Positions 1 to 64,000 of a DNA stretch of 64,000 nt are shown here, one piece after another. The notes beneath the pieces were generated by a model. That model was not told where the DNA came from. It made no database searches and worked only from the letters and a program-made list of their open reading frames with translations. Source of the DNA: Balneola sp. (GTDB lineage Bacteria; Bacteroidota; Rhodothermia; Balneolales; Balneolaceae); the NCBI GenBank assembly GCA_002696035.1, contig NZQV01000010.1, positions 620,001 through 684,000 of the forward strand, in the 5' to 3' direction. The position numbers and the translations under genes are program-made. Each line of letters opens with the position of its first letter. Position 1 is the stretch's first letter.

Positions 1-1
1 C

Positions 2-295
2 AATAACGCTATTAAGTATCAGGAATCAGGTAACCAACCAGTGGTAGAGATCAGCTATTTGGAAACCGACACCCATTGGGAATTTGCTGTTAAGGATAAT
101 GGAATTGGGATCAATGAAGAATTTCAACACACCATCTTTCAGATCTTTCAGCGATTGCATACGCGCGATCAATATTCCGGAACGGGAATTGGCCTTGCTA
201 TCTCAAAAAAGATCGTAGAGCGTCACGGTGGTCAAATATGGCTGGAATCAGAAGAAGGAAAAGGAAGTACCTTTAAATTTACCATCGCCAAATAG
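2..295 (+). CDS. Sensor histidine kinase, C-terminal HATPase fragment (5' end outside window)
   Basis: The reading frame is open from base 2 to a stop at 293-295, so this is the 3' end of a gene that starts left of the window. The 97 visible residues are a histidine-kinase ATP-binding domain. An N-box remnant (NNAIKYQ) opens the fragment, followed by the G1 box (KDNGIGI) and the G2 box (GTGIGLAI). The family phosphorylates a conserved His and passes the phosphate to a response regulator. The HisKA domain and sensor are not visible. It is the first of a run of signalling genes on the same strand, and its C terminus is closely similar in motif spacing to the next kinase. A GTG at 41 is inside the ATPase domain and is not a plausible start. 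Confidence 0.9.
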
Positions 296-320
296 AATAC
301 ATTTTTTACAGATCTTGCTG

Positions 321-1691
321 ATGAACATGCTCAATAAAATATGGTTCAGTTATAAAAACAAAATCACCCAAAACTGTACGGATGATTTTGTTGCAGATAC
401 CTCCCTCGCCTACTGGCAAAACCGACTGTTTGCCGCCTCCGTGGTTTATATCATTCCTCTAAGCCTCGTGGCCATCATTCCCGGGATTTATATAGCTTAC
501 ATTACCGAACTAAAGTGGTTAATTGTATCTGACATAATAGCTATGCTGACGATCCTTATTGTGGCTTTTGCCCCGGGATTATCTGTATTCGTACGCAAAC
601 TATTGTTTAACAGTGTGCTATATCTCACCTCCCTGGCCTTACTTATTTATTTGGGGTCTTTTGGTCCCGGCCTGTTATACCTCCTCGGGATATCAATTTT
701 TATTGTTCTTAGCCTGGATAAGAAATATGGCTACATAGCGGTCGGTTTAAACACGCTAATATGCATGGTGGTTGGCGTGTTTATATACTACGAAATTGGT
801 ACCATTGAAATATTGAGCCAGTATGGTTTGGGAACCTGGATAGCTGTTTCAACCAACCTGATCTTTCTAAGTGCCGTTTCTGCCGCCCTGATTCCTATTT
901 TATTCGAGGGCTTACAAACAGCTATTGTAAAGGAGAATAAGCTCAGAACAGATCTTCAGTATGAACAGGCAAAATTAAAGTCTTCGGTCGAAGAACTTCA
1001 CCAAAAGAATAAGGAACTGGAGCAGTTTTCATACACCATATCGCATGACCTTAAAGAACCCCTTCGGATGATCCGAAATTTCATGGAGTTGCTGGAGCGC
1101 AAATATGGAGATCAGCTCGATGAAAAAGCCCACAACTATATTCATTATGCCACCGATGGAGCACGGCGTATGGCTCAGTCAATTGATGATTTGCTTGAAT
1201 ATTCCAGGATTGGACGCTTATATAATAACGTCGAAGAGGTAGATCTTAACTCTATGATCACCGAGATCATGGAACCCATCAATTCCAAAGACAATCCCGA
1301 GAGTGTACGTATTGAGTATTCAGATCTCCCACGAATAGAGGCCGTTCCAATTTGTATGAAGATGATACTCCAGAATCTGATCACGAACGGCATTAAATAT
1401 CAACCCAAAGGACAGCAACCGGAGATCAAAATATCAGCTAAAGAACACGATAAATACTGGGAGTTTGCGGTGGCTGACAATGGAATAGGTATAGAGGATG
1501 AATATCAAGAAGAGGTTTTTAACTTATTCAGGCGCCTTCACACCCGAGATCATTATGCAGGAAGTGGAATGGGGCTGGCAATTTCAAAAAAGATAGTTGA
1601 GCAGCATGGCGGTGAGATTTGGGTTGAATCCAAACCGGGCGACGGCAGTACCTTCTTTTTTACCATTCAAAAGAATATGGACAAGAAATGA
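321..1691 (+). CDS. Membrane sensor histidine kinase
   Basis: About 456 aa from ATG 321 (ATG 327 is an alternative). An in-frame ATG at 228 would overlap the previous kinase and add residues that look like frame-shifted HATPase sequence, so I reject it. The N-terminal ~200 residues hold about six hydrophobic segments without an obvious extracellular sensor. A coiled linker rich in K/E leads to a HisKA domain with the phospho-acceptor His near residue 242 (ISHDLKEPL). The HATPase_c domain follows, with G1 DNGIGIEDEY and G2 GSGMGLAISKK. No receiver domain is fused, so a separate response regulator is expected. The gene at 2171 is the nearest candidate. The signal sensed is unknown. Confidence 0.88.
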   Translation: MNMLNKIWFSYKNKITQNCTDDFVADTSLAYWQNRLFAASVVYIIPLSLVAIIPGIYIAYITELKWLIVSDIIAMLTILIVAFAPGLSVFVRKLLFNSVLYLTSLALLIYLGSFGPGLLYLLGISIFIVLSLDKKYGYIAVGLNTLICMVVGVFIYYEIGTIEILSQYGLGTWIAVSTNLIFLSAVSAALIPILFEGLQTAIVKENKLRTDLQYEQAKLKSSVEELHQKNKELEQFSYTISHDLKEPLRMIRNFMELLERKYGDQLDEKAHNYIHYATDGARRMAQSIDDLLEYSRIGRLYNNVEEVDLNSMITEIMEPINSKDNPESVRIEYSDLPRIEAVPICMKMILQNLITNGIKYQPKGQQPEIKISAKEHDKYWEFAVADNGIGIEDEYQEEVFNLFRRLHTRDHYAGSGMGLAISKKIVEQHGGEIWVESKPGDGSTFFFTIQKNMDKK

Positions 1692-2080
1692 AGCACCCGA
1701 TCGATGATATAAAAAACGACTCCTGTCCATATACCCCGCCACTTAAGAAAGAAGTATTTGATTTTAATTGCATTTTAGAGGATGTTGAAAAAAATAAGGG
1801 TGCAGAAATTGCACACTATGAGGTGATAATAGGTATATATTCAGGTCTGACAGAAATTCCCTTTCTAAAACTAAAACACGAGAGGGTTTTTCAGAGTTTA
1901 TTAACCAGGAGTATCTATTTCTACATATTGGGAGTACTTTCGCAGATATATTTTTTTTGTATAGAACAAAATGAACGTTGGTTATTTAAATTGCAGAAAA
2001 GTAGATCTAGAGGAATTTTTTATAGGTTGTATATCAAAAGCGAATATTCCGGATCGAGCTTACCATCTCATAACTATTAA
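1688..2080 (+). pseudogene. Decayed histidine kinase HATPase remnant
   Basis: This 130-codon frame starts 4 bp inside the preceding kinase gene and does not look like an intact domain, but it aligns in order with that kinase's C-terminal half. FDFNCILEDVEKN corresponds to VDLNSMITEIMEP, VFQSLLTRSIYF to ILQNLITNGIKY, NERWLFKL to DKYWEFAV, and EYSGSSLPSH to HYAGSGMGLAI. After the stop, another frame (to about 2118) reads TKNILIESQA where the kinase has SKKIVEQHGG. The G1 box (DxGxG) is absent. I infer a frameshifted, degenerate tandem copy of a kinase ATPase domain. A translated small protein with a new role cannot be excluded. Confidence 0.55.
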
Positions 2081-2170
2081 CAAAAAATATCTTGATTGAA
2101 TCACAGGCTTGTCGATAAAGCACATTATACCTCGCAAAAAGAAGTGAAGTCATTGAGTTTATAACTATAA

Positions 2171-2623
2171 ATGGACCAAAATATGACACCTAAAGAAATT
2201 CATCTATTATTGGTAGAAGATAACGAGGGTGATATTGTACTAACTCAGGAAGCTCTTGACGAAGGCAAGATCAAAAACACAATATCAGTGGTCCGGGACG
2301 GATGGGAAGCTATTCAGTACCTCGAAAAAAAGGAAGGATATGAAGATGCCCGAGAACCTGATCTGATATTACTGGATATTAACCTGCCTAAAATGAATGG
2401 GCACAAAGTGCTAAAGCATATAAAGAATCATGACGGATTAAAGCATATTCCGGTCATTATGCTTACTACTTCATCCGATGAAACGGATATCATTAAATCG
2501 TATAAAAATCATTCTAACTGTTATATCACCAAACCGGTAGACATCAACAGCTTTATTGAAGTTATTAGTACCATAGAAAACTTTTGGATATCTATTGTAC
2601 AACTTCCTCCTAAAACCAATTAA
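2171..2623 (+). CDS. CheY/Rcp1-like single-domain response regulator
   Basis: 150 aa forming a single receiver domain. The acidic pocket is in LLLVEDNEGD (residues 12-21), the phospho-acceptor Asp is D69 in LILLDINLPKMNG, and a TT pair (MLTTSS) and the KP motif (ITKPVD) follow in the usual order. The length and the LVEDNEGDI.LTQEAL start are typical of Rcp1-type regulators that pair with phytochrome-like or HisKA/PAS kinases. There is no output domain, so signalling is by protein contact or phosphorelay. It sits between a membrane kinase and a giant hybrid kinase. Start ATG 2171 is chosen; an internal ATG at 2183 is possible because the receiver begins right after it. Confidence 0.9.
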   Translation: MDQNMTPKEIHLLLVEDNEGDIVLTQEALDEGKIKNTISVVRDGWEAIQYLEKKEGYEDAREPDLILLDINLPKMNGHKVLKHIKNHDGLKHIPVIMLTTSSDETDIIKSYKNHSNCYITKPVDINSFIEVISTIENFWISIVQLPPKTN

Positions 2624-2636
2624 TTGAAAAAATAGC

Positions 2637-5600
2637 ATGGCGGCTTTACAGCGCGATTTAAACCTGCTGGTAATTGAAGATAACCCCGGCGATTTTGTGT
2701 TGATCAACGAGTATCTGGCTGAAATGACGGATGCTGTGAATATTCATCACACCAAAACTTTTGCTGAAACGAAAACAGTATTACAGCAAGATTCTCACTT
2801 CGATGCTGTTTTACTTGACCTCACCCTCCCCGACCTGAGTGGAGAGAATTTGGTAGAACAAGTGGTACAGCTGACCGGACAAATTCCCATAATTGTGCTT
2901 ACGGGATATGAGAACCAGGAATTCGGGTTGAAAACCATGAGTATGGGGGTCGCCGATTATCTGCTCAAGGATGAAATCACCCCATTTATTTTAGGCAAAG
3001 TTATTAGTTATAGTATAGAACGGAACAGAGTTCGTCTGTCCCTTAAGAAATCAGAAAAAAAATACCGGGATATATTCAACCTCTCTCCTCAGCCCATGTT
3101 CCTGATCGATATAGAAACCCGCAGTATCAGGGATGTGAACGATGCAGCTATTCACCAATATGGATATACCAAAGAAGAGTTTATAGGCCTTCATTTAACA
3201 GACATCCGGCCAAATGAGGATATCGAAAATTTTGAACGCCAGATCAATGAGATCGATCAAAATGAATCTCAGTTTTATAATACTACGGTTAAGCATCAAC
3301 GGAAAAATGGAGAAGTTTTTGATGCCGAGCTAAGCACCAGCGAGATCACCTTAGATGGCAAAGCTATGCGAATGGCTTTGGCAGAAGATGTAACCGAGAA
3401 GATCAAAGCCGAGCGCGAGGTCAAACAAAAAAGCGATCTTTTAGCAGCCAACGCAAAGGTCACCGGGGCTCTCATTAAAAATGAAAACTGGCTGGAAGCA
3501 CTTGATAAAACATTAGGAATAATAGGCAAAGCTGTTGATGTAGATCGGGTATATTATTTTGAGAATCATACCGATCCTGATACAGGTAAACTCCTAACTA
3601 GCCAGAAGATCGAATGGACTGCAGAGGGAATAGAATCAGAACTCGATAATCCAACACTTCAAAACTTAGATGTTGATCAATTTCCTGAAATATATTCGGT
3701 TCTAAGTAATAAAGAGGTATTTCAAACCTTGGTAAAAGATCTACCTGAATCTGAATTACGGGATATACTTGAATCTCAAAATATTGTCTCACTCCTACAC
3801 TTCCCCATATTTGTGGATAAAGTCTTTCATGGCTATGTAGGATTTGATGATTGTACAAAAGCACGTTTATGGAGCAATGAGGAAGTTCAGTACTTACAAA
3901 CTTTAGGTTCAAATATTGCGAATGCTATTAAACTTCGAAATACCACCAGCGAGCTAAAAGTAAACGAGTATAAGTTCAAGAGTATGGTTGAAGAAGGTGG
4001 CGACCTGATCGAGATCCTGGATAAGAAGGGTAATTTCCAGTTTGTAAGTCCCAATATGGAGAAAATTCTGGGTTGGCAGCCCGAAGAAGTGCTTGGTAAA
4101 AATGCCTTCGATTATATTCATCCCGATGATTTCGACAATGCAAAACAAGATTTCATCAAAGTATTGGAAAATAAACGTGTAGATGCTCGTCCATTCCGTT
4201 TTAAGAATAAAAACGGTACCTGGGATTGGCTGAAATCATCGGCTAGTAACCTGTTGGATGATGAGATCATAAATGGAGTATTGGTTACAGCTTCTGATGT
4301 TACCCAGCAAAAATATTACAATGAGCTTCAGCGGCTGGAACGGGATGTGCTGGAGAAAAATGCATTGGATGGTTCTAAAATATTAGATATTAGCTATCAG
4401 TTTTTAGAAGGAATTGAAAACTTACATTCCGGAATTCGGGTTTCGGTTACTTTGGTTGAAGACGGCAAGTTATCAAATTTTTGTGCCCCTACCCTTCCCA
4501 AGCAGTATTTGGATGAAATTGACGGTATAGAAATAGGTGATAATACAGGATCTTGCGCCACTGCTGCCTTTCAAAAAGAGCAAGTGATTGCATCCAACAT
4601 ATTTGAAGATCCTTTGTGGGAAAATTACCATTATCTCGGTACTAAGTTTGGATTCTCGGCCTGCTGGTCAGTTCCTATATTTAATAGCAAAGGAGAAGTA
4701 ACAGCTACATTTGCGGTATATTACGATCAGCCCAAAACGCCTACTAAGTATGAACATAACACCGTAGAAAGAGCCGCTCATATCCTTCGGATCTTGTTTG
4801 AAAGTGAAGAGAAAGAACAAGCTGAGCAACAGTTGGCCCTCCGCGAAAAACGCTTCAAAGCCCTGGTTCAGGAGGGATCTGACCTGATCGGTATTCTGGA
4901 CAAGGATCTTCACTTCTCCTATGTGAGTCCTTCTGCGGGCATGGAATACCAAGATTATATAGGGGCATATGCCTTGGATTTTGTTCATCCCGAAGATCAG
5001 GAGATGGTGACAGAAAACCTGGAACAGCTTGAGGACGAGAAAAGAATCGTACTCACGCCCTACCGGCTTAAGGGACTCGATGGAAAATATCACTGGGTAG
5101 AAACCATTTTCACAAACCTGCTTGATGATCCATCCGTGAATGGAATTGTTGCAAACTCAAGAAATATTACCTCACAAATTGAACGGGAAGAAAAACTCCG
5201 CGAGCTCTCCCTGGTGGCTTCAAAAACAACTGATGCCGTTATAATTACCGACTATAACGGGGTCATCACCTGGGTAAATAAAGCATTTGTGAACCTCACC
5301 GGCTTTACACTACCTGAAATTGAAGGAAAAAAACCGGGCCATTTTCTCCAAGGCGAAGATACCGACCCTAAGACCGTTAAACATCTATCGAATGCCATCA
5401 AAAATCAGGAATCTATTGAAACCACCATCCTCAATTACACCAAAAGTGGTGAACCATACTGGTTGAATTTAAGCATCGATCCCATTTTTGATGAGGAAGG
5501 CACGTGCACGCACTTCATTGCCATTGAGCGGGATGTAACCGAAAAAATTGAACGGGAAAAGGAACTTCAGGAAAGCCTTGAGCGCTACGATATTGTAAAT

Positions 5601-6986
5601 AAAGCAACCAGCGATACTATTTGGGATCTGGATATTGAAACGAACCGAATGATCTACAACAGCAACATCTACACCATGTTCGGCTACGACAGTCAATCGG
5701 TTATAAATGTTGGGGCCTGGTGGAGAGATAAAATTCACCCTGATGATCTTGAAACCGTAGATAAAGCTTTAGCCGAGGTGATAAAGAATGGAAATGACCG
5801 GTTCCAGATGGAATATCGTTTTCAGGCTGCTGATGGGACTTATAAGTATATTTTTGACCGGGCTTTTGTCATAAAAGATGAAAATGGTGCCCCCATACGT
5901 ATGATTGGTGCCATGCAGGATACCACACAAGAACGTGAAGAAGAAGAACGTCTGAAATTGCTTGAGTCGGTAATTACAAATACGTCTGAGTCTGTAGTGA
6001 TCCTGAATGCGTATCCCGGTAAGTTTGGGCGTGAGATCGTTTTTGTGAACAAAGCATTTACAAAGCTGAGCGGTTATACAGCTGAAGAAGTAATGGGAGA
6101 AACCCTGCATTTCCTGAATGGCCCTGAGACCGAGCAGTCGGTACGTGACAGGCTACGGATCTCTATGGCTAAATTTGAGCCTCTTGAAGTTGAGTTCGTC
6201 AACTACAAAAGGAACGGAGACAAATTCTGGATCAATACGTCCATGGTGCCGGTGCAAAACAATGAAGGCGAATACACGCACTGGGTAGCTATTGGCAGAG
6301 ATATTACCGATCAGAAGCAAAATGAAGAAGCCATAAAATCCTCTTTACAGGAAAAAGAAACACTGTTGGCCGAGATCCATCACCGGGTTAAAAACAACCT
6401 TGCGGTGGTTTCAGGAATGATGCAGTTGCAGGCCTTCGACTCTGATAACTCCGAATTGCAGGCCAAACTTTACGACAGTGTGGTCCGGATCAAGACCATG
6501 GCTACTGTTCACGAGCTACTATACCAATCCAACAGTTTTTCTCAGCTTGAATTTTCAGATACCCTGGATAAGCTGGCAAAGAACATCTCAGAAACCCTGC
6601 AAATCGGTACACAAATTTCCCTGGATATTCACTGCGAACCGATTAAGCTAAATATCAATCAGGCTATTCCAGCGTCCCTCATTGTAAATGAAGTTTTAAC
6701 AAATGCCTATAAACATGCATTTACCGACACCAATTCTGGTAACATAGATTTCAGACTTACCGAAAAAGATGGGCTGATCGAGATCCTGATATCCGACAAC
6801 GGCGTTGGTTTTTCTAATAAGGACATCATGAACTCCGGATCACTGGGCATGCACCTGATCAAAGTTTTAAGCGATCAGCTAAGCGCCGAGCACAATTACA
6901 AGAATACAGATGATGGCACTGTTTTTAAGCTTCATTTTGAACGTCAGGAGACCAAAAAAGGAATTGGAAATGCTAACCTTAATTAG
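2637..6986 (+). CDS. Hybrid multi-PAS/GAF histidine kinase with N-terminal receiver and HisKA_2 output
   Basis: 1449 aa, cytoplasmic, with no transmembrane segment seen. The N terminus is a receiver domain (LLVIEDNPGDF, acceptor D61 in LLDLTLPDLSG). It is followed by a chain of PAS domains (first about 140-260) interleaved with two GAF-like domains (about 290-430 and 570-730). Typical PAS-C endings such as DVTEK and DITDQ recur. The output is a HisKA_2 domain with its His near residue 1246 (EIHHRVKNNLAVVSGMMQLQ) and a HATPase with DNGVGF and GSLGMHLIK. HisKA_2 kinases usually phosphorylate separate regulators. The gene starts 13 bp after the response regulator, suggesting one transcript. The C-terminal ~210 residues are very similar to those of the next gene, pointing to duplication. 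Confidence 0.9.
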   Translation: MAALQRDLNLLVIEDNPGDFVLINEYLAEMTDAVNIHHTKTFAETKTVLQQDSHFDAVLLDLTLPDLSGENLVEQVVQLTGQIPIIVLTGYENQEFGLKTMSMGVADYLLKDEITPFILGKVISYSIERNRVRLSLKKSEKKYRDIFNLSPQPMFLIDIETRSIRDVNDAAIHQYGYTKEEFIGLHLTDIRPNEDIENFERQINEIDQNESQFYNTTVKHQRKNGEVFDAELSTSEITLDGKAMRMALAEDVTEKIKAEREVKQKSDLLAANAKVTGALIKNENWLEALDKTLGIIGKAVDVDRVYYFENHTDPDTGKLLTSQKIEWTAEGIESELDNPTLQNLDVDQFPEIYSVLSNKEVFQTLVKDLPESELRDILESQNIVSLLHFPIFVDKVFHGYVGFDDCTKARLWSNEEVQYLQTLGSNIANAIKLRNTTSELKVNEYKFKSMVEEGGDLIEILDKKGNFQFVSPNMEKILGWQPEEVLGKNAFDYIHPDDFDNAKQDFIKVLENKRVDARPFRFKNKNGTWDWLKSSASNLLDDEIINGVLVTASDVTQQKYYNELQRLERDVLEKNALDGSKILDISYQFLEGIENLHSGIRVSVTLVEDGKLSNFCAPTLPKQYLDEIDGIEIGDNTGSCATAAFQKEQVIASNIFEDPLWENYHYLGTKFGFSACWSVPIFNSKGEVTATFAVYYDQPKTPTKYEHNTVERAAHILRILFESEEKEQAEQQLALREKRFKALVQEGSDLIGILDKDLHFSYVSPSAGMEYQDYIGAYALDFVHPEDQEMVTENLEQLEDEKRIVLTPYRLKGLDGKYHWVETIFTNLLDDPSVNGIVANSRNITSQIEREEKLRELSLVASKTTDAVIITDYNGVITWVNKAFVNLTGFTLPEIEGKKPGHFLQGEDTDPKTVKHLSNAIKNQESIETTILNYTKSGEPYWLNLSIDPIFDEEGTCTHFIAIERDVTEKIEREKELQESLERYDIVNKATSDTIWDLDIETNRMIYNSNIYTMFGYDSQSVINVGAWWRDKIHPDDLETVDKALAEVIKNGNDRFQMEYRFQAADGTYKYIFDRAFVIKDENGAPIRMIGAMQDTTQEREEEERLKLLESVITNTSESVVILNAYPGKFGREIVFVNKAFTKLSGYTAEEVMGETLHFLNGPETEQSVRDRLRISMAKFEPLEVEFVNYKRNGDKFWINTSMVPVQNNEGEYTHWVAIGRDITDQKQNEEAIKSSLQEKETLLAEIHHRVKNNLAVVSGMMQLQAFDSDNSELQAKLYDSVVRIKTMATVHELLYQSNSFSQLEFSDTLDKLAKNISETLQIGTQISLDIHCEPIKLNINQAIPASLIVNEVLTNAYKHAFTDTNSGNIDFRLTEKDGLIEILISDNGVGFSNKDIMNSGSLGMHLIKVLSDQLSAEHNYKNTDDGTVFKLHFERQETKKGIGNANLN

Positions 6987-7089
6987 CTTCATATATATAA
7001 ATTTCTTGCCTTATTTTAGGTCTTCTAAAAAAAGCGCTGAAAGAAAATAAAGCTGGTACAGAGAAACAGATCCATAAGAACCATTTTGA

Positions 7090-10000
7090 ATGAACAAAAT
7101 AGAAGAGATATTCCGACACTCCCCTTTCGGGTTTTCTTACGGTGAATTGATTGTTGATGATCAAGGGATCCCTTCCGATTACCTGGTCAAGAATGTAAAT
7201 AAAGAATTTGAACACTTATCTGAAACACAAGCTGCCACAACGGAAGGGAAAAATGCATCAGGGATCGGCTTCTTCAATTCTTTCGAACATAATAGCTGGT
7301 TGCATTTTCTTGGTCAGATTGGAAAAACTGATGGTAAAGCATCTGAAACCATGTACAACACCTCCCTCAAAGAATGGGTTCTGGTGCAGGCCTGGTTTGA
7401 TGAAAACGAATATTTAGCTATCACTTATACGCCTGTAGCAGATAGTTCTGAAAACATTGACTCCCCTTCCTCTGTACACTTTCGGGAAGTGTTTGATCGT
7501 GTTCCACACAGTGTTTTTGTGGTTGATGTTACAGAAAATCACCGGTTCAGGATCAATGATTTCAATGAGGTGCAAACAGATTACCTGAATATGGACCGGG
7601 ATGAGATTCAGGGAAAGTTTATAGAAGAAGTTTTTCCCAAAGAGGTCGCTAATTCCATCATCGCCCATTACAATCGGTGCATTGAAAGCGGAGAGAAGAT
7701 CACTTATGAAGAAGATGTGATCCTCCCTGGCAGAGGCAGAAGACAGTACCTCACCACCGTCTCTCCCATTAAAAATAAACAGGGGAACATCCATCGGCTG
7801 GTTGGCAGTTCTATGGAAACCACCGACCGGAAAAAAGCTGAACAGGCCCTCAGGAAAAGTGAAGAGCAATACCGTAGTTTTGTGCAAAATAGCTCTGAAG
7901 GGATCCACCTGATTGAATTCACCCACCCCATTGATCTTTCTTTGAATCCTGAGCAGCAGATAGCACAGATCTATAAAAAAGGATACGTTTCTGCCTGTAA
8001 CGATGTGATGGCTAAAATGTATGGGTATGAACACAGCGAAGACCTTGTGGACACGAACCTTTTAGAGCTTCATGGTTCTGATGACAATCCTGACAATATC
8101 GAATATCTGAAAAACGTGATCGAGCACAACTACCAACTTAAAGATCAGCTTTCTGTTGAGATGGATGTGGATGGCAATGAAGTCTATTTCATGAATAATG
8201 TGCATGGAATAATTGAAGACGATCAGCTTGTTCGGGTTTGGGCAAGTCAGCGTGATGTAACGGAACAGAAAAAAGCTGAAAAATCACTCAGACGGACAGA
8301 AGCTCTTCAAAATAAAATGGTTTCCAATATTGGAGATGTGATCGTCATCATCGACAAAAACGGGAATAACAGGTACAAAAGTCCCAATATTGAAAAACAC
8401 TTCGGCTGGAAACCGGAAGAGCTGGTAGGTAAAAATTCATTTTCCCTTATTCACCCTGAAGACCGGGATAAAGCTCAGCTTTATGTAAATCATTTGCAAA
8501 AGAATCCCGATGAAAAAGTCTCGTACGAAATTCGATATCAGCATAAAAACGGGGAATACCTGTGGATCAATTTCACAGCTGTAAACCTGATGGATGATCC
8601 GGATGTTCAGGGTATTCTTGGGAATTATCATGATATAACCGAACAAAAGGAAGCCCGGGAAGCACTGATCAGGGAGCAGGAATTCAACGATGCATTACTC
8701 AAAGCAGCCACCGATGGAATTGTTGCCTCTGATGAAAATGGAGACCTGGTGCTGTTCAACGAAACGGCCAAGGACTGGCACGGGATAGATCTGCGTAAAA
8801 TTCCCATTGAAGAAGGCAGCACCTACTATGACCTGTATCACATTGATGGTGAAACTCCCCTGGAGCCTCACGAAATTCCGTTAGTAAGAGCTTTTAAGGG
8901 AGAAACGGTCCAAAATGCAGGAATGGCTATTGCCCCCAAGGGACAGCCGGCCCGATATATTTTAGCAAGTGGCAGCCCTGTTGTTGGTGAAAATGGAAAA
9001 CAATTGGGAGCCGTAGTATTGATGCGCGATGTAACTGAGCGCCTGGAAACGGAACAGAAACTTCTTGAAAATGAGGAGCGCTTAACAGCCACACTTCGTT
9101 CTATTGGCGATGGCGTTATCACCTGCGACAGAAATGGAAATGTAGTCAGTGTGAATCAGGTTGCTGAACGTCTGACGGGCTGGAAATCAGAAGAAGCCAA
9201 GGGGCATGATATCGATGAAGTGTTCAATATCATAAACTCCAAAACCAGAGAAAAAGCCATTAACCCGGTACAAGAGGCGCTCAATAAAGGAGTGATCGTT
9301 GGTTTGGCAAATCATACCATCCTGATCTCAAAAGAGGGCACAGAGTTTCAGATAGCCGACAGTTGTGCGCCCATCAAAGGAAAAGATGATGAGATCCTGG
9401 GTTGTGTCCTGGTATTCAGAGACGTTACCAAAGAATACAAACAACGAGAAGACCTTCGTAAAAGTGAAGAGCGCTTTAAAGCCCTTGCCTATAATGTACC
9501 GGGTGTAATTTACCTCTGTAAAAATGATGAACGTTATAGTATGACTTTCATAAACCATCAGGTTGAGAGATTAACCGGCTACAGCAGTGAAGCGTTTATG
9601 GATGATAATATTAGTTTCACAGAGCTCTACCATCCTGAAGACAAGGAATGGATCATACAGGAAGTGGATGAGGCTTTAGCAGAACAAAGAACCTTTCAGC
9701 TTAACTATCGCATTCGCCATAAAGACGGAGAGTATCGATGGGTACTTGAGCATGGAACCGGCATTTATGATGAGGATGGAACCCTTTTGTATCTGGAAGG
9801 ATATTTAACTGATATTACCGAACAAAAAGAGGCCGAAGAGCTTGTCTACAAAGCTTCTCAACAGCTGGAATTTCACATCAATAATTCTCCCCTTGCGGTT
9901 ATTATCTCTGATGAGAACTTCCATCCCAAGCAATGGTCTGAGAGTGCCGAAGAGCTATTTGGATGGACAGAGGAAGAAGTCTGGCAGATGGATTCAGAGG

Positions 10001-10845
10001 AGTGGACTTTTACACACGAAGATGACCTTAATGATGTTCGCTTGAAAATGAAGGAGCTCATGAAGGGTGAAAAATCCAGTAACCTCAGCAGAAACCGGAA
10101 TTACACCAAAAGCGGAGATATAATTCATTGCGAATGGTACAACTCTGCTATGTTCGATCAGGATGGAAATATTATTTCCATCTTCTCCCTTGTTCATGAT
10201 GTATCGGACCGAAAAGAAAAAGAGCAACAGCTGGAAGAATCTCTTACAGAAAAAGAAACACTGCTTTCCGAGATCCATCACCGGGTCAAGAATAACCTGG
10301 CCGTTGTTTCGGGTATGATGCAGCTGCAGGCTTATGATACTGCCAATGAGGAGCTACAGACCAAGCTATTCGATAGTGTAATTCGGATCAAGACCATGGC
10401 TTCCGTTCATGAATTATTGTATCAGTCCAACAGTTTCTCCCGGCTTGATTTTTCTGATACCATCGTCAAACTGGTCGAGAACATTTCGGAAACGCTTCAG
10501 ACCGTCACGGAAATAAATCTTGATATCGAATGTGAACATATCAGCCTGAACATCAACAAGGCAATACCCGCTTCTCTAATCGTGAACGAAGTGGTTACCA
10601 ACATCTATAAACATGCGTTTGAAGGCCGACAGGAAGGCGATATTGTATTGCGCGTGAAACAAATTGATGATGAGGTTCTGATGAACATCAAAGACAACGG
10701 CGTGGGTTTTGATGTTGACCAAGCTGTAAGATCTGGCTCTTTGGGAATGCACCTGATCAGAGAGCTTACCGGACAAATTGAAGGTAAATACGAATACAAC
10801 AATACCAGCACGGGAACAGAATTCATTCTTCGTTTTAATAAATGA
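7090..10845 (+). CDS. Multi-PAS HisKA_2 sensor histidine kinase
   Basis: 1251 aa, soluble. It has no N-terminal receiver, unlike its neighbour. The protein starts with a PAS-like fold (MNKIEEIFRHSPFGFSYGEL). About seven further PAS/PAC modules are recognisable by repeated endings such as DVTEQKKAE, DITEQKEA and DVSDRKEKEQ. The kinase core is HisKA_2 with its His near residue 1061 (SEIHHRVKNNLAVVSGMMQL), then a HATPase with IKDNGVGF and GSLGMHLI. The multiple PAS modules suggest integration of redox, light or small-ligand signals, but no cofactor-binding Cys or His signature is clear enough to name one. It follows the paralogue at 2637-6986 by 103 bp and ends before a convergent phosphatase gene. 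Confidence 0.9.
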   Translation: MNKIEEIFRHSPFGFSYGELIVDDQGIPSDYLVKNVNKEFEHLSETQAATTEGKNASGIGFFNSFEHNSWLHFLGQIGKTDGKASETMYNTSLKEWVLVQAWFDENEYLAITYTPVADSSENIDSPSSVHFREVFDRVPHSVFVVDVTENHRFRINDFNEVQTDYLNMDRDEIQGKFIEEVFPKEVANSIIAHYNRCIESGEKITYEEDVILPGRGRRQYLTTVSPIKNKQGNIHRLVGSSMETTDRKKAEQALRKSEEQYRSFVQNSSEGIHLIEFTHPIDLSLNPEQQIAQIYKKGYVSACNDVMAKMYGYEHSEDLVDTNLLELHGSDDNPDNIEYLKNVIEHNYQLKDQLSVEMDVDGNEVYFMNNVHGIIEDDQLVRVWASQRDVTEQKKAEKSLRRTEALQNKMVSNIGDVIVIIDKNGNNRYKSPNIEKHFGWKPEELVGKNSFSLIHPEDRDKAQLYVNHLQKNPDEKVSYEIRYQHKNGEYLWINFTAVNLMDDPDVQGILGNYHDITEQKEAREALIREQEFNDALLKAATDGIVASDENGDLVLFNETAKDWHGIDLRKIPIEEGSTYYDLYHIDGETPLEPHEIPLVRAFKGETVQNAGMAIAPKGQPARYILASGSPVVGENGKQLGAVVLMRDVTERLETEQKLLENEERLTATLRSIGDGVITCDRNGNVVSVNQVAERLTGWKSEEAKGHDIDEVFNIINSKTREKAINPVQEALNKGVIVGLANHTILISKEGTEFQIADSCAPIKGKDDEILGCVLVFRDVTKEYKQREDLRKSEERFKALAYNVPGVIYLCKNDERYSMTFINHQVERLTGYSSEAFMDDNISFTELYHPEDKEWIIQEVDEALAEQRTFQLNYRIRHKDGEYRWVLEHGTGIYDEDGTLLYLEGYLTDITEQKEAEELVYKASQQLEFHINNSPLAVIISDENFHPKQWSESAEELFGWTEEEVWQMDSEEWTFTHEDDLNDVRLKMKELMKGEKSSNLSRNRNYTKSGDIIHCEWYNSAMFDQDGNIISIFSLVHDVSDRKEKEQQLEESLTEKETLLSEIHHRVKNNLAVVSGMMQLQAYDTANEELQTKLFDSVIRIKTMASVHELLYQSNSFSRLDFSDTIVKLVENISETLQTVTEINLDIECEHISLNINKAIPASLIVNEVVTNIYKHAFEGRQEGDIVLRVKQIDDEVLMNIKDNGVGFDVDQAVRSGSLGMHLIRELTGQIEGKYEYNNTSTGTEFILRFNK

Positions 10846-10914
10846 TCCCTGGACGACGAAGGCCTTCAAAATGCTTCCGTCCGGCCAAAGACCACTCCGA
10901 AAGAAAGTTCGATT

Positions 10915-12078
10915 TTACTGTATTAAGATGGGGAATCCATTCAGGCCAAGAAGCTCAGCGATTTTATGGCCTACATACGTATTATCTCTCCACCCCATAA
11001 ATTCGGTAGCGTGTGGACCATAAGCCATTAACGGAACCGGGGTCCCTGTGTGATATCCGGTCGTCCAGAAGATCTCGAGGGAATCTCCTTCCGCCAGTTG
11101 TCGTTGCAGTGTCATCCCTCCTGTTTCGTGATCTGCAGTAAGTACCACCAGGGTTTCACCATCTTCCTGTGCAAAATCGAGTGACGCTTTAACGGCAGCA
11201 TCAAAATCTTTTATTTCATTTAGTAAATACTGCACTTGATTGCCATGTCCGGCCCAGTCGATCTGACTTCCTTCCAGCATCAGGAAAAAACCATCTTCAT
11301 TTTTACTCAAAATGCTAAGCGCCTTTTCGATCATAGCTACTGAATTTGGCTCTGTATCAGCTCGTTCCAGCCCATCATCAGCAAAAAGCCCAAGCAATTG
11401 GTTGGATGTACTGTTTTGGAGATCATCCTTAGTTCTCAATATCTGATAACCGGCATCCTCGAACTCACCGATCAGATCCAAAGAATCTGCACGATGCTGT
11501 TCTGAGAAATATTCAAACCCACCGCCAAGGAATACTTCCACACCGGAATCCAGAAAATCATAGGCGATCTCATCTTCCATACTTCGCTGCTCAACATGAG
11601 TGGCAAAACTGGCGGGTGTAGCATGAGTAATGGATGAAGTTGAAACTAAACCCGTGCTCAGCCCCTGCTCTTCAGCCAGTTCAAGAATAGTTTTACAGGG
11701 AATTTGTTCCGGGTTCACGCCAATGGCACCATTGTAGGTTTTAAGTCCACATGAATAAGCCGTTGCGCCAGAGGCCGAATCGGTTATGAGATTGTCTGAC
11801 GAATGCGTTTTCACAAATCCGGTTACCGGCATGGTTTGCATATGCAGCAAGCCATCCGGACCTACAAGAGCCAGTTGTCCCGATGCAATCTGTGCTAAAC
11901 CGGTTCCGTCACCGATCAGGAAGATCACATTTTTTATATCTCTGTCTTCAACAAGTGGTAGATGTTCCGGTATTTGCTGTTGATTATCAGCTATGGCTAT
12001 AGATTCAGTAACATTCGTTTCGGGCTGTTGACAAGCCGAAACCAAGCCAATGATAAAAAGGGAAATCAGTATTCTCAT
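10915..12078 (-). CDS. Alkaline phosphatase, lipoprotein
   Basis: 387 aa. A signal sequence ends in a lipobox (GLVSAC, Cys16), so the mature protein is probably lipid-anchored in the cell envelope. The alkaline phosphatase fold is shown by metal ligand D57 in FLIGDGTG, the nucleophile Ser101 in the DSASGATA motif, and the C-terminal metal motifs TADHETGG and GYHTGTPVPLMAYGP. It hydrolyses phosphomonoesters to release phosphate, with Zn/Mg expected. At 387 aa it is shorter than E. coli PhoA but normal for the Bacteroidota/Bacillus-type enzymes. It is convergent with the kinase gene ending at 10845. No Pho box could be identified. Confidence 0.92.
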   Translation of the reverse strand: MRILISLFIIGLVSACQQPETNVTESIAIADNQQQIPEHLPLVEDRDIKNVIFLIGDGTGLAQIASGQLALVGPDGLLHMQTMPVTGFVKTHSSDNLITDSASGATAYSCGLKTYNGAIGVNPEQIPCKTILELAEEQGLSTGLVSTSSITHATPASFATHVEQRSMEDEIAYDFLDSGVEVFLGGGFEYFSEQHRADSLDLIGEFEDAGYQILRTKDDLQNSTSNQLLGLFADDGLERADTEPNSVAMIEKALSILSKNEDGFFLMLEGSQIDWAGHGNQVQYLLNEIKDFDAAVKASLDFAQEDGETLVVLTADHETGGMTLQRQLAEGDSLEIFWTTGYHTGTPVPLMAYGPHATEFMGWRDNTYVGHKIAELLGLNGFPILIQ

Positions 12079-12149
12079 GATCTTTCAGTTTTTGATCTGA
12101 AGTTATGAATTTTGAGTATCTGCGGGGTTAACCCACTATTAAATAACCT

Positions 12150-13715
12150 TTAAGAAAACAAAGCTTTGATCAGGCCCCATAACCCTTTGGCAGGTTTGGG
12201 TGCATTTTGATTTCTTGTAGTTGCCTTCTGTATCCGTTCGGTAGGAATTGTTGATTCCTGAGATCTGTCCTTATCCTGTTTTTGTGGTGATCCTTTTCTG
12301 GATTTGGAAGACGATCTTGAATCGCTTTTTGAACTATCATCAGATTTTTCTGAGGCGGGTTTATCAGCCTTCAGTACTACATCTACTTTATCAAGGTTTT
12401 GGACACGTTTATTGGCTTCTATAATGTCTTTTTTAGAAAGCTTTTTCATTTCCTTCTTGTTGGTCTTTTCAGATTTTGAAGATTCGTTGGTTTCTTGTTC
12501 TTGCTTTTTCTCAGGGGTTCGTTTTTTGGAAGAACCTTTGTCAGATTTCTCAGAATCAGATGGCTTCCTTTTCTTACTGCTTGTCTCCTCTTTGGATGAT
12601 TTGGAAGAACCACCAGCCTGTAAGATCTCGAGTTGATCACCTACTTTATCCTGAATAGCACTAAATGCACGGCGGTCTTTCTTATTCACAAAAGTGATGG
12701 CCGTTCCTGTCTTATCATAGCGCCCGGTTCTGCCAATTCGGTGCACATAATCTTCCACCGCGCGGGGCACATCATAATTAATGATCAGGGAAATATTATC
12801 AATATCAATTCCCCTGGCTAATACATCGGTGGCTACAATAACCGGCACCTGACCGCTTTTGAAGGCATGCAGCGCTTTGTTTCGCTCATCCTGATCGCGG
12901 TCGCCATGAATACTGCCGGCTTTGATGCCTTTCTTCTGAAGCAACCGTTCCAGTTCGTCAACTCCACGCTTGGTGGCACAAAAAATGATGCAAGATTCCC
13001 AGGGCAGATCATCCAACACTTCCTGAACCAGCTCCAGTTTCTGTCGCTGATCTACAAAATAGCCTTTCTGGGTGATACTACCGGAAGGTTTCTCAATTGC
13101 GATCTCGATCTTCTCGGGATCTTTCATGAACCGATTGGCCAGCTGCTTGATCTCGTTGGGCATAGTAGCTGAGAACAACAAGGTCTGTCGTTCTTTGGGT
13201 AATTTCTCGATGATCTTGGTTACATCAGGCAGGAAACCCATGTCCAGCATCCGGTCGGCTTCATCAAGTACCAGAAACTTCACATGACTGAAATCAATAT
13301 CCAGCACTTTGGTTTGGTCGATGATACGACCGGGAGTTGCTACAATAATATCAACCCCAGAGCGGATAGCTTTTGCCTGTTGTGCGAAATCCTCGCCCCC
13401 AATGATCGTAGCCGAGGAAATACCGGTGTGGTACCCAAGAGCAAAGATCTGCTCATCAATTTGCTGAGCAAGTTCGCGCGTTGGCGATAAAATAAAAGCT
13501 TGTGTATGCTCGGAGGGATTCTCCAGTATTTGCTGAAGGATCGGAATAACAAAGGCCCCCGTTTTTCCGGTACCGGTTTGGGCAGCACCTATCAGGTCTT
13601 TTTTTTCTAAGATGATAGGAATGGCTTGTTCTTGTATGGGCGTCGGTTCGGTATAATTTATATCTCTTAAGCCGGAGTTCAGCTTGTCTGCTAAGTCAAA
13701 ATCGTTAAATGTCAA
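12150..13715 (-). CDS. DEAD-box ATP-dependent RNA helicase (RhlE-like)
   Basis: 521 aa. All core motifs are present in order: Q motif (EPTPIQEQAIP), motif I (AQTGTGKT), PTRELAQQ, TPGR, motif II DEAD (LVLDEADRMLDMGF), SAT, and motif VI (HRIGRTGR). The core ends near residue 370. The remaining ~150 residues are a low-complexity tail rich in Ser, Lys, Glu and Asp, typical of cold-shock or RNA-degradation-associated helicases. The final ~15 residues (KGLWGLIKALFS) form a hydrophobic/amphipathic end. The protein unwinds structured RNA in ribosome assembly or mRNA turnover. The C-tail codons are repetitive, which may make tail length variable between strains. Confidence 0.93.
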   Translation of the reverse strand: MTFNDFDLADKLNSGLRDINYTEPTPIQEQAIPIILEKKDLIGAAQTGTGKTGAFVIPILQQILENPSEHTQAFILSPTRELAQQIDEQIFALGYHTGISSATIIGGEDFAQQAKAIRSGVDIIVATPGRIIDQTKVLDIDFSHVKFLVLDEADRMLDMGFLPDVTKIIEKLPKERQTLLFSATMPNEIKQLANRFMKDPEKIEIAIEKPSGSITQKGYFVDQRQKLELVQEVLDDLPWESCIIFCATKRGVDELERLLQKKGIKAGSIHGDRDQDERNKALHAFKSGQVPVIVATDVLARGIDIDNISLIINYDVPRAVEDYVHRIGRTGRYDKTGTAITFVNKKDRRAFSAIQDKVGDQLEILQAGGSSKSSKEETSSKKRKPSDSEKSDKGSSKKRTPEKKQEQETNESSKSEKTNKKEMKKLSKKDIIEANKRVQNLDKVDVVLKADKPASEKSDDSSKSDSRSSSKSRKGSPQKQDKDRSQESTIPTERIQKATTRNQNAPKPAKGLWGLIKALFS

Positions 13716-13863
13716 TGTATTGGTCTGTTATGAAAATTTTTTATCAATAGTTTGAATATACATAGATTAAATGATTATTTATTCCACTTTGGTATGATTT
13801 ACCCTATTTTAACCAACTGAATTTAGATCTATTAATTAAAATGAAAATCACCAACTAATAACT

Positions 13864-14613
13864 ATGAAATTGAACAAATTATCGATGGTTGCTTTTTTGA
13901 GTGCAGTACTGTTTTTCACAGCCTGTGATCAAGGACAAATGGGAACTCCGAATGCTAACTTAGATACCAAACTGGATAGCGTAAGTTACGCTCTGGGATA
14001 TCAAAACGGAACTTTTCTTGCTCGTGAAGGCATCACTGAAGTTAATATGAACGACTATAATGCCGGTATTCAGGCTGGCTTGTCATCCGGAGAGGGCGCT
14101 CTTACTCAAAATCAGATCATGTCTGTGACGAACTCCTACCTTCAGGAGCTTCAGGAACAAAGAAGCAATGAGAATGTAGAGGCCGGACAAGCATTTCTGG
14201 AAGAAAACCTCACTAAAGAAGGTGTTCAGGAAACGGAATCAGGACTTCAGTATAAAGTAATCGAAGAAGGTGACGGTGAGTCGCCCTCCGCACAAAATGT
14301 TGTTCGGGTGCATTACACCGGCCGATTGATTGATGGAACCGTTTTTGATACGAGCATTAAAGAAGTAGCTCAGGAAAATGATCTATACAGTCAGCAGCGC
14401 GAACCTTACGATGGAGCTGAATTTCCGCTCAACCGTGTAATTCCAGGCTGGACGGAAGGTGTTCAGCTAATGCAGGAAGGTGCTACTTATGAGTTCTACA
14501 TTCCGGCTGAACTCGCTTATGGAGCACGTGCGCCACAGGGAAGCCCTATTGGACCTAATGAGACCTTGATCTTTGAAGTGGAACTGCTTGAAGTGAAAGC
14601 TCCTCAGAACTGA
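13864..14613 (+). CDS. FKBP-type peptidyl-prolyl cis-trans isomerase, lipoprotein
   Basis: 249 aa. The signal peptide ends in a lipobox (FFTAC, Cys21), indicating an envelope lipoprotein. Residues ~33-120 match the helical FKBP_N dimerisation domain (LDSVSYALGYQNGTFL). Residues ~140-245 are the FKBP catalytic domain, with VRVHYTGRLIDGTVFDTS, the FPLNRVIPGWTEGVQLM segment and the final LIFEVELLEV strand. It is a periplasmic folding catalyst of the FkpA/Mip type. The domain is complete, with the aromatic pocket residues in place. It is transcribed alone and followed by a strong hairpin terminator. Confidence 0.94.
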   Translation: MKLNKLSMVAFLSAVLFFTACDQGQMGTPNANLDTKLDSVSYALGYQNGTFLAREGITEVNMNDYNAGIQAGLSSGEGALTQNQIMSVTNSYLQELQEQRSNENVEAGQAFLEENLTKEGVQETESGLQYKVIEEGDGESPSAQNVVRVHYTGRLIDGTVFDTSIKEVAQENDLYSQQREPYDGAEFPLNRVIPGWTEGVQLMQEGATYEFYIPAELAYGARAPQGSPIGPNETLIFEVELLEVKAPQN

Positions 14614-14637
14614 TCAAATTAATTGATTCTGTGTACA

Positions 14638-14670
14638 GGCTCTTCAGAATTTTCTGAAGAGCCTTTTTTT
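14638..14670 (+). terminator. Rho-independent terminator of the FKBP gene
   Basis: An 11-bp perfect stem (GGCTCTTCAGA / TCTGAAGAGCC) with a 4-nt loop is followed directly by seven T residues, 25 bp after the FKBP stop codon. Confidence 0.92.
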
Positions 14671-14832
14671 ATGTCAGCAGTTTTTGCCCGTTCTGTTATA
14701 ATAGATTAATCTGAATTAGGAACATCTATACACAAATGATTTCATAAAGTCTGATATTAAGAAAAGAAATAAGGGAAGCTGACTATCAATCAACTTCCCC
14801 TGATACGTTGGCTTTTTGGGGTATAAGATCTT

Positions 14833-14868
14833 AGCTGCTATGTGCTTACACATAGTAGCTTTTTTTTT
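14833..14868 (+). terminator. Second hairpin plus T-tract, possible end of a small RNA
   Basis: AGCTGCTATGTG and CACATAGTAGCT pair over 12 bp (one G-U) around a CTTA loop, followed by eight T residues on the plus strand. The plus orientation does not serve the minus-strand recD gene, whose stop is at 14908. The FKBP gene already has its own terminator 165 bp upstream. It may end an unannotated plus-strand transcript that starts after 14670, where a TATAAT stands at 14697-14702. Confidence 0.6.
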
Positions 14869-14907
14869 GAAATTTGTTCCAGAGAAATCCAAAAAGTGCT
14901 GCCTGAG

Positions 14908-16722
14908 TTAACTCCTTCCCCAAAGTTTTTGCCTGACGCCACTATTTCTTTGTACCGATCTTTGGATCATACCTATCAAAACTTCCTTATCTGCAATAAC
15001 AAGAGTATTCTGACGGGCTCTTGTTACAGATGTATATAAAATCTCTTTAGAAAGTATTGAATTCATTCTACTTGGAAGCACAATAGCTACATCGCTGAAT
15101 TCCGATCCCTGACTTTTATGTACCGTGATGGCAAATGCCGTTTCATAATGTTGCAGGCGTGGCGCCGAAAGTCTGGTCTGATGCTCTCCTTCAAAGGTAA
15201 TGGTGCCGTCAGTCACATTATATAAACCGATCTCGCCGTTCTTTATTTTAAGGACCGGGTCATTTCTCGTAGCCATCACTGGCCGACCATGATACCACAC
15301 ATTAGACTGAAGCATTCCCTGTGATCTTTTTATGGAAGCTTCAATATCTTTGTTCAAGACTTCTACGCCAGCCGGTGATTTCCGGATCGCGCATAATATT
15401 TTCCTCCTTCCTGCAGCCTTCATCATGGCCAAAGGATCTTCTTCTGTATAGGATTCGTAGTGGTTCAGCCCAAAATCGTTCTTTACTTTAGCAAGATTTT
15501 CAGCAGAATACGGGAGCCACTGTACGTCTGGATACTTTTTGTCCTCAAGAATGGAAATAACTTCCCGGGCATCAGATCGGTTGATAGCCTGCGACAATTT
15601 CTGAATACCGCTATCCTCCCCAAATCGATAACTTTTAGTCAGAAATACCACACAATCATTTATGCTTGAATTTTCTGCTGATGTTTGAACCATTCCACCC
15701 TTCACTTTACTCAGGGACTCAACAATAGATTTTGAGAATGTATTATCACCCTGACAAAGATCTCCCAAAATAGAACCGGCTTCCACAGATGCCAGCTGAT
15801 CTTTGTCACCCAGCGCAATGAGTTTCGTTTTAGGGCCAATAGCTCTTGTAAGGTGCACCCAAAGATTAATATCGAGCATTGATGCCTCATCAACGATCAC
15901 AAGGTCGTATGGAAGCGGATTTTGCTCGTTGAACCTGAAGGATGTGCCCCTGTGATTGGCAGCCAAAAGCTTATGTACCGTTAAGGCTGTTTCCGGAATA
16001 TTCACCTTATCCCTGAACTCATCAGCAAGCCCCTCTTTTCTGCTTTCAATAGATTCCAGGAGTCGGCGGGCAGCTTTACCGGTTGGCGCTGCCAAAGCAA
16101 TATGAAATGAATTCTCGGAATGCAGACGTGCATGAGCCAGAATAATGGATAAAACGGTATGGGTTTTTCCGGTTCCCGGCCCACCGGTGATGACGACAAA
16201 GTCCTTCAAAAAGCTGAGAATAACCGCTACATCCTGCCAGTTTATTTCAAACAGGTCGGCTTTGGGGGGCAACAGGTCTTTGAGTATTTCCACCGCTTCA
16301 TCTTCAAGCGAATGAGTATTTGACGTCTGCCTTTGAACCCAGTCACAAAATTCCTCTTCAAATTTCCAGAACCGGTGCAGGTACAACCGACCTTCCTCCA
16401 AAACAAGGGGTTGCAGTTCTTCCCCATTGCTCACAAGCTCGCACTGTTCAAGAGATTCCAACCAGCTTGAGAACGTGTCCTCGTCGAGTATTATCCCTGT
16501 TTCCTTTTCTTCAAAAAGATAATTGTTGGCATTTGGAAGACTCAGATCCAGGCACAGATGTCCGTTTCGTTGTGCAAAAATACACGCAGCTGCGGCAAAA
16601 AGTACCTCATCAGATACTTTCTGATCCAGCGTCATCAAAAACCGGACAAACTCGCATTCAAGGTCGGTTATAAAACCTTTCTGTTTCCATTCATTTAAAT
16701 ATTCCCAGGCTGACTGCATCAC
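14908..16722 (-). CDS. recD: Exodeoxyribonuclease V alpha subunit (RecD helicase)
   Basis: 604 aa SF1B helicase. Walker A TGGPGTGKTHT lies near residue 177, Walker B VDEASMLD near 275 and the UvrD_C_2 motif TVHKSQGSEF near 532. The N-terminal ~120 residues resemble the RecD interface domain that docks on RecC. It is the fast 5'-3' motor of RecBCD, which processes double-strand ends for recombination and degrades foreign linear DNA. The gene overlaps recB by 4 bp (ATG inside the recB end), so it is translationally coupled and last in a recC-recB-recD operon. Length is normal for the family. Confidence 0.95.
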   Translation of the reverse strand: MMQSAWEYLNEWKQKGFITDLECEFVRFLMTLDQKVSDEVLFAAAACIFAQRNGHLCLDLSLPNANNYLFEEKETGIILDEDTFSSWLESLEQCELVSNGEELQPLVLEEGRLYLHRFWKFEEEFCDWVQRQTSNTHSLEDEAVEILKDLLPPKADLFEINWQDVAVILSFLKDFVVITGGPGTGKTHTVLSIILAHARLHSENSFHIALAAPTGKAARRLLESIESRKEGLADEFRDKVNIPETALTVHKLLAANHRGTSFRFNEQNPLPYDLVIVDEASMLDINLWVHLTRAIGPKTKLIALGDKDQLASVEAGSILGDLCQGDNTFSKSIVESLSKVKGGMVQTSAENSSINDCVVFLTKSYRFGEDSGIQKLSQAINRSDAREVISILEDKKYPDVQWLPYSAENLAKVKNDFGLNHYESYTEEDPLAMMKAAGRRKILCAIRKSPAGVEVLNKDIEASIKRSQGMLQSNVWYHGRPVMATRNDPVLKIKNGEIGLYNVTDGTITFEGEHQTRLSAPRLQHYETAFAITVHKSQGSEFSDVAIVLPSRMNSILSKEILYTSVTRARQNTLVIADKEVLIGMIQRSVQRNSGVRQKLWGRS

Positions 16723-19700
16723 TTAGCTCCCCTGAAAAATTCGTCCAGTTTTGTAATGATCTCCAGATCTGGTTTGTGGAAGAAAACACCACTTCCCGGG
16801 TTATCAGGATCAACTCCCCGCAAATAAAGGTAAAGCGCTCCTCCAAAGTGTTTCTCATAGCTATAATCAGGCATACGCATACTTAAATACCGATGCAGAG
16901 CCAGGGTATAAATGTGGTACTGGAGATCATAGCCGGAATCGAGCATGGCCTCTTGCAATTGCTCAGGGGCATAATCTTCGGGAGAATTGCCCAGATGATT
17001 TGATTTATAATCCAGGATATAATAGTTACCCTCGTGCTCAAAGGTCAGGTCAATGAAGCCCTTCATAAATCCATGAACCATTTCATGATCTTCTTTTGAG
17101 CCCTCCATTTCCGGACGGATCATATTCCAAAGTTGAGCCGGCTCAATATTTTCTACCGGAAAAAAGAACTCCATCTCCTTCAAAAGGTTGTTTTCTTTGA
17201 TGTTTGACAAAATAGTATTTGGTGTAAACAAAGGATGATCAAGCGTTTCTTTGACCCAGTCCACAGCTACCGGAATCCATCGTTTATCGATCCCATAGTA
17301 TTCCAGATTCTGTGTAATCACCTCTTCAAGGTTTTGTGGATCTGAGAATACCAGGTCCTCAAATATCATGTGCAAGCAAGTACCGGCATTTGCTCCTTTT
17401 GGGAACCCAAAGCGATCGTTTTGGTCTTTCAGGTCTTCCTCCACCTGGAAAGAGACAAACTCATCGTAATCCTTTCCAGGATCAGCATGATCTTTCTTTC
17501 CGGATAAGGAAGAATAACTAAGCATTTTGGGGAAATGAAATACATCCGTGCGATTGAATACAGCGGACTGAAGTGCGTACTCGTCTTGATGTCCGCCGAG
17601 ATCAGCTTTTACATCGGCTGTCAATGGGGCTCTAACCTTTATTTCATCGGCATTAGCAAGAACTTCAGCAATAGCATCAAAATTCGAAAAGTCCCCCATT
17701 CCACGATCTCCATTCAGGATATATGCGAGCGGGGAATCAGCGATCTTTTTATAATTGGGAAGCATCACAAAACAGGCAGAAACAGCCCTAGTCAATGCCA
17801 CGTAGGTTAAACGCACATCCTCTGCCCGGCTTTGGTGCTCGGTAATGGCCCGGTATTCATCCTTTTCTTTATGTTCAATATCCTGGCTGATGTCGATATG
17901 AATTTGATCATCGTGATAGAATTTAAGAACTGAATCTTTCTTGGTAGAAGACCTGGAGTTCCATAGAAACGGACAGAATACAATAGGATATTCCAGTCCC
18001 TTGGAAGAATGCATCGTGGTGATCTGAACGAGATCCTCATCGCTTTCGAGACGTAATTCTTCGTCTTCTGAGGACGCATTATCTCGATCTTCATTCACTT
18101 TAGTAAAGAACCATTTCAACAAGGATCTTGGATCGAATTTTTGCTCTTTCGCCGTTTTAGAAAGTACTTCTGCAAGGTGATACAAATTGGAAATACGTCG
18201 CTCAGCAGCCTTTTCTTTGGATAATCGCTCAATGATCCTGAACGTATCCAAAAGCTGCCCCATGGCGGCATCAATACCGGAATCCTCCCACCTTTCTGTT
18301 ATCTCGGAAAGCTTCAGTATCAGATCGGACCATTGTTGTTCATCACTATTGAGCTGAAGCAGATCTTCAGCCGTATAACCTAAAAGTGATGTTGCCAAAG
18401 CTGCTCGAATTCCCGGCTCATAGCTGATCTTTTGGACAGCACTTAAGATCCGTAGCAACTCCTCCGCTTCCTTTGTCTTGAACACGCTGCTTCTGGATCT
18501 CAAAACAGAGCTGACGCCCTTCTCCCGCAATGCCGCCTGAATGGCTTCGCCTTCTTTCCCTTGCCGTACCAAAATGGCGATATCTTTTTCCTTAACCTGG
18601 GTGCCATCCAGCAGAAAATCACCCGAAAGTAAATGAAGAATTTCGTTGGATATCACCTCATAGAGATCCTCGCTTACATCGGGTTTTCTAGAATATTCAT
18701 CTTCATTTAGTGATATGAACTGCAGGGGATTAACCTTTTCACCATATCTGTTGGTTAAATATGTTTTATCACTTTTATCATCAGGATACGAAGCCGACCT
18801 GAACTCCAGTTTATCTAACAAAAAGGAGTTATCAGATTGTGTAAACAGATCATTTACCCCGTTTATCATTCCCTTGCTTGATCGGTAATTATGCAACAAG
18901 TGATAGGCCTGACCTTCAGTCACATCAGCACGGGCTGAGAGGTACGTGAAAATATCGGCTCCGCGGAAGCCATAGATCGCCTGTTTGGGGTCTCCGATCA
19001 TGAATAACCCTGTTCCCTTTCGCCCAAAATAGATCTTCCTGAAAATGGTGTATTGAACCGGATCGGTATCCTGAAATTCATCTACCAGTGCCAATGGAAA
19101 CTTCTCACTCAGTTTTCTGGAAATTATACCTTCACGATCATTCACCAAACCTGATTCCGTGATGTCCAACAGGTCATTATAACTCAGCACATTGGCAGAA
19201 CGCTTTTGCTGTTCAAAGTTCGCTTTCACCTGAGTCACAGACTCGGAGATAAAGGCCGGCTTCAGGTAGCTCAGCTTTTCAGCAAGCTCTATATAGGCAT
19301 CCATTTGCTTGAAAAAATCCAGATCCGGAACCTCAAAAGCTGACTTACTCCCTTTGTTTTTCATATAAGTTCCAAACCGATCCATCCGATCTGATATATT
19401 GATCTTTGGCCGGGCTGAATCCATTAATTCCAGCAGGTTTTGCCAATCCTCTTTCCAGGTATTGGAGCCCGCTTTAAAATAAGTACCATGCAGCTTTCCG
19501 TTCAGATACATATCAGAGATCTCTTCTCCATCCTTCTCCCACAACTCTTTAAGCCTGATGAATGTGGTGCTCAACTGCTCTATGTATTTCGAGAGATCAG
19601 CTCGGCTTACATTATCCGGTACTACTTTACTGCGGGGATGAGTCAATACATCCTCAATGATCTTTCTCAATTCATCCGGACCAAAACCATCGTCGGTTAA

Positions 19701-20231
19701 ATAATCGAGGGTGAACCAGTCGAGTTCGATCTCATCGGCAGATTCCATAAGGGAACGCCAGCGGTCATCCACGCAATCCTGTAAAAGCTCGGATGCATCG
19801 GTTAATAGCTCGAAATGGGGTGGTACATCAAATAAGAGGCTATGCTCACTCAGAACCCTGTTACAGAATCCATGAATGGTAAAAACAGCCGCTTCATCAA
19901 ATTCTTTGATGGCTGACTTCAACTCATCTACCGCATTGTTATACTGCTTTTGGAGTAGTTGCTCTAAAAAAGCATCCCCTTCTGCATCTCCCGTTTCCAG
20001 AGCGGTTTGAGCTTCTTTAAGTCTGTTTCGCAGGCGTGATTTCAATTCTGCCGTAGCCGCTTCAGTGAAGGTCATTACAAGAATCTGGGCAGGCTTTAAT
20101 TTCAATTCTAAAATGGCCCGGATGTACAACGAAGTGATGTTATAGGTCTTCCCGGTCCCGGCACTTGCTTCCACAAGACTGATTCCATCTAAAGGAGCTT
20201 CAAAGACATTCAGTGGGTTACTACTTTTCAT
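16719..20231 (-). CDS. recB: Exodeoxyribonuclease V beta subunit (RecB helicase-nuclease)
   Basis: 1170 aa. Walker A EASAGTGKT is at residues 21-29, UvrD-type Walker B (LVDEFQDTDPVQ) near 382, and SF1 motifs GDPKQAIYGFRGAD and the C-terminal helicase motif LTYVALTRAV follow. A C-terminal RecB-family PD-(D/E)XK nuclease has its core LDYKSNHLG near residue 1072. The protein is the 3'-5' motor and nuclease of RecBCD. The gene overlaps recC by 11 bp and recD by 4 bp. All catalytic motifs are intact. Presence of RecBCD beside a BREX island is compatible with cooperation in phage DNA degradation, but these genes lie outside the island. Confidence 0.96.
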   Translation of the reverse strand: MKSSNPLNVFEAPLDGISLVEASAGTGKTYNITSLYIRAILELKLKPAQILVMTFTEAATAELKSRLRNRLKEAQTALETGDAEGDAFLEQLLQKQYNNAVDELKSAIKEFDEAAVFTIHGFCNRVLSEHSLLFDVPPHFELLTDASELLQDCVDDRWRSLMESADEIELDWFTLDYLTDDGFGPDELRKIIEDVLTHPRSKVVPDNVSRADLSKYIEQLSTTFIRLKELWEKDGEEISDMYLNGKLHGTYFKAGSNTWKEDWQNLLELMDSARPKINISDRMDRFGTYMKNKGSKSAFEVPDLDFFKQMDAYIELAEKLSYLKPAFISESVTQVKANFEQQKRSANVLSYNDLLDITESGLVNDREGIISRKLSEKFPLALVDEFQDTDPVQYTIFRKIYFGRKGTGLFMIGDPKQAIYGFRGADIFTYLSARADVTEGQAYHLLHNYRSSKGMINGVNDLFTQSDNSFLLDKLEFRSASYPDDKSDKTYLTNRYGEKVNPLQFISLNEDEYSRKPDVSEDLYEVISNEILHLLSGDFLLDGTQVKEKDIAILVRQGKEGEAIQAALREKGVSSVLRSRSSVFKTKEAEELLRILSAVQKISYEPGIRAALATSLLGYTAEDLLQLNSDEQQWSDLILKLSEITERWEDSGIDAAMGQLLDTFRIIERLSKEKAAERRISNLYHLAEVLSKTAKEQKFDPRSLLKWFFTKVNEDRDNASSEDEELRLESDEDLVQITTMHSSKGLEYPIVFCPFLWNSRSSTKKDSVLKFYHDDQIHIDISQDIEHKEKDEYRAITEHQSRAEDVRLTYVALTRAVSACFVMLPNYKKIADSPLAYILNGDRGMGDFSNFDAIAEVLANADEIKVRAPLTADVKADLGGHQDEYALQSAVFNRTDVFHFPKMLSYSSLSGKKDHADPGKDYDEFVSFQVEEDLKDQNDRFGFPKGANAGTCLHMIFEDLVFSDPQNLEEVITQNLEYYGIDKRWIPVAVDWVKETLDHPLFTPNTILSNIKENNLLKEMEFFFPVENIEPAQLWNMIRPEMEGSKEDHEMVHGFMKGFIDLTFEHEGNYYILDYKSNHLGNSPEDYAPEQLQEAMLDSGYDLQYHIYTLALHRYLSMRMPDYSYEKHFGGALYLYLRGVDPDNPGSGVFFHKPDLEIITKLDEFFRGAK

Positions 20232-23200
20232 TACCGGCCTCCTGTACTTTTAAAAATGGCTGCCAGAACTTCAATGCATTATCCCTGAAGGCCGGTGTGG
20301 AGATCGGATCCCGGTTTCGCCACAGCAACTGGTTGAAATAATCATTTGATTCAACAAAAGTTCGATTATATGATGGCTCCCACTCATTGCATGCCTTATA
20401 GATAGCGACCTCCTCTTCTCCTTTATCAAGGAATATTTCAGCAAAGATCTTTGACGTTTCCGGAAAGAAAGCAGCCTTTTGCAGGGTAGGAATCTCACTT
20501 AAAAAATGATTGATATACTCTTTTAGAACACCTCCAGGAAAATCAGAGGAATGCAGTTCATGTATCTTAATTTCGGTTTTCTCTTTAGAAATGAATACAC
20601 TTTTTTTAACTGGAAAACCGCTCTCCAGAAGCATCAGATGTTTGAGCCATTGCTCGATCTCATGCACGGCCTTCCGTCGGCCTATCCGTGATAAGATCAA
20701 GGTATTCTTATGCAAGCCTGAGATCCTTCCAAAAAGTTCCACGCCTTCTATTTCGAGCTCAATATCAACATGAGCGGACTGATCCGAACTGAGGTCCTCA
20801 ATGGTTTCTTTTAGTTCTTTTACTTGATGAAGCGTCTTTTCAAAAACTTTCTCCCCTTTCAGTTTATCGGGAATCAATGCTGCGGACCGGGCATAATCAA
20901 GCATCTCTTCTCTGGAGTGATTCGCACTGAGGCTTTCCAGTAAAAAATCGCTCAACTGATAAGAACCGAGTCCATCCAAACCAAACGATTCCCGGTCCTC
21001 CACTTCATTCATAAATAGTCTATCTGAAACTGTTAAATAATTTTGCACCATATATTTGGAGCAGTTACTGTAATAACCTATTACCTCCTGAACAGCTATT
21101 TGATCTACCTTATTAAGATCAGGTTGAATGAAATCATCGGCAATAAATAGTGGTTCGGAGCCCGCCTGAGTCACCAGATTTTGAGCTATTTCTTTGGTAT
21201 CAGCAGAAAATGATGGCAGCAGTTTTTCATTGATGAAATAGGAACTACTGAAGGCGTGCAAACTATGTTCATGGGTTTGAATTTGACTAGCCGGCAGTAC
21301 CTCTTTCAACTGTTGTACCAGGGAAGATGGAAGCCTCCCTGAATCCGTTTTTTGATCCTGCCCCTTGTAACTTATATACAGCTGTTCTTTGGCAGCAAAA
21401 AGGGTTTCTAAGAACAGGTAAGTATCGTCCTCTTTCTGAATTCGGTCCCCGGCTTGAGGATTTGAATAGATCAGGTCAAAGTCGGGCCGAACCGCCTTTC
21501 TTGGAAAAACACCTTCATTCATACCAAGTACTGCAACAAATTTAAATGGAATTGAACGATATGGCACATAGGAACTTACCGTGATCCCCTGACCAAATCG
21601 TCCGGAAGAAGACTGATTATTTTCGAAATGCGACCTAAGCCACCCTTTGATCAATGTATACGAAACCGGATGAAGCCCGGAGCTGAATTCGACCTGCTCT
21701 TTCAGCTTGGCCAGCTTTAGAAATAGCGATGCTGTATTGTTCTGATCTGCTTCGTCTTGCAACAGGTCTTTTACAAGCTGTTCACAAAAAGTGATCCATT
21801 CAGCGGGAGTCTTTTTAGTCTGAGTTTCTTCCCCTGCATGGATGAGTGTATTCATAAAACGTGAAAACCGAGCCGCAAGGACCATGCTCTCTGAAGAATC
21901 GATACCCGATTCAGGAACCAAGTGTTTATAGAGCTGGAGCGAGCCAGGTTGCATGCTGAAACCCGACAGAAGCTGGTTCACCCCTTTCTTCCAACTATGC
22001 ATAGTATTGAACGTAGCACCGATCCCTCGATGCACATGACTATTCCCGATCCATTCTTCCAGCACATCGAGATCTTCTTCCGTAAACCTGAAGCTCCTTT
22101 TAACCGGCAAAAGATTCATGATCTCAAGTACTGAACTGGGTTTGAATGAGGAATTAAGGACATCCAGCAGCGAAACCATAACGTGTTCTTCCGCCTGCTG
22201 CTTTCCATAGATCTTAGAAACAGGAAGCTCAGGTTCATTGCGAGTAAAAACAGATTCCAGCAATGAGGCGTATTCATCGGCATCCGGTACCATCACCAAA
22301 ATATCTTGTGGATCAGCGGCGGGATCATCATTCAGGTAGTGAAGAACAGCATCCTTCAGTACTTCCACCTCCCTGCGGGCACTGTGGCATGAATTAATAC
22401 TGAGCTGAGGCAGCTCTGCCGATCGTACATCATCACGGATTGATGTTATCTCAGAACCGCATTCTTTTTGAAGTCTTTCGAATACATTTTGTTGCTCCCT
22501 GGCAGAGCGCCCCCAATCGAAAATCAGATCTGTTAACTCATCTGATTCAAATTTCAGCTCAAGATCCCTGTTAAACGAATACACTTCCTTCTCTTTTGCA
22601 ATATGGCTCAGAATATTCAAAAAAGGGCGGCTTCTTTGTGACAAACCAAATACATACAAATGCTCAGGTAAAGCATTCAGAAGTTCGGCATTTCCATCTT
22701 CAAGCCACTTTATAAGATCTCCGTAAGCATCTGCTCTTGAGGGAATTAAAGAAGTATTATCATCCGAATTCCAGTACTCATTCAATCTTTTCCAAAGCCT
22801 GGATTGCCATCGTTCATTCGGATTATCTGTGGTGATCTCATTGTTGAGCCACGCCTGTATCATGTCCGGCCGATACACCTGATACTGATCAAAGATATCT
22901 GCGATCTGTGCACTCAAATAAAAGAGCTGTATCTCTGATCTCTGTCCGGATGTGGAAAAAGGAATTTGCTGAATGAGCTTTGGTTCGTTCTTGAAAAGAT
23001 CAAAAAGAGCCCACTGCATGGCATTTAGATCTGAAGGAAGTGCTTTAGGTATATCGTCCCTAACCAGCCGATAAAGTGTCCACAGGAACTCAGAAGGAAA
23101 GATGAATTTGAAGTTACCGGCAATTCCACTTTCTTTGGCCCACTCAAGAGATAACCACTCCTTGATCTCATTATTCTGAACGATCACCCAGACTGGTTCA

Positions 23201-23289
23201 AGCGGGTTTGCATGCCCCGAAGCAGAAGCTTCCGAGATAAAGGTTTTAGCTAAAGAATGAAGTGAATGTATTTGATAATTATGGATCAT
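20221..23289 (-). CDS. recC: Exodeoxyribonuclease V gamma subunit (RecC)
   Basis: 1022 aa, matching RecC in length and in its inactivated helicase-like fold. Recognisable segments are an early WVIVQNNEIKEWLSLEWA stretch, a degenerate helicase region and the RecC signature AVLGMNEGVFPRK near residue 585. RecC scans for Chi-like sequences and holds RecB and RecD together. It is the first gene of recC-recB-recD. It starts 68 bp downstream of the small RHH gene and could be read from the parA promoter. The local Chi sequence cannot be deduced here. Confidence 0.93.
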   Translation of the reverse strand: MIHNYQIHSLHSLAKTFISEASASGHANPLEPVWVIVQNNEIKEWLSLEWAKESGIAGNFKFIFPSEFLWTLYRLVRDDIPKALPSDLNAMQWALFDLFKNEPKLIQQIPFSTSGQRSEIQLFYLSAQIADIFDQYQVYRPDMIQAWLNNEITTDNPNERWQSRLWKRLNEYWNSDDNTSLIPSRADAYGDLIKWLEDGNAELLNALPEHLYVFGLSQRSRPFLNILSHIAKEKEVYSFNRDLELKFESDELTDLIFDWGRSAREQQNVFERLQKECGSEITSIRDDVRSAELPQLSINSCHSARREVEVLKDAVLHYLNDDPAADPQDILVMVPDADEYASLLESVFTRNEPELPVSKIYGKQQAEEHVMVSLLDVLNSSFKPSSVLEIMNLLPVKRSFRFTEEDLDVLEEWIGNSHVHRGIGATFNTMHSWKKGVNQLLSGFSMQPGSLQLYKHLVPESGIDSSESMVLAARFSRFMNTLIHAGEETQTKKTPAEWITFCEQLVKDLLQDEADQNNTASLFLKLAKLKEQVEFSSGLHPVSYTLIKGWLRSHFENNQSSSGRFGQGITVSSYVPYRSIPFKFVAVLGMNEGVFPRKAVRPDFDLIYSNPQAGDRIQKEDDTYLFLETLFAAKEQLYISYKGQDQKTDSGRLPSSLVQQLKEVLPASQIQTHEHSLHAFSSSYFINEKLLPSFSADTKEIAQNLVTQAGSEPLFIADDFIQPDLNKVDQIAVQEVIGYYSNCSKYMVQNYLTVSDRLFMNEVEDRESFGLDGLGSYQLSDFLLESLSANHSREEMLDYARSAALIPDKLKGEKVFEKTLHQVKELKETIEDLSSDQSAHVDIELEIEGVELFGRISGLHKNTLILSRIGRRKAVHEIEQWLKHLMLLESGFPVKKSVFISKEKTEIKIHELHSSDFPGGVLKEYINHFLSEIPTLQKAAFFPETSKIFAEIFLDKGEEEVAIYKACNEWEPSYNRTFVESNDYFNQLLWRNRDPISTPAFRDNALKFWQPFLKVQEAGNEK

Positions 23290-23357
23290 AGTGTGCTATT
23301 AGTGGAGCACAACATAAGAAAAGCTGAATCGATCTGTTAAGGAATCAGAGAAAATAT

Positions 23358-23618
23358 TTACTCGCTATATCCTTGTAAATGCTGCTTTAAAATTTGGTTT
23401 ACTACAGCCGAATAGGACGTCTCTTTTTTATTGGCGATTTGCTTGATCTTGCTTACCAAAGGTGATTCCAGATAGTAACTTGCCGTTTCCTTGGCAGTTT
23501 TCTTCGTATCCTCTTCCTCCGTTCCCTCCTCCTTAGATGGAGCAATGAAATCAAAAGAAGCATGGCTCCGCGTGCTATATGCCAGCGGATTATGTCCAAG
23601 ACTCTTTTTCTTACTCAT
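23358..23618 (-). CDS. Small ribbon-helix-helix-like protein, ParA partner
   Basis: 86 aa. The N-terminal half is charged and probably disordered (SKEEGTEEEDTKK). The C-terminal ~40 residues (SYYLESPLVSKIKQIANKKE, then SYSAVVNQILKQHL) look like a CopG/ParG ribbon-helix-helix DNA-binding fold. It begins 3 bp after the parA stop, the usual position for the centromere-binding partner of a small ParA. The assignment as partition partner is inferred from position and fold only. It could equally be a repressor of the parA-rec transcript. Confidence 0.7.
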   Translation of the reverse strand: MSKKKSLGHNPLAYSTRSHASFDFIAPSKEEGTEEEDTKKTAKETASYYLESPLVSKIKQIANKKETSYSAVVNQILKQHLQGYSE

Positions 23619-23621
23619 TGG

Positions 23622-24377
23622 TTATTGGCCGTTTTTGATTTCTTTGGCTAACGCAAAATAATCTTCAGCTCCGGCACTGTTGCCATCATACTCAAAAATG
23701 GTTTTATGGTGGCTTGGTGCCTCAGCCAGCGCAACGTTATCCCGAATTATGGTTTTAAATACTTTAGAACCAAAATAATCTTTGATGTGTCCTACTACCT
23801 CTTTGTTCAGATTCTTTCGACCATCATACAGCGTACAAATAATACCACCCACTTTTAGCTGATTGTTGAGGCGCTGCTGAACGATCTTCACAAGGTCCAG
23901 CAGTTTTGAAAGTCCATGTAAGGCTAAATACTCTGACTGCAGCACAATGTAGATATCTTTCACCGCAGTAAAAGCGTTCAAGGTCAGTAACCCCAAGTTA
24001 GGCGGACAATCGATCAGCACGTAATCATAATCACTTTTCTCAAGATCTTTGATCACGTTCTTTAATAAACTCTCTCGTGCGGGTTCACTTGCCAATTCAA
24101 GCTCAGCACCGGACAGCTCCAGGGATGATGGGATGAAGTCAAAGCCATTGTGAGATATGATGATCTCATCGAGCTTGGCCGTACCACGCAGCGCATGGTA
24201 TACAGTCTTCTCGAGCCTGTGAGAATGGGTGCGCAACGAGTACGTAAGATTGGCCTGCGGATCCAGATCGATCAAGAGCACTTTCTTGCCCAGTTTTGCG
24301 AGCCCTGCCCCAAGATTAATAGTTGTGGTTGTTTTACCAACGCCGCCTTTTTGATTTGTAAGTGCTATAGTTTTCAT
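23622..24377 (-). CDS. parA: ParA/Soj-family partition ATPase
   Basis: 251 aa. The deviant Walker A (QKGGVGKTTT, Lys10 and Lys15) is at the N terminus, Walker A' is LLIDLDPQAN, and Walker B is VLIDCPPNLG. There is no N-terminal HTH, so it belongs to the short Soj/type Ib class. These ATPases position DNA, or other cargo, by ATP-driven binding to the nucleoid. The partner encoded next is a small RHH protein rather than a ParB with an HTH, so it is either a plasmid-derived pair or a dedicated cargo-positioning pair. It lies upstream of recCBD in the same orientation. Confidence 0.92.
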   Translation of the reverse strand: MKTIALTNQKGGVGKTTTTINLGAGLAKLGKKVLLIDLDPQANLTYSLRTHSHRLEKTVYHALRGTAKLDEIIISHNGFDFIPSSLELSGAELELASEPARESLLKNVIKDLEKSDYDYVLIDCPPNLGLLTLNAFTAVKDIYIVLQSEYLALHGLSKLLDLVKIVQQRLNNQLKVGGIICTLYDGRKNLNKEVVGHIKDYFGSKVFKTIIRDNVALAEAPSHHKTIFEYDGNSAGAEDYFALAKEIKNGQ

Positions 24378-24562
24378 GGTTGATCTAAAATCTTTACTGT
24401 TCTTCCTTTTCTCTATACGACAAGAGTAAGTACAAGCCCTTTTGTTACAATAATATTAGTTCCAGTGATTATCTACTAAAAGTTTCTAATTATGAATAAA
24501 AACTCTCTATTTCATTTCTTTATTAACTGTTATCTTCAACTTGAATTTAACCCTTTTAATGT

Positions 24563-24934
24563 ATGCGATTTTTTAGCCGAAAACTTATTAAACCGGAAGA
24601 CTTGAATGCCCATGGAACGCTTTTCGGGGGTTCTGTGCTTAGCTGGGTAGATGAAGAAGCAGCCATTTATGTTCTTTGTCAGCTTGGCAGAAGTAATATA
24701 GTAACCAAGTACATGTCCGAAATCAATTTTGTGAACTCAGCCAAGTTGGGTGAAGTTATTGAGATTGGGATGGAAACCGTTAAATTTGGGCGAACATCTA
24801 TAACGGTAAAATGTGTTGTACGGAATAAATTCGATAAAGAAACGATCATCAGCATAGACAAGATCGTATTTGTTCATCTTGATGAATTCGGAAAACCTAC
24901 TCCCCATCACATAACAGAACCTGTTAACGAATAA
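24563..24934 (+). CDS. Hotdog-fold acyl-CoA thioesterase
   Basis: 123 aa with the acyl-CoA thioesterase (YciA/BFIT) hotdog fold. The helix-capping NAHGTLFGGSVLSWVDEEA carries the catalytic Asp/Glu region, and SEINFVNSAKLGEVIEIG follows. It hydrolyses acyl-CoA to free acid and CoA, probably as a housekeeping function. The start ATG 24563 is just before the conserved FFSRKLIKPEDLN stretch. It is divergent from parA and followed 8 bp later by an Hpt gene. Confidence 0.88.
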   Translation: MRFFSRKLIKPEDLNAHGTLFGGSVLSWVDEEAAIYVLCQLGRSNIVTKYMSEINFVNSAKLGEVIEIGMETVKFGRTSITVKCVVRNKFDKETIISIDKIVFVHLDEFGKPTPHHITEPVNE

Positions 24935-24942
24935 ATTGAAGT

Positions 24943-25287
24943 TTGAGTAAAGATAAAATAATTGATTTTTCGGGTGTTGAGGAGATGCTCTATGGCGAAG
25001 AGAAATTCATTAAAGAATTTTCTGAAGCCGCTATCACTTCTTTCACAGAATTCAGAGATCATTACAAAAAGTTTTTGTTAGCCAAAGATGAAACCAATTT
25101 CCGAAAAGCCGGCCATAAAATTAAACCGGTGGCTCAGATGCTGGGGCTCAATCAGATCTTAGAAGAATACGAACACGCCAAAACCCTTATCTGGGATGAA
25201 AAACCCGCTGATGAGCTCGAACAGTCCGTCGAAAAAATGACGGGTATTTGCGATCAGGTCATCAAAGAATTAGAAGCAGAAATCTAA
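24943..25287 (+). CDS. Hpt (histidine phosphotransfer) domain protein
   Basis: 114 aa, starting with TTG, 8 bp after the thioesterase stop. The all-helical domain contains the phosphotransfer motif [14 protein letters not shown], with His58 the likely phospho-acceptor. Such proteins relay phosphate between a hybrid kinase receiver and a final regulator, so it may serve the multi-PAS kinases at the left of the window. This partnership is only inferred. It is likely in one transcript with the thioesterase and galE. Confidence 0.8.
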
Positions 25288-25303
25288 CTTTTATCTTTTT
25301 ATT

Positions 25304-26314
25304 ATGAATGTACTTGTAACAGGCGGTGCGGGCTATATTGGTAGTCATACGGTTTTAGAATTATTGAATGAAGATCATCAGGTTGTTGTGGTTGATAACC
25401 TGAGTAACAGCAGCGAGGAAGCGCTTAAACGGGTGACCCAGATCACAGGCAAAGAACCGGTTTTCTATAACGAAGATCTGCTTAATAAAGAGGCCATAGA
25501 TGCTATTTTTGAAAAGCACGATATCGACTCCGTGATCCATTTTGCGGGTTATAAGGCCGTTGGTGAATCTGTTCAAAAACCTTTGATGTATTACGATAAC
25601 AACATCACCAGTACGCTGTATCTATGTGAGTTGATGAAAAAGCACGAAGTCAAGAATATCGTATTCTCTTCTTCTGCAACCGTGTATGGCGATCCTCACG
25701 AAGTGCCCATCACCGAAGAGTTTCCGCTCTCAGCGACCAATCCTTACGGCCGCACCAAGTTATTCATCGAATACATCCTGAAAGACCTTCATATTGCGGA
25801 TGATTCCTGGAACATTGCCCTGCTTCGGTATTTTAATCCGGTTGGCGCGCATAAAAGCGGGCTGATCGGTGAAGATCCAAACGATATTCCAAACAACCTG
25901 ATGCCCTACATTACTCAGGTGGCTGTTGGTAAATTAGAGAAGCTCTCAGTTTTTGGGGATGACTATCCCACTCCCGATGGCACCGGTGTTCGCGATTACA
26001 TCCACGTTGTTGACCTCGCTATTGGTCACCTCAAAGCCCTGGAGAAACTCAAATCTGAACCCGGACTGGTTATCTACAATCTCGGAACCGGAAAAGGCTC
26101 CAGTGTTTTGGATATGGTAAAAGCTTTTGAAAAAGCATCCGGCAAAGAAGTACCGTATAAAATTGGCCCACGCCGACCCGGCGATATCGCAGCATGCTAT
26201 GCCGATCCTTCCAAAGCTGAAAATGAACTCGGTTGGACCGCCAAAAGAGGCATTGAAGAAATGTGCGAAGATGCATGGCGATGGCAATCAGAAAACCCGA
26301 ATGGATATAAGTAG
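25304..26314 (+). CDS. galE: UDP-glucose 4-epimerase
   Basis: 336 aa short-chain dehydrogenase fold. The NAD-binding GGAGYIGSH motif is at residues 7-15, the catalytic Ser in FSSSATVYG and the Tyr/Lys pair in NPYGRTK. The GalE-type loop [13 protein letters not shown] is also present. It interconverts UDP-glucose and UDP-galactose for polysaccharide synthesis and galactose use. Full length with an intact active site. It is the last core-type gene before the tRNA-Leu fragment and the defence island. Confidence 0.96.
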
Positions 26315-26324
26315 GTCTGGGAAA

Positions 26325-26338
26325 TTTATTCCCAAAAC
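26325..26338 (+). repeat. 14-bp direct repeat, copy 1
   Basis: TTTATTCCCAAAAC occurs here, just after galE, and again at 26539-26552 just before the integrase, bracketing the tRNA-Leu half. Each copy is the right arm of a GGGAA/TTCCC inverted repeat. They may be recombinase arm sites or unrelated hairpins. Confidence 0.5.
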
Positions 26339-26366
26339 AACGTTGTAGAAGTGACTGCTAAAGCCT

Positions 26367-26374
26367 TATATTTG
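26367..26374 (+). promoter_or_regulatory. Putative -7 promoter element of tRNA-Leu
   Basis: TATATTTG is an exact match to the Bacteroidota-type -7 consensus TAnnTTTG. It lies 17 bp before the first base of the tRNA. A TTG at 26343-26345 could act as the upstream element, although the 21-bp spacing is slightly long. Confidence 0.5.
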
Positions 26375-26391
26375 GAATCCGTTTCAAACAA

Positions 26392-26432
26392 GCCAAAGTG
26401 GCGGAATTGGTAGACGCGCGCGACTCAAAATC
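26392..26432 (+). tRNA. tRNA-Leu(CAA), 5' half only; disrupted at the anticodon stem-loop
   Basis: The segment reads as acceptor strand GCCAAAG, TG, D-stem GCG with loop GAATTGGTAGA, CGC, anticodon 5' stem CGCGA and loop CTCAAAA (anticodon CAA). It matches tRNA-Leu until TC, after which the expected TCGCG 3' stem, variable arm, T-arm and acceptor 3' strand are all missing. A tyrosine recombinase gene follows. I infer that it is the chromosomal half of an attachment site used by an integrating element, with the restored complete tRNA expected at the other junction. I could not find that junction in this window. A group I intron is unlikely (no intron core; an integrase follows). Confidence 0.8.
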
Positions 26433-26538
26433 ATTTCAACCCTTCTCTAGCGCCGTTAAACAAAGATTTTTTCATCTTTTGTTACCATTTTGTCACCAAA
26501 CTCCTCTCTTTAAACGTACTTTGGGAATTAAAACTTTC

Positions 26539-26552
26539 TTTATTCCCAAAAC
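26539..26552 (+). repeat. 14-bp direct repeat, copy 2
   Basis: Exact second copy of the repeat at 26325-26338. Here it forms the right arm of the inverted repeat TTTGGGAAT (26520-26528) / ATTCCCAAA (26542-26550), 60 bp before the integrase start. Confidence 0.5.
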
Positions 26553-26609
26553 CAAAATGCCATGAATGAAGAAGTTACTCTCCGTTAATCCAAATTAATA
26601 GGAGAATTC

Positions 26610-27731
26610 ATGCAGTTTAACGTCTACCCTTTCAAACGCGGAAAAAAATATCGTTTGTACGTTCGATTTGAAGACCAACATGGTCAAACCAAAACCTTAT
26701 CGACTGGTGTAAGCTATCCTTTACGAACTAATAAGAAAGATCGCGAAAAGGCTTTCAAAAAAGCCCAGGAACAAGCCATTGAAATCGTCATGACTAATTT
26801 TAATGGTGGTGTTGACCCCCGAATTGATCCAACTCCCCTCCTTTCTAAATACTTAGAGGAAAAATACTTCAAGCACATAAAATTAGATTTGTCGGAGTCC
26901 TCCATTCGTATTTACACCAATGCCTTACATAATTTCGTTCGGATCTGTGGAGATCGCCGAGTAAACGACTATAAGCGCTCCGATATCCAAGATTATAAAC
27001 TCTATCGGATGGAAAACGAAGGCATAAAGAAAACCACCATCAATATTGAGCTGCGGAGTATAAAAGCCGGATTTAATTGGGGTTTAAAAAATGAATACAT
27101 AGAGCGTCATCCTTTCAAAAGCCAGGACTATATGTTTGAGGTAAAAGAAAAAAGATCAGAGTTTACCGATGAACAAATAGAACGTTTGTTTCAAGTTACG
27201 GAAGGTAAATCCATCGGTTTGGTTGTTCGTTTTGCCTACTACACCGGGCTTCGGATAGGATCTATTTCGGCAATGAAATGGAAGATGATTGATCTAGAAA
27301 ATAAGTCACTCAACCTGCCTAAATCTATAATGAAAGCAGAGAAACCTCTCTTCTACCCTTTGGGTGATAAAGCCTTTAACATAATTCAAGTCTGCAAGGC
27401 CCAATTGAAGAAAAAAAGGAAGGAACATCCCGAATGGTATGAAGATATTCCTTTTTCTGAGTGTCACGTTTTCCAAAAGCAAAACGAATCTGGTCGGTAT
27501 TCCATAAGAGGTATACAGGATATGTTTCGAACTGCAATGGATAAAGCAAAGCTACCTGATAGCTTAGTATTCCATTGCCTCCGTCATACATTCGCAACTC
27601 ACACGCTTAAAAAAGGTGGTAGCCTTAATGGGGTGAGTAAGTTATTAGGGCACTCTGAGATCGCTATAACGTCAAAATTCTATGATCATACCAGTACATT
27701 GCACTATCGGGAGGATGCGAATCTTCTATAA
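26610..27731 (+). CDS. Tyrosine recombinase / integrase
   Basis: 373 aa. An N-terminal Arm/SAM-like region covers residues ~1-170 and the catalytic domain ~185-370. The catalytic set is complete: Arg215 (YTGLRIGS), His322 and Arg325 (HCLRHTFA), His348 (LLGHSEI) and the nucleophile Tyr358 (SKFYDH). A clear GGAG ribosome-binding site at 26601-26604 precedes ATG 26610. It follows directly on the broken tRNA-Leu and faces the BREX operon, so it is the likely integrase of the element that carries it. A role in BREX activity is not suggested. Confidence 0.93.
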   Translation: MQFNVYPFKRGKKYRLYVRFEDQHGQTKTLSTGVSYPLRTNKKDREKAFKKAQEQAIEIVMTNFNGGVDPRIDPTPLLSKYLEEKYFKHIKLDLSESSIRIYTNALHNFVRICGDRRVNDYKRSDIQDYKLYRMENEGIKKTTINIELRSIKAGFNWGLKNEYIERHPFKSQDYMFEVKEKRSEFTDEQIERLFQVTEGKSIGLVVRFAYYTGLRIGSISAMKWKMIDLENKSLNLPKSIMKAEKPLFYPLGDKAFNIIQVCKAQLKKKRKEHPEWYEDIPFSECHVFQKQNESGRYSIRGIQDMFRTAMDKAKLPDSLVFHCLRHTFATHTLKKGGSLNGVSKLLGHSEIAITSKFYDHTSTLHYREDANLL

Positions 27732-27761
27732 TTGAATACTTTTAATATTTTAATTATTCAA
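27732..27761. terminator. AT-rich inverted repeat between convergent integrase and BREX operon
   Basis: TTGAATA (27732-27738) and TATTCAA (27755-27761) flank an A/T-rich centre. It starts right at the integrase stop and overlaps the stop of the truncated HNH gene. It could end both convergent transcripts, but the stem is weak. Confidence 0.35.
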
Positions 27762-27919
27762 TTTGCAACGTAGGCTAGTATGTAGTCAAAAGGAGACCCT
27801 TCATTGGTCGCTTTGAAATCCAACTTAACTCTCGGACGCCAAAAATTCACCTCATCTGGCTGCTGCTGAGCCAGAAAGTGAAACCAATCATCATCTGTGA
27901 CGCCAATGTAGAATTTCAT
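27758..27919 (-). pseudogene. Truncated HNH-endonuclease N terminus
   Basis: 53 codons. The first ~43 residues (MKFYIGVTDDDWFHFLAQQ, then DEVNFWRPR, FKATNEGSPF) match the conserved N-terminal region of HNH endonucleases that often accompany restriction and BREX loci. In full-length proteins this region runs on into a longer protein with a C-terminal HNH. Here the homology stops and a short unrelated tail ends at the inverted repeat beside the integrase. The start overlaps the preceding gene's stop (ATGA), so it was the last gene of the BREX operon. I infer truncation by recombination at the element boundary. The family match is from memory and needs a profile search. Confidence 0.6.
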
Positions 27920-28512
27920 TTATATGTAAAATTGTCATCGAGTATTTCTCCAGTGCTCGATGTTTTTATCATCTTCCCATTTTTAAATATAAGAATTACA
28001 TGGCCGTATAAGCTCATTTCATCATAATCATCAAAAATGTCCTTTGACAATAAGTCCCCATTTCTTAAGTGAATTTTATGCCCAAAAAGTTTATTGGCGT
28101 CGGCATCGTACTCCGAATAATGTGCCTGATGAAATGATTTGATTAAGCCGTTAGGCAGTACTTCAAACTCAGCATATTCGGGTTCAATAAGTAGCTTTCC
28201 CATTTGGTTAGTTACACCAAATAATTCCATACTATCCCAATTGCTATACATGATAGTTCTTAATTCATTGTCCAGGGGATAGGCTTCAATAACTGTACCT
28301 GTGTATTTATCTGGAAGTGTTTCGTTTAAATTGGCAATCAAATCTCCACTATGGTCTAAGTAATGAACTTCACTTCCATCTTCGTTTAAAATAACTCCGC
28401 AAATGAATTCATTAAAGATCTCAATGGATTCGTATATGGGTAAGGTTAACCGTATACCGGAGTCATTTACTAAACCGTAAGCTTCATTTACTTCATATGT
28501 TTTAACTGGCAC
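27916..28512 (-). CDS. WG-repeat-like protein of unknown function
   Basis: 198 aa. Two stretches, AYGLVNDSGIRLTLPIYESI and LFGVTNQMGKLLIEPEYAEF, fit the WG/beta-strand repeat pattern (xGLxDxxGKxxIxPxYxxI). No catalytic motif and no signal peptide are seen. It begins 2 bp after the brxL stop and overlaps the truncated HNH gene, so it is co-transcribed with the BREX genes. WG-repeat proteins are usually binding scaffolds; here a regulatory or antitoxin-like role can only be guessed. Confidence 0.7.
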   Translation of the reverse strand: MPVKTYEVNEAYGLVNDSGIRLTLPIYESIEIFNEFICGVILNEDGSEVHYLDHSGDLIANLNETLPDKYTGTVIEAYPLDNELRTIMYSNWDSMELFGVTNQMGKLLIEPEYAEFEVLPNGLIKSFHQAHYSEYDADANKLFGHKIHLRNGDLLSKDIFDDYDEMSLYGHVILIFKNGKMIKTSSTGEILDDNFTYK

Positions 28513-28514
28513 TT

Positions 28515-30536
28515 CTACCCCTCCCTCAAATAAGTAATCTCACACCCCTTACACTTCCGTACTTCTTGGTAGTGATCTGCGATATCAAACCAGCCATTGG
28601 TCTTTTGGTAGATGTCCAAGCCACGACCCAAAATGATTTTCCATCCGTTATTTAATTGAATAGAGCGGTCATGAATCTCTTCATCAAACTCGTAGCTGAA
28701 TTTGATTCCAACAGGCTCGAGCGAGTTTATCATATCTGTGAATGCATCTTTAGCATTTTCGATATAATCTTCGTTGTTATTTGTTTTTAAATGGATAGTT
28801 ACCTCTTCATCCGGCTCTTTCAAATCCGCAACCAATCGTGCAAGTTCCATGAAGTTTTTCAATTGGTAGGGCAGCCTTATATAAGGATCGATTACATCTA
28901 TTTCTGTAGCTCCTTTAAGGTATGGACCAAATAATTTCTTATAACTTACCCCAGTCTGATTTTCCCTGATTATTTTTTGACCGGCTTCCGGCAGTCGTTG
29001 AGGTGATTTTTCTTGCTTCGACCCATCGTAACTTATTGTCTCTTCGCCTTGATCACTCTCTCCACCATCACCAGTCAACGATCCATACTCGATCACCTCA
29101 AGTGTCTGAATGGATTCCTTTTTACCGGATGAGTTTATAGTATAGCCGAAGTCAACCTCTTCAAAGGTCTCATCCATTTTTATTAGCTGCTGTTTTACCC
29201 GCATTCTATTCTCTATTGCTATGTCCAGCAGCTCTTTGGCTTCATCTTCGGTGTACTCTCCATGTGGATATATAACTTTCAGTAATCCGGAGAAAGTTTT
29301 GGACACAGAATCTCTATCTCTGGTTGTAATGGAATCAGATAGCTCAAAATAATTTTTATAAGCTTGGGTATTATCCTCTTTGCGTAGTTCCTTTAAAATT
29401 TCAGCCAGATAATCCACGATGAAACCATAATCCGTAGTAAACATCTCATTTCTAAGCTTTTGGATTTCCCACCCCGGTATGTAAGCATGAAGTCGATCTA
29501 AAAATGCAGTGTCGTAGTATTGTGGAGGCAAAGCATCAAATAGATCGCTATGTTTGATCATATAAGGCACTGCATGATCTGTGTTTCCAACAAAGGTCAT
29601 AGAAGCTGAGGCTCCATACACCTCTGTTCCCCTTGAAAAAGACTTATTGGCCATGTAATTCTTCATAATATCAACCAGCCCACGATCTGCTTTCTTCGTT
29701 TTTCCGGCAAATTCATCGTAAGCCACCACATCCCAGTAACCAACCAAACCTATATCTCCGGTACTATTGTTGACGAATAGCTTAGCTTTTGTCACTTCTC
29801 CACCGGAAATAAGAATTCCATGCGGTGACATCTCAGAGTAAATGTGAGATTTACCGGTTCCCTTAGGACCAAGTTCGATCAGGTTGTAATTATTCTCTGC
29901 AAAGGGTACCAGTCGGGTAAGCTGCAATAGCTTTGACCTGTCCGAGAATTCCTCAGGATTTAACCCAATGGAGTGCATTAAGGTATTTATCCACTCTTCT
30001 TTGCTGAAGTGCTTGCGGGCAGTTTTAAACTCCTCAAGATCGATATTCGCAATCTGAATCGGTTTAAGATTTTCAATTATCCAGGGAGAAACACCCTTCT
30101 CTTCCGTGTATTCATATCCGAGGGTTATGATGCACCAAACCCCACCGGACAACAATTTCTTATGAGTTGTTACAATCTGTGAATTGATACCAACATTTTT
30201 CAGGCCAAGGTTTGCAAAAGAGGCCTCATACATATCTTTATCTTCATTCAATCGGACCGATACTTTATCGATAATTCGATGCGATCCCTTTTCCCGAATG
30301 TTTGATTTAATGGCCTGCGATTCATCTCTGTGGACAAAATGATCTGCTATAATCTTTTTAACCTGTTCCACCCCCTGATTTATCGTTTCCTCGTCATCTG
30401 TCGCACAATACTGCCCTAACAAATATTCGAGTACATAAGTGGGAACTATTGCATTTCCCTTTACTAATTTAGTCAGGTCTTTTCTAACAACTTTACCCGG
30501 AAAATGCTGGTTTAATGCTTTATCTAATTCAGTCAT
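28515..30536 (-). CDS. brxL: BREX BrxL AAA+ protein with MITD1-like C-terminal domain
   Basis: 673 aa. Residues 1-460 match BrxL closely in pattern: the MTELD start, VVRKDLTKLVK, VLEYLLGQYCATDDEE, Walker A GPKGTGKS (223-230) and Walker B VVAYDEFAG (270-278). Canonical BrxL then ends in a Lon-like domain. Here a polar linker (~465-528) leads instead to a domain (~531-673) with IDPYIRLPYQL, IHDRSIQLNNGW and ILGRGLDIY, the hallmark set of the MITD1 C-terminal phospholipase-D-like fold. No Lon Ser-Lys dyad is visible. It lies 2 bp after pglZ. BrxL is a DNA-binding hexameric ATPase needed for phage restriction in type 1 BREX; the swapped domain may give a new target-binding role. Confidence 0.9.
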   Translation of the reverse strand: MTELDKALNQHFPGKVVRKDLTKLVKGNAIVPTYVLEYLLGQYCATDDEETINQGVEQVKKIIADHFVHRDESQAIKSNIREKGSHRIIDKVSVRLNEDKDMYEASFANLGLKNVGINSQIVTTHKKLLSGGVWCIITLGYEYTEEKGVSPWIIENLKPIQIANIDLEEFKTARKHFSKEEWINTLMHSIGLNPEEFSDRSKLLQLTRLVPFAENNYNLIELGPKGTGKSHIYSEMSPHGILISGGEVTKAKLFVNNSTGDIGLVGYWDVVAYDEFAGKTKKADRGLVDIMKNYMANKSFSRGTEVYGASASMTFVGNTDHAVPYMIKHSDLFDALPPQYYDTAFLDRLHAYIPGWEIQKLRNEMFTTDYGFIVDYLAEILKELRKEDNTQAYKNYFELSDSITTRDRDSVSKTFSGLLKVIYPHGEYTEDEAKELLDIAIENRMRVKQQLIKMDETFEEVDFGYTINSSGKKESIQTLEVIEYGSLTGDGGESDQGEETISYDGSKQEKSPQRLPEAGQKIIRENQTGVSYKKLFGPYLKGATEIDVIDPYIRLPYQLKNFMELARLVADLKEPDEEVTIHLKTNNNEDYIENAKDAFTDMINSLEPVGIKFSYEFDEEIHDRSIQLNNGWKIILGRGLDIYQKTNGWFDIADHYQEVRKCKGCEITYLREG

Positions 30537-30538
30537 AA

Positions 30539-33049
30539 TTATAGATCAAAATCATTGGGTTGAGATGCTACAAGCTGATATCGGAATTCCTTGTATTTCT
30601 TCCATTGTGAAGAGCCTTTGATTTCCTCTTCCAATCTAAGCACGATCCATTCTCCATAATGCTCAGAAGCAGCGCTGGATAGATGGAAGGTGTATTTTTC
30701 TTCTCTGTTTCGTTGAGAACCACTTTCAAAATCGAATGTAAACGTAAATTCATCAGAAAGCTTTGTGCCTTCTTCAGTGTAAATAGCAGCTTTCAGTGTT
30801 CGGGCCAATACTTTATCTGAAACCGGTTCTGTCTGAATAAATGATACCGGCAGCAGATTAGATGAAATTCGATCTGATTTTTTAATGATATCAATTTCAA
30901 CCAATTGCGCTTGCCGGCCGGCTTTGTATCCGACTTTCATAACCGGAATTAACACTTCCTGGATGGAAGCTCCCCCATGCACAAACCTGCTTCCGGCTCC
31001 TCTTACTCGTAATCTGTTGATGGATTTAGGAATGAGCACATCTAAGTCTTCTTGTAACCCGAGCTGACCTCCTTTAAAATGTGTGAATGAATCATTGCCT
31101 TTTAGTCCCTTTCCAAGAACAAACCTGCGGTTAAATTTCCACACATCCCCATCAACTTCTGAAACCGCAAAATCACTTTCGTGGAGTTCTTCATTTTGAT
31201 ATAAAAATCCATGATCGGAAGTTACCAACACATTCGTATGAGCCATGATCGTGTTGATTCTTACCAACAGATTGATCAAATACTCAAGTTCTTCTTCTAC
31301 CACTTCAAACACCCTTTGTTCGCTGTCTCTGTCATCTCCGGTTTTATCGATGAGGTTATGGTAGATATAGATCAGATCATGAGCCTTTGTAAAATCCCGA
31401 CCTTCTTTCTTACTGTGCATTTCCATGTAAGCTTCGGCACTAATAGCAGCAGACTCAATATCCGGAATTTGTTTCAGAATCTTTTCGCGGGATTGCTGTC
31501 CTACTGTTGAGTTCCCATTGCTTTCAACCGTGTCTCCACCCTCTTTGATTTCAAGGTTGGAGTGTGGTAAAAGTGATGCCATTCCCAATTGAGTGTAAGA
31601 AGGAAGGGAACTGATCATGTATGAAAAATCATCTTCAACAAAGCGATGATCTGAGATCATCTTTTGGAACAGTTCTCTTCCGGCCTCATATCTGAGTGCA
31701 TCTGAAATTACTACGATCACACGCTGCTGCTTGTCAACAAAAGGTTTGACATATTGATTATAAAAGTCTGCCTGAGCAGTCCTTCCTGTAGATGGCCAGA
31801 CCTCTAAAGTATCCACCTGATGTTGCCACTTTTGGTTTATGTTCAACAGCCAATCGTTGGAATACATCTTTTCAATCTTATCGGCCAGAGCTTTTAGAAT
31901 GCTGCTTTGCTTACTCAACCTATAATTGAACACAAACTTTCGATAATAGAAATCTACCTGATAAAGGGATTCGCTGTACCGTTTCGCCCCGTCTTCTAAA
32001 GAATTGAAGAAGATTTCATTTGTATCAAAATCCCGAATTGAATGAATAAGTAATGATGCATACTCAACTGCTTCGTAAAAAGGTTTAAAGGTGGAGTGCC
32101 AAAACTTGTTCGTCCGGATTCTACAGATATTCTGCACTCGTTCATCCGAAATATCCTCATCAAGTAGTAGTGTAACCATGCTCGACAGTATTTCACGATC
32201 TGTTCGTTCAAACAAGTCATCGGAAACAAGCTCATCGATCGGTTTACCTGATACCAGTTGATCAATATCCAGGTCTTCCTGTACTTGCTTTGAAAGATTT
32301 TTAAAGGATTCATCAATCCCTTTTGTTTGTTTCCAGCGGGAAAGCAGAATTTTAGCTTCGTGATGATTTGTTCCGGTTCGTGTAATCGGAAAGTGCTCTT
32401 TGAATATGGTAAGCAAGAAATCGTATAAAGAGGGTTCAGCTACAGCATAATCATACCGCTCTGCTACTTTATCCCAGAAGAATTGCCTTAGCTCAAAACG
32501 ATCCAGCTCATTTTCGATCTGTTCTTCTTTTCCATTCGCTTTCTGTGTTATGAATTGTAGCAGCTGCCCTTGCAGATCCACCTCGATCGTATTAAATGTG
32601 ACAGACAGCATTTTATTCAAACACTGGTCATAAGAATCTTTAGGGTTATACAGCTCAAGGAACTTCTCGTTTCGTGCCTTACTATCAAAGAATTTGGCAT
32701 GGTTATCTACCAAAGGTTTGAGCTCAAAGGGTAAACCAAGCTCCTGAAGAACTAAACCGGAGGGGTCGCTATGATACACCTTATGCGCTAGTTGCAGATC
32801 CAATAACCAATTATCCGAGTCTTTAGGCTGCTCATATGGAAAGTACAGTAAGAATTTTTGTTCAGGCTGCTTTTTACTTACCAAATGCTTCACAAAAAAT
32901 GGATTCCCATCACAGTTCACCTTCTCAACGGCATCCAGATTTAACGAACTAAATGCTTCACTAAATTCCTGTTCCGAATCATACCAAAATATGATGCGGT
33001 GCTTTTCAAACAGGCCTTTAAGATTCTTTTCTAACTTATTTTGTGTCAT
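30539..33049 (-). CDS. pglZ: BREX phosphatase-like PglZ (type A)
   Basis: 836 aa, the normal length for PglZ-A. The alkaline-phosphatase-superfamily core is visible as VIVVISDALRYEAGRELF near residue 448 and VTSDHGFLYQ near residue 608, which carry the metal-binding Asp/His. The N-terminal region shows the PglZ pattern (KHRIIFWYD, then FDSKARNEKFLELYNP). PglZ is essential in BREX and acts with PglX and BrxC; its natural substrate is unsettled. It begins 9 bp after the giant helicase and ends 2 bp before brxL. Confidence 0.93.
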   Translation of the reverse strand: MTQNKLEKNLKGLFEKHRIIFWYDSEQEFSEAFSSLNLDAVEKVNCDGNPFFVKHLVSKKQPEQKFLLYFPYEQPKDSDNWLLDLQLAHKVYHSDPSGLVLQELGLPFELKPLVDNHAKFFDSKARNEKFLELYNPKDSYDQCLNKMLSVTFNTIEVDLQGQLLQFITQKANGKEEQIENELDRFELRQFFWDKVAERYDYAVAEPSLYDFLLTIFKEHFPITRTGTNHHEAKILLSRWKQTKGIDESFKNLSKQVQEDLDIDQLVSGKPIDELVSDDLFERTDREILSSMVTLLLDEDISDERVQNICRIRTNKFWHSTFKPFYEAVEYASLLIHSIRDFDTNEIFFNSLEDGAKRYSESLYQVDFYYRKFVFNYRLSKQSSILKALADKIEKMYSNDWLLNINQKWQHQVDTLEVWPSTGRTAQADFYNQYVKPFVDKQQRVIVVISDALRYEAGRELFQKMISDHRFVEDDFSYMISSLPSYTQLGMASLLPHSNLEIKEGGDTVESNGNSTVGQQSREKILKQIPDIESAAISAEAYMEMHSKKEGRDFTKAHDLIYIYHNLIDKTGDDRDSEQRVFEVVEEELEYLINLLVRINTIMAHTNVLVTSDHGFLYQNEELHESDFAVSEVDGDVWKFNRRFVLGKGLKGNDSFTHFKGGQLGLQEDLDVLIPKSINRLRVRGAGSRFVHGGASIQEVLIPVMKVGYKAGRQAQLVEIDIIKKSDRISSNLLPVSFIQTEPVSDKVLARTLKAAIYTEEGTKLSDEFTFTFDFESGSQRNREEKYTFHLSSAASEHYGEWIVLRLEEEIKGSSQWKKYKEFRYQLVASQPNDFDL

Positions 33050-33058
33050 CTAAAACAA

Positions 33059-36000
33059 CTATTTCTCTGAGTTAAACCAACAAAATACTTTGCCATCTCC
33101 AACATAGAATTTATATTTTTCTTTTGTGAATATAGCAGTTGATATATCCTCTATGAGGAAATCATTAAAATTACTTACCCCGATTTGATCTTTAAAAGCA
33201 TTTTTAGATCCAAAATATTCTTCTTCGAAGTTATATTGATCGAACCTTGAAACGGGATGCTCATTTGTAAGAACCTCTTGGTCAATCTCGTTAACTTTTC
33301 GCAATGAGCTTGGATCAGGAGCTAAAATAAACAATTTCTTTTTAGCTCTACTGATTGCCACATTAATCAAATTTTTATTATTAAAGAATGTAGCTGATGA
33401 GTTTGAAATTTTGCTTGGGTTTTGGACAAGTATCACATGATCGGCTTGATCCCCTTGTGCTCCATGAACTGTTGATGCACTAATATTTGCATTACCAAAT
33501 CTAGACTCATCATTCTCCAATATATCTCTGAGAATTCTTGCCTGGATTCCATAAGGACTTAAGAGTAAAATACTTTCTTTATCCCCTACTACAGAACTAA
33601 TTCTATCGGCGAGTTCAATTGCAAGCACACAAGAATAGATATGATATATCGAGTATTTCCTATACTTATTTAATTTTGTGATTGGATTGCTCTCATTATC
33701 TACTCCGTGGACATCAAAGTTTAGATAGTAAATTTCATCTTTAAACTTTTTATCTAACTCTCCGGGGGTTTTATCATAGTAGTGTGAAAGCAATCCGTTG
33801 TACAGATATTTAGAATAAAGCTCTCCTATTATTCTATTACTCCTATACTGGGTTTTTAGATTATCAATCTTATAACCACCAATTGGAGTTTTTTCAATAT
33901 TAAATTTTTTCAGATCTAATAATGAATACAAGGATACCGTAGTCCACCCTTTGTAGGCAGTCTCTCCAGGATGAGGGGTCATCCCTACCGGTTTTATTTG
34001 AAATGGGTCACCAGCTATGGTAACCTTTGGTAATTTAGAATTACCTACTTCTGTTTGTGAGTTTACTGTTAGCAAAGCATGCAATGCATAAGCTAAGGGT
34101 ACCATAGAGGCCTCATCAATGATCAAATACTCATCACAATCCTCACTCCCATTTAAGTAAACCCTAACAGGATCATTAAATACATAACGGTGAATGGTAG
34201 TTGCAACTAAGGTTTGATTACCGCTTGGTAAAGATCTACCAACTAAAGTACTCGGGATTTTATCACTCTTTGAGTTTCCAAATCGATAAACAATTTCTGA
34301 GCTAAAATCACTTTTAAGAAAACTGATCAACAACTCATTTTCTTGCTGTGAAAAGCCTATATCCAATTCAAGTAACTGATCCGGTTCGTGAATTAGGTCC
34401 AGACATTTTTCTATAAAAACATCCGCAGCTTTATTTGTGGGAGTTAGTGTTAGAACTTTTGCCTGTCCATCATTCTCTTTTGCCTGCGCTAAAGCCAATA
34501 AAGATAGAATTACCGATTTTGTTGTTTTTCCGGTTCCCGGAGGGCCAAAAATGAAACCTAATGAATTTGAATCCCATTTCTTTGTTATTCGATCCTTTAA
34601 ATCATCATCTTTCACTATTAACTCATTCGCAAATAATTCATGATGTAAACCGGTTAACCAAGGATCTGTTTTAGGAAGCTTAATAAAGGCTTTAATTTTA
34701 GGATCTCTACAAAAAGAAGCTAGTTCGTTCTTACTTGCTCCTTCAAGCAAGCGAAGTTCAATTTCAAAATCTCCAACTTCTATAACTGAAGCAGATATCT
34801 TTATTTTATCAGAAGTATTTTCGGAATAAATTTCCACATGCTTTAATTCTTCAAAAACTTCAAGAAATCCGGGAATTGTATCATACATATATTTACTCAG
34901 TACAATCGTACCCGTAGATGCAGACTTCACCGAATTAAACTTCAGTTTCGTACCCCTGTAATAATTTTCTTCCTTTCTGGCTTTCTCCCATAAAATTGAG
35001 TTTTCTAACCATTCTCCGGAATTTATCTTCGACTCTCTGGTAAGCTGCTTATAAAAATAATCATCAGATCTTCTATTTCTTGCTTCATTTGGATCTATCT
35101 TTTTATAGTCATTAAGAATGTTTTGAACAGCATCATTAGCCGATGCATTATCATTCATTTTTCCTTTAATAAGACCATATAGGTTTTCTTCATCCTCAAA
35201 TGTATCAGTAATACCACCTATAAAGACCGTTTCAGTTTGATCATCCAGATTAAAATAATTCTCCTCATACCTTTTGAAAACGAAACCATCAAATTGGTAA
35301 CATTGGGGGATCTTTCCTTCAAATAAGTGCAAAGAGTACTTAATATCCGAACGCTCCCACTCTTTGATAAATCTATGAGATAGATTTAGTCTTTGTTGTT
35401 TACCAATTTCTACATCGTTTTGAGAAACGATCTTAATTTCTTTCAATCCATTTGTGTAGAATTGCTCAGTATACTCTGCATCAACCAGATAAAAATCATT
35501 ATCAGAGATGGTTTTTAGAATATCATCCAAGTTATAGTTTGGTGATTCTTTGTTATTTTCAGTTATAAGATAAATATCTCCTTCTGCTAAATGGTCTTTT
35601 AACAATGGCTGAATAGTAGGTTCATGCCCGGAAACTTCTACTATGACTGGTAAAGGAACACTTGAACGACCAACCGATTTTGCTTTAGCTGAAGTAATGA
35701 TTTTTGCTAAGACAGATTTCGTAAATCCTGTTAGATGAGCTTCATGTACTGATAAGAATTCAAATAACCTGGAGAAATCTTTGACTTCTCGTAACTCATC
35801 AATTAAGCCAGTTTGCTTTGAGTCTGCATAATTTTTAATAATTGATCTTCTTAATTTGACGTGAGGATGCTTTTCGGTTTTTAGTCCGTTCTTTTCAAGA
35901 AAAGCTACCCTATTTGAAATTTCACTCTTCGTGCTTTCCAGCCATTCGATGAGTGGACTAATTAAATACTCACTTTCCAGACCAAACTCATTTGGGTAGA

Positions 36001-38410
36001 TACAATCGCTCAGTCCTTTCTCTATTACAAAATTCTGAAACTGCTTTGGAAATGGCAGTTTGTTTTGGAATAGATACTCCAATGTTGGTCCGATTAATTC
36101 TTGATCTACCTCACCGAACAGCTTTTTATTCTTCTGAACACTGTAAATAAGAAGAAACGTTAATTGTGCTGCAGTTAATCCAGTCTCGGATCTATCGATC
36201 TCATTTTTGATCGCATTTTTGTTACGCTCGCTGCCGATATCAAATAATATATCAACGTCGACTTCCAATTTTTTTAATGCTTTATATACCGGAGCAAATA
36301 CCCCTGAAGTTTCCTTAAATGAGTTAGGCAGTATTTCAGAAAGTTTTAAAACAATTTTCTCCCCATCTAAATCAAAACCTACCTCATCTTTTGTAGCAAC
36401 TTCTTTTAACGGATACTCTTTTCCCGATGTAGATATGACTACAAACTGCCCTCTAAAGGCTTCTGAAAATTCTTCTTCTTTTATAAATGGTTTAGCTAAA
36501 CTTAACAGCTCGATCAGCGTAGTGTTTTCGCTATTAACTTCTTCTGCCTTAAGCTCAATTCTTCCAAAGGATTTTAAAAAGTTTTGTTTTGCGGAATTAC
36601 TATCACAGTTCTTTACTAATTCAAATATTCCCTTTATTTCTTGAGCATTCTTCCAAAAATCACTTCCAAGAGTACCATCAATACATTCTTTAAGTTCATC
36701 CTTGAGGATTCTTTTATCCTTATCAGAAAGTTGATCGAGCCATTCTACAAAATGATCCTTCTCAATCTTACTTATGATCGTCGCTACATTCCAAACCTTA
36801 ATGTTCATTATATCATAAGCGGCATCTTTAATCGTATCATGGATATTTCCGTCTTCTTCGAAATCAAACCACTCAACCTTATCTCTTAATATATCAGCAG
36901 GTATATCCAGAGAAGAATTTTTCATTGCCACATTTTTAGCCGGGGCATACCTCTCCTTTTTAACAGGCACATGCTCTTTAAACTCCTTAAGGAGTGGCCA
37001 AAACAGTCTCTCTTTAATCCACTGCTCTTTAATGCCATTTTGGCCGGATAGAAGAACACTAAGAAATAGGTCTTTGTAAAGCTTCCTATTCTGTGTTCTA
37101 TAATCTTTTAATCGATCTATAAAGTGCTTAGTGAAGACTGAAAGTAATTTTTTATTCAGCTCGTCATCCTGCTGAAACTCTCTTCTGCTTGTTTCAATAT
37201 TGAATGCATTACAGTGGAGAACAAAGTTCAATTGATGCTTCTCTTTACCCATAGGGAAATACTTAAAGAAATTTGGCTCATTTCTTAATAAACCAATTTC
37301 TTCTTCTATTTCACCTGAATAAGCTTCATAAGCATATCGAAACTTGATATCAATCCCTTGATCCTTCTCCTCAAGAAATTCCTGTATTTCTCTATAATCT
37401 TCATCCTCACTTTTAATGATAATAGGAGCATCTACCTGTAAGTTTACATTATCAGCTGTTATCGGGTCATGCCTGTTAAAGAAGATGGTTTTAAGGCTAT
37501 CCGATTTTCGTAGAGTCTCTATGAATCGAAGTGAGTAGTTTAGCCCAGACCGATAAAAGTCAAAATCTTCATCAAGTTTCTTCTTTTTTCCTTTCCCTAG
37601 TTTTAGATAGAATAATGAGCCTGTAGAGAGATCACTTTCTTCAAGCTCTTCATACCTAACCGCCCAAAAATTGTTTAAAAACGTAACAAATTCATCAAAC
37701 TCATTTTCCCCGAAAATGAGTTTTTCCTTCTTAGTGATGGAATCGTAGTTAATATCCTTAACATCAACATCATACTTCTCCGGTACCATTGGGAAACAGG
37801 TCAATAGGAACTTAAAAAGCCAGGGCTCATCTCCATTTAGATTTTCACTGCCCAATTGGAGATCGGTAAGGTTCTCGATTTGACGAAGTTCTTCAAGTTG
37901 TTCCCTATTATGCCAACTGAACATAATTGGGCCTGCATATTCATTAATAAGCTCATCAACACCGCTTTGTGCACCAACCATCCGGTGAATTAATTTAAAC
38001 CCAACTCCAAACCGACCTATCATCTCTTCATCTTGTGGAGAGGTTTTATTTGAGGCACCTACACTTAAAATGGAAAGAATATCTTTTTCTGTAAATGTAT
38101 CCCCATTATTTAATGCAATGAATCTTTCCTCATCGTAATACATAAAGAAATCAGAGGAATTTGCATCTACCGCATTCTGAACAAACTCGAATATAGCCTG
38201 AGTATCCTGAGCCATATTCAGATTAGTGGTTAGTTTGTTCCTAATAGTTTCTGTACGACCGTTTATATGGTCAAAAAAACCAAATGTAACTTTATTAGTT
38301 TCTGGATCTATATACTCGTGGCCAATAAAATCAGGATCTAAGTTTGTAAAATCTTTTCTACTACATTCAAATTCTCTGAATTTTGGAATGTTCTTTATCT
38401 GTAGTGCCAT
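33059..38410 (-). CDS. GHKL-ATPase / SF1 helicase fusion protein, BREX-associated
   Basis: 1783 aa. The N terminus is an HSP90/sacsin-type GHKL ATPase with N-box FEFVQNAVDAN (74-84), G1 LNNGDTF (100-106) and G2 IGRFGVGFK (131-139). About 1000 residues without recognisable motifs follow. The C-terminal third is an SF1 helicase of the UPF1/Dna2 type with Walker A FGPPGTGKT (~1285-1294), Walker B IIDEAS (~1428), TVHGAQGDQ and the arginine motif NVAISRAKKKLFIL (~1685). It occupies the place between the nuclease and pglZ genes where some BREX types carry a brxH helicase, but the GHKL part is not typical of those. It probably couples ATP-driven clamp closure to DNA/RNA translocation. The gene is AT-richer than its neighbours. 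Confidence 0.85.
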   Translation of the reverse strand: MALQIKNIPKFREFECSRKDFTNLDPDFIGHEYIDPETNKVTFGFFDHINGRTETIRNKLTTNLNMAQDTQAIFEFVQNAVDANSSDFFMYYDEERFIALNNGDTFTEKDILSILSVGASNKTSPQDEEMIGRFGVGFKLIHRMVGAQSGVDELINEYAGPIMFSWHNREQLEELRQIENLTDLQLGSENLNGDEPWLFKFLLTCFPMVPEKYDVDVKDINYDSITKKEKLIFGENEFDEFVTFLNNFWAVRYEELEESDLSTGSLFYLKLGKGKKKKLDEDFDFYRSGLNYSLRFIETLRKSDSLKTIFFNRHDPITADNVNLQVDAPIIIKSEDEDYREIQEFLEEKDQGIDIKFRYAYEAYSGEIEEEIGLLRNEPNFFKYFPMGKEKHQLNFVLHCNAFNIETSRREFQQDDELNKKLLSVFTKHFIDRLKDYRTQNRKLYKDLFLSVLLSGQNGIKEQWIKERLFWPLLKEFKEHVPVKKERYAPAKNVAMKNSSLDIPADILRDKVEWFDFEEDGNIHDTIKDAAYDIMNIKVWNVATIISKIEKDHFVEWLDQLSDKDKRILKDELKECIDGTLGSDFWKNAQEIKGIFELVKNCDSNSAKQNFLKSFGRIELKAEEVNSENTTLIELLSLAKPFIKEEEFSEAFRGQFVVISTSGKEYPLKEVATKDEVGFDLDGEKIVLKLSEILPNSFKETSGVFAPVYKALKKLEVDVDILFDIGSERNKNAIKNEIDRSETGLTAAQLTFLLIYSVQKNKKLFGEVDQELIGPTLEYLFQNKLPFPKQFQNFVIEKGLSDCIYPNEFGLESEYLISPLIEWLESTKSEISNRVAFLEKNGLKTEKHPHVKLRRSIIKNYADSKQTGLIDELREVKDFSRLFEFLSVHEAHLTGFTKSVLAKIITSAKAKSVGRSSVPLPVIVEVSGHEPTIQPLLKDHLAEGDIYLITENNKESPNYNLDDILKTISDNDFYLVDAEYTEQFYTNGLKEIKIVSQNDVEIGKQQRLNLSHRFIKEWERSDIKYSLHLFEGKIPQCYQFDGFVFKRYEENYFNLDDQTETVFIGGITDTFEDEENLYGLIKGKMNDNASANDAVQNILNDYKKIDPNEARNRRSDDYFYKQLTRESKINSGEWLENSILWEKARKEENYYRGTKLKFNSVKSASTGTIVLSKYMYDTIPGFLEVFEELKHVEIYSENTSDKIKISASVIEVGDFEIELRLLEGASKNELASFCRDPKIKAFIKLPKTDPWLTGLHHELFANELIVKDDDLKDRITKKWDSNSLGFIFGPPGTGKTTKSVILSLLALAQAKENDGQAKVLTLTPTNKAADVFIEKCLDLIHEPDQLLELDIGFSQQENELLISFLKSDFSSEIVYRFGNSKSDKIPSTLVGRSLPSGNQTLVATTIHRYVFNDPVRVYLNGSEDCDEYLIIDEASMVPLAYALHALLTVNSQTEVGNSKLPKVTIAGDPFQIKPVGMTPHPGETAYKGWTTVSLYSLLDLKKFNIEKTPIGGYKIDNLKTQYRSNRIIGELYSKYLYNGLLSHYYDKTPGELDKKFKDEIYYLNFDVHGVDNESNPITKLNKYRKYSIYHIYSCVLAIELADRISSVVGDKESILLLSPYGIQARILRDILENDESRFGNANISASTVHGAQGDQADHVILVQNPSKISNSSATFFNNKNLINVAISRAKKKLFILAPDPSSLRKVNEIDQEVLTNEHPVSRFDQYNFEEEYFGSKNAFKDQIGVSNFNDFLIEDISTAIFTKEKYKFYVGDGKVFCWFNSEK

Positions 38411-38453
38411 AAATGGGTAAATACTTATCTATTCGATGATCTTGTGAACTATT

Positions 38454-39386
38454 TTATATCCTAATCTTCTGAATCTCCGGTTTCGTAGCCTTCTCTAATC
38501 GTACCATGGATTCAACCACTTTCTCATAGATCGTGTCCCACTCCTCTTCCGGGGTCTGCCAGCCTCCAACTTCGTAGTCTTTTTTAATGACGCAGGAACG
38601 TGATCCTTCCAGTTCTTCCCAATCTAAAGATTCACCAAATATTTCCTCTATTTGGTCTTTCTTAGTAAGTAATTCGTTGAAAATGGCTAAATTTTCATCA
38701 TCAGCCTCTTTACCCCGATCAATGTAGATTTTCAAGGAAATAGAATCTTTTTTAATCCAGTAACTATAGTTCACACCGCGGAGCCCGGAGCTGGTACCTA
38801 TCCAGTTATAATGCGAGGGAGATATAGAATTGAATAAATTGTGCCTTGACTTAGAGTGCTCGAGTAAACCATCCCAAAACCTGAACCGAAGCTTATGCCG
38901 TTCTGATTTAGCCTGCTTAGTCTTACCGATACTTTTCGCTTCTTCACTGGGACCAACAATTTTAGTCATTAATGGCGCCGGATCTGATTCACCAATCTTA
39001 ATACCCTCAATTTTGATCAAATAGAAATCAGCTTCCGTAGATTCATTAAGCCATGATATGGCATTGATATGTTCCTGCCTTGGTTCAGCAACGATCCAGA
39101 TAGCAACTTTTGCTTCAAAAGAGGTCAGATAGGTGATTATCTTTCCCAAGTGATCATGATCGCTTTTCTCTAATTGATTTTCGATCACAATAATATTGCC
39201 GGAAGCATCTTCAGCGGTAATATCCACATTAAAGCTGCCGGTGGATTGTTCGATCTCAGGGTTTATGATCTCCAAGCCAATGACTTCTTTCAGGATATCA
39301 ATGTTTTCCTGCAACCAGGTGGTAAAATCGTAGGCTTCGTGTTTCCATATATCTCGTAAGTGTACCCGGGTGATTCTGTCTATCAT
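38454..39386 (-). CDS. PD-(D/E)XK-like nuclease, DUF4268 type
   Basis: 310 aa. The N-terminal half has a nuclease-like core: FNVDITAED (Asp55), then IIVIENQLEKSDHDHLGK with Glu69 and Gln71 in an E-x-Q version of the E-x-K motif. The C-terminal half (from ~165, FRFWDGLLEHSKSR) fits the DUF4268 region found after this domain. Such proteins are frequent in restriction and BREX neighbourhoods. Catalytic activity is inferred, because the Gln variant is also seen in related nucleases. It lies 9 bp after the protease gene. Confidence 0.75.
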   Translation of the reverse strand: MIDRITRVHLRDIWKHEAYDFTTWLQENIDILKEVIGLEIINPEIEQSTGSFNVDITAEDASGNIIVIENQLEKSDHDHLGKIITYLTSFEAKVAIWIVAEPRQEHINAISWLNESTEADFYLIKIEGIKIGESDPAPLMTKIVGPSEEAKSIGKTKQAKSERHKLRFRFWDGLLEHSKSRHNLFNSISPSHYNWIGTSSGLRGVNYSYWIKKDSISLKIYIDRGKEADDENLAIFNELLTKKDQIEEIFGESLDWEELEGSRSCVIKKDYEVGGWQTPEEEWDTIYEKVVESMVRLEKATKPEIQKIRI

Positions 39387-39395
39387 ATCTTTTTT

Positions 39396-40235
39396 CTATT
39401 TTTGTTTTAGAATACTTTCAAAACCCTTCAATGCCCTTGCTTTAATTACATTGCCAAGGTTATTTGGTATTGCTGTCAATGAAACCGGTATATTTTCAGT
39501 AGGAATTGTTTCTACTTTAATCTCTCCCTTCGCATTGTATTGAGGCCCTGCATACAGAGTACCAAGTAGTTTAACTCTGCTTTGACCTAAGATGTGTCCT
39601 TTTCTTGTTTGATAACCGCCTAAATTCATCAAAAAAACTGGCGAACCGCTCGAGCCGGGAAAGCAAGCAGCATCTATCATAAACTCCGGTTTACCATTGT
39701 AATCTTTCGCAGGATGAGTAGCGGTAATCCCCTTTCTAAAGACTGGTTGATTATTAACTGAATCCCAGATTCCATTTGGATACCCTACCATAACGATATC
39801 TTCCATAGCCGTTAACTCATCAATTTCATCTTGAGATGGAATAAAGTCATTACCAATAGAGATAAAGAACGGCTTTTTATTTTGTTCTTGCATTCTCATA
39901 ACCAATGGCGCAATTGGAAATATGCATAGATCAATTTCTTCCTTAGGATGCATAAACCATTGTTGCTCGATATTCGTCAATGTTACATGGAATAGTTTAT
40001 TTGTAGGCTTCCCATTTTCCTGCAGATTTACTACAAATTCAACTTTCGCTCCATTTCTTATAACATGCTTGTTCGTCACAATTACCGGCATATTAGCATT
40101 TTCAACATCACTCAGGTAGCCAAAGTCATAAAAGTACCCGGTTCCAGAGGAAGGCCTGCCATCCTTCTTGGTGCAAATTATTCGAACTGTTGAATATGCT
40201 AATTGTTCAGTAATTGAAAGATTTAAATCACTCAT
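39396..40235 (-). CDS. Trypsin-like serine protease in BREX operon
   Basis: 279 aa, with no signal peptide, so it acts in the cytoplasm. The chymotrypsin-fold triad can be read as His57 (VTNKHVIR), Asp102 (IDLCIF) and Ser196 (FPGSSGSPVF). A glycine-rich oxyanion region precedes the Ser. The start overlaps the pglX stop by 4 bp (ATGA), so its dose is coupled to the methyltransferase. Canonical type 1 BREX has no such protease. Trypsin-like modules occur in other defence systems as effector or sensor proteases. A role cleaving a partner after phage sensing is an inference. Confidence 0.85.
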   Translation of the reverse strand: MSDLNLSITEQLAYSTVRIICTKKDGRPSSGTGYFYDFGYLSDVENANMPVIVTNKHVIRNGAKVEFVVNLQENGKPTNKLFHVTLTNIEQQWFMHPKEEIDLCIFPIAPLVMRMQEQNKKPFFISIGNDFIPSQDEIDELTAMEDIVMVGYPNGIWDSVNNQPVFRKGITATHPAKDYNGKPEFMIDAACFPGSSGSPVFLMNLGGYQTRKGHILGQSRVKLLGTLYAGPQYNAKGEIKVETIPTENIPVSLTAIPNNLGNVIKARALKGFESILKQK

Positions 40236-43200
40236 CTAATCTCCTCCGAGTCAATCCAGTCAAACTCTTTCACTTTCTTTTTCTTCTTTTTGTCGTTCAG
40301 GCTTGTTACTTCTTCTACGGCTTGACCAAATTTGTTGTAGTTGACCAACACGCCGTCGTCTAAGTCGATCTCGATGCGGTCGGTGGCGAGGGGCATAAGG
40401 ACGTCCCGCTCGTAGCTTTCCAGCTCTTCTATCATGGATTCCACTTTACGCTGCTCTTTTTCGGCTTTGTTTACTTCCTTGGCATCCTGTGAGCTGTTGA
40501 TCACATCTTGCAGGTGGGATTTTTGGTAGTTGAGCTTGCTCTTGAAGTCTCGCAGGTAGCCGTTGAGCATGTGATTGAGGGTGTCCGGGGTATAGCGGTG
40601 CATATATATGAGCGCTTTGAAGACCCCGTTCTCGGAACTGAACTGCCAGTAAAGGGGCCGCTTGTTGTAGCGTTTGTAATGGTCTTTATAGAAATATTTG
40701 GAGAAGTAGGTGCGGATGTCGTAGCCGAGTTTGTCCTCGATGAAGGCGAGGTTTTTCTCGAAGTTTTGCTCTCCGAAGCTGGCGCGCAGGAATTGATAGA
40801 ACAGTCCAGTGATATCATCCTCAAACCAGTCGTCTTCCAGCACGGGAATGATATTATCCTCATCCGGTAGAAAGGTGGCTTCGTTTTCGGGTTTCCCGAT
40901 TCGCTCCAGGTAATCCTCAAGAGTCTCACCCTGATTAGCTAAAATGAGTCCTTCTTTATCCAGGCTGTACCGACCAAACATGCAGCCCACAGCATAGCTG
41001 ATAAACTGTGCAAACACTTCCTTGTCTTTGAATGGCAGATCGGGATTTCTCCCTTCTGACTTCTGTCTCCTGAGTTCTGCATCCTTCTTCTTCAGCTTTT
41101 TGGAATCCAGCTCTTCCTGCAAAATGGTAATCTCATCCAACGGCACTTCCGGGGTGAGTTCTTCCTTCAACCCGTAGATCTCAATAAACTGCCGGTTTAG
41201 CTCTTCTTCGTTTTGGTGGAGCTGAAAGAATTTATTGGTCCAGTATTGCCGGTAGTGCTCGTAGGCATCTTCTAGGTTATCAATGCCGCCTTCATTGTTG
41301 AAGCGAATTAATTCAAACTCTTTAAAATCAATTGATGTTTCATGAGTATCCCAATCGCTTTGAGATATTTTGTTATTAGTGTCTATTAAACTTGTCTTGA
41401 TCTCCTTATTAAATGCAATCGGTATTTTTTTTATATCTATAAATTGAAATACAAGTGTTGGGTTAAATGCTTTCACATAATAGTTTCCTACAACAGAATT
41501 AAAAAAACCTTGCACCCAATTTAGTTTATCTTCATGCCCTTCTTTGAAGAAAAAAGACACAGTTGTTCCATCGAAAGTACCTCTATTATCTAATGTTCTA
41601 CAGTTAACAATATTAGACATTCTGGAAAATGTTAAGCCATCTCTAAACCAAAGATATTTCTTTATTAGCCTTCCTGATTTTGTGCTCTTGTATAGTTTTT
41701 TGGCATCTTCTCTCCAATCAATTAAATATTCAATATTTCCTTGCCATTTTCTGTAATCGCCGCCTTTTGCTATTGGTATAAAATCTTCCAAGAGATTTGC
41801 TCTTTCAATTTCCCAATGCATCCTAAAAAACCTATCATTTTTACCTGTTACATTTTTCCCATCTATAAAGGCAATATCATCTAATTTTTTAAACCTCTTA
41901 AAAGAGGAGTAAAATGGTTTGTTAAACCAATAACATATTGGACTCCCATCAATTTGACTGAATTCCTCTGGCTCAATTTTATACCTCCAACCACAATTTT
42001 CTGTATTTAATCCTTCTAAAAACTTTTCCCTTTTTAAATTCGAGTCTTTATAATTAATAAGTCTAAAAAAGACTCCTTTTTTATCAATCGTGTCATTTAT
42101 AAATGTAAATGAAGCATTTTGAACTACTTCTCCTCCAATTTCAGGAAAAGTTCGGGGACCTAAATGTAGGAGTGTATCGGTAAAAGATTCTGATATTAGC
42201 TTTTCTCTTAGCTCTTTATAGCTGCTTAGAAACATCCAACTATGTTGGTTGATCATTCCAAGCATTCCCATATTTTCAAGGCTGGTTAAACCACATTCCA
42301 TAAATGCTGCCATTAAGTCTGATTTACTATCAGGGTAATTGGCATACACAAAATCTTTAAGCTCTTGATTACAATTTCCAGTACCCATATAAGGCGGATT
42401 ATCAATCACACAACAAACTTTAGTTCCAAGTTTTTCAAGCGTATCCAAAGCAAACATCAACTGTTCCAACTTCTCCTTCTCAAACAGATCCGCTGAGTCC
42501 ATTGCCTGTTCACAAGCTAATTTGGCTTTTCCTATCTCCTGCAACGATGCGTGAGGCACAATCAGCGATCCAAAGTTAGTTGCCTGTTGCATGTTTTGGA
42601 GGTCGTGGAGCAGTTCATCAGAAGTTTCAACCCCAGCACTTTTTAACGTGTCTTTTATCTCCTCATCACTCAACATCAAGTCTTGAAAACAAGTAATGTT
42701 GGGTTCAGGTACGTCAGACTTTCGGAAGAGCCGTCGCTGGTGCTCCCGTGCTTTCATCAGAATAGCGAGTCCCGCCAGTTGGGCTGCCCGTTCATCAATT
42801 TCAAAGCCATGGAGGTTGTGTTCAATGATTAGCCGGGGAATATCAGACGGGGCATAGCCTTCCTCTTCATAGATCTTATAGAGCAGCTCAAAGCCGTACA
42901 CCAAAATATGTCCCGAACCACACGCCTGGTCTAACAGCGTAAGCTCTTCGGGTTTGTCAATGGTGAGCACATCCTCTGCCGTCACCTCACTTTCAATGTA
43001 ATACTCCATGTGCTCCTTCAGGCGGGAGTTGGGATGATTCAGCACCCACAGTTTACCCACGGTATTCTGCACCATGTACTCCACAATCCATCGGGGCGTA
43101 AAGAGCTGCGTAGCTGCGGGAATTTCCTCTTTCTTCACCTTCCCTTTGGAGGCGAATACCTCATCTTTCTTCTCGGAAATGTAGAACTGGTAGAGCCATC

Positions 43201-43792
43201 CGAGAATTTCTACCTGTTGGCAGTCTTCGGCGGTCATGCCATCGGCCACATCATGGATCACCGAGTGTTCTGAAATGAGGTCGGCCGGCAGCAGCAGTTC
43301 GCTGTAATCGGCAATGGGCTCAAACAAAAAAGGGAAAATGGAGTGCAGGTTATTACAAGCCGCCACCAACAGCAGCTTAAAGACTTCGTTTTGCGGGTTT
43401 TGGCTATCCAGTGTGCCATCCAGTAGTTGGTTTATTTTGGAGCGGTTCACCTTAAAATCATCCGGGATGATGCCCTGCTTGGCATCGCTGAGGATCTGCG
43501 GCTCGGTAAAGCCGTCTTGCGGGGAGACAACCCGCACGTGGAAAGGCTGGTAATCATTCACATCCATATATCGCAGCGCCACCAGCCGGTTAAACCAGGT
43601 ATAGGCTACTTTATCAATGAGCTCTTCGCGATTGGTTCGCTTCAGCTCTTTCCTTAAAGCCTCAATTTGCTTTTGCTGCTCACGGAGTTCGGGGGAATCG
43701 GTATTCAACACATAATCCAGCCGCTCCTCCACCCGCTTTAATAACTTGGTTCGCGTTTCCTGTGCAAATTTCTTGAGTTTGTTGGTGTTCAT
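40232..43792 (-). CDS. pglX: BREX adenine-specific DNA methyltransferase PglX
   Basis: 1186 aa, full length for PglX of type 1 BREX. The SAM-binding motif I DQACGSGHILVYGF is near residue 287 and catalytic motif IV NPPY near 464. The N-terminal helical region (RTKLLKRVEERLDYVL) and the long C-terminal domain match the family. It should methylate N6 of adenine in a non-palindromic site, marking self DNA. The stretch 41.28-42.40 kb (residues ~464-837, the target-recognition part) is visibly more AT-rich than both flanks, suggesting domain exchange. Its start overlaps the upstream HTH gene by 4 bp. Confidence 0.95.
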   Translation of the reverse strand: MNTNKLKKFAQETRTKLLKRVEERLDYVLNTDSPELREQQKQIEALRKELKRTNREELIDKVAYTWFNRLVALRYMDVNDYQPFHVRVVSPQDGFTEPQILSDAKQGIIPDDFKVNRSKINQLLDGTLDSQNPQNEVFKLLLVAACNNLHSIFPFLFEPIADYSELLLPADLISEHSVIHDVADGMTAEDCQQVEILGWLYQFYISEKKDEVFASKGKVKKEEIPAATQLFTPRWIVEYMVQNTVGKLWVLNHPNSRLKEHMEYYIESEVTAEDVLTIDKPEELTLLDQACGSGHILVYGFELLYKIYEEEGYAPSDIPRLIIEHNLHGFEIDERAAQLAGLAILMKAREHQRRLFRKSDVPEPNITCFQDLMLSDEEIKDTLKSAGVETSDELLHDLQNMQQATNFGSLIVPHASLQEIGKAKLACEQAMDSADLFEKEKLEQLMFALDTLEKLGTKVCCVIDNPPYMGTGNCNQELKDFVYANYPDSKSDLMAAFMECGLTSLENMGMLGMINQHSWMFLSSYKELREKLISESFTDTLLHLGPRTFPEIGGEVVQNASFTFINDTIDKKGVFFRLINYKDSNLKREKFLEGLNTENCGWRYKIEPEEFSQIDGSPICYWFNKPFYSSFKRFKKLDDIAFIDGKNVTGKNDRFFRMHWEIERANLLEDFIPIAKGGDYRKWQGNIEYLIDWREDAKKLYKSTKSGRLIKKYLWFRDGLTFSRMSNIVNCRTLDNRGTFDGTTVSFFFKEGHEDKLNWVQGFFNSVVGNYYVKAFNPTLVFQFIDIKKIPIAFNKEIKTSLIDTNNKISQSDWDTHETSIDFKEFELIRFNNEGGIDNLEDAYEHYRQYWTNKFFQLHQNEEELNRQFIEIYGLKEELTPEVPLDEITILQEELDSKKLKKKDAELRRQKSEGRNPDLPFKDKEVFAQFISYAVGCMFGRYSLDKEGLILANQGETLEDYLERIGKPENEATFLPDEDNIIPVLEDDWFEDDITGLFYQFLRASFGEQNFEKNLAFIEDKLGYDIRTYFSKYFYKDHYKRYNKRPLYWQFSSENGVFKALIYMHRYTPDTLNHMLNGYLRDFKSKLNYQKSHLQDVINSSQDAKEVNKAEKEQRKVESMIEELESYERDVLMPLATDRIEIDLDDGVLVNYNKFGQAVEEVTSLNDKKKKKKVKEFDWIDSEEIR

Positions 43793-44445
43793 ACTGCTAA
43801 TAGACCTATTAAAAATTTCCCAAATCTAATTCCGTTATCGATTGTAGCGTATTGAAGTAATTCTGAGATGAGGTGTTTGTTCGTTTCATCAATAACCGTA
43901 TCGGTAATCGATTCTACATCACTCTTCTTTCCTTCAACTTTATGCTTTTCTAATTCCTTATCTAATTTCTTAGCTTCTTTTTCGCTCAGTAATCCCTTAA
44001 GAACTAAACCAAACTTAGATTTCTTGATCTTAACTATCTCAGAGCCGAAAGATCCGTCTACCAATTGAAGCTCTTTTTTAGCTAGAGCTTCAAAGCCATC
44101 CTTTAATAAAGGATCTTCAAACTGAATAAGGACCTTGTCATTTTCTAAATCAATAATTGGTGATTCATTGAAATAGTCATTGAGTTTTGACCGGATCAGA
44201 TCATCATCAAGTTGCTTTTCAAATCTCAATGAAGCATCATACATTAAGCTCTTTACTCGGGTAGGTGTGATTTTCAGTATTCGTGAAATATCACTGATAG
44301 GTTTCCCTGCGAAATCCCCTCTTTCTCTCATCAAGTGAAAGATAAACACATCAATCTCACGTTTGGGCATGTTCCCCAATCCACGTGAGAGATATTCTTT
44401 TAAAAATTGATCTCCTACAGAGCCTTTACTTTTTGATTTTGCCAT
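43789..44445 (-). CDS. Small HTH-containing protein between brxC and pglX
   Basis: 218 aa from ATG 44445; the GTG three bases upstream is also possible. Residues ~25-75 look like a sigma-region-4-type helix-turn-helix: MPKREIDVFIFHLMRERG, then ISDISRILKITPTRVKSLMY. The rest is charged and helical with no further motif. It is not BrxA, whose DUF1819 pattern I do not see. It overlaps pglX by 4 bp and lies 82 bp after brxC, so it belongs to the operon. Possible roles are operon regulation or DNA targeting. Confidence 0.7.
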   Translation of the reverse strand: MAKSKSKGSVGDQFLKEYLSRGLGNMPKREIDVFIFHLMRERGDFAGKPISDISRILKITPTRVKSLMYDASLRFEKQLDDDLIRSKLNDYFNESPIIDLENDKVLIQFEDPLLKDGFEALAKKELQLVDGSFGSEIVKIKKSKFGLVLKGLLSEKEAKKLDKELEKHKVEGKKSDVESITDTVIDETNKHLISELLQYATIDNGIRFGKFLIGLLAV

Positions 44446-44530
44446 CACTCAATTCATTTAGATTAAGTTTTCTGTATTAGTACCCTCACAGAACTATAAG
44501 GCTTAAAAGGTTTTACCCGATTGTATTCCA

Positions 44531-47500
44531 TTAAAGACTGATCCGCTTATTCTCTTTCAGCAATTTCAAGAGACGATCTTCCAGCTTGGAACAGTATTCT
44601 TTTACATCCTCTTCCGTATTCAACTCTGACTTTGGGAAATCAGCCGGTAAAGACTCATTAAATGATACATAGGTCGCAGCTGGTTCAGCTGCCTGTCCGG
44701 TCTCTTCCTGCCTTTTAGCATATAGTTGAGAAAGTGTGGTTAGTGCATTCCCCTTCAGCTTTTGATTCACCTTGAAAACCGCCGAAGTCATTTGATCAAT
44801 GAATTTTGTGGATTCAACCTGGTCTAGAGCAGATTGTATTCCCCGAAGTACCTTCTTCTGATCTTCAGCCTCTAATTTCTTGTACTCCCCTTTAGACTCT
44901 ATTTCCTGAATTACTTCTGAGATCTCTGATTCGGCCTGCTCCCTTTCTTCATCTATCACCTGGTTTAGTTTATCCTTAAGGGAATCGATCAGATCCTTAG
45001 CATCACGAAGCGTATTGCCTTTGTAGGGTTCGGGATCTTGGTAGATCTGTTCCACCTCCTCCACTTCATTCCCATCAATATAACTCAGATTAGGATTATC
45101 CCCGGTGGCAAACCGCTTGATATCATCAAAAATGCGACGCTGCTCTTCACTGTTTATAAACTGACGAATGGGATCTAACAGCTGCTCTTTGGCATCCAAC
45201 AGGTCTTCTTCAAAATCACTGACCTGTTTTACAATTTGGCTGTATTCTTTTTCAGCAAGTTCCTTAAACAGATCGTGCACTTTCTGCAACTTCACCACAA
45301 ACGGATACTCCCGCCGATGCTGCTGCAGTATGCCATGAATTTCGGTGGCTGTTTCTTTCAGCTTGTCCTTAAAGGCAAGCGCTACATCTTTGCCATCGTT
45401 ATGCGGACAAGGTTCGTTAAATGCATCCGAATACACTTCTTTCAACAATCGGACATCAGAGGTATCGAAATCAGCCTGGGGTTTGATCTGGATATTGTTG
45501 TACAGGGCTTTGTTGAAAAGGGCATCTTTAGCCGTTTCATTATCCAGAAGATTTCCATCCTTGCTGATCTCAACTTTACCGCGCTTGCTCAGCTTTGCAA
45601 GGATCGCTAAAATTGCTTCCGGGTACCATCCATATGAATTCTTTTGATAGTGGTCTAAAAGATCATGAATGGTCGTTCGGTCCGAACGTTGTTGCCTTCG
45701 GTTGACCGTCCCGAACATATCAGTTTCGGCTTCCGACATGGCAGAATCATCGGGATCAAAAAGATCGTCATTATCATCCCCCAAAATCTGCTGAACGGTA
45801 GCCTGTGTATAGGTGATCTCACCCAGCATTTTCAGATTCGGAAAGGCAATTTTAACCAATTCCTGAAAAGCCTTGGCTACTTTTTGTTTTCCGCTTGAGC
45901 TATCCCCCATTTCGAGCGGCCCCTGCCCTGTAAGCACTTTTGCTTTCCCAAGCAGATCATCAACCAGTCGTTTGATGGCAGCTTTGCGTTCTATGTTCTT
46001 CTGCTCTTTAGCGGAGAGAATGGTATTCACACTGGCACTGATATCTGATGAACGGGTTCTCTTGATATACAGCTTCGTTTGAAGGTAAAGCATTACATCC
46101 TTAATGAGCCGTTCATGGGCAGGTAAAACAAAGGTGAGTTTTTTGTTATATCCCATGGCCTGATTCTTCAGGGTATCCATTTCATCAAAATGAGGATGGT
46201 ATGGAGTGATTACATCTATAGTAAGCTCCTGATCTCGTCCTTGTGAGATTCCATCAATGTATTTAGAAAAAGCGTATTCCTGCTTATTCCCTTCATACCT
46301 GAATTTACTGTCGGAAATAATGTCATTGTATATCACATCACTTAAAAAGCTGGTGATCTCCTTATTCTCAATGGATGTATTTTTGATCTGTTTCTCAATA
46401 TCCTTCTCTTCGTTGGTGAGGTATTCGTACAGCTCTCCGTTTCGCTGAATGTAGATCTGTGATTCCAGTTTATTCAGTGCCTCTTTAACCCGGTCTTCAT
46501 GTTTTTTCGGATTAATATTGATCTCATCAATCATCAGGATCGAAATGTTTCTCAACGTAGGCTTAAACTGCCGGTAATACTTTACCATGAATAAGGCTTT
46601 GAGAACCTGAATCGCAAAATCATCCCCAAGGTTGTTTTCGGCTAAATTAATCGAGGCTTGAAGTTCACCCCGAATAGACTTCCGGTTTCCATCAAAGGTC
46701 TTGTCAAAACTCACAAAGTACCCAATGTCTTTATCCTTAGAATCTTTCAATACCTCCTGGAAAACCCCTAACATAGAGCGTTCACCTACTGACTGATGCT
46801 TCCCCTGAAATGCATTGTTCTCGGACAAGCCTCTCATACATTCCTGAAACAGGTGAAATTGGTAGGTTATGAAAGGATACTTATTGATGAACTCATTCTC
46901 GTCTTTGTACCATCGGAAATGCACCCCATCCGTAAATCGAAGGATGGTTTCGAGGTTTGCTTCCTCCTTCTGCCACACTTTAGACAACTTATTTGATCCG
47001 GTCTCATTCTTTTTGAGCAGCCGCTTTTCGATAACCTCATCTACATTGGCTGATGTAAGCGAGATCCTATTCTTGAACCGGGCTTCGATCTGGGAAAAGT
47101 CATATTCCTGTCCCTTTCCAATTTGTCCGACCACACGCTCCAGATCTTCCTGAGAAGTCACAAACACCCAAGCCTTTCCATTCGTCGTTGTCGCAAGCTT
47201 TTCGGCAATGGACTGGAGTTTTAGCTTCAGCTGCGTGTTATCAGAAATGAATTGCCCGACTTCATCCACAAAAAAGTTCAGTCTAAAGTCATCACCCTTA
47301 GTTTCCATATACCGATTGATATCGGCACACAGTTTATCAACAGAAAGGGAGTAGTCTTCTTTGAGTTCGCTCAGGATAGATTTGTACTTATCCGGATTAT
47401 CATTGAATAACCTTCCAAGAACTTCTGCTGCTGCAGACTTTACTTTTGGATGAAAATATTTACGCCGTGCATCGATCCACGACTCATCATATTCTTCTCC

Positions 47501-48037
47501 AAACTGCTTTTTAAACTCTTCGTATTTCTCTTCTTCAGTCAACCATCGTTCAAAATTTGCGACATGCCCTTGTTCCCCATAATACCCTAAGTGTTCATTG
47601 AAAACTTTATTGAAAACATGTAGGATCACGTTTTCTACATCAGTGGTATTCTCATCTGCCTTCTGGTCAATGTTAAAGAGTATGGACTCCGCCTCAGTAG
47701 AAACGGCTTTTAATACATCCGCTTTCAGCAGCGAATCCTGAATCTTATCGGCGAACATCTTGCCGAATTCATTTCCATCCACCGTTTTATTGGAAAGCAC
47801 ATAAGACAGGATCTTCAGCAAGTGTGATTTACCTGACCCAAAGAAACCGGAGATCCAGACCCCGTTGGCCCCGGCATAGTTGTTATAGGCCTCAAAAAGT
47901 GTAGCGATCTTCTTAGAAATTTCTTTCGTGATCACATACTCTTTGATCTCATCTAAGGCCTGAGACTCATCGTCAGCTTTGATAACTGTTTCAATGTCGC
48001 GGCTGACGTCGTGTTCAAAATAATCGTAAAAACTCAT
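44531..48037 (-). CDS. brxC: BREX P-loop ATPase BrxC
   Basis: 1168 aa. Walker A SGFFGSGKSHLLK (Gly64-Ser71) follows the BrxC-typical start SRDIETVIKADD. A Walker-B-like FFVDEVGQFI lies near residue 254. The C-terminal third is coiled coil and ends in SFNESLPADFPKSEL, then EDRLLKLLKENKRISL. Length and layout are those of BrxC/PglY of type 1 systems, a large ATPase thought to form the BREX core with PglX and PglZ. It starts 10 bp after brxB. Confidence 0.95.
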   Translation of the reverse strand: MSFYDYFEHDVSRDIETVIKADDESQALDEIKEYVITKEISKKIATLFEAYNNYAGANGVWISGFFGSGKSHLLKILSYVLSNKTVDGNEFGKMFADKIQDSLLKADVLKAVSTEAESILFNIDQKADENTTDVENVILHVFNKVFNEHLGYYGEQGHVANFERWLTEEEKYEEFKKQFGEEYDESWIDARRKYFHPKVKSAAAEVLGRLFNDNPDKYKSILSELKEDYSLSVDKLCADINRYMETKGDDFRLNFFVDEVGQFISDNTQLKLKLQSIAEKLATTTNGKAWVFVTSQEDLERVVGQIGKGQEYDFSQIEARFKNRISLTSANVDEVIEKRLLKKNETGSNKLSKVWQKEEANLETILRFTDGVHFRWYKDENEFINKYPFITYQFHLFQECMRGLSENNAFQGKHQSVGERSMLGVFQEVLKDSKDKDIGYFVSFDKTFDGNRKSIRGELQASINLAENNLGDDFAIQVLKALFMVKYYRQFKPTLRNISILMIDEININPKKHEDRVKEALNKLESQIYIQRNGELYEYLTNEEKDIEKQIKNTSIENKEITSFLSDVIYNDIISDSKFRYEGNKQEYAFSKYIDGISQGRDQELTIDVITPYHPHFDEMDTLKNQAMGYNKKLTFVLPAHERLIKDVMLYLQTKLYIKRTRSSDISASVNTILSAKEQKNIERKAAIKRLVDDLLGKAKVLTGQGPLEMGDSSSGKQKVAKAFQELVKIAFPNLKMLGEITYTQATVQQILGDDNDDLFDPDDSAMSEAETDMFGTVNRRQQRSDRTTIHDLLDHYQKNSYGWYPEAILAILAKLSKRGKVEISKDGNLLDNETAKDALFNKALYNNIQIKPQADFDTSDVRLLKEVYSDAFNEPCPHNDGKDVALAFKDKLKETATEIHGILQQHRREYPFVVKLQKVHDLFKELAEKEYSQIVKQVSDFEEDLLDAKEQLLDPIRQFINSEEQRRIFDDIKRFATGDNPNLSYIDGNEVEEVEQIYQDPEPYKGNTLRDAKDLIDSLKDKLNQVIDEEREQAESEISEVIQEIESKGEYKKLEAEDQKKVLRGIQSALDQVESTKFIDQMTSAVFKVNQKLKGNALTTLSQLYAKRQEETGQAAEPAATYVSFNESLPADFPKSELNTEEDVKEYCSKLEDRLLKLLKENKRISL

Positions 48038-48047
48038 GCAGATTGAT

Positions 48048-48614
48048 TTATAGTTTGAAGGCTCGGTAATAATTCTTCTTAAGTCGCCCGAAGAGCCTTA
48101 GGTATTTACCGTCATATTCACCCGGGTAAAAAATGACCGTCGGTGAATTCACAGCAATGCTTTGGATGTTATTTAAAATTTTGTGAGACCGTATCAAGGG
48201 ATAAGCTAATCCAACACCGGTTATAAAATATAAGTCAGCCTCGCTGTTTTTAATTCTTTTTTCGATCTGAGGGATATACACTTCATCAAAGTGCATAGTC
48301 GAAAGCATGGCTTCTTTAAATTCTTGCCTGGGCATCTCCCCTTCAAGTTCAAAGACTTCATCGAGTCCTAATTCCCGATCTAACAACTCCATTTGCAGAT
48401 CATAAAGGTTTAGCTCAAGCACCTTGAGCCCTTTGTTTTTCAGCTTGGTTACTAACCCTTCAACCGCCCCCGAAATGCTTACTTCATCAGCAGGATCATA
48501 TGTAAATACATGGAATGGTATTTCACCGCTCAAGTTCTTCATTTGAAGGAAGTCCTCTGTCGTGACCTTATCGAACAATTCCGTAAACTTATGATTGATC
48601 TCTTTTGCGTTCAT
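48048..48614 (-). CDS. brxB: BREX protein BrxB (DUF1788)
   Basis: 188 aa. It matches the DUF1788/BrxB pattern, with the FHVFTYDPADE stretch near residue 30, LYFITGVGLAYPLIRSHKIL in the middle and VIFYPGEYDGKYLRLFGRL near the end. BrxB is a small protein of unknown biochemistry needed for BREX assembly. In type 1 systems it follows brxA; here it follows a nuclease gene by 76 bp and precedes brxC by 10 bp. Confidence 0.93.
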   Translation of the reverse strand: MNAKEINHKFTELFDKVTTEDFLQMKNLSGEIPFHVFTYDPADEVSISGAVEGLVTKLKNKGLKVLELNLYDLQMELLDRELGLDEVFELEGEMPRQEFKEAMLSTMHFDEVYIPQIEKRIKNSEADLYFITGVGLAYPLIRSHKILNNIQSIAVNSPTVIFYPGEYDGKYLRLFGRLKKNYYRAFKL

Positions 48615-48690
48615 TGAATAAGTGAAACTCCGTATAAACTAACAGATAAGGGTTAATCTTTAGGCCTTAGTGTAACGAAAATAGTATTTA

Positions 48691-49722
48691 TTAACCATGG
48701 TAAGTTTGAACGGTTTTATCCAATAGATTGGTTGCTGATTTTAGCCGCTCCACTGCCTGTTCAAGATCTGGAGAGCCATCTTCTTTCGTAGGAATCCATG
48801 TTTCCGAATTTTCAGCATGCCATTGCGCAAAAGTCACCCATTTTCCATGCCCGAGTCGTGCAGGTTTATCAACTGGAAGGTTCATCTCCGAAGCTACTTC
48901 CCTTATTAAATTCAGCCACTCCCATTTCTTATCACGTTGAACGATATCTCCCTCAGGCGCAGAAGATATTTTGTAGCAAAGTTTTGGACCCTCTATTTGC
49001 AAGTATATATCATGACCATCAATATCTCCCTTACGATTCCACCAAAAGGCCATAAATCCACCTGATGGATTTGAAACATATCCCCAATTTATTGATTCAT
49101 TGAACTCTCTATTGAGAAATTTGAAGAACCCTTTCCACTGGCTGTTATTCCATTCTTTTGGAGGCAGTACTTTATACAACTCTACCTCTCTTTCCATCCC
49201 CTCTAAATACTCAAGGTATTCTAAGTAAATTGCATTGTGAATACCATGTTCTTTACCCTCTCTTAAAATTTCAAGAAAATCTTCCCTTTTGAAAACTTGG
49301 TATTTGTCTTCCTCTGGTTTATCGTAATTGGCTTGATCTCCGGTTTTAAAGAAAATTGGAATAATTTTATCATTTTCGACTTCTTTATTCTCTTTAACAA
49401 ACTCTCTGTATCTATTTAATTGATCTGAATGTTCACTGGAATTAACTTTGTCTTCAATAATCACAAAATACTTCTCATTGATTTCGATGAAGACATCTAT
49501 TCTCATCCACTGAGTAATAACCTTGAGTTCTTTAATCTCCGGCAAAGATTTCCCCTGCATCGAGAAGAACTTTTCAAGTAAGCTTTTTGCTGTTCTATTT
49601 AATGCTGGATTCAGATCTTTGTATTTAGGATTGGCCCAAGCACACAACCATCCAATAAATGCATCTTGGGTTAGTTCTGAAGTAGCGTACGAAAAAATAT
49701 TTGGTCCATTATCTTTATTCAT
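48691..49722 (-). CDS. PD-(D/E)XK family nuclease
   Basis: 343 aa. The N terminus has the family's SELTQDAFIGWLCAW helix (Glu16, Gln19). The active core is IDVFIEI (Asp76) followed by VIIEDKVNS with Glu90, Asp91 and Lys92, then a helix with QLNRY. This is the PDDEXK_4-type nuclease seen in many defence loci. The C-terminal ~150 residues contain many Trp residues (FMAFWWNRKGD, KKWEWLNL) and may bind nucleic acid. It overlaps the upstream AAA ATPase gene by 8 bp, suggesting that the two act as a pair. Confidence 0.82.
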   Translation of the reverse strand: MNKDNGPNIFSYATSELTQDAFIGWLCAWANPKYKDLNPALNRTAKSLLEKFFSMQGKSLPEIKELKVITQWMRIDVFIEINEKYFVIIEDKVNSSEHSDQLNRYREFVKENKEVENDKIIPIFFKTGDQANYDKPEEDKYQVFKREDFLEILREGKEHGIHNAIYLEYLEYLEGMEREVELYKVLPPKEWNNSQWKGFFKFLNREFNESINWGYVSNPSGGFMAFWWNRKGDIDGHDIYLQIEGPKLCYKISSAPEGDIVQRDKKWEWLNLIREVASEMNLPVDKPARLGHGKWVTFAQWHAENSETWIPTKEDGSPDLEQAVERLKSATNLLDKTVQTYHG

Positions 49723-50809
49723 TTAACTCTCCATTTTGATATTTAAACCCAATTCCATTCACCGCCAATTTTCGCTGCAAGCTTCCCACATTGCAAACTT
49801 CAGCTAACGTCATGGGCCGGGTAATTTCAATTTCTTTTCCGAGATGATCGGCTAATTCGTGAGCCTTTGGAATGCTTAGTTTGGTAAACTCATGTATCCC
49901 CTTCAAACGGCCTCCCCGAAGCAGGGCCGGATCAATATCATCTAACTTGGTGTTGAAAGTGCATATAATATTCAACTTAAGAAAGTCAGCAGGGAAGCCG
50001 TCAGTGAGGTTCAGGAGGTTGGAGACGGCATTGGAGTTATCTGCTGCTCGTTTCATGAGCACCGTTTCGGCATCTTCGATCACTAGTACGCTTCCAGGAT
50101 GATCCATCAGCACCCCGATCAAATCCGGTGAAGCCAATTGATCGGCAAAGCCCGGGGTAATATAGATGGCTTTGTTTTTGACTTTACTCAGCACTGTTTT
50201 TATGAATGAGGTTTTTCCGGTTCCCGGCTGTCCGTGCAGCAGATACAGTCCACTATCTTCCTTTTTGTTGATAGAGTTCACCATTTCTTGTCTCAGGCTT
50301 TCAACTTCAGCGCCCAAAAACTTGGTCAGGTCTTCTTTATAAGGAGTAAATTTCCTGAATTTGATGCGCAATGATCCCAACTCACTTTGTAAGAACCCAA
50401 TCTCGAACTTTGTATCTGTTTTCTGGAGTGCTTTTAGTTCTTTCTTGAATTTTTCTACGGTTTCGGCATTGCTTTCATGATCGAAGAACATTTGGATGCT
50501 ATCATTCTCCGAATCGAAGCGCAGTGTAATTCCATGTTCTAGATGCAGAAAATAGTTGTGCTCGCCAAAGGACAGTACATGGTCATCCATCCAGGTAATC
50601 CTATTCTCAGGTAGCCATTGATATTCTTGCTCCACTTTAGCGACCCAATGCTCCCATTTTTCCGAGCTTAAATTGGATACAAAAAATTTACTGGGAATCA
50701 GGTCTCTGCTGAGTACATGCAGACTTTGTCCAAAAATCCCGAAATGTGAGAGTGCTTTAAGTTTGTCCCCTATGGTGTGCTTAGTTGGTTTCGATGAATG
50801 TTCTATCAT
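49715..50809 (-). CDS. AAA+ ATPase at the head of the BREX operon
   Basis: 364 aa. The N-terminal ~160 residues are unrecognised. The C-terminal AAA module has Walker A HGQPGTGKTS (192-201), Walker B VLVIEDAETV (241-250), a sensor-1-like ICTFNTKLDDID and an arginine-rich LLRGGRLKG, resembling BCS1/FtsH-type AAA proteins. It probably remodels a protein or DNA complex and is translationally linked to the following nuclease. It sits where brxA would be expected in a type 1 BREX operon, but is unrelated in sequence. A 54-codon ORF lies just upstream. Confidence 0.82.
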   Translation of the reverse strand: MIEHSSKPTKHTIGDKLKALSHFGIFGQSLHVLSRDLIPSKFFVSNLSSEKWEHWVAKVEQEYQWLPENRITWMDDHVLSFGEHNYFLHLEHGITLRFDSENDSIQMFFDHESNAETVEKFKKELKALQKTDTKFEIGFLQSELGSLRIKFRKFTPYKEDLTKFLGAEVESLRQEMVNSINKKEDSGLYLLHGQPGTGKTSFIKTVLSKVKNKAIYITPGFADQLASPDLIGVLMDHPGSVLVIEDAETVLMKRAADNSNAVSNLLNLTDGFPADFLKLNIICTFNTKLDDIDPALLRGGRLKGIHEFTKLSIPKAHELADHLGKEIEITRPMTLAEVCNVGSLQRKLAVNGIGFKYQNGELNE

Positions 50810-50886
50810 TATTTCTCCCGAATTGGTTGGTAGTGTCTTTTACTCTTTACTAATGTAAATACTACCCCTGACAGAATTTGTCACCT

Positions 50887-51051
50887 CTACTTGCTAAAAT
50901 ATTCTGCACAAAGCTTTTCCATTTCCCAATAATCAATCCATTCCTTCGATTCTACAACCTCACTCAATAACTCCCAAGATTCCTCCCAAGTTAGATTATC
51001 TCGGACAAGGTTGTGTATGCCCTTTGTAAGCCTAAGCTCTTTCTCCGTCAT
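50887..51051 (-). CDS. Small acidic ORF (54 aa) upstream of the BREX operon
   Basis: The ORF runs from ATG 51051 to a TAG at 50887-50889, preceding the AAA gene by 77 bp on the same strand. The peptide starts MTEKELRLTKGIHNLVRDN and ends MEKLCAEYFSK. It is helical and rich in Trp, Glu and Leu (LTWEESWELLSEVVE, EWIDYWEME), which looks like real protein composition rather than noise. I do not recognise it. It could be the first operon gene or a small regulator. Confidence 0.55.
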   Translation of the reverse strand: MTEKELRLTKGIHNLVRDNLTWEESWELLSEVVESKEWIDYWEMEKLCAEYFSK

Positions 51052-51187
51052 TTAAAGCTGTTTTTACTGAACCTTTACTTAGTTAGAGCGATGAGAATGG
51101 GATTCCTTACAGAAAAATTGGGAATATTATTTTTCAGTATTTGTAGTAACTATAACGGATAACGTTAATTAAAATACCGCTATTCAT

Positions 51188-51388
51188 TTAGTTAGTCTTC
51201 AAATAATACTTTGCAGGGCGTGAGTTAATGACCAATCTGCAGTTTGGATGTACTTTATGAAATTTGGCTAGGATCTCACGATCAAAGTTTTGTGACTCAT
51301 CATTTAGAGGAAGCGTATTTAGTTTTATGAGGCTTTTTAAACCTAGTATTTCCTTTACACCTATACCGGTTTGAACTACTATTCTGTA
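51188..51388 (-). pseudogene. Leucine-rich-repeat gene remnant (C-terminal end)
   Basis: A 66-codon frame without a start codon, bounded upstream by a stop, reads GLKSLIKLNTLPLND and then LAKFHKVHPNCRLVINSR. This is the typical last repeat and cap of a bacterial LRR protein (LxxLxxLxLxxT, then LPNCxI). No upstream repeats remain. I infer the decayed 3' end of an LRR gene left between the BREX operon and the lipoprotein gene. The rest of 51052-51442 shows no gene. Confidence 0.5.
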
Positions 51389-51442
51389 TTAGATAATAAG
51401 TCGGACTCTTTTTTAAGCTATTTTTAACCGCTTGAATAGTTA

Positions 51443-53668
51443 TTACAACTTCTTTATATCCACATATCTATGATTGTTTTCACACCCGTAAAATGAATTA
51501 GCACTCACCGAGCCATCCTCATATATCATAATCCAACCCAACAGTGCGAATCCAAGATTAAGTTTACTCATGCTAATTGACCCTATTTTATATTTGTCGA
51601 TGGTATTATCACTGCATGAGACATTGGCAGGTGTTATAGTTGGAGTAAAGTTAAAAGATCCGCCGCCACTGCTACTGTTATCCTCATATCTCCAATTATA
51701 GGTCCAGTCATCATTAAACTTTACTATTTTGTTTTCGATTTGAAATGAATTGCCAACAATAATGTCATAGGCACCATTAGTCAAAGTAATTTTATCCAGG
51801 CTTATGGTAGCCGTTCTCCTATTTGTGGCATCATATACTTTAACCTGATAGTCATCTATTATCAGATCATCTCCCGATTTAGGTTTATCACCTAACACGA
51901 TTCCAGTCCAGGGTAATCCAAACTCTCCAACCGCTACCGGCTCACCTTGGTAAATCAATCTTACCATGTGTTCCATGTAATTTGGGAGAGTTAGTTCTTC
52001 CCCATTTTCTACAGTCAATACAGGTTCTATCAAATCATAATCTGGGTAATAATTTCCAATCTGCAATACGTAACCATTGTTAACCAAGATTTTTACATCC
52101 ACTTCCTCGGAATCGCCGAATGAATTGGCCCCAATTACTGTGAAAATATCAGTGCCTGTAAATCCATTATCCGGAGTGTATGTAAATACACCTAAGTTTT
52201 CATCATCAAGCGCTAACTCGCCTTGAGAAGGGGTTGACCCTATTTTGTAGATTGCGACGAAGTTGCCCATAAGTGTATCGGTGATAGACTTGTTAGGTTC
52301 TACAGAATATGTGGATTCAACTACAGTGGGCTTGGGTGGTTTTAATACAGCTTTCAATTTGTATGTATCCGATTGGCTACCGTCTATCGTTAGCTCAAAC
52401 TCTTGGTTCTCAATATCCAGCATTTCATCTGGTTTATATTCAAGAGTAATCACGATAGTGGAATCAAGTGTTTCCGAGGCGTGATCAATTCTGGGATCAG
52501 AATTGCTTTCTATACTCATTCCTTCCATATCTGAATTTTCTGTGAAAACAGAATAGTCATCATTAAATATCGAAATCCAGTCAGCCGGTACTTTATCTTC
52601 AAAGCTACTTATTGTCGACCGAAATTCTTCTAAGGTTTCTAAAAAGTCATTCGGCGCTTCGTATTGAATACTTAACTCCAAAGATTTAGATACTCCATGT
52701 TCAAATTCAAAGACTGAGACTGAGTAAATATTCTTTAGTTTATCTGAACTGGAACTCCTAAATGTGTATAAAGCCTCATCAAACCATAGGCTCGCACATT
52801 CTCCGATTTTGGGCAACTGTTCTGCAATTTTTTCAATATGATCAAGTGCATAAAGTGCCCCGATTACACCTGTTGTTAGTCCCACAATAGTTCCCAATCC
52901 GGGAGCCATGGTAGCTAATGCTACACTATAACCGGTTAGTAAAGCACCCCCGGATGCTTTGAGTAAATTTCTTTTTATTCCGTTGAAATCTACATCTTCA
53001 CATACCAGAGAATTTACCTTCATCTTCTGCATTCCTGTCTGTAGATTCGTCTTAATCACACGAGCTATAAGCATCACTTCATCATCTTCAAATTGATCTA
53101 TCTTTCTTACAGCCTCAATTAAACTATCTCTTTCAGATATCAGGTTGTTTTTAAATTCTTCATTCTTTGTATTAGATATGGTCCCATTTACGACATTTAG
53201 AAGACTGTCAGTGAAGTTTGCAATGTATTTATCAGGGTTGTCGATTTGCTCATAGCTTTCAATCGTCAAATCGAGTTCTTGTTTTTGCCCCTCTATGCTG
53301 AATATAATTTGCTGCTCCCCTGCCTCAGCATGTGGCACGACAAAAAATAATGTTTGATTTGATTGATCTTCAGGATATCTGTAGAGATCAAGTTTTGTAC
53401 TATCTGATAATTGAGCCTCATACTCATCAGATGTCAGTTCAGAACCCTCTACGTTGATGAGTGCAAATTCTCCGGGGCCAAAAACAGGTTCTGTTTCGAA
53501 TGAAGCAACTATCGGATCGGGTTCATCAACTGGTGGAGTCTCTGGCCCGGTAATATTTTTCTTGTCCTTATTGCATCCAGCTACTAATACAATGGATAAG
53601 ATAAAAACGATGTTTATAATGTAAGAAGCTGAGAAAGCATGTGAGTTTTTAGAGCAATTTAAAGTCAT
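51443..53668 (-). CDS. Large lipoprotein with bacterial Ig-like domain
   Basis: 741 aa. A hydrophobic leader ends in a lipobox (VLVAGC), so the protein is probably an outer-surface lipoprotein. Residues ~50-140 look like a beta-sandwich (PVFGPGEFALINVEGSEL). A Gly/Ala-rich hydrophobic stretch at ~235-280 (ALLTGYSVALATMAPGLGTI) could insert into membrane. Residues ~450-540 form a cadherin/VCBS-like Ig domain with FTYTPDNGFTGTDIFTV. The C terminus is not a T9SS tail. Function unknown; a surface adhesin or sensor is possible. The gene is followed by the LRR remnant. Confidence 0.75.
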   Translation of the reverse strand: MTLNCSKNSHAFSASYIINIVFILSIVLVAGCNKDKKNITGPETPPVDEPDPIVASFETEPVFGPGEFALINVEGSELTSDEYEAQLSDSTKLDLYRYPEDQSNQTLFFVVPHAEAGEQQIIFSIEGQKQELDLTIESYEQIDNPDKYIANFTDSLLNVVNGTISNTKNEEFKNNLISERDSLIEAVRKIDQFEDDEVMLIARVIKTNLQTGMQKMKVNSLVCEDVDFNGIKRNLLKASGGALLTGYSVALATMAPGLGTIVGLTTGVIGALYALDHIEKIAEQLPKIGECASLWFDEALYTFRSSSSDKLKNIYSVSVFEFEHGVSKSLELSIQYEAPNDFLETLEEFRSTISSFEDKVPADWISIFNDDYSVFTENSDMEGMSIESNSDPRIDHASETLDSTIVITLEYKPDEMLDIENQEFELTIDGSQSDTYKLKAVLKPPKPTVVESTYSVEPNKSITDTLMGNFVAIYKIGSTPSQGELALDDENLGVFTYTPDNGFTGTDIFTVIGANSFGDSEEVDVKILVNNGYVLQIGNYYPDYDLIEPVLTVENGEELTLPNYMEHMVRLIYQGEPVAVGEFGLPWTGIVLGDKPKSGDDLIIDDYQVKVYDATNRRTATISLDKITLTNGAYDIIVGNSFQIENKIVKFNDDWTYNWRYEDNSSSGGGSFNFTPTITPANVSCSDNTIDKYKIGSISMSKLNLGFALLGWIMIYEDGSVSANSFYGCENNHRYVDIKKL

Positions 53669-53777
53669 TGTCTTTGCTTTATTTTGAAAAAATATATCTA
53701 CGCAGAATTTCGCCTCTATTCAACTGCCTTTATATGCAGTTTTTAATCAATCAAGTGTATTCTGAGATATACCTCAA

Positions 53778-53912
53778 TCAAACATTCATCTCCAAAAATG
53801 CGTCTTCCCCTCCACCCCGTGTTAAGGTATTTGAATTCATAATATACTGCCGGCCAAACCGGTACTTGGTCTCATCCACGGCTTTAGGTTTGCCAAATGA
53901 GTTAGATGGGAA
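53778..53912 (-). pseudogene. Y-family DNA polymerase 3'-end remnant
   Basis: The minus frame between a TAG at 53913-53915 and a TGA at 53778-53780 reads KAVDETKYRFGRQYIMNSNT and then GGGEDAFLEMNV. This lines up with the C terminus of the intact polymerase at 57653-59005 (EAIDEIKNRFGPKYITKANT, then EGNTHFLERN). The DNA is also similar to 57671-57790. It is a decayed second copy of the gene's 3' end, with the secreted endonuclease gene between the two copies. The plus-strand ORF over this stretch is therefore an antisense shadow. Confidence 0.75.
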
Positions 53913-53939
53913 CTAACATGATTGCTTGTATAAATAAGA

Positions 53940-53963
53940 AAAGCCCGGCGCTAACCGGGCTTT
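53940..53963 (-). terminator. Terminator of the T9SS endonuclease gene
   Basis: AAAGCCCGG / CCGGGCTTT form a 9-bp stem with a 6-nt loop, 30 bp after the stop at 53994. On the minus strand a T-rich run (TTTTCTTATTTAT) follows. Confidence 0.85.
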
Positions 53964-53993
53964 CTATTCCAATTACTGATCAAAGGATGATCA

Positions 53994-56900
53994 TTATTTC
54001 ATCAACATCATTTTCTTAGTTATGATAGATGAATGAGTTTGTATGGTATATAAATATACCCCACTTGACAAGTTGGACGCGTCAAAGGTAACCGCATGAT
54101 TGCCAGCCTCGACTACGCTATCCACCAACGTTGCCACTTGTTGTCCCAGCATGTTGTACACAGCTATGGTAACCCGCTGTGTTTCAGGGAGCCCATAAGC
54201 AATTTGTGTGCTTGGGTTAAAGGGGTTCGGGTAGTTGCCAAGGGTGATTTCCTCCGGCATTGGCTCTACCATAGGTTCCTCAAAGGATGTAGTCGCCGTC
54301 TTGGCCATAAAGGTTCCGTCCGACTGTGTCATTGGGGAACCTAATCCGGTGGATACCGACCAGTCTGTGTAAGTATCGCTGTCTGAACCAATATCTGAAC
54401 GATAAATGCTATTACCTTCTCCAGCTACCGGTTCGGAGGTACTTCCCCAACCTGATGGCAAGCTACCTGCTCCACCTTCCCAGGCTATGGCATCTATGGT
54501 AGTACCAGAAGGATCCTTAATAACTAAAGCATCTCCTCCATTGTTTAGCGGAGGCAGACTTACAAAATCGTCGGCATTCTTATTGTATAGATCTTTGAAT
54601 GCCTTGCGGTCTGTAGCAAGAGTCAGATATGAATTACCGGAGATCTTGTGCTTGTTGGAAAAGGTGAATGATTGTCCATTTCCATTGTCATCAATCAGCT
54701 GCCAGCCATTCAGGCTTATCTCCTGTCCGGTGGTATTATAGATCTCAACCCACTCTTCTTTGGATTCATTACCGGGTGTATCATAGAATACTTCGGTGAT
54801 AAGTACAGCTGGAAGATTGGCTGCCGGCGGACTGTCAGTGGTAAAGGAGTAGGTCTCATCTACCGAGGTATTCCCCGCTTCATCTGTCGAAACGACCTGA
54901 TAGAAATAGTCGGTTCCAGCCGTGAGGCCCGTCAGTGTAATGGAGTGAGAAGTCACATAGCCTCCACTACCAGCAGAAGAACCATAGCTGGTGGTTGTGC
55001 CGTAGTTCACCTGAGAACTGGCTGGCTCATCCGTAGTCCAGGATATGGTTGCTTCTGTTTCTGTAACATCGGAAGAGGCCACAGCGCTTATAACCGGAGC
55101 GGTCGTATCGGTAGCCTCAATAGTAGCCGGATCCCCATTATTTGTAGCTACGCTCCAGTCAGCATCCGTATCACTATCAGCATCAAGAGCTGTTCTTACC
55201 AAACTTTCACCTGTTGAAGCAGCAGGTCCGGTTCCCCATCCAGATGGCACTCCAGCTGAAGCGCCACCTTCCCAGGCAACTTGATCCACCGTAGCACCAG
55301 ATCCATCCAATAGCAGCAATGCTTCACCACCGTTATTAAGCGCTGGAATACCTCCATACTGATAGGCGTCTGCTGCATATAGAGCATTAAATCCGGTTTG
55401 ATTGGAGGCAACGGTAAAGTATGACCCACCGTCAATAACCGTTCCAGTCGGGAACGAGTAAGAAGATCCGGTTCCATTATTATCTACAATAGTGTAGCCT
55501 GAGATATCAACCTGTTGGGCCGTTGGATTATATAATTCAATCCATTCTTCATCACTGTCGGTGCCTGGCGTATCATAGAAGATTTCTGAGAAAAGGATGT
55601 AATCAAGGACAGGCTCGGTTACGTCTGCGCTCGTTGTTGCAGTAGCAGTAGCCCCTTGGTCATCGGTCACAGTCAGTGAAACGCTGTAGGTTCCCGTGCT
55701 TGCATAGGTATGACTTGGGTTAGCAACTGAACTACTATTCCCATCTCCGAATGTCCAGCTATAAGATACAATTGATCCGTCACTGTCTGAAGAGCCCGCA
55801 CTACTAAAGGCAATTGGGCTTCCGGTGTTACCAGAATACGGACCATTCGCAACAGCTGTTGGGTCTTGATTGACCGGAGCGGATGCTTGTGTTTGCGGGT
55901 CTCCGTTACCACTCGCCACGGCCCAATCGGTATAGCTGTCAGAGTCCGATGTTGAAGCAGAACGATAGATCGATTCTCCAGTAGACGCAATAGGATCACT
56001 GGTGCTTCCCCATCCAGATGGAATCCCTGAAGAGGCGCCTCCTTCCCAGGCAACGGCATCTACTTGGTTGGTTTGTCCATCTGTCAGAATAAGTGCATCC
56101 CCACCATTGTTAAGAGCCGGAATAGATCCATAGAGATCTGCATCGAAACCGTAAATGGCCTGAAACCCTGTAGCGTTGGTGGCTACCGTCAAATATGATC
56201 CGGGGGCAATACTGCTTCCAGTTGGGAAAGTATAAGAAGAACCAGTTCCGTTATTATCGGTGATAGTATAACCAGCTACGTCAACCGTTGAAGAGGTTCC
56301 GTTGTAGAGTTCAATCCACTCTTCGTCGCTGTCAGTTCCTGGGGTATCGTAAAAGATCTCTGAAAAGACAATAGAACCGGCACTCGTTCCTTCTTCAGTA
56401 GTAGTGAAAGTGAAGTTTGTGGAACTTGCGGAATTACTTGAACCATCGGTGCTACTCACCTGATAATTATAGGTCGTGTTTGCCGTAAGTCCGCTAAGTG
56501 TGACAGAATGGGAAGTCGTATAATTCGAATTTATTTCAGTGAATCCGTACGAGAGAGTGGTTCCATAGTCTACCTGTGACGTGGCAAGTTCGTCTGTGGT
56601 CCAGGTAATGGTTGCGGAATTGGCTCCTATATTGGTCGGTTGTACAGAACTGATAGCAGGTGGTGTTGTATCACTTCCGCCTGTATTTCCATCAGGGAAG
56701 AACGCCCTGCGTACCAGGGAGGTATCCAGAATAAAGGGATTCTCATTCCCTTGATAGCTTGCAATAGTGCTGCTTCGGTTAAGCTCAGAGGCATCTACGG
56801 GATCGATATAGTGCCAGTTATATAGATCGTCTTTCTGTTGATCAAAAAAGTTCTGGTCAGCTTCCGCTTGGTAGACGGCTAAAAAATAGAAGACGGCTCG

Positions 56901-57491
56901 GGCTGCATTTCCTTTGTGCTGCTCGCGAGGCTCAAAAGCTGAGCTCCCGTAATTCTCTGCATACAGGTCAATGTTGCTCGTCGGAATAGTCGATTGAGAC
57001 TGATCCAGATAATACCAGGTATCGGTAAGGTTGTCATCAATTTCCCCAAGAGGATCGTTGTTTCGAGCGCTGTTCACGTTCGATTTGGTCGGAAACAAAT
57101 GGTGGATGTCCGACTTGGCTGGTTCATTTCCGGCTCCCATACTTTGTGGCCAGGTGTGTTCGGCGTTGATCCCTTTGTAATAGGCATCTGTACTTGGGTC
57201 TTGGGATGGATCCAGCGTAATGGTAAATCCAGTATATACACCTGAGAGATCACCATTATTGTTATCAATCACAGCATACATTGTATCTCGCGCTGTATCA
57301 TAACCCAACACCTGTGTAGGGGTGTAGTTTTGTTGGATATAATCAATGAGGGCTTGCCCTTCTAATCCAGCTCCAATCGTTTGATTCTGGGCTAAAGCTG
57401 TATTTAGACTTAAGATTAAAGAGAAAAAAATGAGGGTAAAACTGACGTACCATTTCCTGGGCGTCATACCGCCTGTAGCTTGTCCTTCCAT
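53994..57491 (-). CDS. Secreted endonuclease I with FN3, PKD, lamin-tail repeats and T9SS sorting tail
   Basis: 1165 aa. A signal peptide ends near residue 35. Residues ~40-270 are an endonuclease I (EndA/NucM) domain with NAEHTWPQS (His112) and SDIHHLFPTKSNVNSARNN. Then come FN3 (~275-370), lamin-tail domain 1 (~375-490), PKD (~550-630), lamin-tail 2 (~632-750), FN3 (~795-885) and lamin-tail 3 (~890-1010). The last ~80 residues are a Por-type tail (GNYPNPFNPSTQI, then YNMLGQQVATL and ending ITKKMMLMK). The enzyme should cut extracellular DNA for nutrition or biofilm remodelling. It probably crosses the outer membrane by type IX secretion. M9 is an alternative start. Confidence 0.92.
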   Translation of the reverse strand: MEGQATGGMTPRKWYVSFTLIFFSLILSLNTALAQNQTIGAGLEGQALIDYIQQNYTPTQVLGYDTARDTMYAVIDNNNGDLSGVYTGFTITLDPSQDPSTDAYYKGINAEHTWPQSMGAGNEPAKSDIHHLFPTKSNVNSARNNDPLGEIDDNLTDTWYYLDQSQSTIPTSNIDLYAENYGSSAFEPREQHKGNAARAVFYFLAVYQAEADQNFFDQQKDDLYNWHYIDPVDASELNRSSTIASYQGNENPFILDTSLVRRAFFPDGNTGGSDTTPPAISSVQPTNIGANSATITWTTDELATSQVDYGTTLSYGFTEINSNYTTSHSVTLSGLTANTTYNYQVSSTDGSSNSASSTNFTFTTTEEGTSAGSIVFSEIFYDTPGTDSDEEWIELYNGTSSTVDVAGYTITDNNGTGSSYTFPTGSSIAPGSYLTVATNATGFQAIYGFDADLYGSIPALNNGGDALILTDGQTNQVDAVAWEGGASSGIPSGWGSTSDPIASTGESIYRSASTSDSDSYTDWAVASGNGDPQTQASAPVNQDPTAVANGPYSGNTGSPIAFSSAGSSDSDGSIVSYSWTFGDGNSSSVANPSHTYASTGTYSVSLTVTDDQGATATATTSADVTEPVLDYILFSEIFYDTPGTDSDEEWIELYNPTAQQVDISGYTIVDNNGTGSSYSFPTGTVIDGGSYFTVASNQTGFNALYAADAYQYGGIPALNNGGEALLLLDGSGATVDQVAWEGGASAGVPSGWGTGPAASTGESLVRTALDADSDTDADWSVATNNGDPATIEATDTTAPVISAVASSDVTETEATISWTTDEPASSQVNYGTTTSYGSSAGSGGYVTSHSITLTGLTAGTDYFYQVVSTDEAGNTSVDETYSFTTDSPPAANLPAVLITEVFYDTPGNESKEEWVEIYNTTGQEISLNGWQLIDDNGNGQSFTFSNKHKISGNSYLTLATDRKAFKDLYNKNADDFVSLPPLNNGGDALVIKDPSGTTIDAIAWEGGAGSLPSGWGSTSEPVAGEGNSIYRSDIGSDSDTYTDWSVSTGLGSPMTQSDGTFMAKTATTSFEEPMVEPMPEEITLGNYPNPFNPSTQIAYGLPETQRVTIAVYNMLGQQVATLVDSVVEAGNHAVTFDASNLSSGVYLYTIQTHSSIITKKMMLMK

Positions 57492-57652
57492 AATTTTTGA
57501 TGTGATTTAGTTGAGGTTAACCGACTCTATAGAGGTATATTTATTATAGGTCCCTTGAGTGTAATAATTTTTTACAAGGGTTGCATTACCTTAATATTAT
57601 GTCTGGTTAATGGTAGTCGATGTCGGACAAGAAAAACACTGAAAGCTGTGCT

Positions 57653-59005
57653 TCAACTTGAACTGTTATTCCTCTCCAAAAAATGCGTATTCCCCTCCAC
57701 CCTATGTAGCGTATTCGCTTTGGTAATATACTTCGGCCCAAACCGGTTTTTAATTTCATCTATGGCCTCGGTTCGTGCTTTCTTGTCCTCATCATCCTGA
57801 AAGAACACATTCAACTGCTGCGTTTTGTCGATCTCCCTGGTGCCCAGCCATAGGTTACGGATCTCGATGCCGTGCTCGCATACTTGATGTAGTGCCGCTT
57901 CGATCTGGTCCATGAGCGCCTGATACACATAGTCATCGATGTTGGTGTGGGCCTTGGTGACAAACCGAAAGCCAACGCCTGGTTTATCGGGCTCGTTGAA
58001 GCCAAACATCCCTGAGAAGGAGTTGGCGCGAATGCCATAGGCGCGCATCCGGTAACAGATCTGCTGGACGGCAATGGCATATTCCCCTTTTATCCGATCA
58101 AGATCCGTTGAACCTTCCGAAAAGGTGTGGCCATAGCTCACCCCTTGCTTAGGCTTGTAATCTTCGGAGATCTCTTCCATGACGCGTCCCTGGTCTTGTC
58201 CGGTAATGGTTTGGTAGAGCATCTTTCCAAAGTTAGCACCAAACAGGCGGATAAAGGTTTGCTGGTTTCCTCGTTGGACAACATCTCCTATGGTCTTGTA
58301 GCCCTCGGCCAGGATATGTTCGTGTCTTCTTCTTCCCACGCCCCATACTTCATCGAGTTCAAGTGGCCATATCTGATTCCTCTCATCGTCATCATTCAGA
58401 ATTAATGTTCTTCCTTTCGGTTTGTCCAAGCTGCTGCAGAGCTTGGCATAGGTTTTGGACCGGGCAATACCTACCGCTCCAACCAGATGGGTGACTTGGT
58501 AGATGCGATCCTGCAACCGCTTTGCAAAAGTATCGATCTCCTCTCTTGATTTATCTAACAGGAAATCTACTTCCATAAAGTACTCGTCCATGCTGTAGCG
58601 CTCTACCACCGGGGCAAATTCCTTGAATATAGCATGTACCTGCTCGGAGATTGCCTTGTAGGTGTCGTAGTCTACCTGCATCATGCACACGTGTGGACAC
58701 AGCTGCCAGGCCTCGTACGCACTCATTCCCGTCTTGATTCCGAACTTACGAGCCTCATAGGAAGCGGTGGCCACAATGCCTTTAACCTGTCCGTTTTCTT
58801 TGCGCCATCCCCCTATGATCAGCGGGAGTCCGTACATCTTATTCCGAAGCTGTTCCACCTGCGCATAGAAACAGGCAAAATCAAAGTGCAGATACAGCCG
58901 GGGCTTTCGGGACGTATGTTGATGCTCAGGGTAAATGGTATTGTATAGGGTGATCCGATGGACATCATGTTCTGGTTGGTATGAATGGGGTTTCTTTTTG
59001 CTCAT
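57653..59005 (-). CDS. dinB: Y-family DNA polymerase (Pol IV/DinB-like)
   Basis: 450 aa. Palm motifs YLHFDFACFYAQVE (Asp42) and SMDEYFMEVD (Asp140, Glu141) give the three catalytic acidic residues. The YSMDEYF motif and a helix-hairpin-helix (LDEVWGVGRRRHEHI) are typical of DinB/ImuB-type error-prone polymerases, and the catalytic acids argue against an inactive ImuB. The family performs translesion synthesis under SOS control. The gene starts 6 bp from a strong palindrome shared with the divergent gene at 59075. A degenerate duplicate of its 3' end lies at 53778-53912. Confidence 0.9.
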   Translation of the reverse strand: MSKKKPHSYQPEHDVHRITLYNTIYPEHQHTSRKPRLYLHFDFACFYAQVEQLRNKMYGLPLIIGGWRKENGQVKGIVATASYEARKFGIKTGMSAYEAWQLCPHVCMMQVDYDTYKAISEQVHAIFKEFAPVVERYSMDEYFMEVDFLLDKSREEIDTFAKRLQDRIYQVTHLVGAVGIARSKTYAKLCSSLDKPKGRTLILNDDDERNQIWPLELDEVWGVGRRRHEHILAEGYKTIGDVVQRGNQQTFIRLFGANFGKMLYQTITGQDQGRVMEEISEDYKPKQGVSYGHTFSEGSTDLDRIKGEYAIAVQQICYRMRAYGIRANSFSGMFGFNEPDKPGVGFRFVTKAHTNIDDYVYQALMDQIEAALHQVCEHGIEIRNLWLGTREIDKTQQLNVFFQDDEDKKARTEAIDEIKNRFGPKYITKANTLHRVEGNTHFLERNNSSS

Positions 59006-59010
59006 TTTTC

Positions 59011-59034
59011 TTACACATATATTGATATGTGTAA
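59011..59034. promoter_or_regulatory. 24-bp perfect palindromic operator between dinB and divergent gene
   Basis: TTACACATAT and ATATGTGTAA are perfect inverted 10-mers around an ATTG spacer. The site lies 5 bp before the dinB start on one side and 40 bp before the plus-strand gene on the other. Position and symmetry suggest a LexA-like SOS box or another dimeric repressor site governing both genes. It does not match the E. coli or B. subtilis LexA consensus. Confidence 0.65.
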
Positions 59035-59074
59035 ATTATGTGTATAGTTTATTACGACCAAAAAAATCTTGGTC

Positions 59075-59680
59075 ATGAACACATTCCCTTTAGTCGAAAT
59101 GTTGGCATTTTTCTCACGGTTTGAGCCGGTCCCTCATCCCGACTGGAGAGAACCGTATCGAAGAGATATTCAGCAAGTCCGATCATGCCATACCAAGCGT
59201 CAAGGCGGAGTTACCCGATCATTCTATACCGTGGAAACTAAAAGTGGAGAGCTGATCAATTTGGTGTTTAATGAACAGGAACTGATTTGGTCCCTGGAAA
59301 AGGCCACCGGCTATGAGGATAAAGCCATTGATCGGGTGCTGGCTTTGGTCGAGCGGCATAAACATAAACCGTCTAGGGCGCATCGGATCATTCCGTACCG
59401 ATTCGAGCTACTCCCGGAAGAGCTGGCCAAACGTCGGTATGATGGAACAGAAAAGCCTTTGATCCACAGGATGCAGCCGTACCGTTTTCTGAGAAGTAAA
59501 ACCCCTTACCAGGTCACGGCTATTCCAACCCGTCATCTGGAGAACACCATGATCACCAAAGAGCTTAACTATGTGATCAAAGCAGATAACGACCGGTTCT
59601 TTCACCTGATCTATATCTTAGACGAACTTGACTGGCGGTTTATGCAGGAAGTGGATGAGGAGTTCTTTTTTGTGCGTTAA
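59075..59680 (+). CDS. Conserved-looking protein divergent from dinB, unknown function
   Basis: 201 aa from ATG 59075; a TTG two codons upstream is also in frame. No signal peptide or membrane segment. It is rich in charged and aromatic residues, with two similar beta-rich parts (SFYTVETKSGELINLVFN; RMQPYRFLRSKTPYQVTAIP). I do not recognise the family. It shares the 59011-59034 palindrome with the Y-family polymerase, suggesting co-regulation as a DNA-damage or mutagenesis accessory gene. Confidence 0.7.
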   Translation: MNTFPLVEMLAFFSRFEPVPHPDWREPYRRDIQQVRSCHTKRQGGVTRSFYTVETKSGELINLVFNEQELIWSLEKATGYEDKAIDRVLALVERHKHKPSRAHRIIPYRFELLPEELAKRRYDGTEKPLIHRMQPYRFLRSKTPYQVTAIPTRHLENTMITKELNYVIKADNDRFFHLIYILDELDWRFMQEVDEEFFFVR

Positions 59681-59766
59681 GAACCTTCTTGATGATAATT
59701 TGTAATCAGATTTGATCCTTTTTTTAAGGAAAAGTGTGTTAAGCAAGTTTGAGATTAGGAATGGTT

Positions 59767-60240
59767 TTAATTTAATCTCGGATCAACTTGATGTTCCAGC
59801 TCGTCTAACACTTGAGCGGGCTCTTTGCCACCAAATGCAACTTCAAGTATTACAGGCAAATAGTAATCTAACCTATTATAAGATACCTTAAAGTGCCGAT
59901 TTAGAAATGAAATATGAGTGTCTGAATTCTCATCAAATAGAAAACCACATTGATAAGCCAGGTACCCATCCTCCATATTTATGATAAATCCACCAAAAAG
60001 ATCATTGTAGTTAATTCGGGCAATCAGTTCACAAATTATTTGACGCTTATGCTCCGGTATAGTAGTCGGATGTTCAATGTGAATCAAAATCTGCTGTTCT
60101 TCATTATTTGCTGATATCAAACCACGAACTGTACCATTCTCCAATATAACTGTGAAAATTACAGACTCTATATTTCCCTCTTTTTCAACATGAAATCCTA
60201 TTTCCATTTCAGTGAGCATATTGTTGATAATTTCTATCAT
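59767..60240 (-). CDS. YbjN-domain-like protein
   Basis: 157 aa, cytoplasmic. The mixed alpha/beta pattern with ELIARINYNDLFGGFIINME in the middle and LDYYLPVILEVAFGGKEPAQ at the end fits the YbjN/type III chaperone-like fold. Such proteins have poorly defined regulatory or chaperone-like roles. It is monocistronic, with a 203-bp empty spacer upstream. Confidence 0.65.
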   Translation of the reverse strand: MIEIINNMLTEMEIGFHVEKEGNIESVIFTVILENGTVRGLISANNEEQQILIHIEHPTTIPEHKRQIICELIARINYNDLFGGFIINMEDGYLAYQCGFLFDENSDTHISFLNRHFKVSYNRLDYYLPVILEVAFGGKEPAQVLDELEHQVDPRLN

Positions 60241-60443
60241 GGGTATTCACTTTTATTTGAAGTGAGCTCAACTTAACTACAGAAGGTGACAGTTTGAGTC
60301 ATCTTCAAATTATTTTGGTTAAAAATTTCAATGACGTTCTAAATAAGGGCTGTGTAAAATGACATTTAACTTGTTTTTAGAAAAGACCAAGAAGAAGTCG
60401 GTAACCACCTACTAAACGTGCCTCACTCAATACCTGGTTAGAC

Positions 60444-60944
60444 TCACTGATCTTTTTCAGTAGGTTCAGGTAAGGTGATTGGTTTTTCTGAGTCATCAAT
60501 TTTTAAGGTTAATTTTTTGTCATCTTCATTATCTGTTAAATCTAGTGTAATGTCAGAAGCTGTTTTTTTAGCCTCATTTAGAGATTCTTCTCGCATTTCC
60601 TCTAACTCTTTTTCTAACTTTTCGTTTTGTCTCCTTAACATTTCCATTGCTTCTCTCCATACCTGAGCTATAGCTTTTTGCTTTTCGATCTCAGCTTGAT
60701 CAGTAGCTTCTGATGCTTTTTGTTCAGCTTCTGAAGCTTTTGAAGAAAAAGTATCTTCAGTTTCATTATTCCTTTTATTCATCCACTCTTTAAATCGGGC
60801 GAATATTTCACCAGTTAGGTAAATAAAAAGTTCAGATATACGCTCTTTGATTTCAGGCCAAATATGCTCTAAAAACCAAGGCCATACGTATTTAATAAGT
60901 ATATTTTTAAAAATTTTTGAATATTTAAGTAGGAATTGAAACAT
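60444..60944 (-). CDS. Coiled-coil protein of unknown function
   Basis: 166 aa. The N-terminal ~50 residues are amphipathic/hydrophobic and rich in Trp and Ile (VWPWFLEHIWPEIKERI), possibly membrane-associated. Residues ~70-130 are a Glu/Lys/Ala-rich coiled coil (ASEAEQKASEATDQAEIEKQ, then RRQNEKLEKELEEMREE). The tail is acidic. No enzymatic motif. The codon content is AT-rich. Function unknown. Confidence 0.65.
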   Translation of the reverse strand: MFQFLLKYSKIFKNILIKYVWPWFLEHIWPEIKERISELFIYLTGEIFARFKEWMNKRNNETEDTFSSKASEAEQKASEATDQAEIEKQKAIAQVWREAMEMLRRQNEKLEKELEEMREESLNEAKKTASDITLDLTDNEDDKKLTLKIDDSEKPITLPEPTEKDQ

Positions 60945-61343
60945 GCCTATTTTTGATATTTGAATTAGTTATTGTGGATTCAAAACTTTGCGCGTAAGAT
61001 GTGCGTCGAATAATATTGAGTTGTCATTAATTATTACTGCTTAAAGGGTTAGCACTTAAGCGGTTGGCTGAAAATGTAGCTAAAGCCCCGATGACAATCC
61101 AGTCCACATGCCGTTCAGGTAGCGCGATTAGTGAAATCTAGTCCGAAAATCCAAAGTATGGTAGGCGAGAAAAAATGCCCTGCTCATAAGATACATATAT
61201 TGACAGAAGATGTAACATCTTACACATCCTAATGTACTATTGAACTTTCATTAATAACAAGACTACTTATCTGCTCTCTAGATAAATGACTTTAACTTAT
61301 ATGATATTTTATACTTAAAAACCGATCAGAATTTATCTATACC
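60945..61343. other. Intergenic stretch without recognisable gene
   Basis: No ORF with plausible protein composition and no RNA fold was found. A short inverted repeat AAGATGT/ACATCTT lies at 61207-61221. The 61050-61150 part is more GC-rich than its surroundings but matches nothing I recognise. Confidence 0.4.
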
Positions 61344-62045
61344 CTATCCAAAAAGATCCGCTTTCTCAATAAGCCCCGGCCCATTGTTTTGCACCTTCCC
61401 TACAGCCTTCGATACAATATGCTCATCAATCCCATCATTCGGATAAGGTTGTAAGAACTCCTTCAGATAGTTGGGATCATCGTTTTCAGGATTCAGCCAG
61501 TCATCAAACTCTTCCGGGTGCAAGATCACTGGCATGCGATCGTGGATATTCTCCATCACTTTGTTGGGATCGGTTGTAATAATCGAATAAGAGAAGTCCG
61601 CCTCTTTGTCCTCTGAGGCAAGATCGTTGTAGATCCCGGCAAAGCCTATAAGCTTTCCTTGTGTTGGGTAGATAAAGTGCGGAGTTTTATTTCCTTTACT
61701 TCCAGTCCACTCATAGAAACCGTTGGCCGGAACAATACATCGCTTATGCTGAAATGGGCCTTTCCACATGCGGCTTTTGGTGACCTTATCATCACGTGTA
61801 TTGATGGGCAGAAAAGGACGATCTCCCTCTTCCGGTTTCCATCCCATGAAGCCCCAATGCATTGGCATCAGTATTCTTCCCCCCTCTTCATTGGTGAATG
61901 CAACTGGCATGATACTGGTAGGAGCTACATTGTAGTTGGGTCGATATCTACCGTTCCCATCAGCCTGAAACTTTCCACTGTCTATGGAGTTCAGGAAATG
62001 ATTGATTTCATCGAGTTCTTCGTATAGGACGTATCTTCCACACAT
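61344..62045 (-). CDS. yedK: SOS-response-associated peptidase (SRAP, YedK/HMCES)
   Basis: 233 aa. Met removal exposes catalytic Cys2 (MCGRY), the hallmark of the family. Asn39 (RPNYNVAPT), Glu112 (GFYEW) and His168 (NIHDRMPVIL) complete the active site. The protein forms a thiazolidine crosslink with abasic sites in single-stranded DNA to protect them during replication. It lies near the Y-family polymerase and is divergent from a small plus-strand gene. Confidence 0.94.
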   Translation of the reverse strand: MCGRYVLYEELDEINHFLNSIDSGKFQADGNGRYRPNYNVAPTSIMPVAFTNEEGGRILMPMHWGFMGWKPEEGDRPFLPINTRDDKVTKSRMWKGPFQHKRCIVPANGFYEWTGSKGNKTPHFIYPTQGKLIGFAGIYNDLASEDKEADFSYSIITTDPNKVMENIHDRMPVILHPEEFDDWLNPENDDPNYLKEFLQPYPNDGIDEHIVSKAVGKVQNNGPGLIEKADLFG

Positions 62046-62116
62046 AGCTTTCTTCTTTTCTTTCCATTTAGTAACTACAACCTGAAAGTATGATTTCTTA
62101 CCGAGATTTATAATCC

Positions 62117-62386
62117 ATGCCTGAAAAAGAAAAGTTTGCCCATATTGAACGTTATCTGCAGCTGGGAATGGTACATCTGGAAGAACCTCGGGTTATTTAT
62201 TGGTACGGTTCAGGCTTTGGAGATTTTCATGTAGAGTGGATAGATAAACCAGCTGTTTGGGAGGGTACTCAGATACTTCATGATATAGAACAAAAGACCT
62301 TGGAGTTACAGCGCGATGGAACTAAAGATTTTCCTTATTTGGATTACTTTGAGTATATGGAGCGAATTGGGGTGCCGCCAATTTGA
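62117..62386 (+). CDS. Small hypothetical protein
   Basis: 89 aa from ATG 62117. It is acidic and aromatic, with PRVIYWYGSGFGDFHVEWID near residue 24 and DYFEYMERIGVPPI at the end. No known motif. The start lies 71 bp from the divergent SRAP gene, and the composition looks protein-like. Function unknown. Confidence 0.6.
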   Translation: MPEKEKFAHIERYLQLGMVHLEEPRVIYWYGSGFGDFHVEWIDKPAVWEGTQILHDIEQKTLELQRDGTKDFPYLDYFEYMERIGVPPI

Positions 62387-62707
62387 AAGTAATATCGATT
62401 AATCCTCCTCATTCGGTTAAACTATATTGATTTGAGCATCTTAAGGAAGAGAAAGCAAAAGAATTAGAACAACATCAAATCTCTACTTACCAGAAGTACT
62501 CAACCCTGTCTATTTCGATAAGTAAAGCCGACACTAGCAATAAAAATACTGATACTGAAAATTGAAATTGATGTATACCGATCATCATTATACCAACGCT
62601 TTTTTAAATTTTGACAATTTAATTTTTTTAGGTTTATCACATATTTAGCCTAAATAATAATTTTGCATTATCTCAATTTTCGCAAAATTCGGACTACCTG
62701 CTGAAAA
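62387..62707. other. AT-rich spacer without recognisable gene
   Basis: No credible reading frame. A weak TTTAGG/CCTAAA inverted repeat occurs around 62630-62655. Confidence 0.4.
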
Positions 62708-63002
62708 ATGTTTCATTGGTGATTTAGGGCCTGATTTAGGGCTTTGCAGGCTTTAAAGAAGGATTTCTTTGAAACATTTGAATGTTTCATGATGTTTCAT
62801 AGGTTTTTAGGTAATTACTTAAATTGTTTATTATCAATATATTAATTGAATTTCAATTTGAAACATTTATGAAACATGAATGTTACCGTTTTTGGGTAAA
62901 ATGTTTCATACTGTTTCATAAATGTTTCAAAAAATGTTTCATAAATATAGGTGTTTAATGGTGCTTAAAGATTGAATATTCGACTTTGAAACATTGAAAC
63001 AT
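62708..63002. repeat. Cluster of 12 TGTTTCA motifs (iteron-like array)
   Basis: Seven copies read TGTTTCA on the plus strand, mostly within ATGTTTCAT, beginning near 62709, 62783, 62793, 62902, 62912, 62923 and 62935. Five read TGAAACA, beginning near 62770, 62859, 62870, 62987 and 62995. Spacing is irregular and orientation mixed, in very AT-rich DNA. A tandem TGATTTAGGGC (62720-62730 and 62732-62742) lies beside the first copy. This density is far above chance for a 7-mer and resembles plasmid iterons or a multi-site operator. It is not a CRISPR array. Confidence 0.75.
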
Positions 63003-63627
63003 TTATTATGGTCATTTCTAAAAACCGAAATAGCCTCTTAAATTATTTAGGTTAAAATTTTAACTTATAGGTATGTTCCTATCAATTTACTGAACATCCA
63101 GCTTACACAAATCTAAACTGTGTTAAGGCATGAATCTATTTAGTTTACTAACGTAGTGTTACCTCTTTTTCTGGAAGGTCAAGACATGAAAGACATTAGA
63201 TAGTATTCTGTTGAAGTTAAAATAATTTGCCTTGTAACAAATATTGCTTCTAAGAGCCTCAAATCATCATATCCAATGGTAAGATCCAAAAATGAGCCAC
63301 TTCCAGGTTATTATGCTGGAGAAAACTTGAAAAGAAATAAGACTTCCATTTTAATATTGAAGAGATGTAATGATGGTCTGATTCTTTGATGCTATTAAAA
63401 ATTACCTGTGGGTGCTGGGTCCGACAAAATTACTTTAGATACTTTCCTAATTCAGGATATCCGAATTAGTGTTATTAATTATTAAGAAGTGCTTCATTCA
63501 GCTCATATTACAAAACTGAGTAACATTATTGACCTTCCAATACTTTACCACTGTTCTTTTTTTGAACTTAAATGGTCCCTTTATGATAGATTTGTATAGG
63601 TGAGTGTTTTATTGGAATATATAGAAA
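63003..63627. other. AT-rich region without convincing gene
   Basis: The only start-to-stop frame I traced is a 37-codon plus ORF at 63276-63389 with unremarkable composition. No RNA gene seen. It may hold the regulatory region or a decayed gene next to the repeat cluster. Confidence 0.4.
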
Positions 63628-63665
63628 CAGAAATGCTCTTTAATAACCATTAAAGAGCATTTCTG
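63628..63665 (-). terminator. Perfect 17-bp hairpin downstream of the right-edge gene
   Basis: The 17-nt arms at 63628-63644 and 63649-63665 (core AATGCTCTTTAAT / ATTAAAGAGCATT) pair perfectly around a 4-nt loop. It begins 40 bp after the minus-strand stop at 63706, and on that strand TTTCTATATATT follows. The plus-strand side is not T-rich. Confidence 0.7.
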
Positions 63666-63705
63666 AATTACTGCCGTATTTGAAAACCATCCCATATGGT
63701 TAAAA

Positions 63706-64000
63706 TTAAGTAAAAAGAATATCCTCAAATTCCTGTTTAGGAGTATGTTTAAATGCTATGTGACATTTTTGAACGGCCATTTCTGAACCTTCAGATCTAT
63801 GAAAGAACATTGTGTTTAAAGCATAAGTAAACACTTTTGTATGGGTATATTTAATAATATAATCCAGCTCAGTTAGTGAGTCGAGACCTCGTATGACCGT
63901 ATTTTTTGCTAGGCCTGAATACTGGACAAATTCCTTTAAAGAAATTTGAGCTTCTTGCAAGCACCTACCATATGTTAATTGATAGATTAATAGTAATAAC
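63706..64000 (-). CDS. Winged-helix replication-protein-like gene, 5' end outside window
   Basis: The frame is open to the right edge; the TTG at 63960 is not needed as a start. The visible part opens with LLIYQLTYGRCLQEAQISLK, followed by EFVQYSGLAKNTVIRGLDSL, a winged-helix pattern found in plasmid/phage replication initiators and replisome organisers. It then reads AVQKCHIAFKH near the end. The 98 visible residues lack catalytic motifs. With the iteron-like cluster ~700 bp away, a replication or element-control role is plausible but inferred. Confidence 0.6.
   Translation of the reverse strand, partial: LLLLIYQLTYGRCLQEAQISLKEFVQYSGLAKNTVIRGLDSLTELDYIIKYTHTKVFTYALNTMFFHRSEGSEMAVQKCHIAFKHTPKQEFEDILFT

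Follow-up and report, generated by a model that had tools for sequence, protein, structure and literature searches.

The minus-strand gene at positions 33059–38410 of the window, that is, of the whole 64,000-nucleotide stretch of Balneola sp. DNA analysed here, encodes a Tiamat-type fusion of 1783 aa, with a GHKL ATPase at its N terminus and an SF1 helicase at its C terminus, and is located inside a BREX operon. The protein consists of two modules, its helicase motifs are intact, the ends of its relatives are exchangeable, and the composition of its gene deviates from that of the BREX core genes between which it lies. The reading favored here, to which a probability of roughly 0.45 is given, is that the gene represents a horizontally acquired auxiliary effector and not a component of the BREX core, and that its GHKL part would position or license the helicase on foreign DNA. 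The evidence for recruitment and modularity is good; the mechanism is one that we infer. A fusion of this length and kind in a BREX operon had been proposed in the initial annotation, and the proposal stands, with the addition that the coding strand, which had not been given, is the minus strand.

Architecture of the fusion protein

The open reading frame is uninterrupted from its ATG start, and many stops occur in the plus strand of that frame. An artefact, by frameshift or by the joining of two genes, was considered and dropped in view of this frame without a stop and of the same architecture in other genomes, a TmtA-type N terminus and a helicase encoded in one frame being present also in 16 of the 64 other loci described below and in one further genome of the phylum (G033). 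For the whole protein, the top PADLOC name is Tiamat TmtA (PDLC03970, E 3.9e-151), and Pfam recognizes SACS (residues 60–142, 1.7e-8) and HATPase_c_3 (71–148, 1.6e-7) in the N terminus, and AAA_12 (1514–1697, 2.8e-21), AAA_19 (1282–1476, 1.6e-11) and AAA_11 (1270–1338, 1.8e-9) in the C terminus. Structure prediction, which the initial annotation had called for on the whole protein, was run as two pieces, residues 1–1130 and 1001–1783, from which GHKL-S5 and UPF1-like folds were recovered. The AlphaFold model of the first piece was built on 46 sequences and has a mean pLDDT of 66, the values by block being mostly 80–98 as far as residue ~570, where some blocks fall to the 60s, and poor beyond about residue 600; the model of the second piece was built on 17 sequences and has a mean pLDDT of 63.

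In the first model, residues 36–540 (positions 36791–38305) adopt a predicted GHKL ATPase fold followed by an S5-type transducer. Fold comparison of this segment gave Hsp90 Hsc82 (6xlc; Z 13.5, rmsd 5.2, 261 residues), Morc3 (5ix2; Z 12.9) and sacsin SR1 (5v44; Z 12.7, 25% identity over 179 residues), and alignments with MORC2, topoisomerase VI and GyrB were also obtained; since the best 50 matches span only Z 13.5–11.4, the nearest GHKL family is not named here. Foldseek alone, queried with the N-terminal model, whose second half has low confidence, returned low TM-scores among its best 30 matches (0.12–0.22 by query, 0.23–0.52 by target). The GHKL motifs comprise an N-box (ExxxN), a G2 box (GxxGxG) and a DxGxG box with Asp. 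The N-box, E75xxxN79 (positions 38174–38188), with the Glu75 and Asn79 that had been singled out initially, is present together with the G2 box, and E75, Q78, N79, G132, G135 and G137 are found in 46/46 aligned sequences. At the presumed DxG site, where equivalence was judged by eye, all 46 carry N101-x-G103, and this Asn in the place of the Asp means that the ATPase activity of the N terminus may be weak or absent. The two complete ATPase engines of the initial description are thus both present as motifs, with ATP turnover by the N-terminal one left uncertain by N101.

The C-terminal module, residues ~1111–1749 (positions 33164–35080), is a predicted UPF1-like SF1 helicase with intact motifs. 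Among the matches listed for its model are human UPF1 (9qwn; Z 17.2, 500 residues), IGHMBP2 (4b3g; Z 16.9) and Dna2 (5eax; Z 14.7), with alignments extending over 480–500 residues. The Walker A motif GPPGTGKT (residues 1289–1296, positions 34523–34546) is the same in 17/17 aligned sequences, its lysine, which the initial annotation had named as a target for mutation, being K1295. Under the usual numbering of SF1 helicase motifs, ten motif residues are identical in all 17 (K1295, D1432, E1433, G1467, D1468, R1523, Q1652, G1653, D1654 and R1688). UPF1-like helicases act on RNA as well. A BREX helicase of the BrxHI or BrxHII kind was also considered and dropped, no such name being among the families listed for the fusion.

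The relation to Tiamat became apparent from separate scans of the pieces. Residues 5–577 alone (positions 36680–38398) match positions 3–538 of the 1552 of PDLC03970 (E 9.4e-135), and residues 589–1064 (positions 35219–36646) match positions 918–1353 (E 1.3e-22), whereas model positions ~539–917 and 1354–1552 are without a match; residues 1111–1783 scanned alone yielded no TmtA model among the PADLOC matches, but MkoA of Mokosh and other helicases, and the SF1 helicase stands at the C terminus instead of the end of the TmtA model. These piecewise matches indicate that the fusion is a Tiamat scaffold lacking about 380 model positions, in which the helicase replaces the last ~200. A profile made from the middle regions of 41 helicase-less relatives matches residues 595–762 (1.6e-21) and 802–887 (1.2e-4), and because the match begins at position 450 of 870, the stretch that follows the N-terminal module in those relatives would be missing from the fusion. 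The approximately 1000 residues that had been said to separate the two engines without known motifs was thus too strong a statement, residues 36–540 forming one GHKL-S5 unit and residues 589–1064 matching the Tiamat model, and the joining of unrelated engines is better described as a Tiamat-type scaffold with an exchanged end, the scaffold itself being already known to PADLOC as TmtA.

The BREX operon and its pglX–pglZ slot

On the minus strand, the order of genes is an AAA protein, a PD-(D/E)XK protein, brxB (48048–48614; PADLOC BrxB, 1.9e-55), brxC (44531–48037; PADLOC BrxC, E 0), a 219-aa protein, pglX (40232–43792; NF033452, E 0), a trypsin-like protein (39396–40235; Trypsin_2, PADLOC candidate PDC-S45), a DUF4268 protein (38454–39386; PADLOC candidate PDC-S11) that ends 43 bp before the fusion gene, the fusion gene, pglZ (30539–33049; BREX-1 PglZ type A, TIGR02687, E 2e-208) 9 bp after it, brxL (28515–30536; PADLOC BrxL, E 0) and a 198-aa protein. 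Models for BrxB, BrxC, PglX, PglZ and BrxL all match, which identifies a type I BREX operon and confirms the setting initially assigned to the gene. No window ORF fell below E 0.046 in an hmmsearch for BrxA with a home-made model of six sequences presumed to be BrxA by size and position; passages of PMC12839542 describe BrxA as capable of being diverged or fused.

The fusion gene has a GC content of 34.6 and a GC3 of 29.0, versus 40.0–42.9 and 39.2–49.2, respectively, in the core genes (brxB, brxC, pglX, pglZ and brxL), which were the only yardstick used. GC3 values of 31–32 are found also in the trypsin-like gene and in both small genes (219 aa and 198 aa); the DUF4268 gene of the slot, with GC 40.8 and GC3 44.1, does not share this AT bias. 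The N-terminal model was matched in only seven of the other 243 among the 244 genomes of the class, and over only 66–117 of its 600 positions. The recruitment into the operon suggested in the initial annotation is supported, as far as appearance goes, by these short matches and by the GC below that of the core. A fixed module with the trypsin-like and DUF4268 neighbors was considered and rejected, as neither was found in the 64 loci; in another genome (G364), the DUF4268 gene adjoins pglZ without the fusion.

At E 1e-3, a search with PglZ matched 50 of the 244 genomes of the class, many of them weakly and in part; at E 1e-50, a search of the phylum matched 24 of 394, and both counts include the genome of the window. 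From 30 other genomes with PglZ at E 1e-50 or better, 26 were taken, and pglX and pglZ could be read in 20 of these. The gap between the two genes exceeds 1 kb in 14 of the 20 loci, and neither a GHKL protein nor this helicase was detected in any of the 20 slots (phmmer, E 1e-3), in agreement with the earlier statement that a GHKL clamp is not a usual part of BREX helicases. PADLOC applied to nine larger genes of these gaps named two as UvrD-like, three as weak pAgo and one as PDC-M36A, and gave no name to three; one extra gene between brxC and pglX was HEC-06/Orf5-like. Gap sizes and varied contents point to the pglX–pglZ gap as an accessory slot. In Salmonella LT2, an ATPase–DUF4435 pair lies between pglX and pglZ according to passages of PMC9009780. 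The initial annotation had set as its refutation that the fusion be an already described core component of a named BREX subtype; a word search of the 2026 survey of BREX (PMC12839542) gave no sign of this, its main text containing none of GHKL, Hsp90, sacsin, HATPase, MORC or DarT.

The second association with BREX is of a different kind. In G033, a fusion of 2307 aa (P0003) is encoded on the strand of BrxB-BrxC-PglX-PglZ-BrxL and downstream of them, from which four genes separate it. Pfam recognizes a KAP NTPase in the first of these and a TatD DNase in the last; of the two in the middle, one has no match above the cut-off and the other resembles QueC weakly, below the cut-off. We take the four to be a Qat system. 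This fusion is a defence-island neighbor and not an insertion inside the BREX operon, so that the link of the fusion with BREX is seen once inside the operon, in the window, and once merely downstream.

Relatives and exchangeable ends

A scan of genome contigs for the N-terminal module gave 64 loci. Because it relied on two short peptide patterns, drawn from an alignment of 3 sequences, this set is biased, and some of its members are near-copies. The helicase is encoded in the same frame in 16 of them (2225–2318 aa) and DarT in one, 40 proteins of more than 1000 aa have neither (phmmer), and seven are cut or short and were left out before clustering. BREX genes were not detected in the DNA taken around any of the 64 loci; the search for the same architecture outside BREX, which had been recommended initially, was thus answered by 16 of them. 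Elsewhere, 64 of the 394 phylum genomes match at E 1e-3, nearly all with short GHKL or helicase matches, and besides the window genome, strong N-terminal matches occur only in G373 and G033 (3.9e-65 and 2.1e-62), and matches to the helicase end in G033, G236, G079 and G390 (2.5e-42 to 1.5e-27). Five pattern-matching stretches of viral contigs do not encode a relative, and the alignments with four plasmid records are confined to the C-terminal part (residues 1059–1741 at most).

Type I restriction-modification (R-M) genes adjoin the helicase-fused form in 8 of the 16 loci, and a gene for a RecD-like helicase is likewise found in 8. Four loci (L067, L069, L072 and L093) share the order HsdM, HsdS, RecD-like helicase, fusion, HsdR, YgjP-like, and in L069 Pfam confirms HsdM, HsdR, YgjP and the RecD-like helicase. 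The fusion precedes the RecD-like gene in L085, and L081, L083 and L086 are partial R-M loci, the fusion lying between hsdS and hsdR in five of the eight R-M-flanked loci. Three loci (L066, L068 and L078) have the RecD-like partner with no R-M genes detected, and in L065, L077, L087, L088 and L096 (5/16) neither an R-M nor a RecD-like gene was found. The reference proteins used to find neighbors were those of type I R-M and a few others, and the counts are lower bounds since many loci stop at contig ends.

When 64 proteins (P0001–P0007 and those of 57 of the loci) were grouped by single linkage on their C-terminal 300 residues, 35 fell into one class, 22 into a helicase class and 2 into a DarT class, with small classes of 2, 2 and 1 besides. 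A DarT end on a Tiamat-type carrier was recognized in P0002 (4.9e-20) and L099 (1.2e-20). DarT is a toxin domain, which Pfam names an ssDNA enzyme, and NOV_C is a nuclease; among 41 helicase-less C-terminal pieces, NOV_C is matched by 7, DarT by 1 and neither by 33, and the heads of these carriers may therefore not all act on DNA.

Four proteins (P0004–P0007), from two genomes and from Chryseobacterium and Hymenobacter plasmids, also combine GHKL and an SF1 helicase in one protein, with an N terminus of the sacsin type and a helicase of the same family, as recognized by Pfam in P0004–P0006 and by BLAST in P0007, and the C-terminal part of the window protein is 27.9% identical to that of P0006 over 727 columns. 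Their N termini differ from that of the window protein; PADLOC names them TmtA as well, but its best models for them are not PDLC03970, and a second subfamily is the most fitting description. The two plasmid copies lie beside methyltransferase and DEAD-helicase genes, not BREX. P0003 and P0005 are 56% identical over 659 columns of the helicase end and 30% over 125 N-terminal columns. The helicase of P0005 is placed by its tree within those of window-type carriers (100/100), and the N terminus of P0005 is placed with the sacsin type (100/100); these conflicting placements indicate that modules have been exchanged between the N-terminal subfamilies. In the N-terminal tree, made from 35 chosen sequences (28 from the set of 64 loci, the other seven from elsewhere), the window protein groups with helicase-less relatives (91/89), and in the helicase tree it forms a very long branch (5.3–6.0). 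A separate origin of the fusion in the window is possible from these sequences, its very long branches making the placement unsure.

Possible function and comparison with known systems

Judged from the sequences of its relatives, the Tiamat part appears to be a reusable carrier with exchangeable ends, and for this reason the fusion has the look of a second defence layer borrowed by the operon and not of a part of the BREX core. The carrier would be a shortened Tiamat (TmtA)-type GHKL-S5 scaffold ending in a UPF1/Dna2-like SF1 helicase; its GHKL part may dimerise and close on foreign DNA or on a stalled restriction complex, a possibility suggested by the Hsp90/MORC/topoisomerase-like fold, and, once closed, may hold or license the helicase, which would unwind or strip foreign DNA; in this operon, PglZ nicks may be its starting points. 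In section 40 of PMC12839542, PglZ is described as mainly a nickase, and its nicks are proposed as a signal to auxiliary effectors; a helicase starting at nicks would fit this proposal. The same-strand position, the 9 bp to pglZ and 43 bp to the DUF4268 gene, the low GC, the accessory slot, the exchangeable ends with the module exchange of P0005, the gene company and the predicted folds are counted for an auxiliary effector. Counted against it are the N101 for Asp in 46/46 sequences, the action of UPF1-like helicases on RNA as well, the 33 of 41 helicase-less ends with neither NOV_C nor DarT, the single case inside a BREX operon, the 64 loci without detected BREX genes, the five of 16 loci without R-M or RecD-like genes and the DUF4268 gene that is not AT-rich.

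Several of these observations would also suit a Tiamat-like defence gene that works on its own and takes from BREX no more than the slot and the promoter; its carrier would sense a phage product, and its helicase would act without contact to BREX proteins. The same architecture without BREX in 16 loci, the five of these with neither kind of partner, the low GC and the lack of anything beyond a short match in the other class genomes speak for it, but the type I R-M genes adjoining eight of the 16, in five with the fusion between hsdS and hsdR, suggest some coupling to modification-based systems, and this reading is regarded as unlikely. The recurrent R-M and BREX company would be expected, on the other hand, of a PARIS-like guard of methylation-based systems, which would become active, as a lethal or strong effector, once BREX or R-M has been disabled by an inhibitor from the phage. 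The ATPase–DUF4435 pair in the Salmonella slot, which we take to be PARIS, favors a guard, as does the toxin domain DarT in the place of the helicase in P0002 and L099, and section 35 of PMC12839542 describes PARIS as sensing Ocr; yet no AriA model is among the 11 PADLOC families listed for the fusion, a helicase would be an unusual lethal effector and the sensed inhibitor is not known, so that a guard is held to be less probable still.

The position between core genes and the failure to find a BrxA-like ORF in the window could be explained if the protein were an obligatory DNA-loading or remodelling subunit of this BREX, perhaps compensating for the missing BrxA; the 20 other slots without it, its composition unlike that of the core and the possible divergence or fusion of BrxA (in passages of PMC12839542) make this highly improbable. 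The least probable of the explanations is a Hsp90/sacsin-like chaperone for large defence complexes with a helicase acting on RNA, for which the closest folds, including Hsp90, sacsin SR1 and the RNA helicases UPF1 and IGHMBP2, could be cited, but the gene company is one of DNA modification and restriction, and one alternative head, DarT, is named an ssDNA enzyme by Pfam.

Beyond the auxiliary effector of this operon, a more general proposal is made more cautiously, as something short of an even chance: modular Tiamat-type carriers with exchangeable DNA-acting heads (a UPF1/Dna2-like helicase, a DarT ADP-ribosyltransferase or NOV_C) may be nested as a second layer in type I R-M and BREX systems, the clamp closing on DNA or on failed restriction complexes and delivering the head. 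If this is true, Tiamat-type proteins would gain a readable logic of a common carrier and a variable head, a direct comparison of the versions with helicase, DarT and NOV_C could show what the carrier senses, and the nesting in R-M and BREX would mean that modification-based systems share plug-in second layers.

Besides Tiamat, a named system close to the fusion is Mokosh, whose MkoA (PDLC03920) has the SF1 helicase core in common with the fusion (E 4.1e-28 for residues 1111–1783 alone), but the match is confined to positions 617–698 and 888–1072 of the 1112 of the model and does not cover most of its length, and Mokosh models did not match the N-terminal or middle pieces when these were scanned separately with PADLOC. 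The Mokosh partner is a PLD-type nuclease, and none is among the PADLOC matches listed for 16 ORFs of the window. A description of a Tiamat–helicase fusion was not found in the titles, beginnings of abstracts and passages of the literature searched, and the main text of PMC12458937 contains no GHKL, Hsp90, MORC, sacsin or Tiamat. The auxiliary or backup effectors of BREX described in section 35 of PMC12839542 are, as here, encoded by an extra gene within the core locus, but they are nucleases, whereas the fusion is a GHKL-helicase. MORC and paraMORC proteins have a GHKL domain followed by an S5 domain, as predicted for the N terminus of the fusion, and, like the fusion family, occur in R-M neighborhoods with exchangeable ends, which are REase or TIR in passages of PMC2292703 and HEPN in passages of PMC3710099; for paraMORCs, the exchange of ends on GHKL proteins encoded in R-M operons is therefore already published. 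PMC8011034 is a further paper on paraMORCs. The helicases of those operons are separate SF2 proteins (passages of PMC2292703), whereas in the fusion an SF1 helicase is joined to the GHKL part, and the idea of a plug-in layer, published for paraMORCs in R-M (PMC2292703) and for nucleases in BREX (PMC12839542), is extended here to the Tiamat–helicase fusion.

Genes of the pglX–pglZ accessory slot

The gap between pglX and pglZ in the window's type I BREX operon holds a trypsin-like protease gene (39396–40235) and, in the same slot, a gene for a DUF4268 protein (38454–39386), whose counterpart in another genome (L160:90–1022) immediately precedes pglZ. Across these two genomes, the DUF4268 proteins are 84% identical, whereas the PglZ proteins share only 42% identity, which suggests that the DUF4268 gene moves independently of the BREX core.

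Flanks of the BREX block

Beside the BREX block lies a plus-strand gene of the phage integrase family (26610–27731), an arrangement that suggests a genomic island. A search of the window for tRNAs gave none, and no flanking direct repeat was detected at the settings used. Upstream of brxB, genes for a PD-(D/E)XK protein and an AAA ATPase occupy 48691–50809, and no BrxA-like ORF was detected within the window.

Exchangeable ends and neighbourhoods of the GHKL carrier

In two relatives (L031:5529–11351 and L099:10001–15838), the GHKL carrier bears a DarT ADP-ribosyltransferase domain in place of the helicase, and both proteins have in common a further C-terminal domain beyond DarT. The N termini of two other relatives (L034:7419–12182 and L032:6227–13150) belong to different GHKL subfamilies, sacsin-type and window-type, respectively, and yet their helicase ends are 56% identical; this pair is thus an exchange of modules. 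In genome G033 (L169 and L032), the BREX genes are followed on the same strand by a Qat-like gene set and then by the GHKL-helicase gene, and in the type I R-M operons of L067, L069, L072, and L093, as well as L085, a RecD-like helicase gene and a GHKL-helicase gene lie between hsdS and hsdR.
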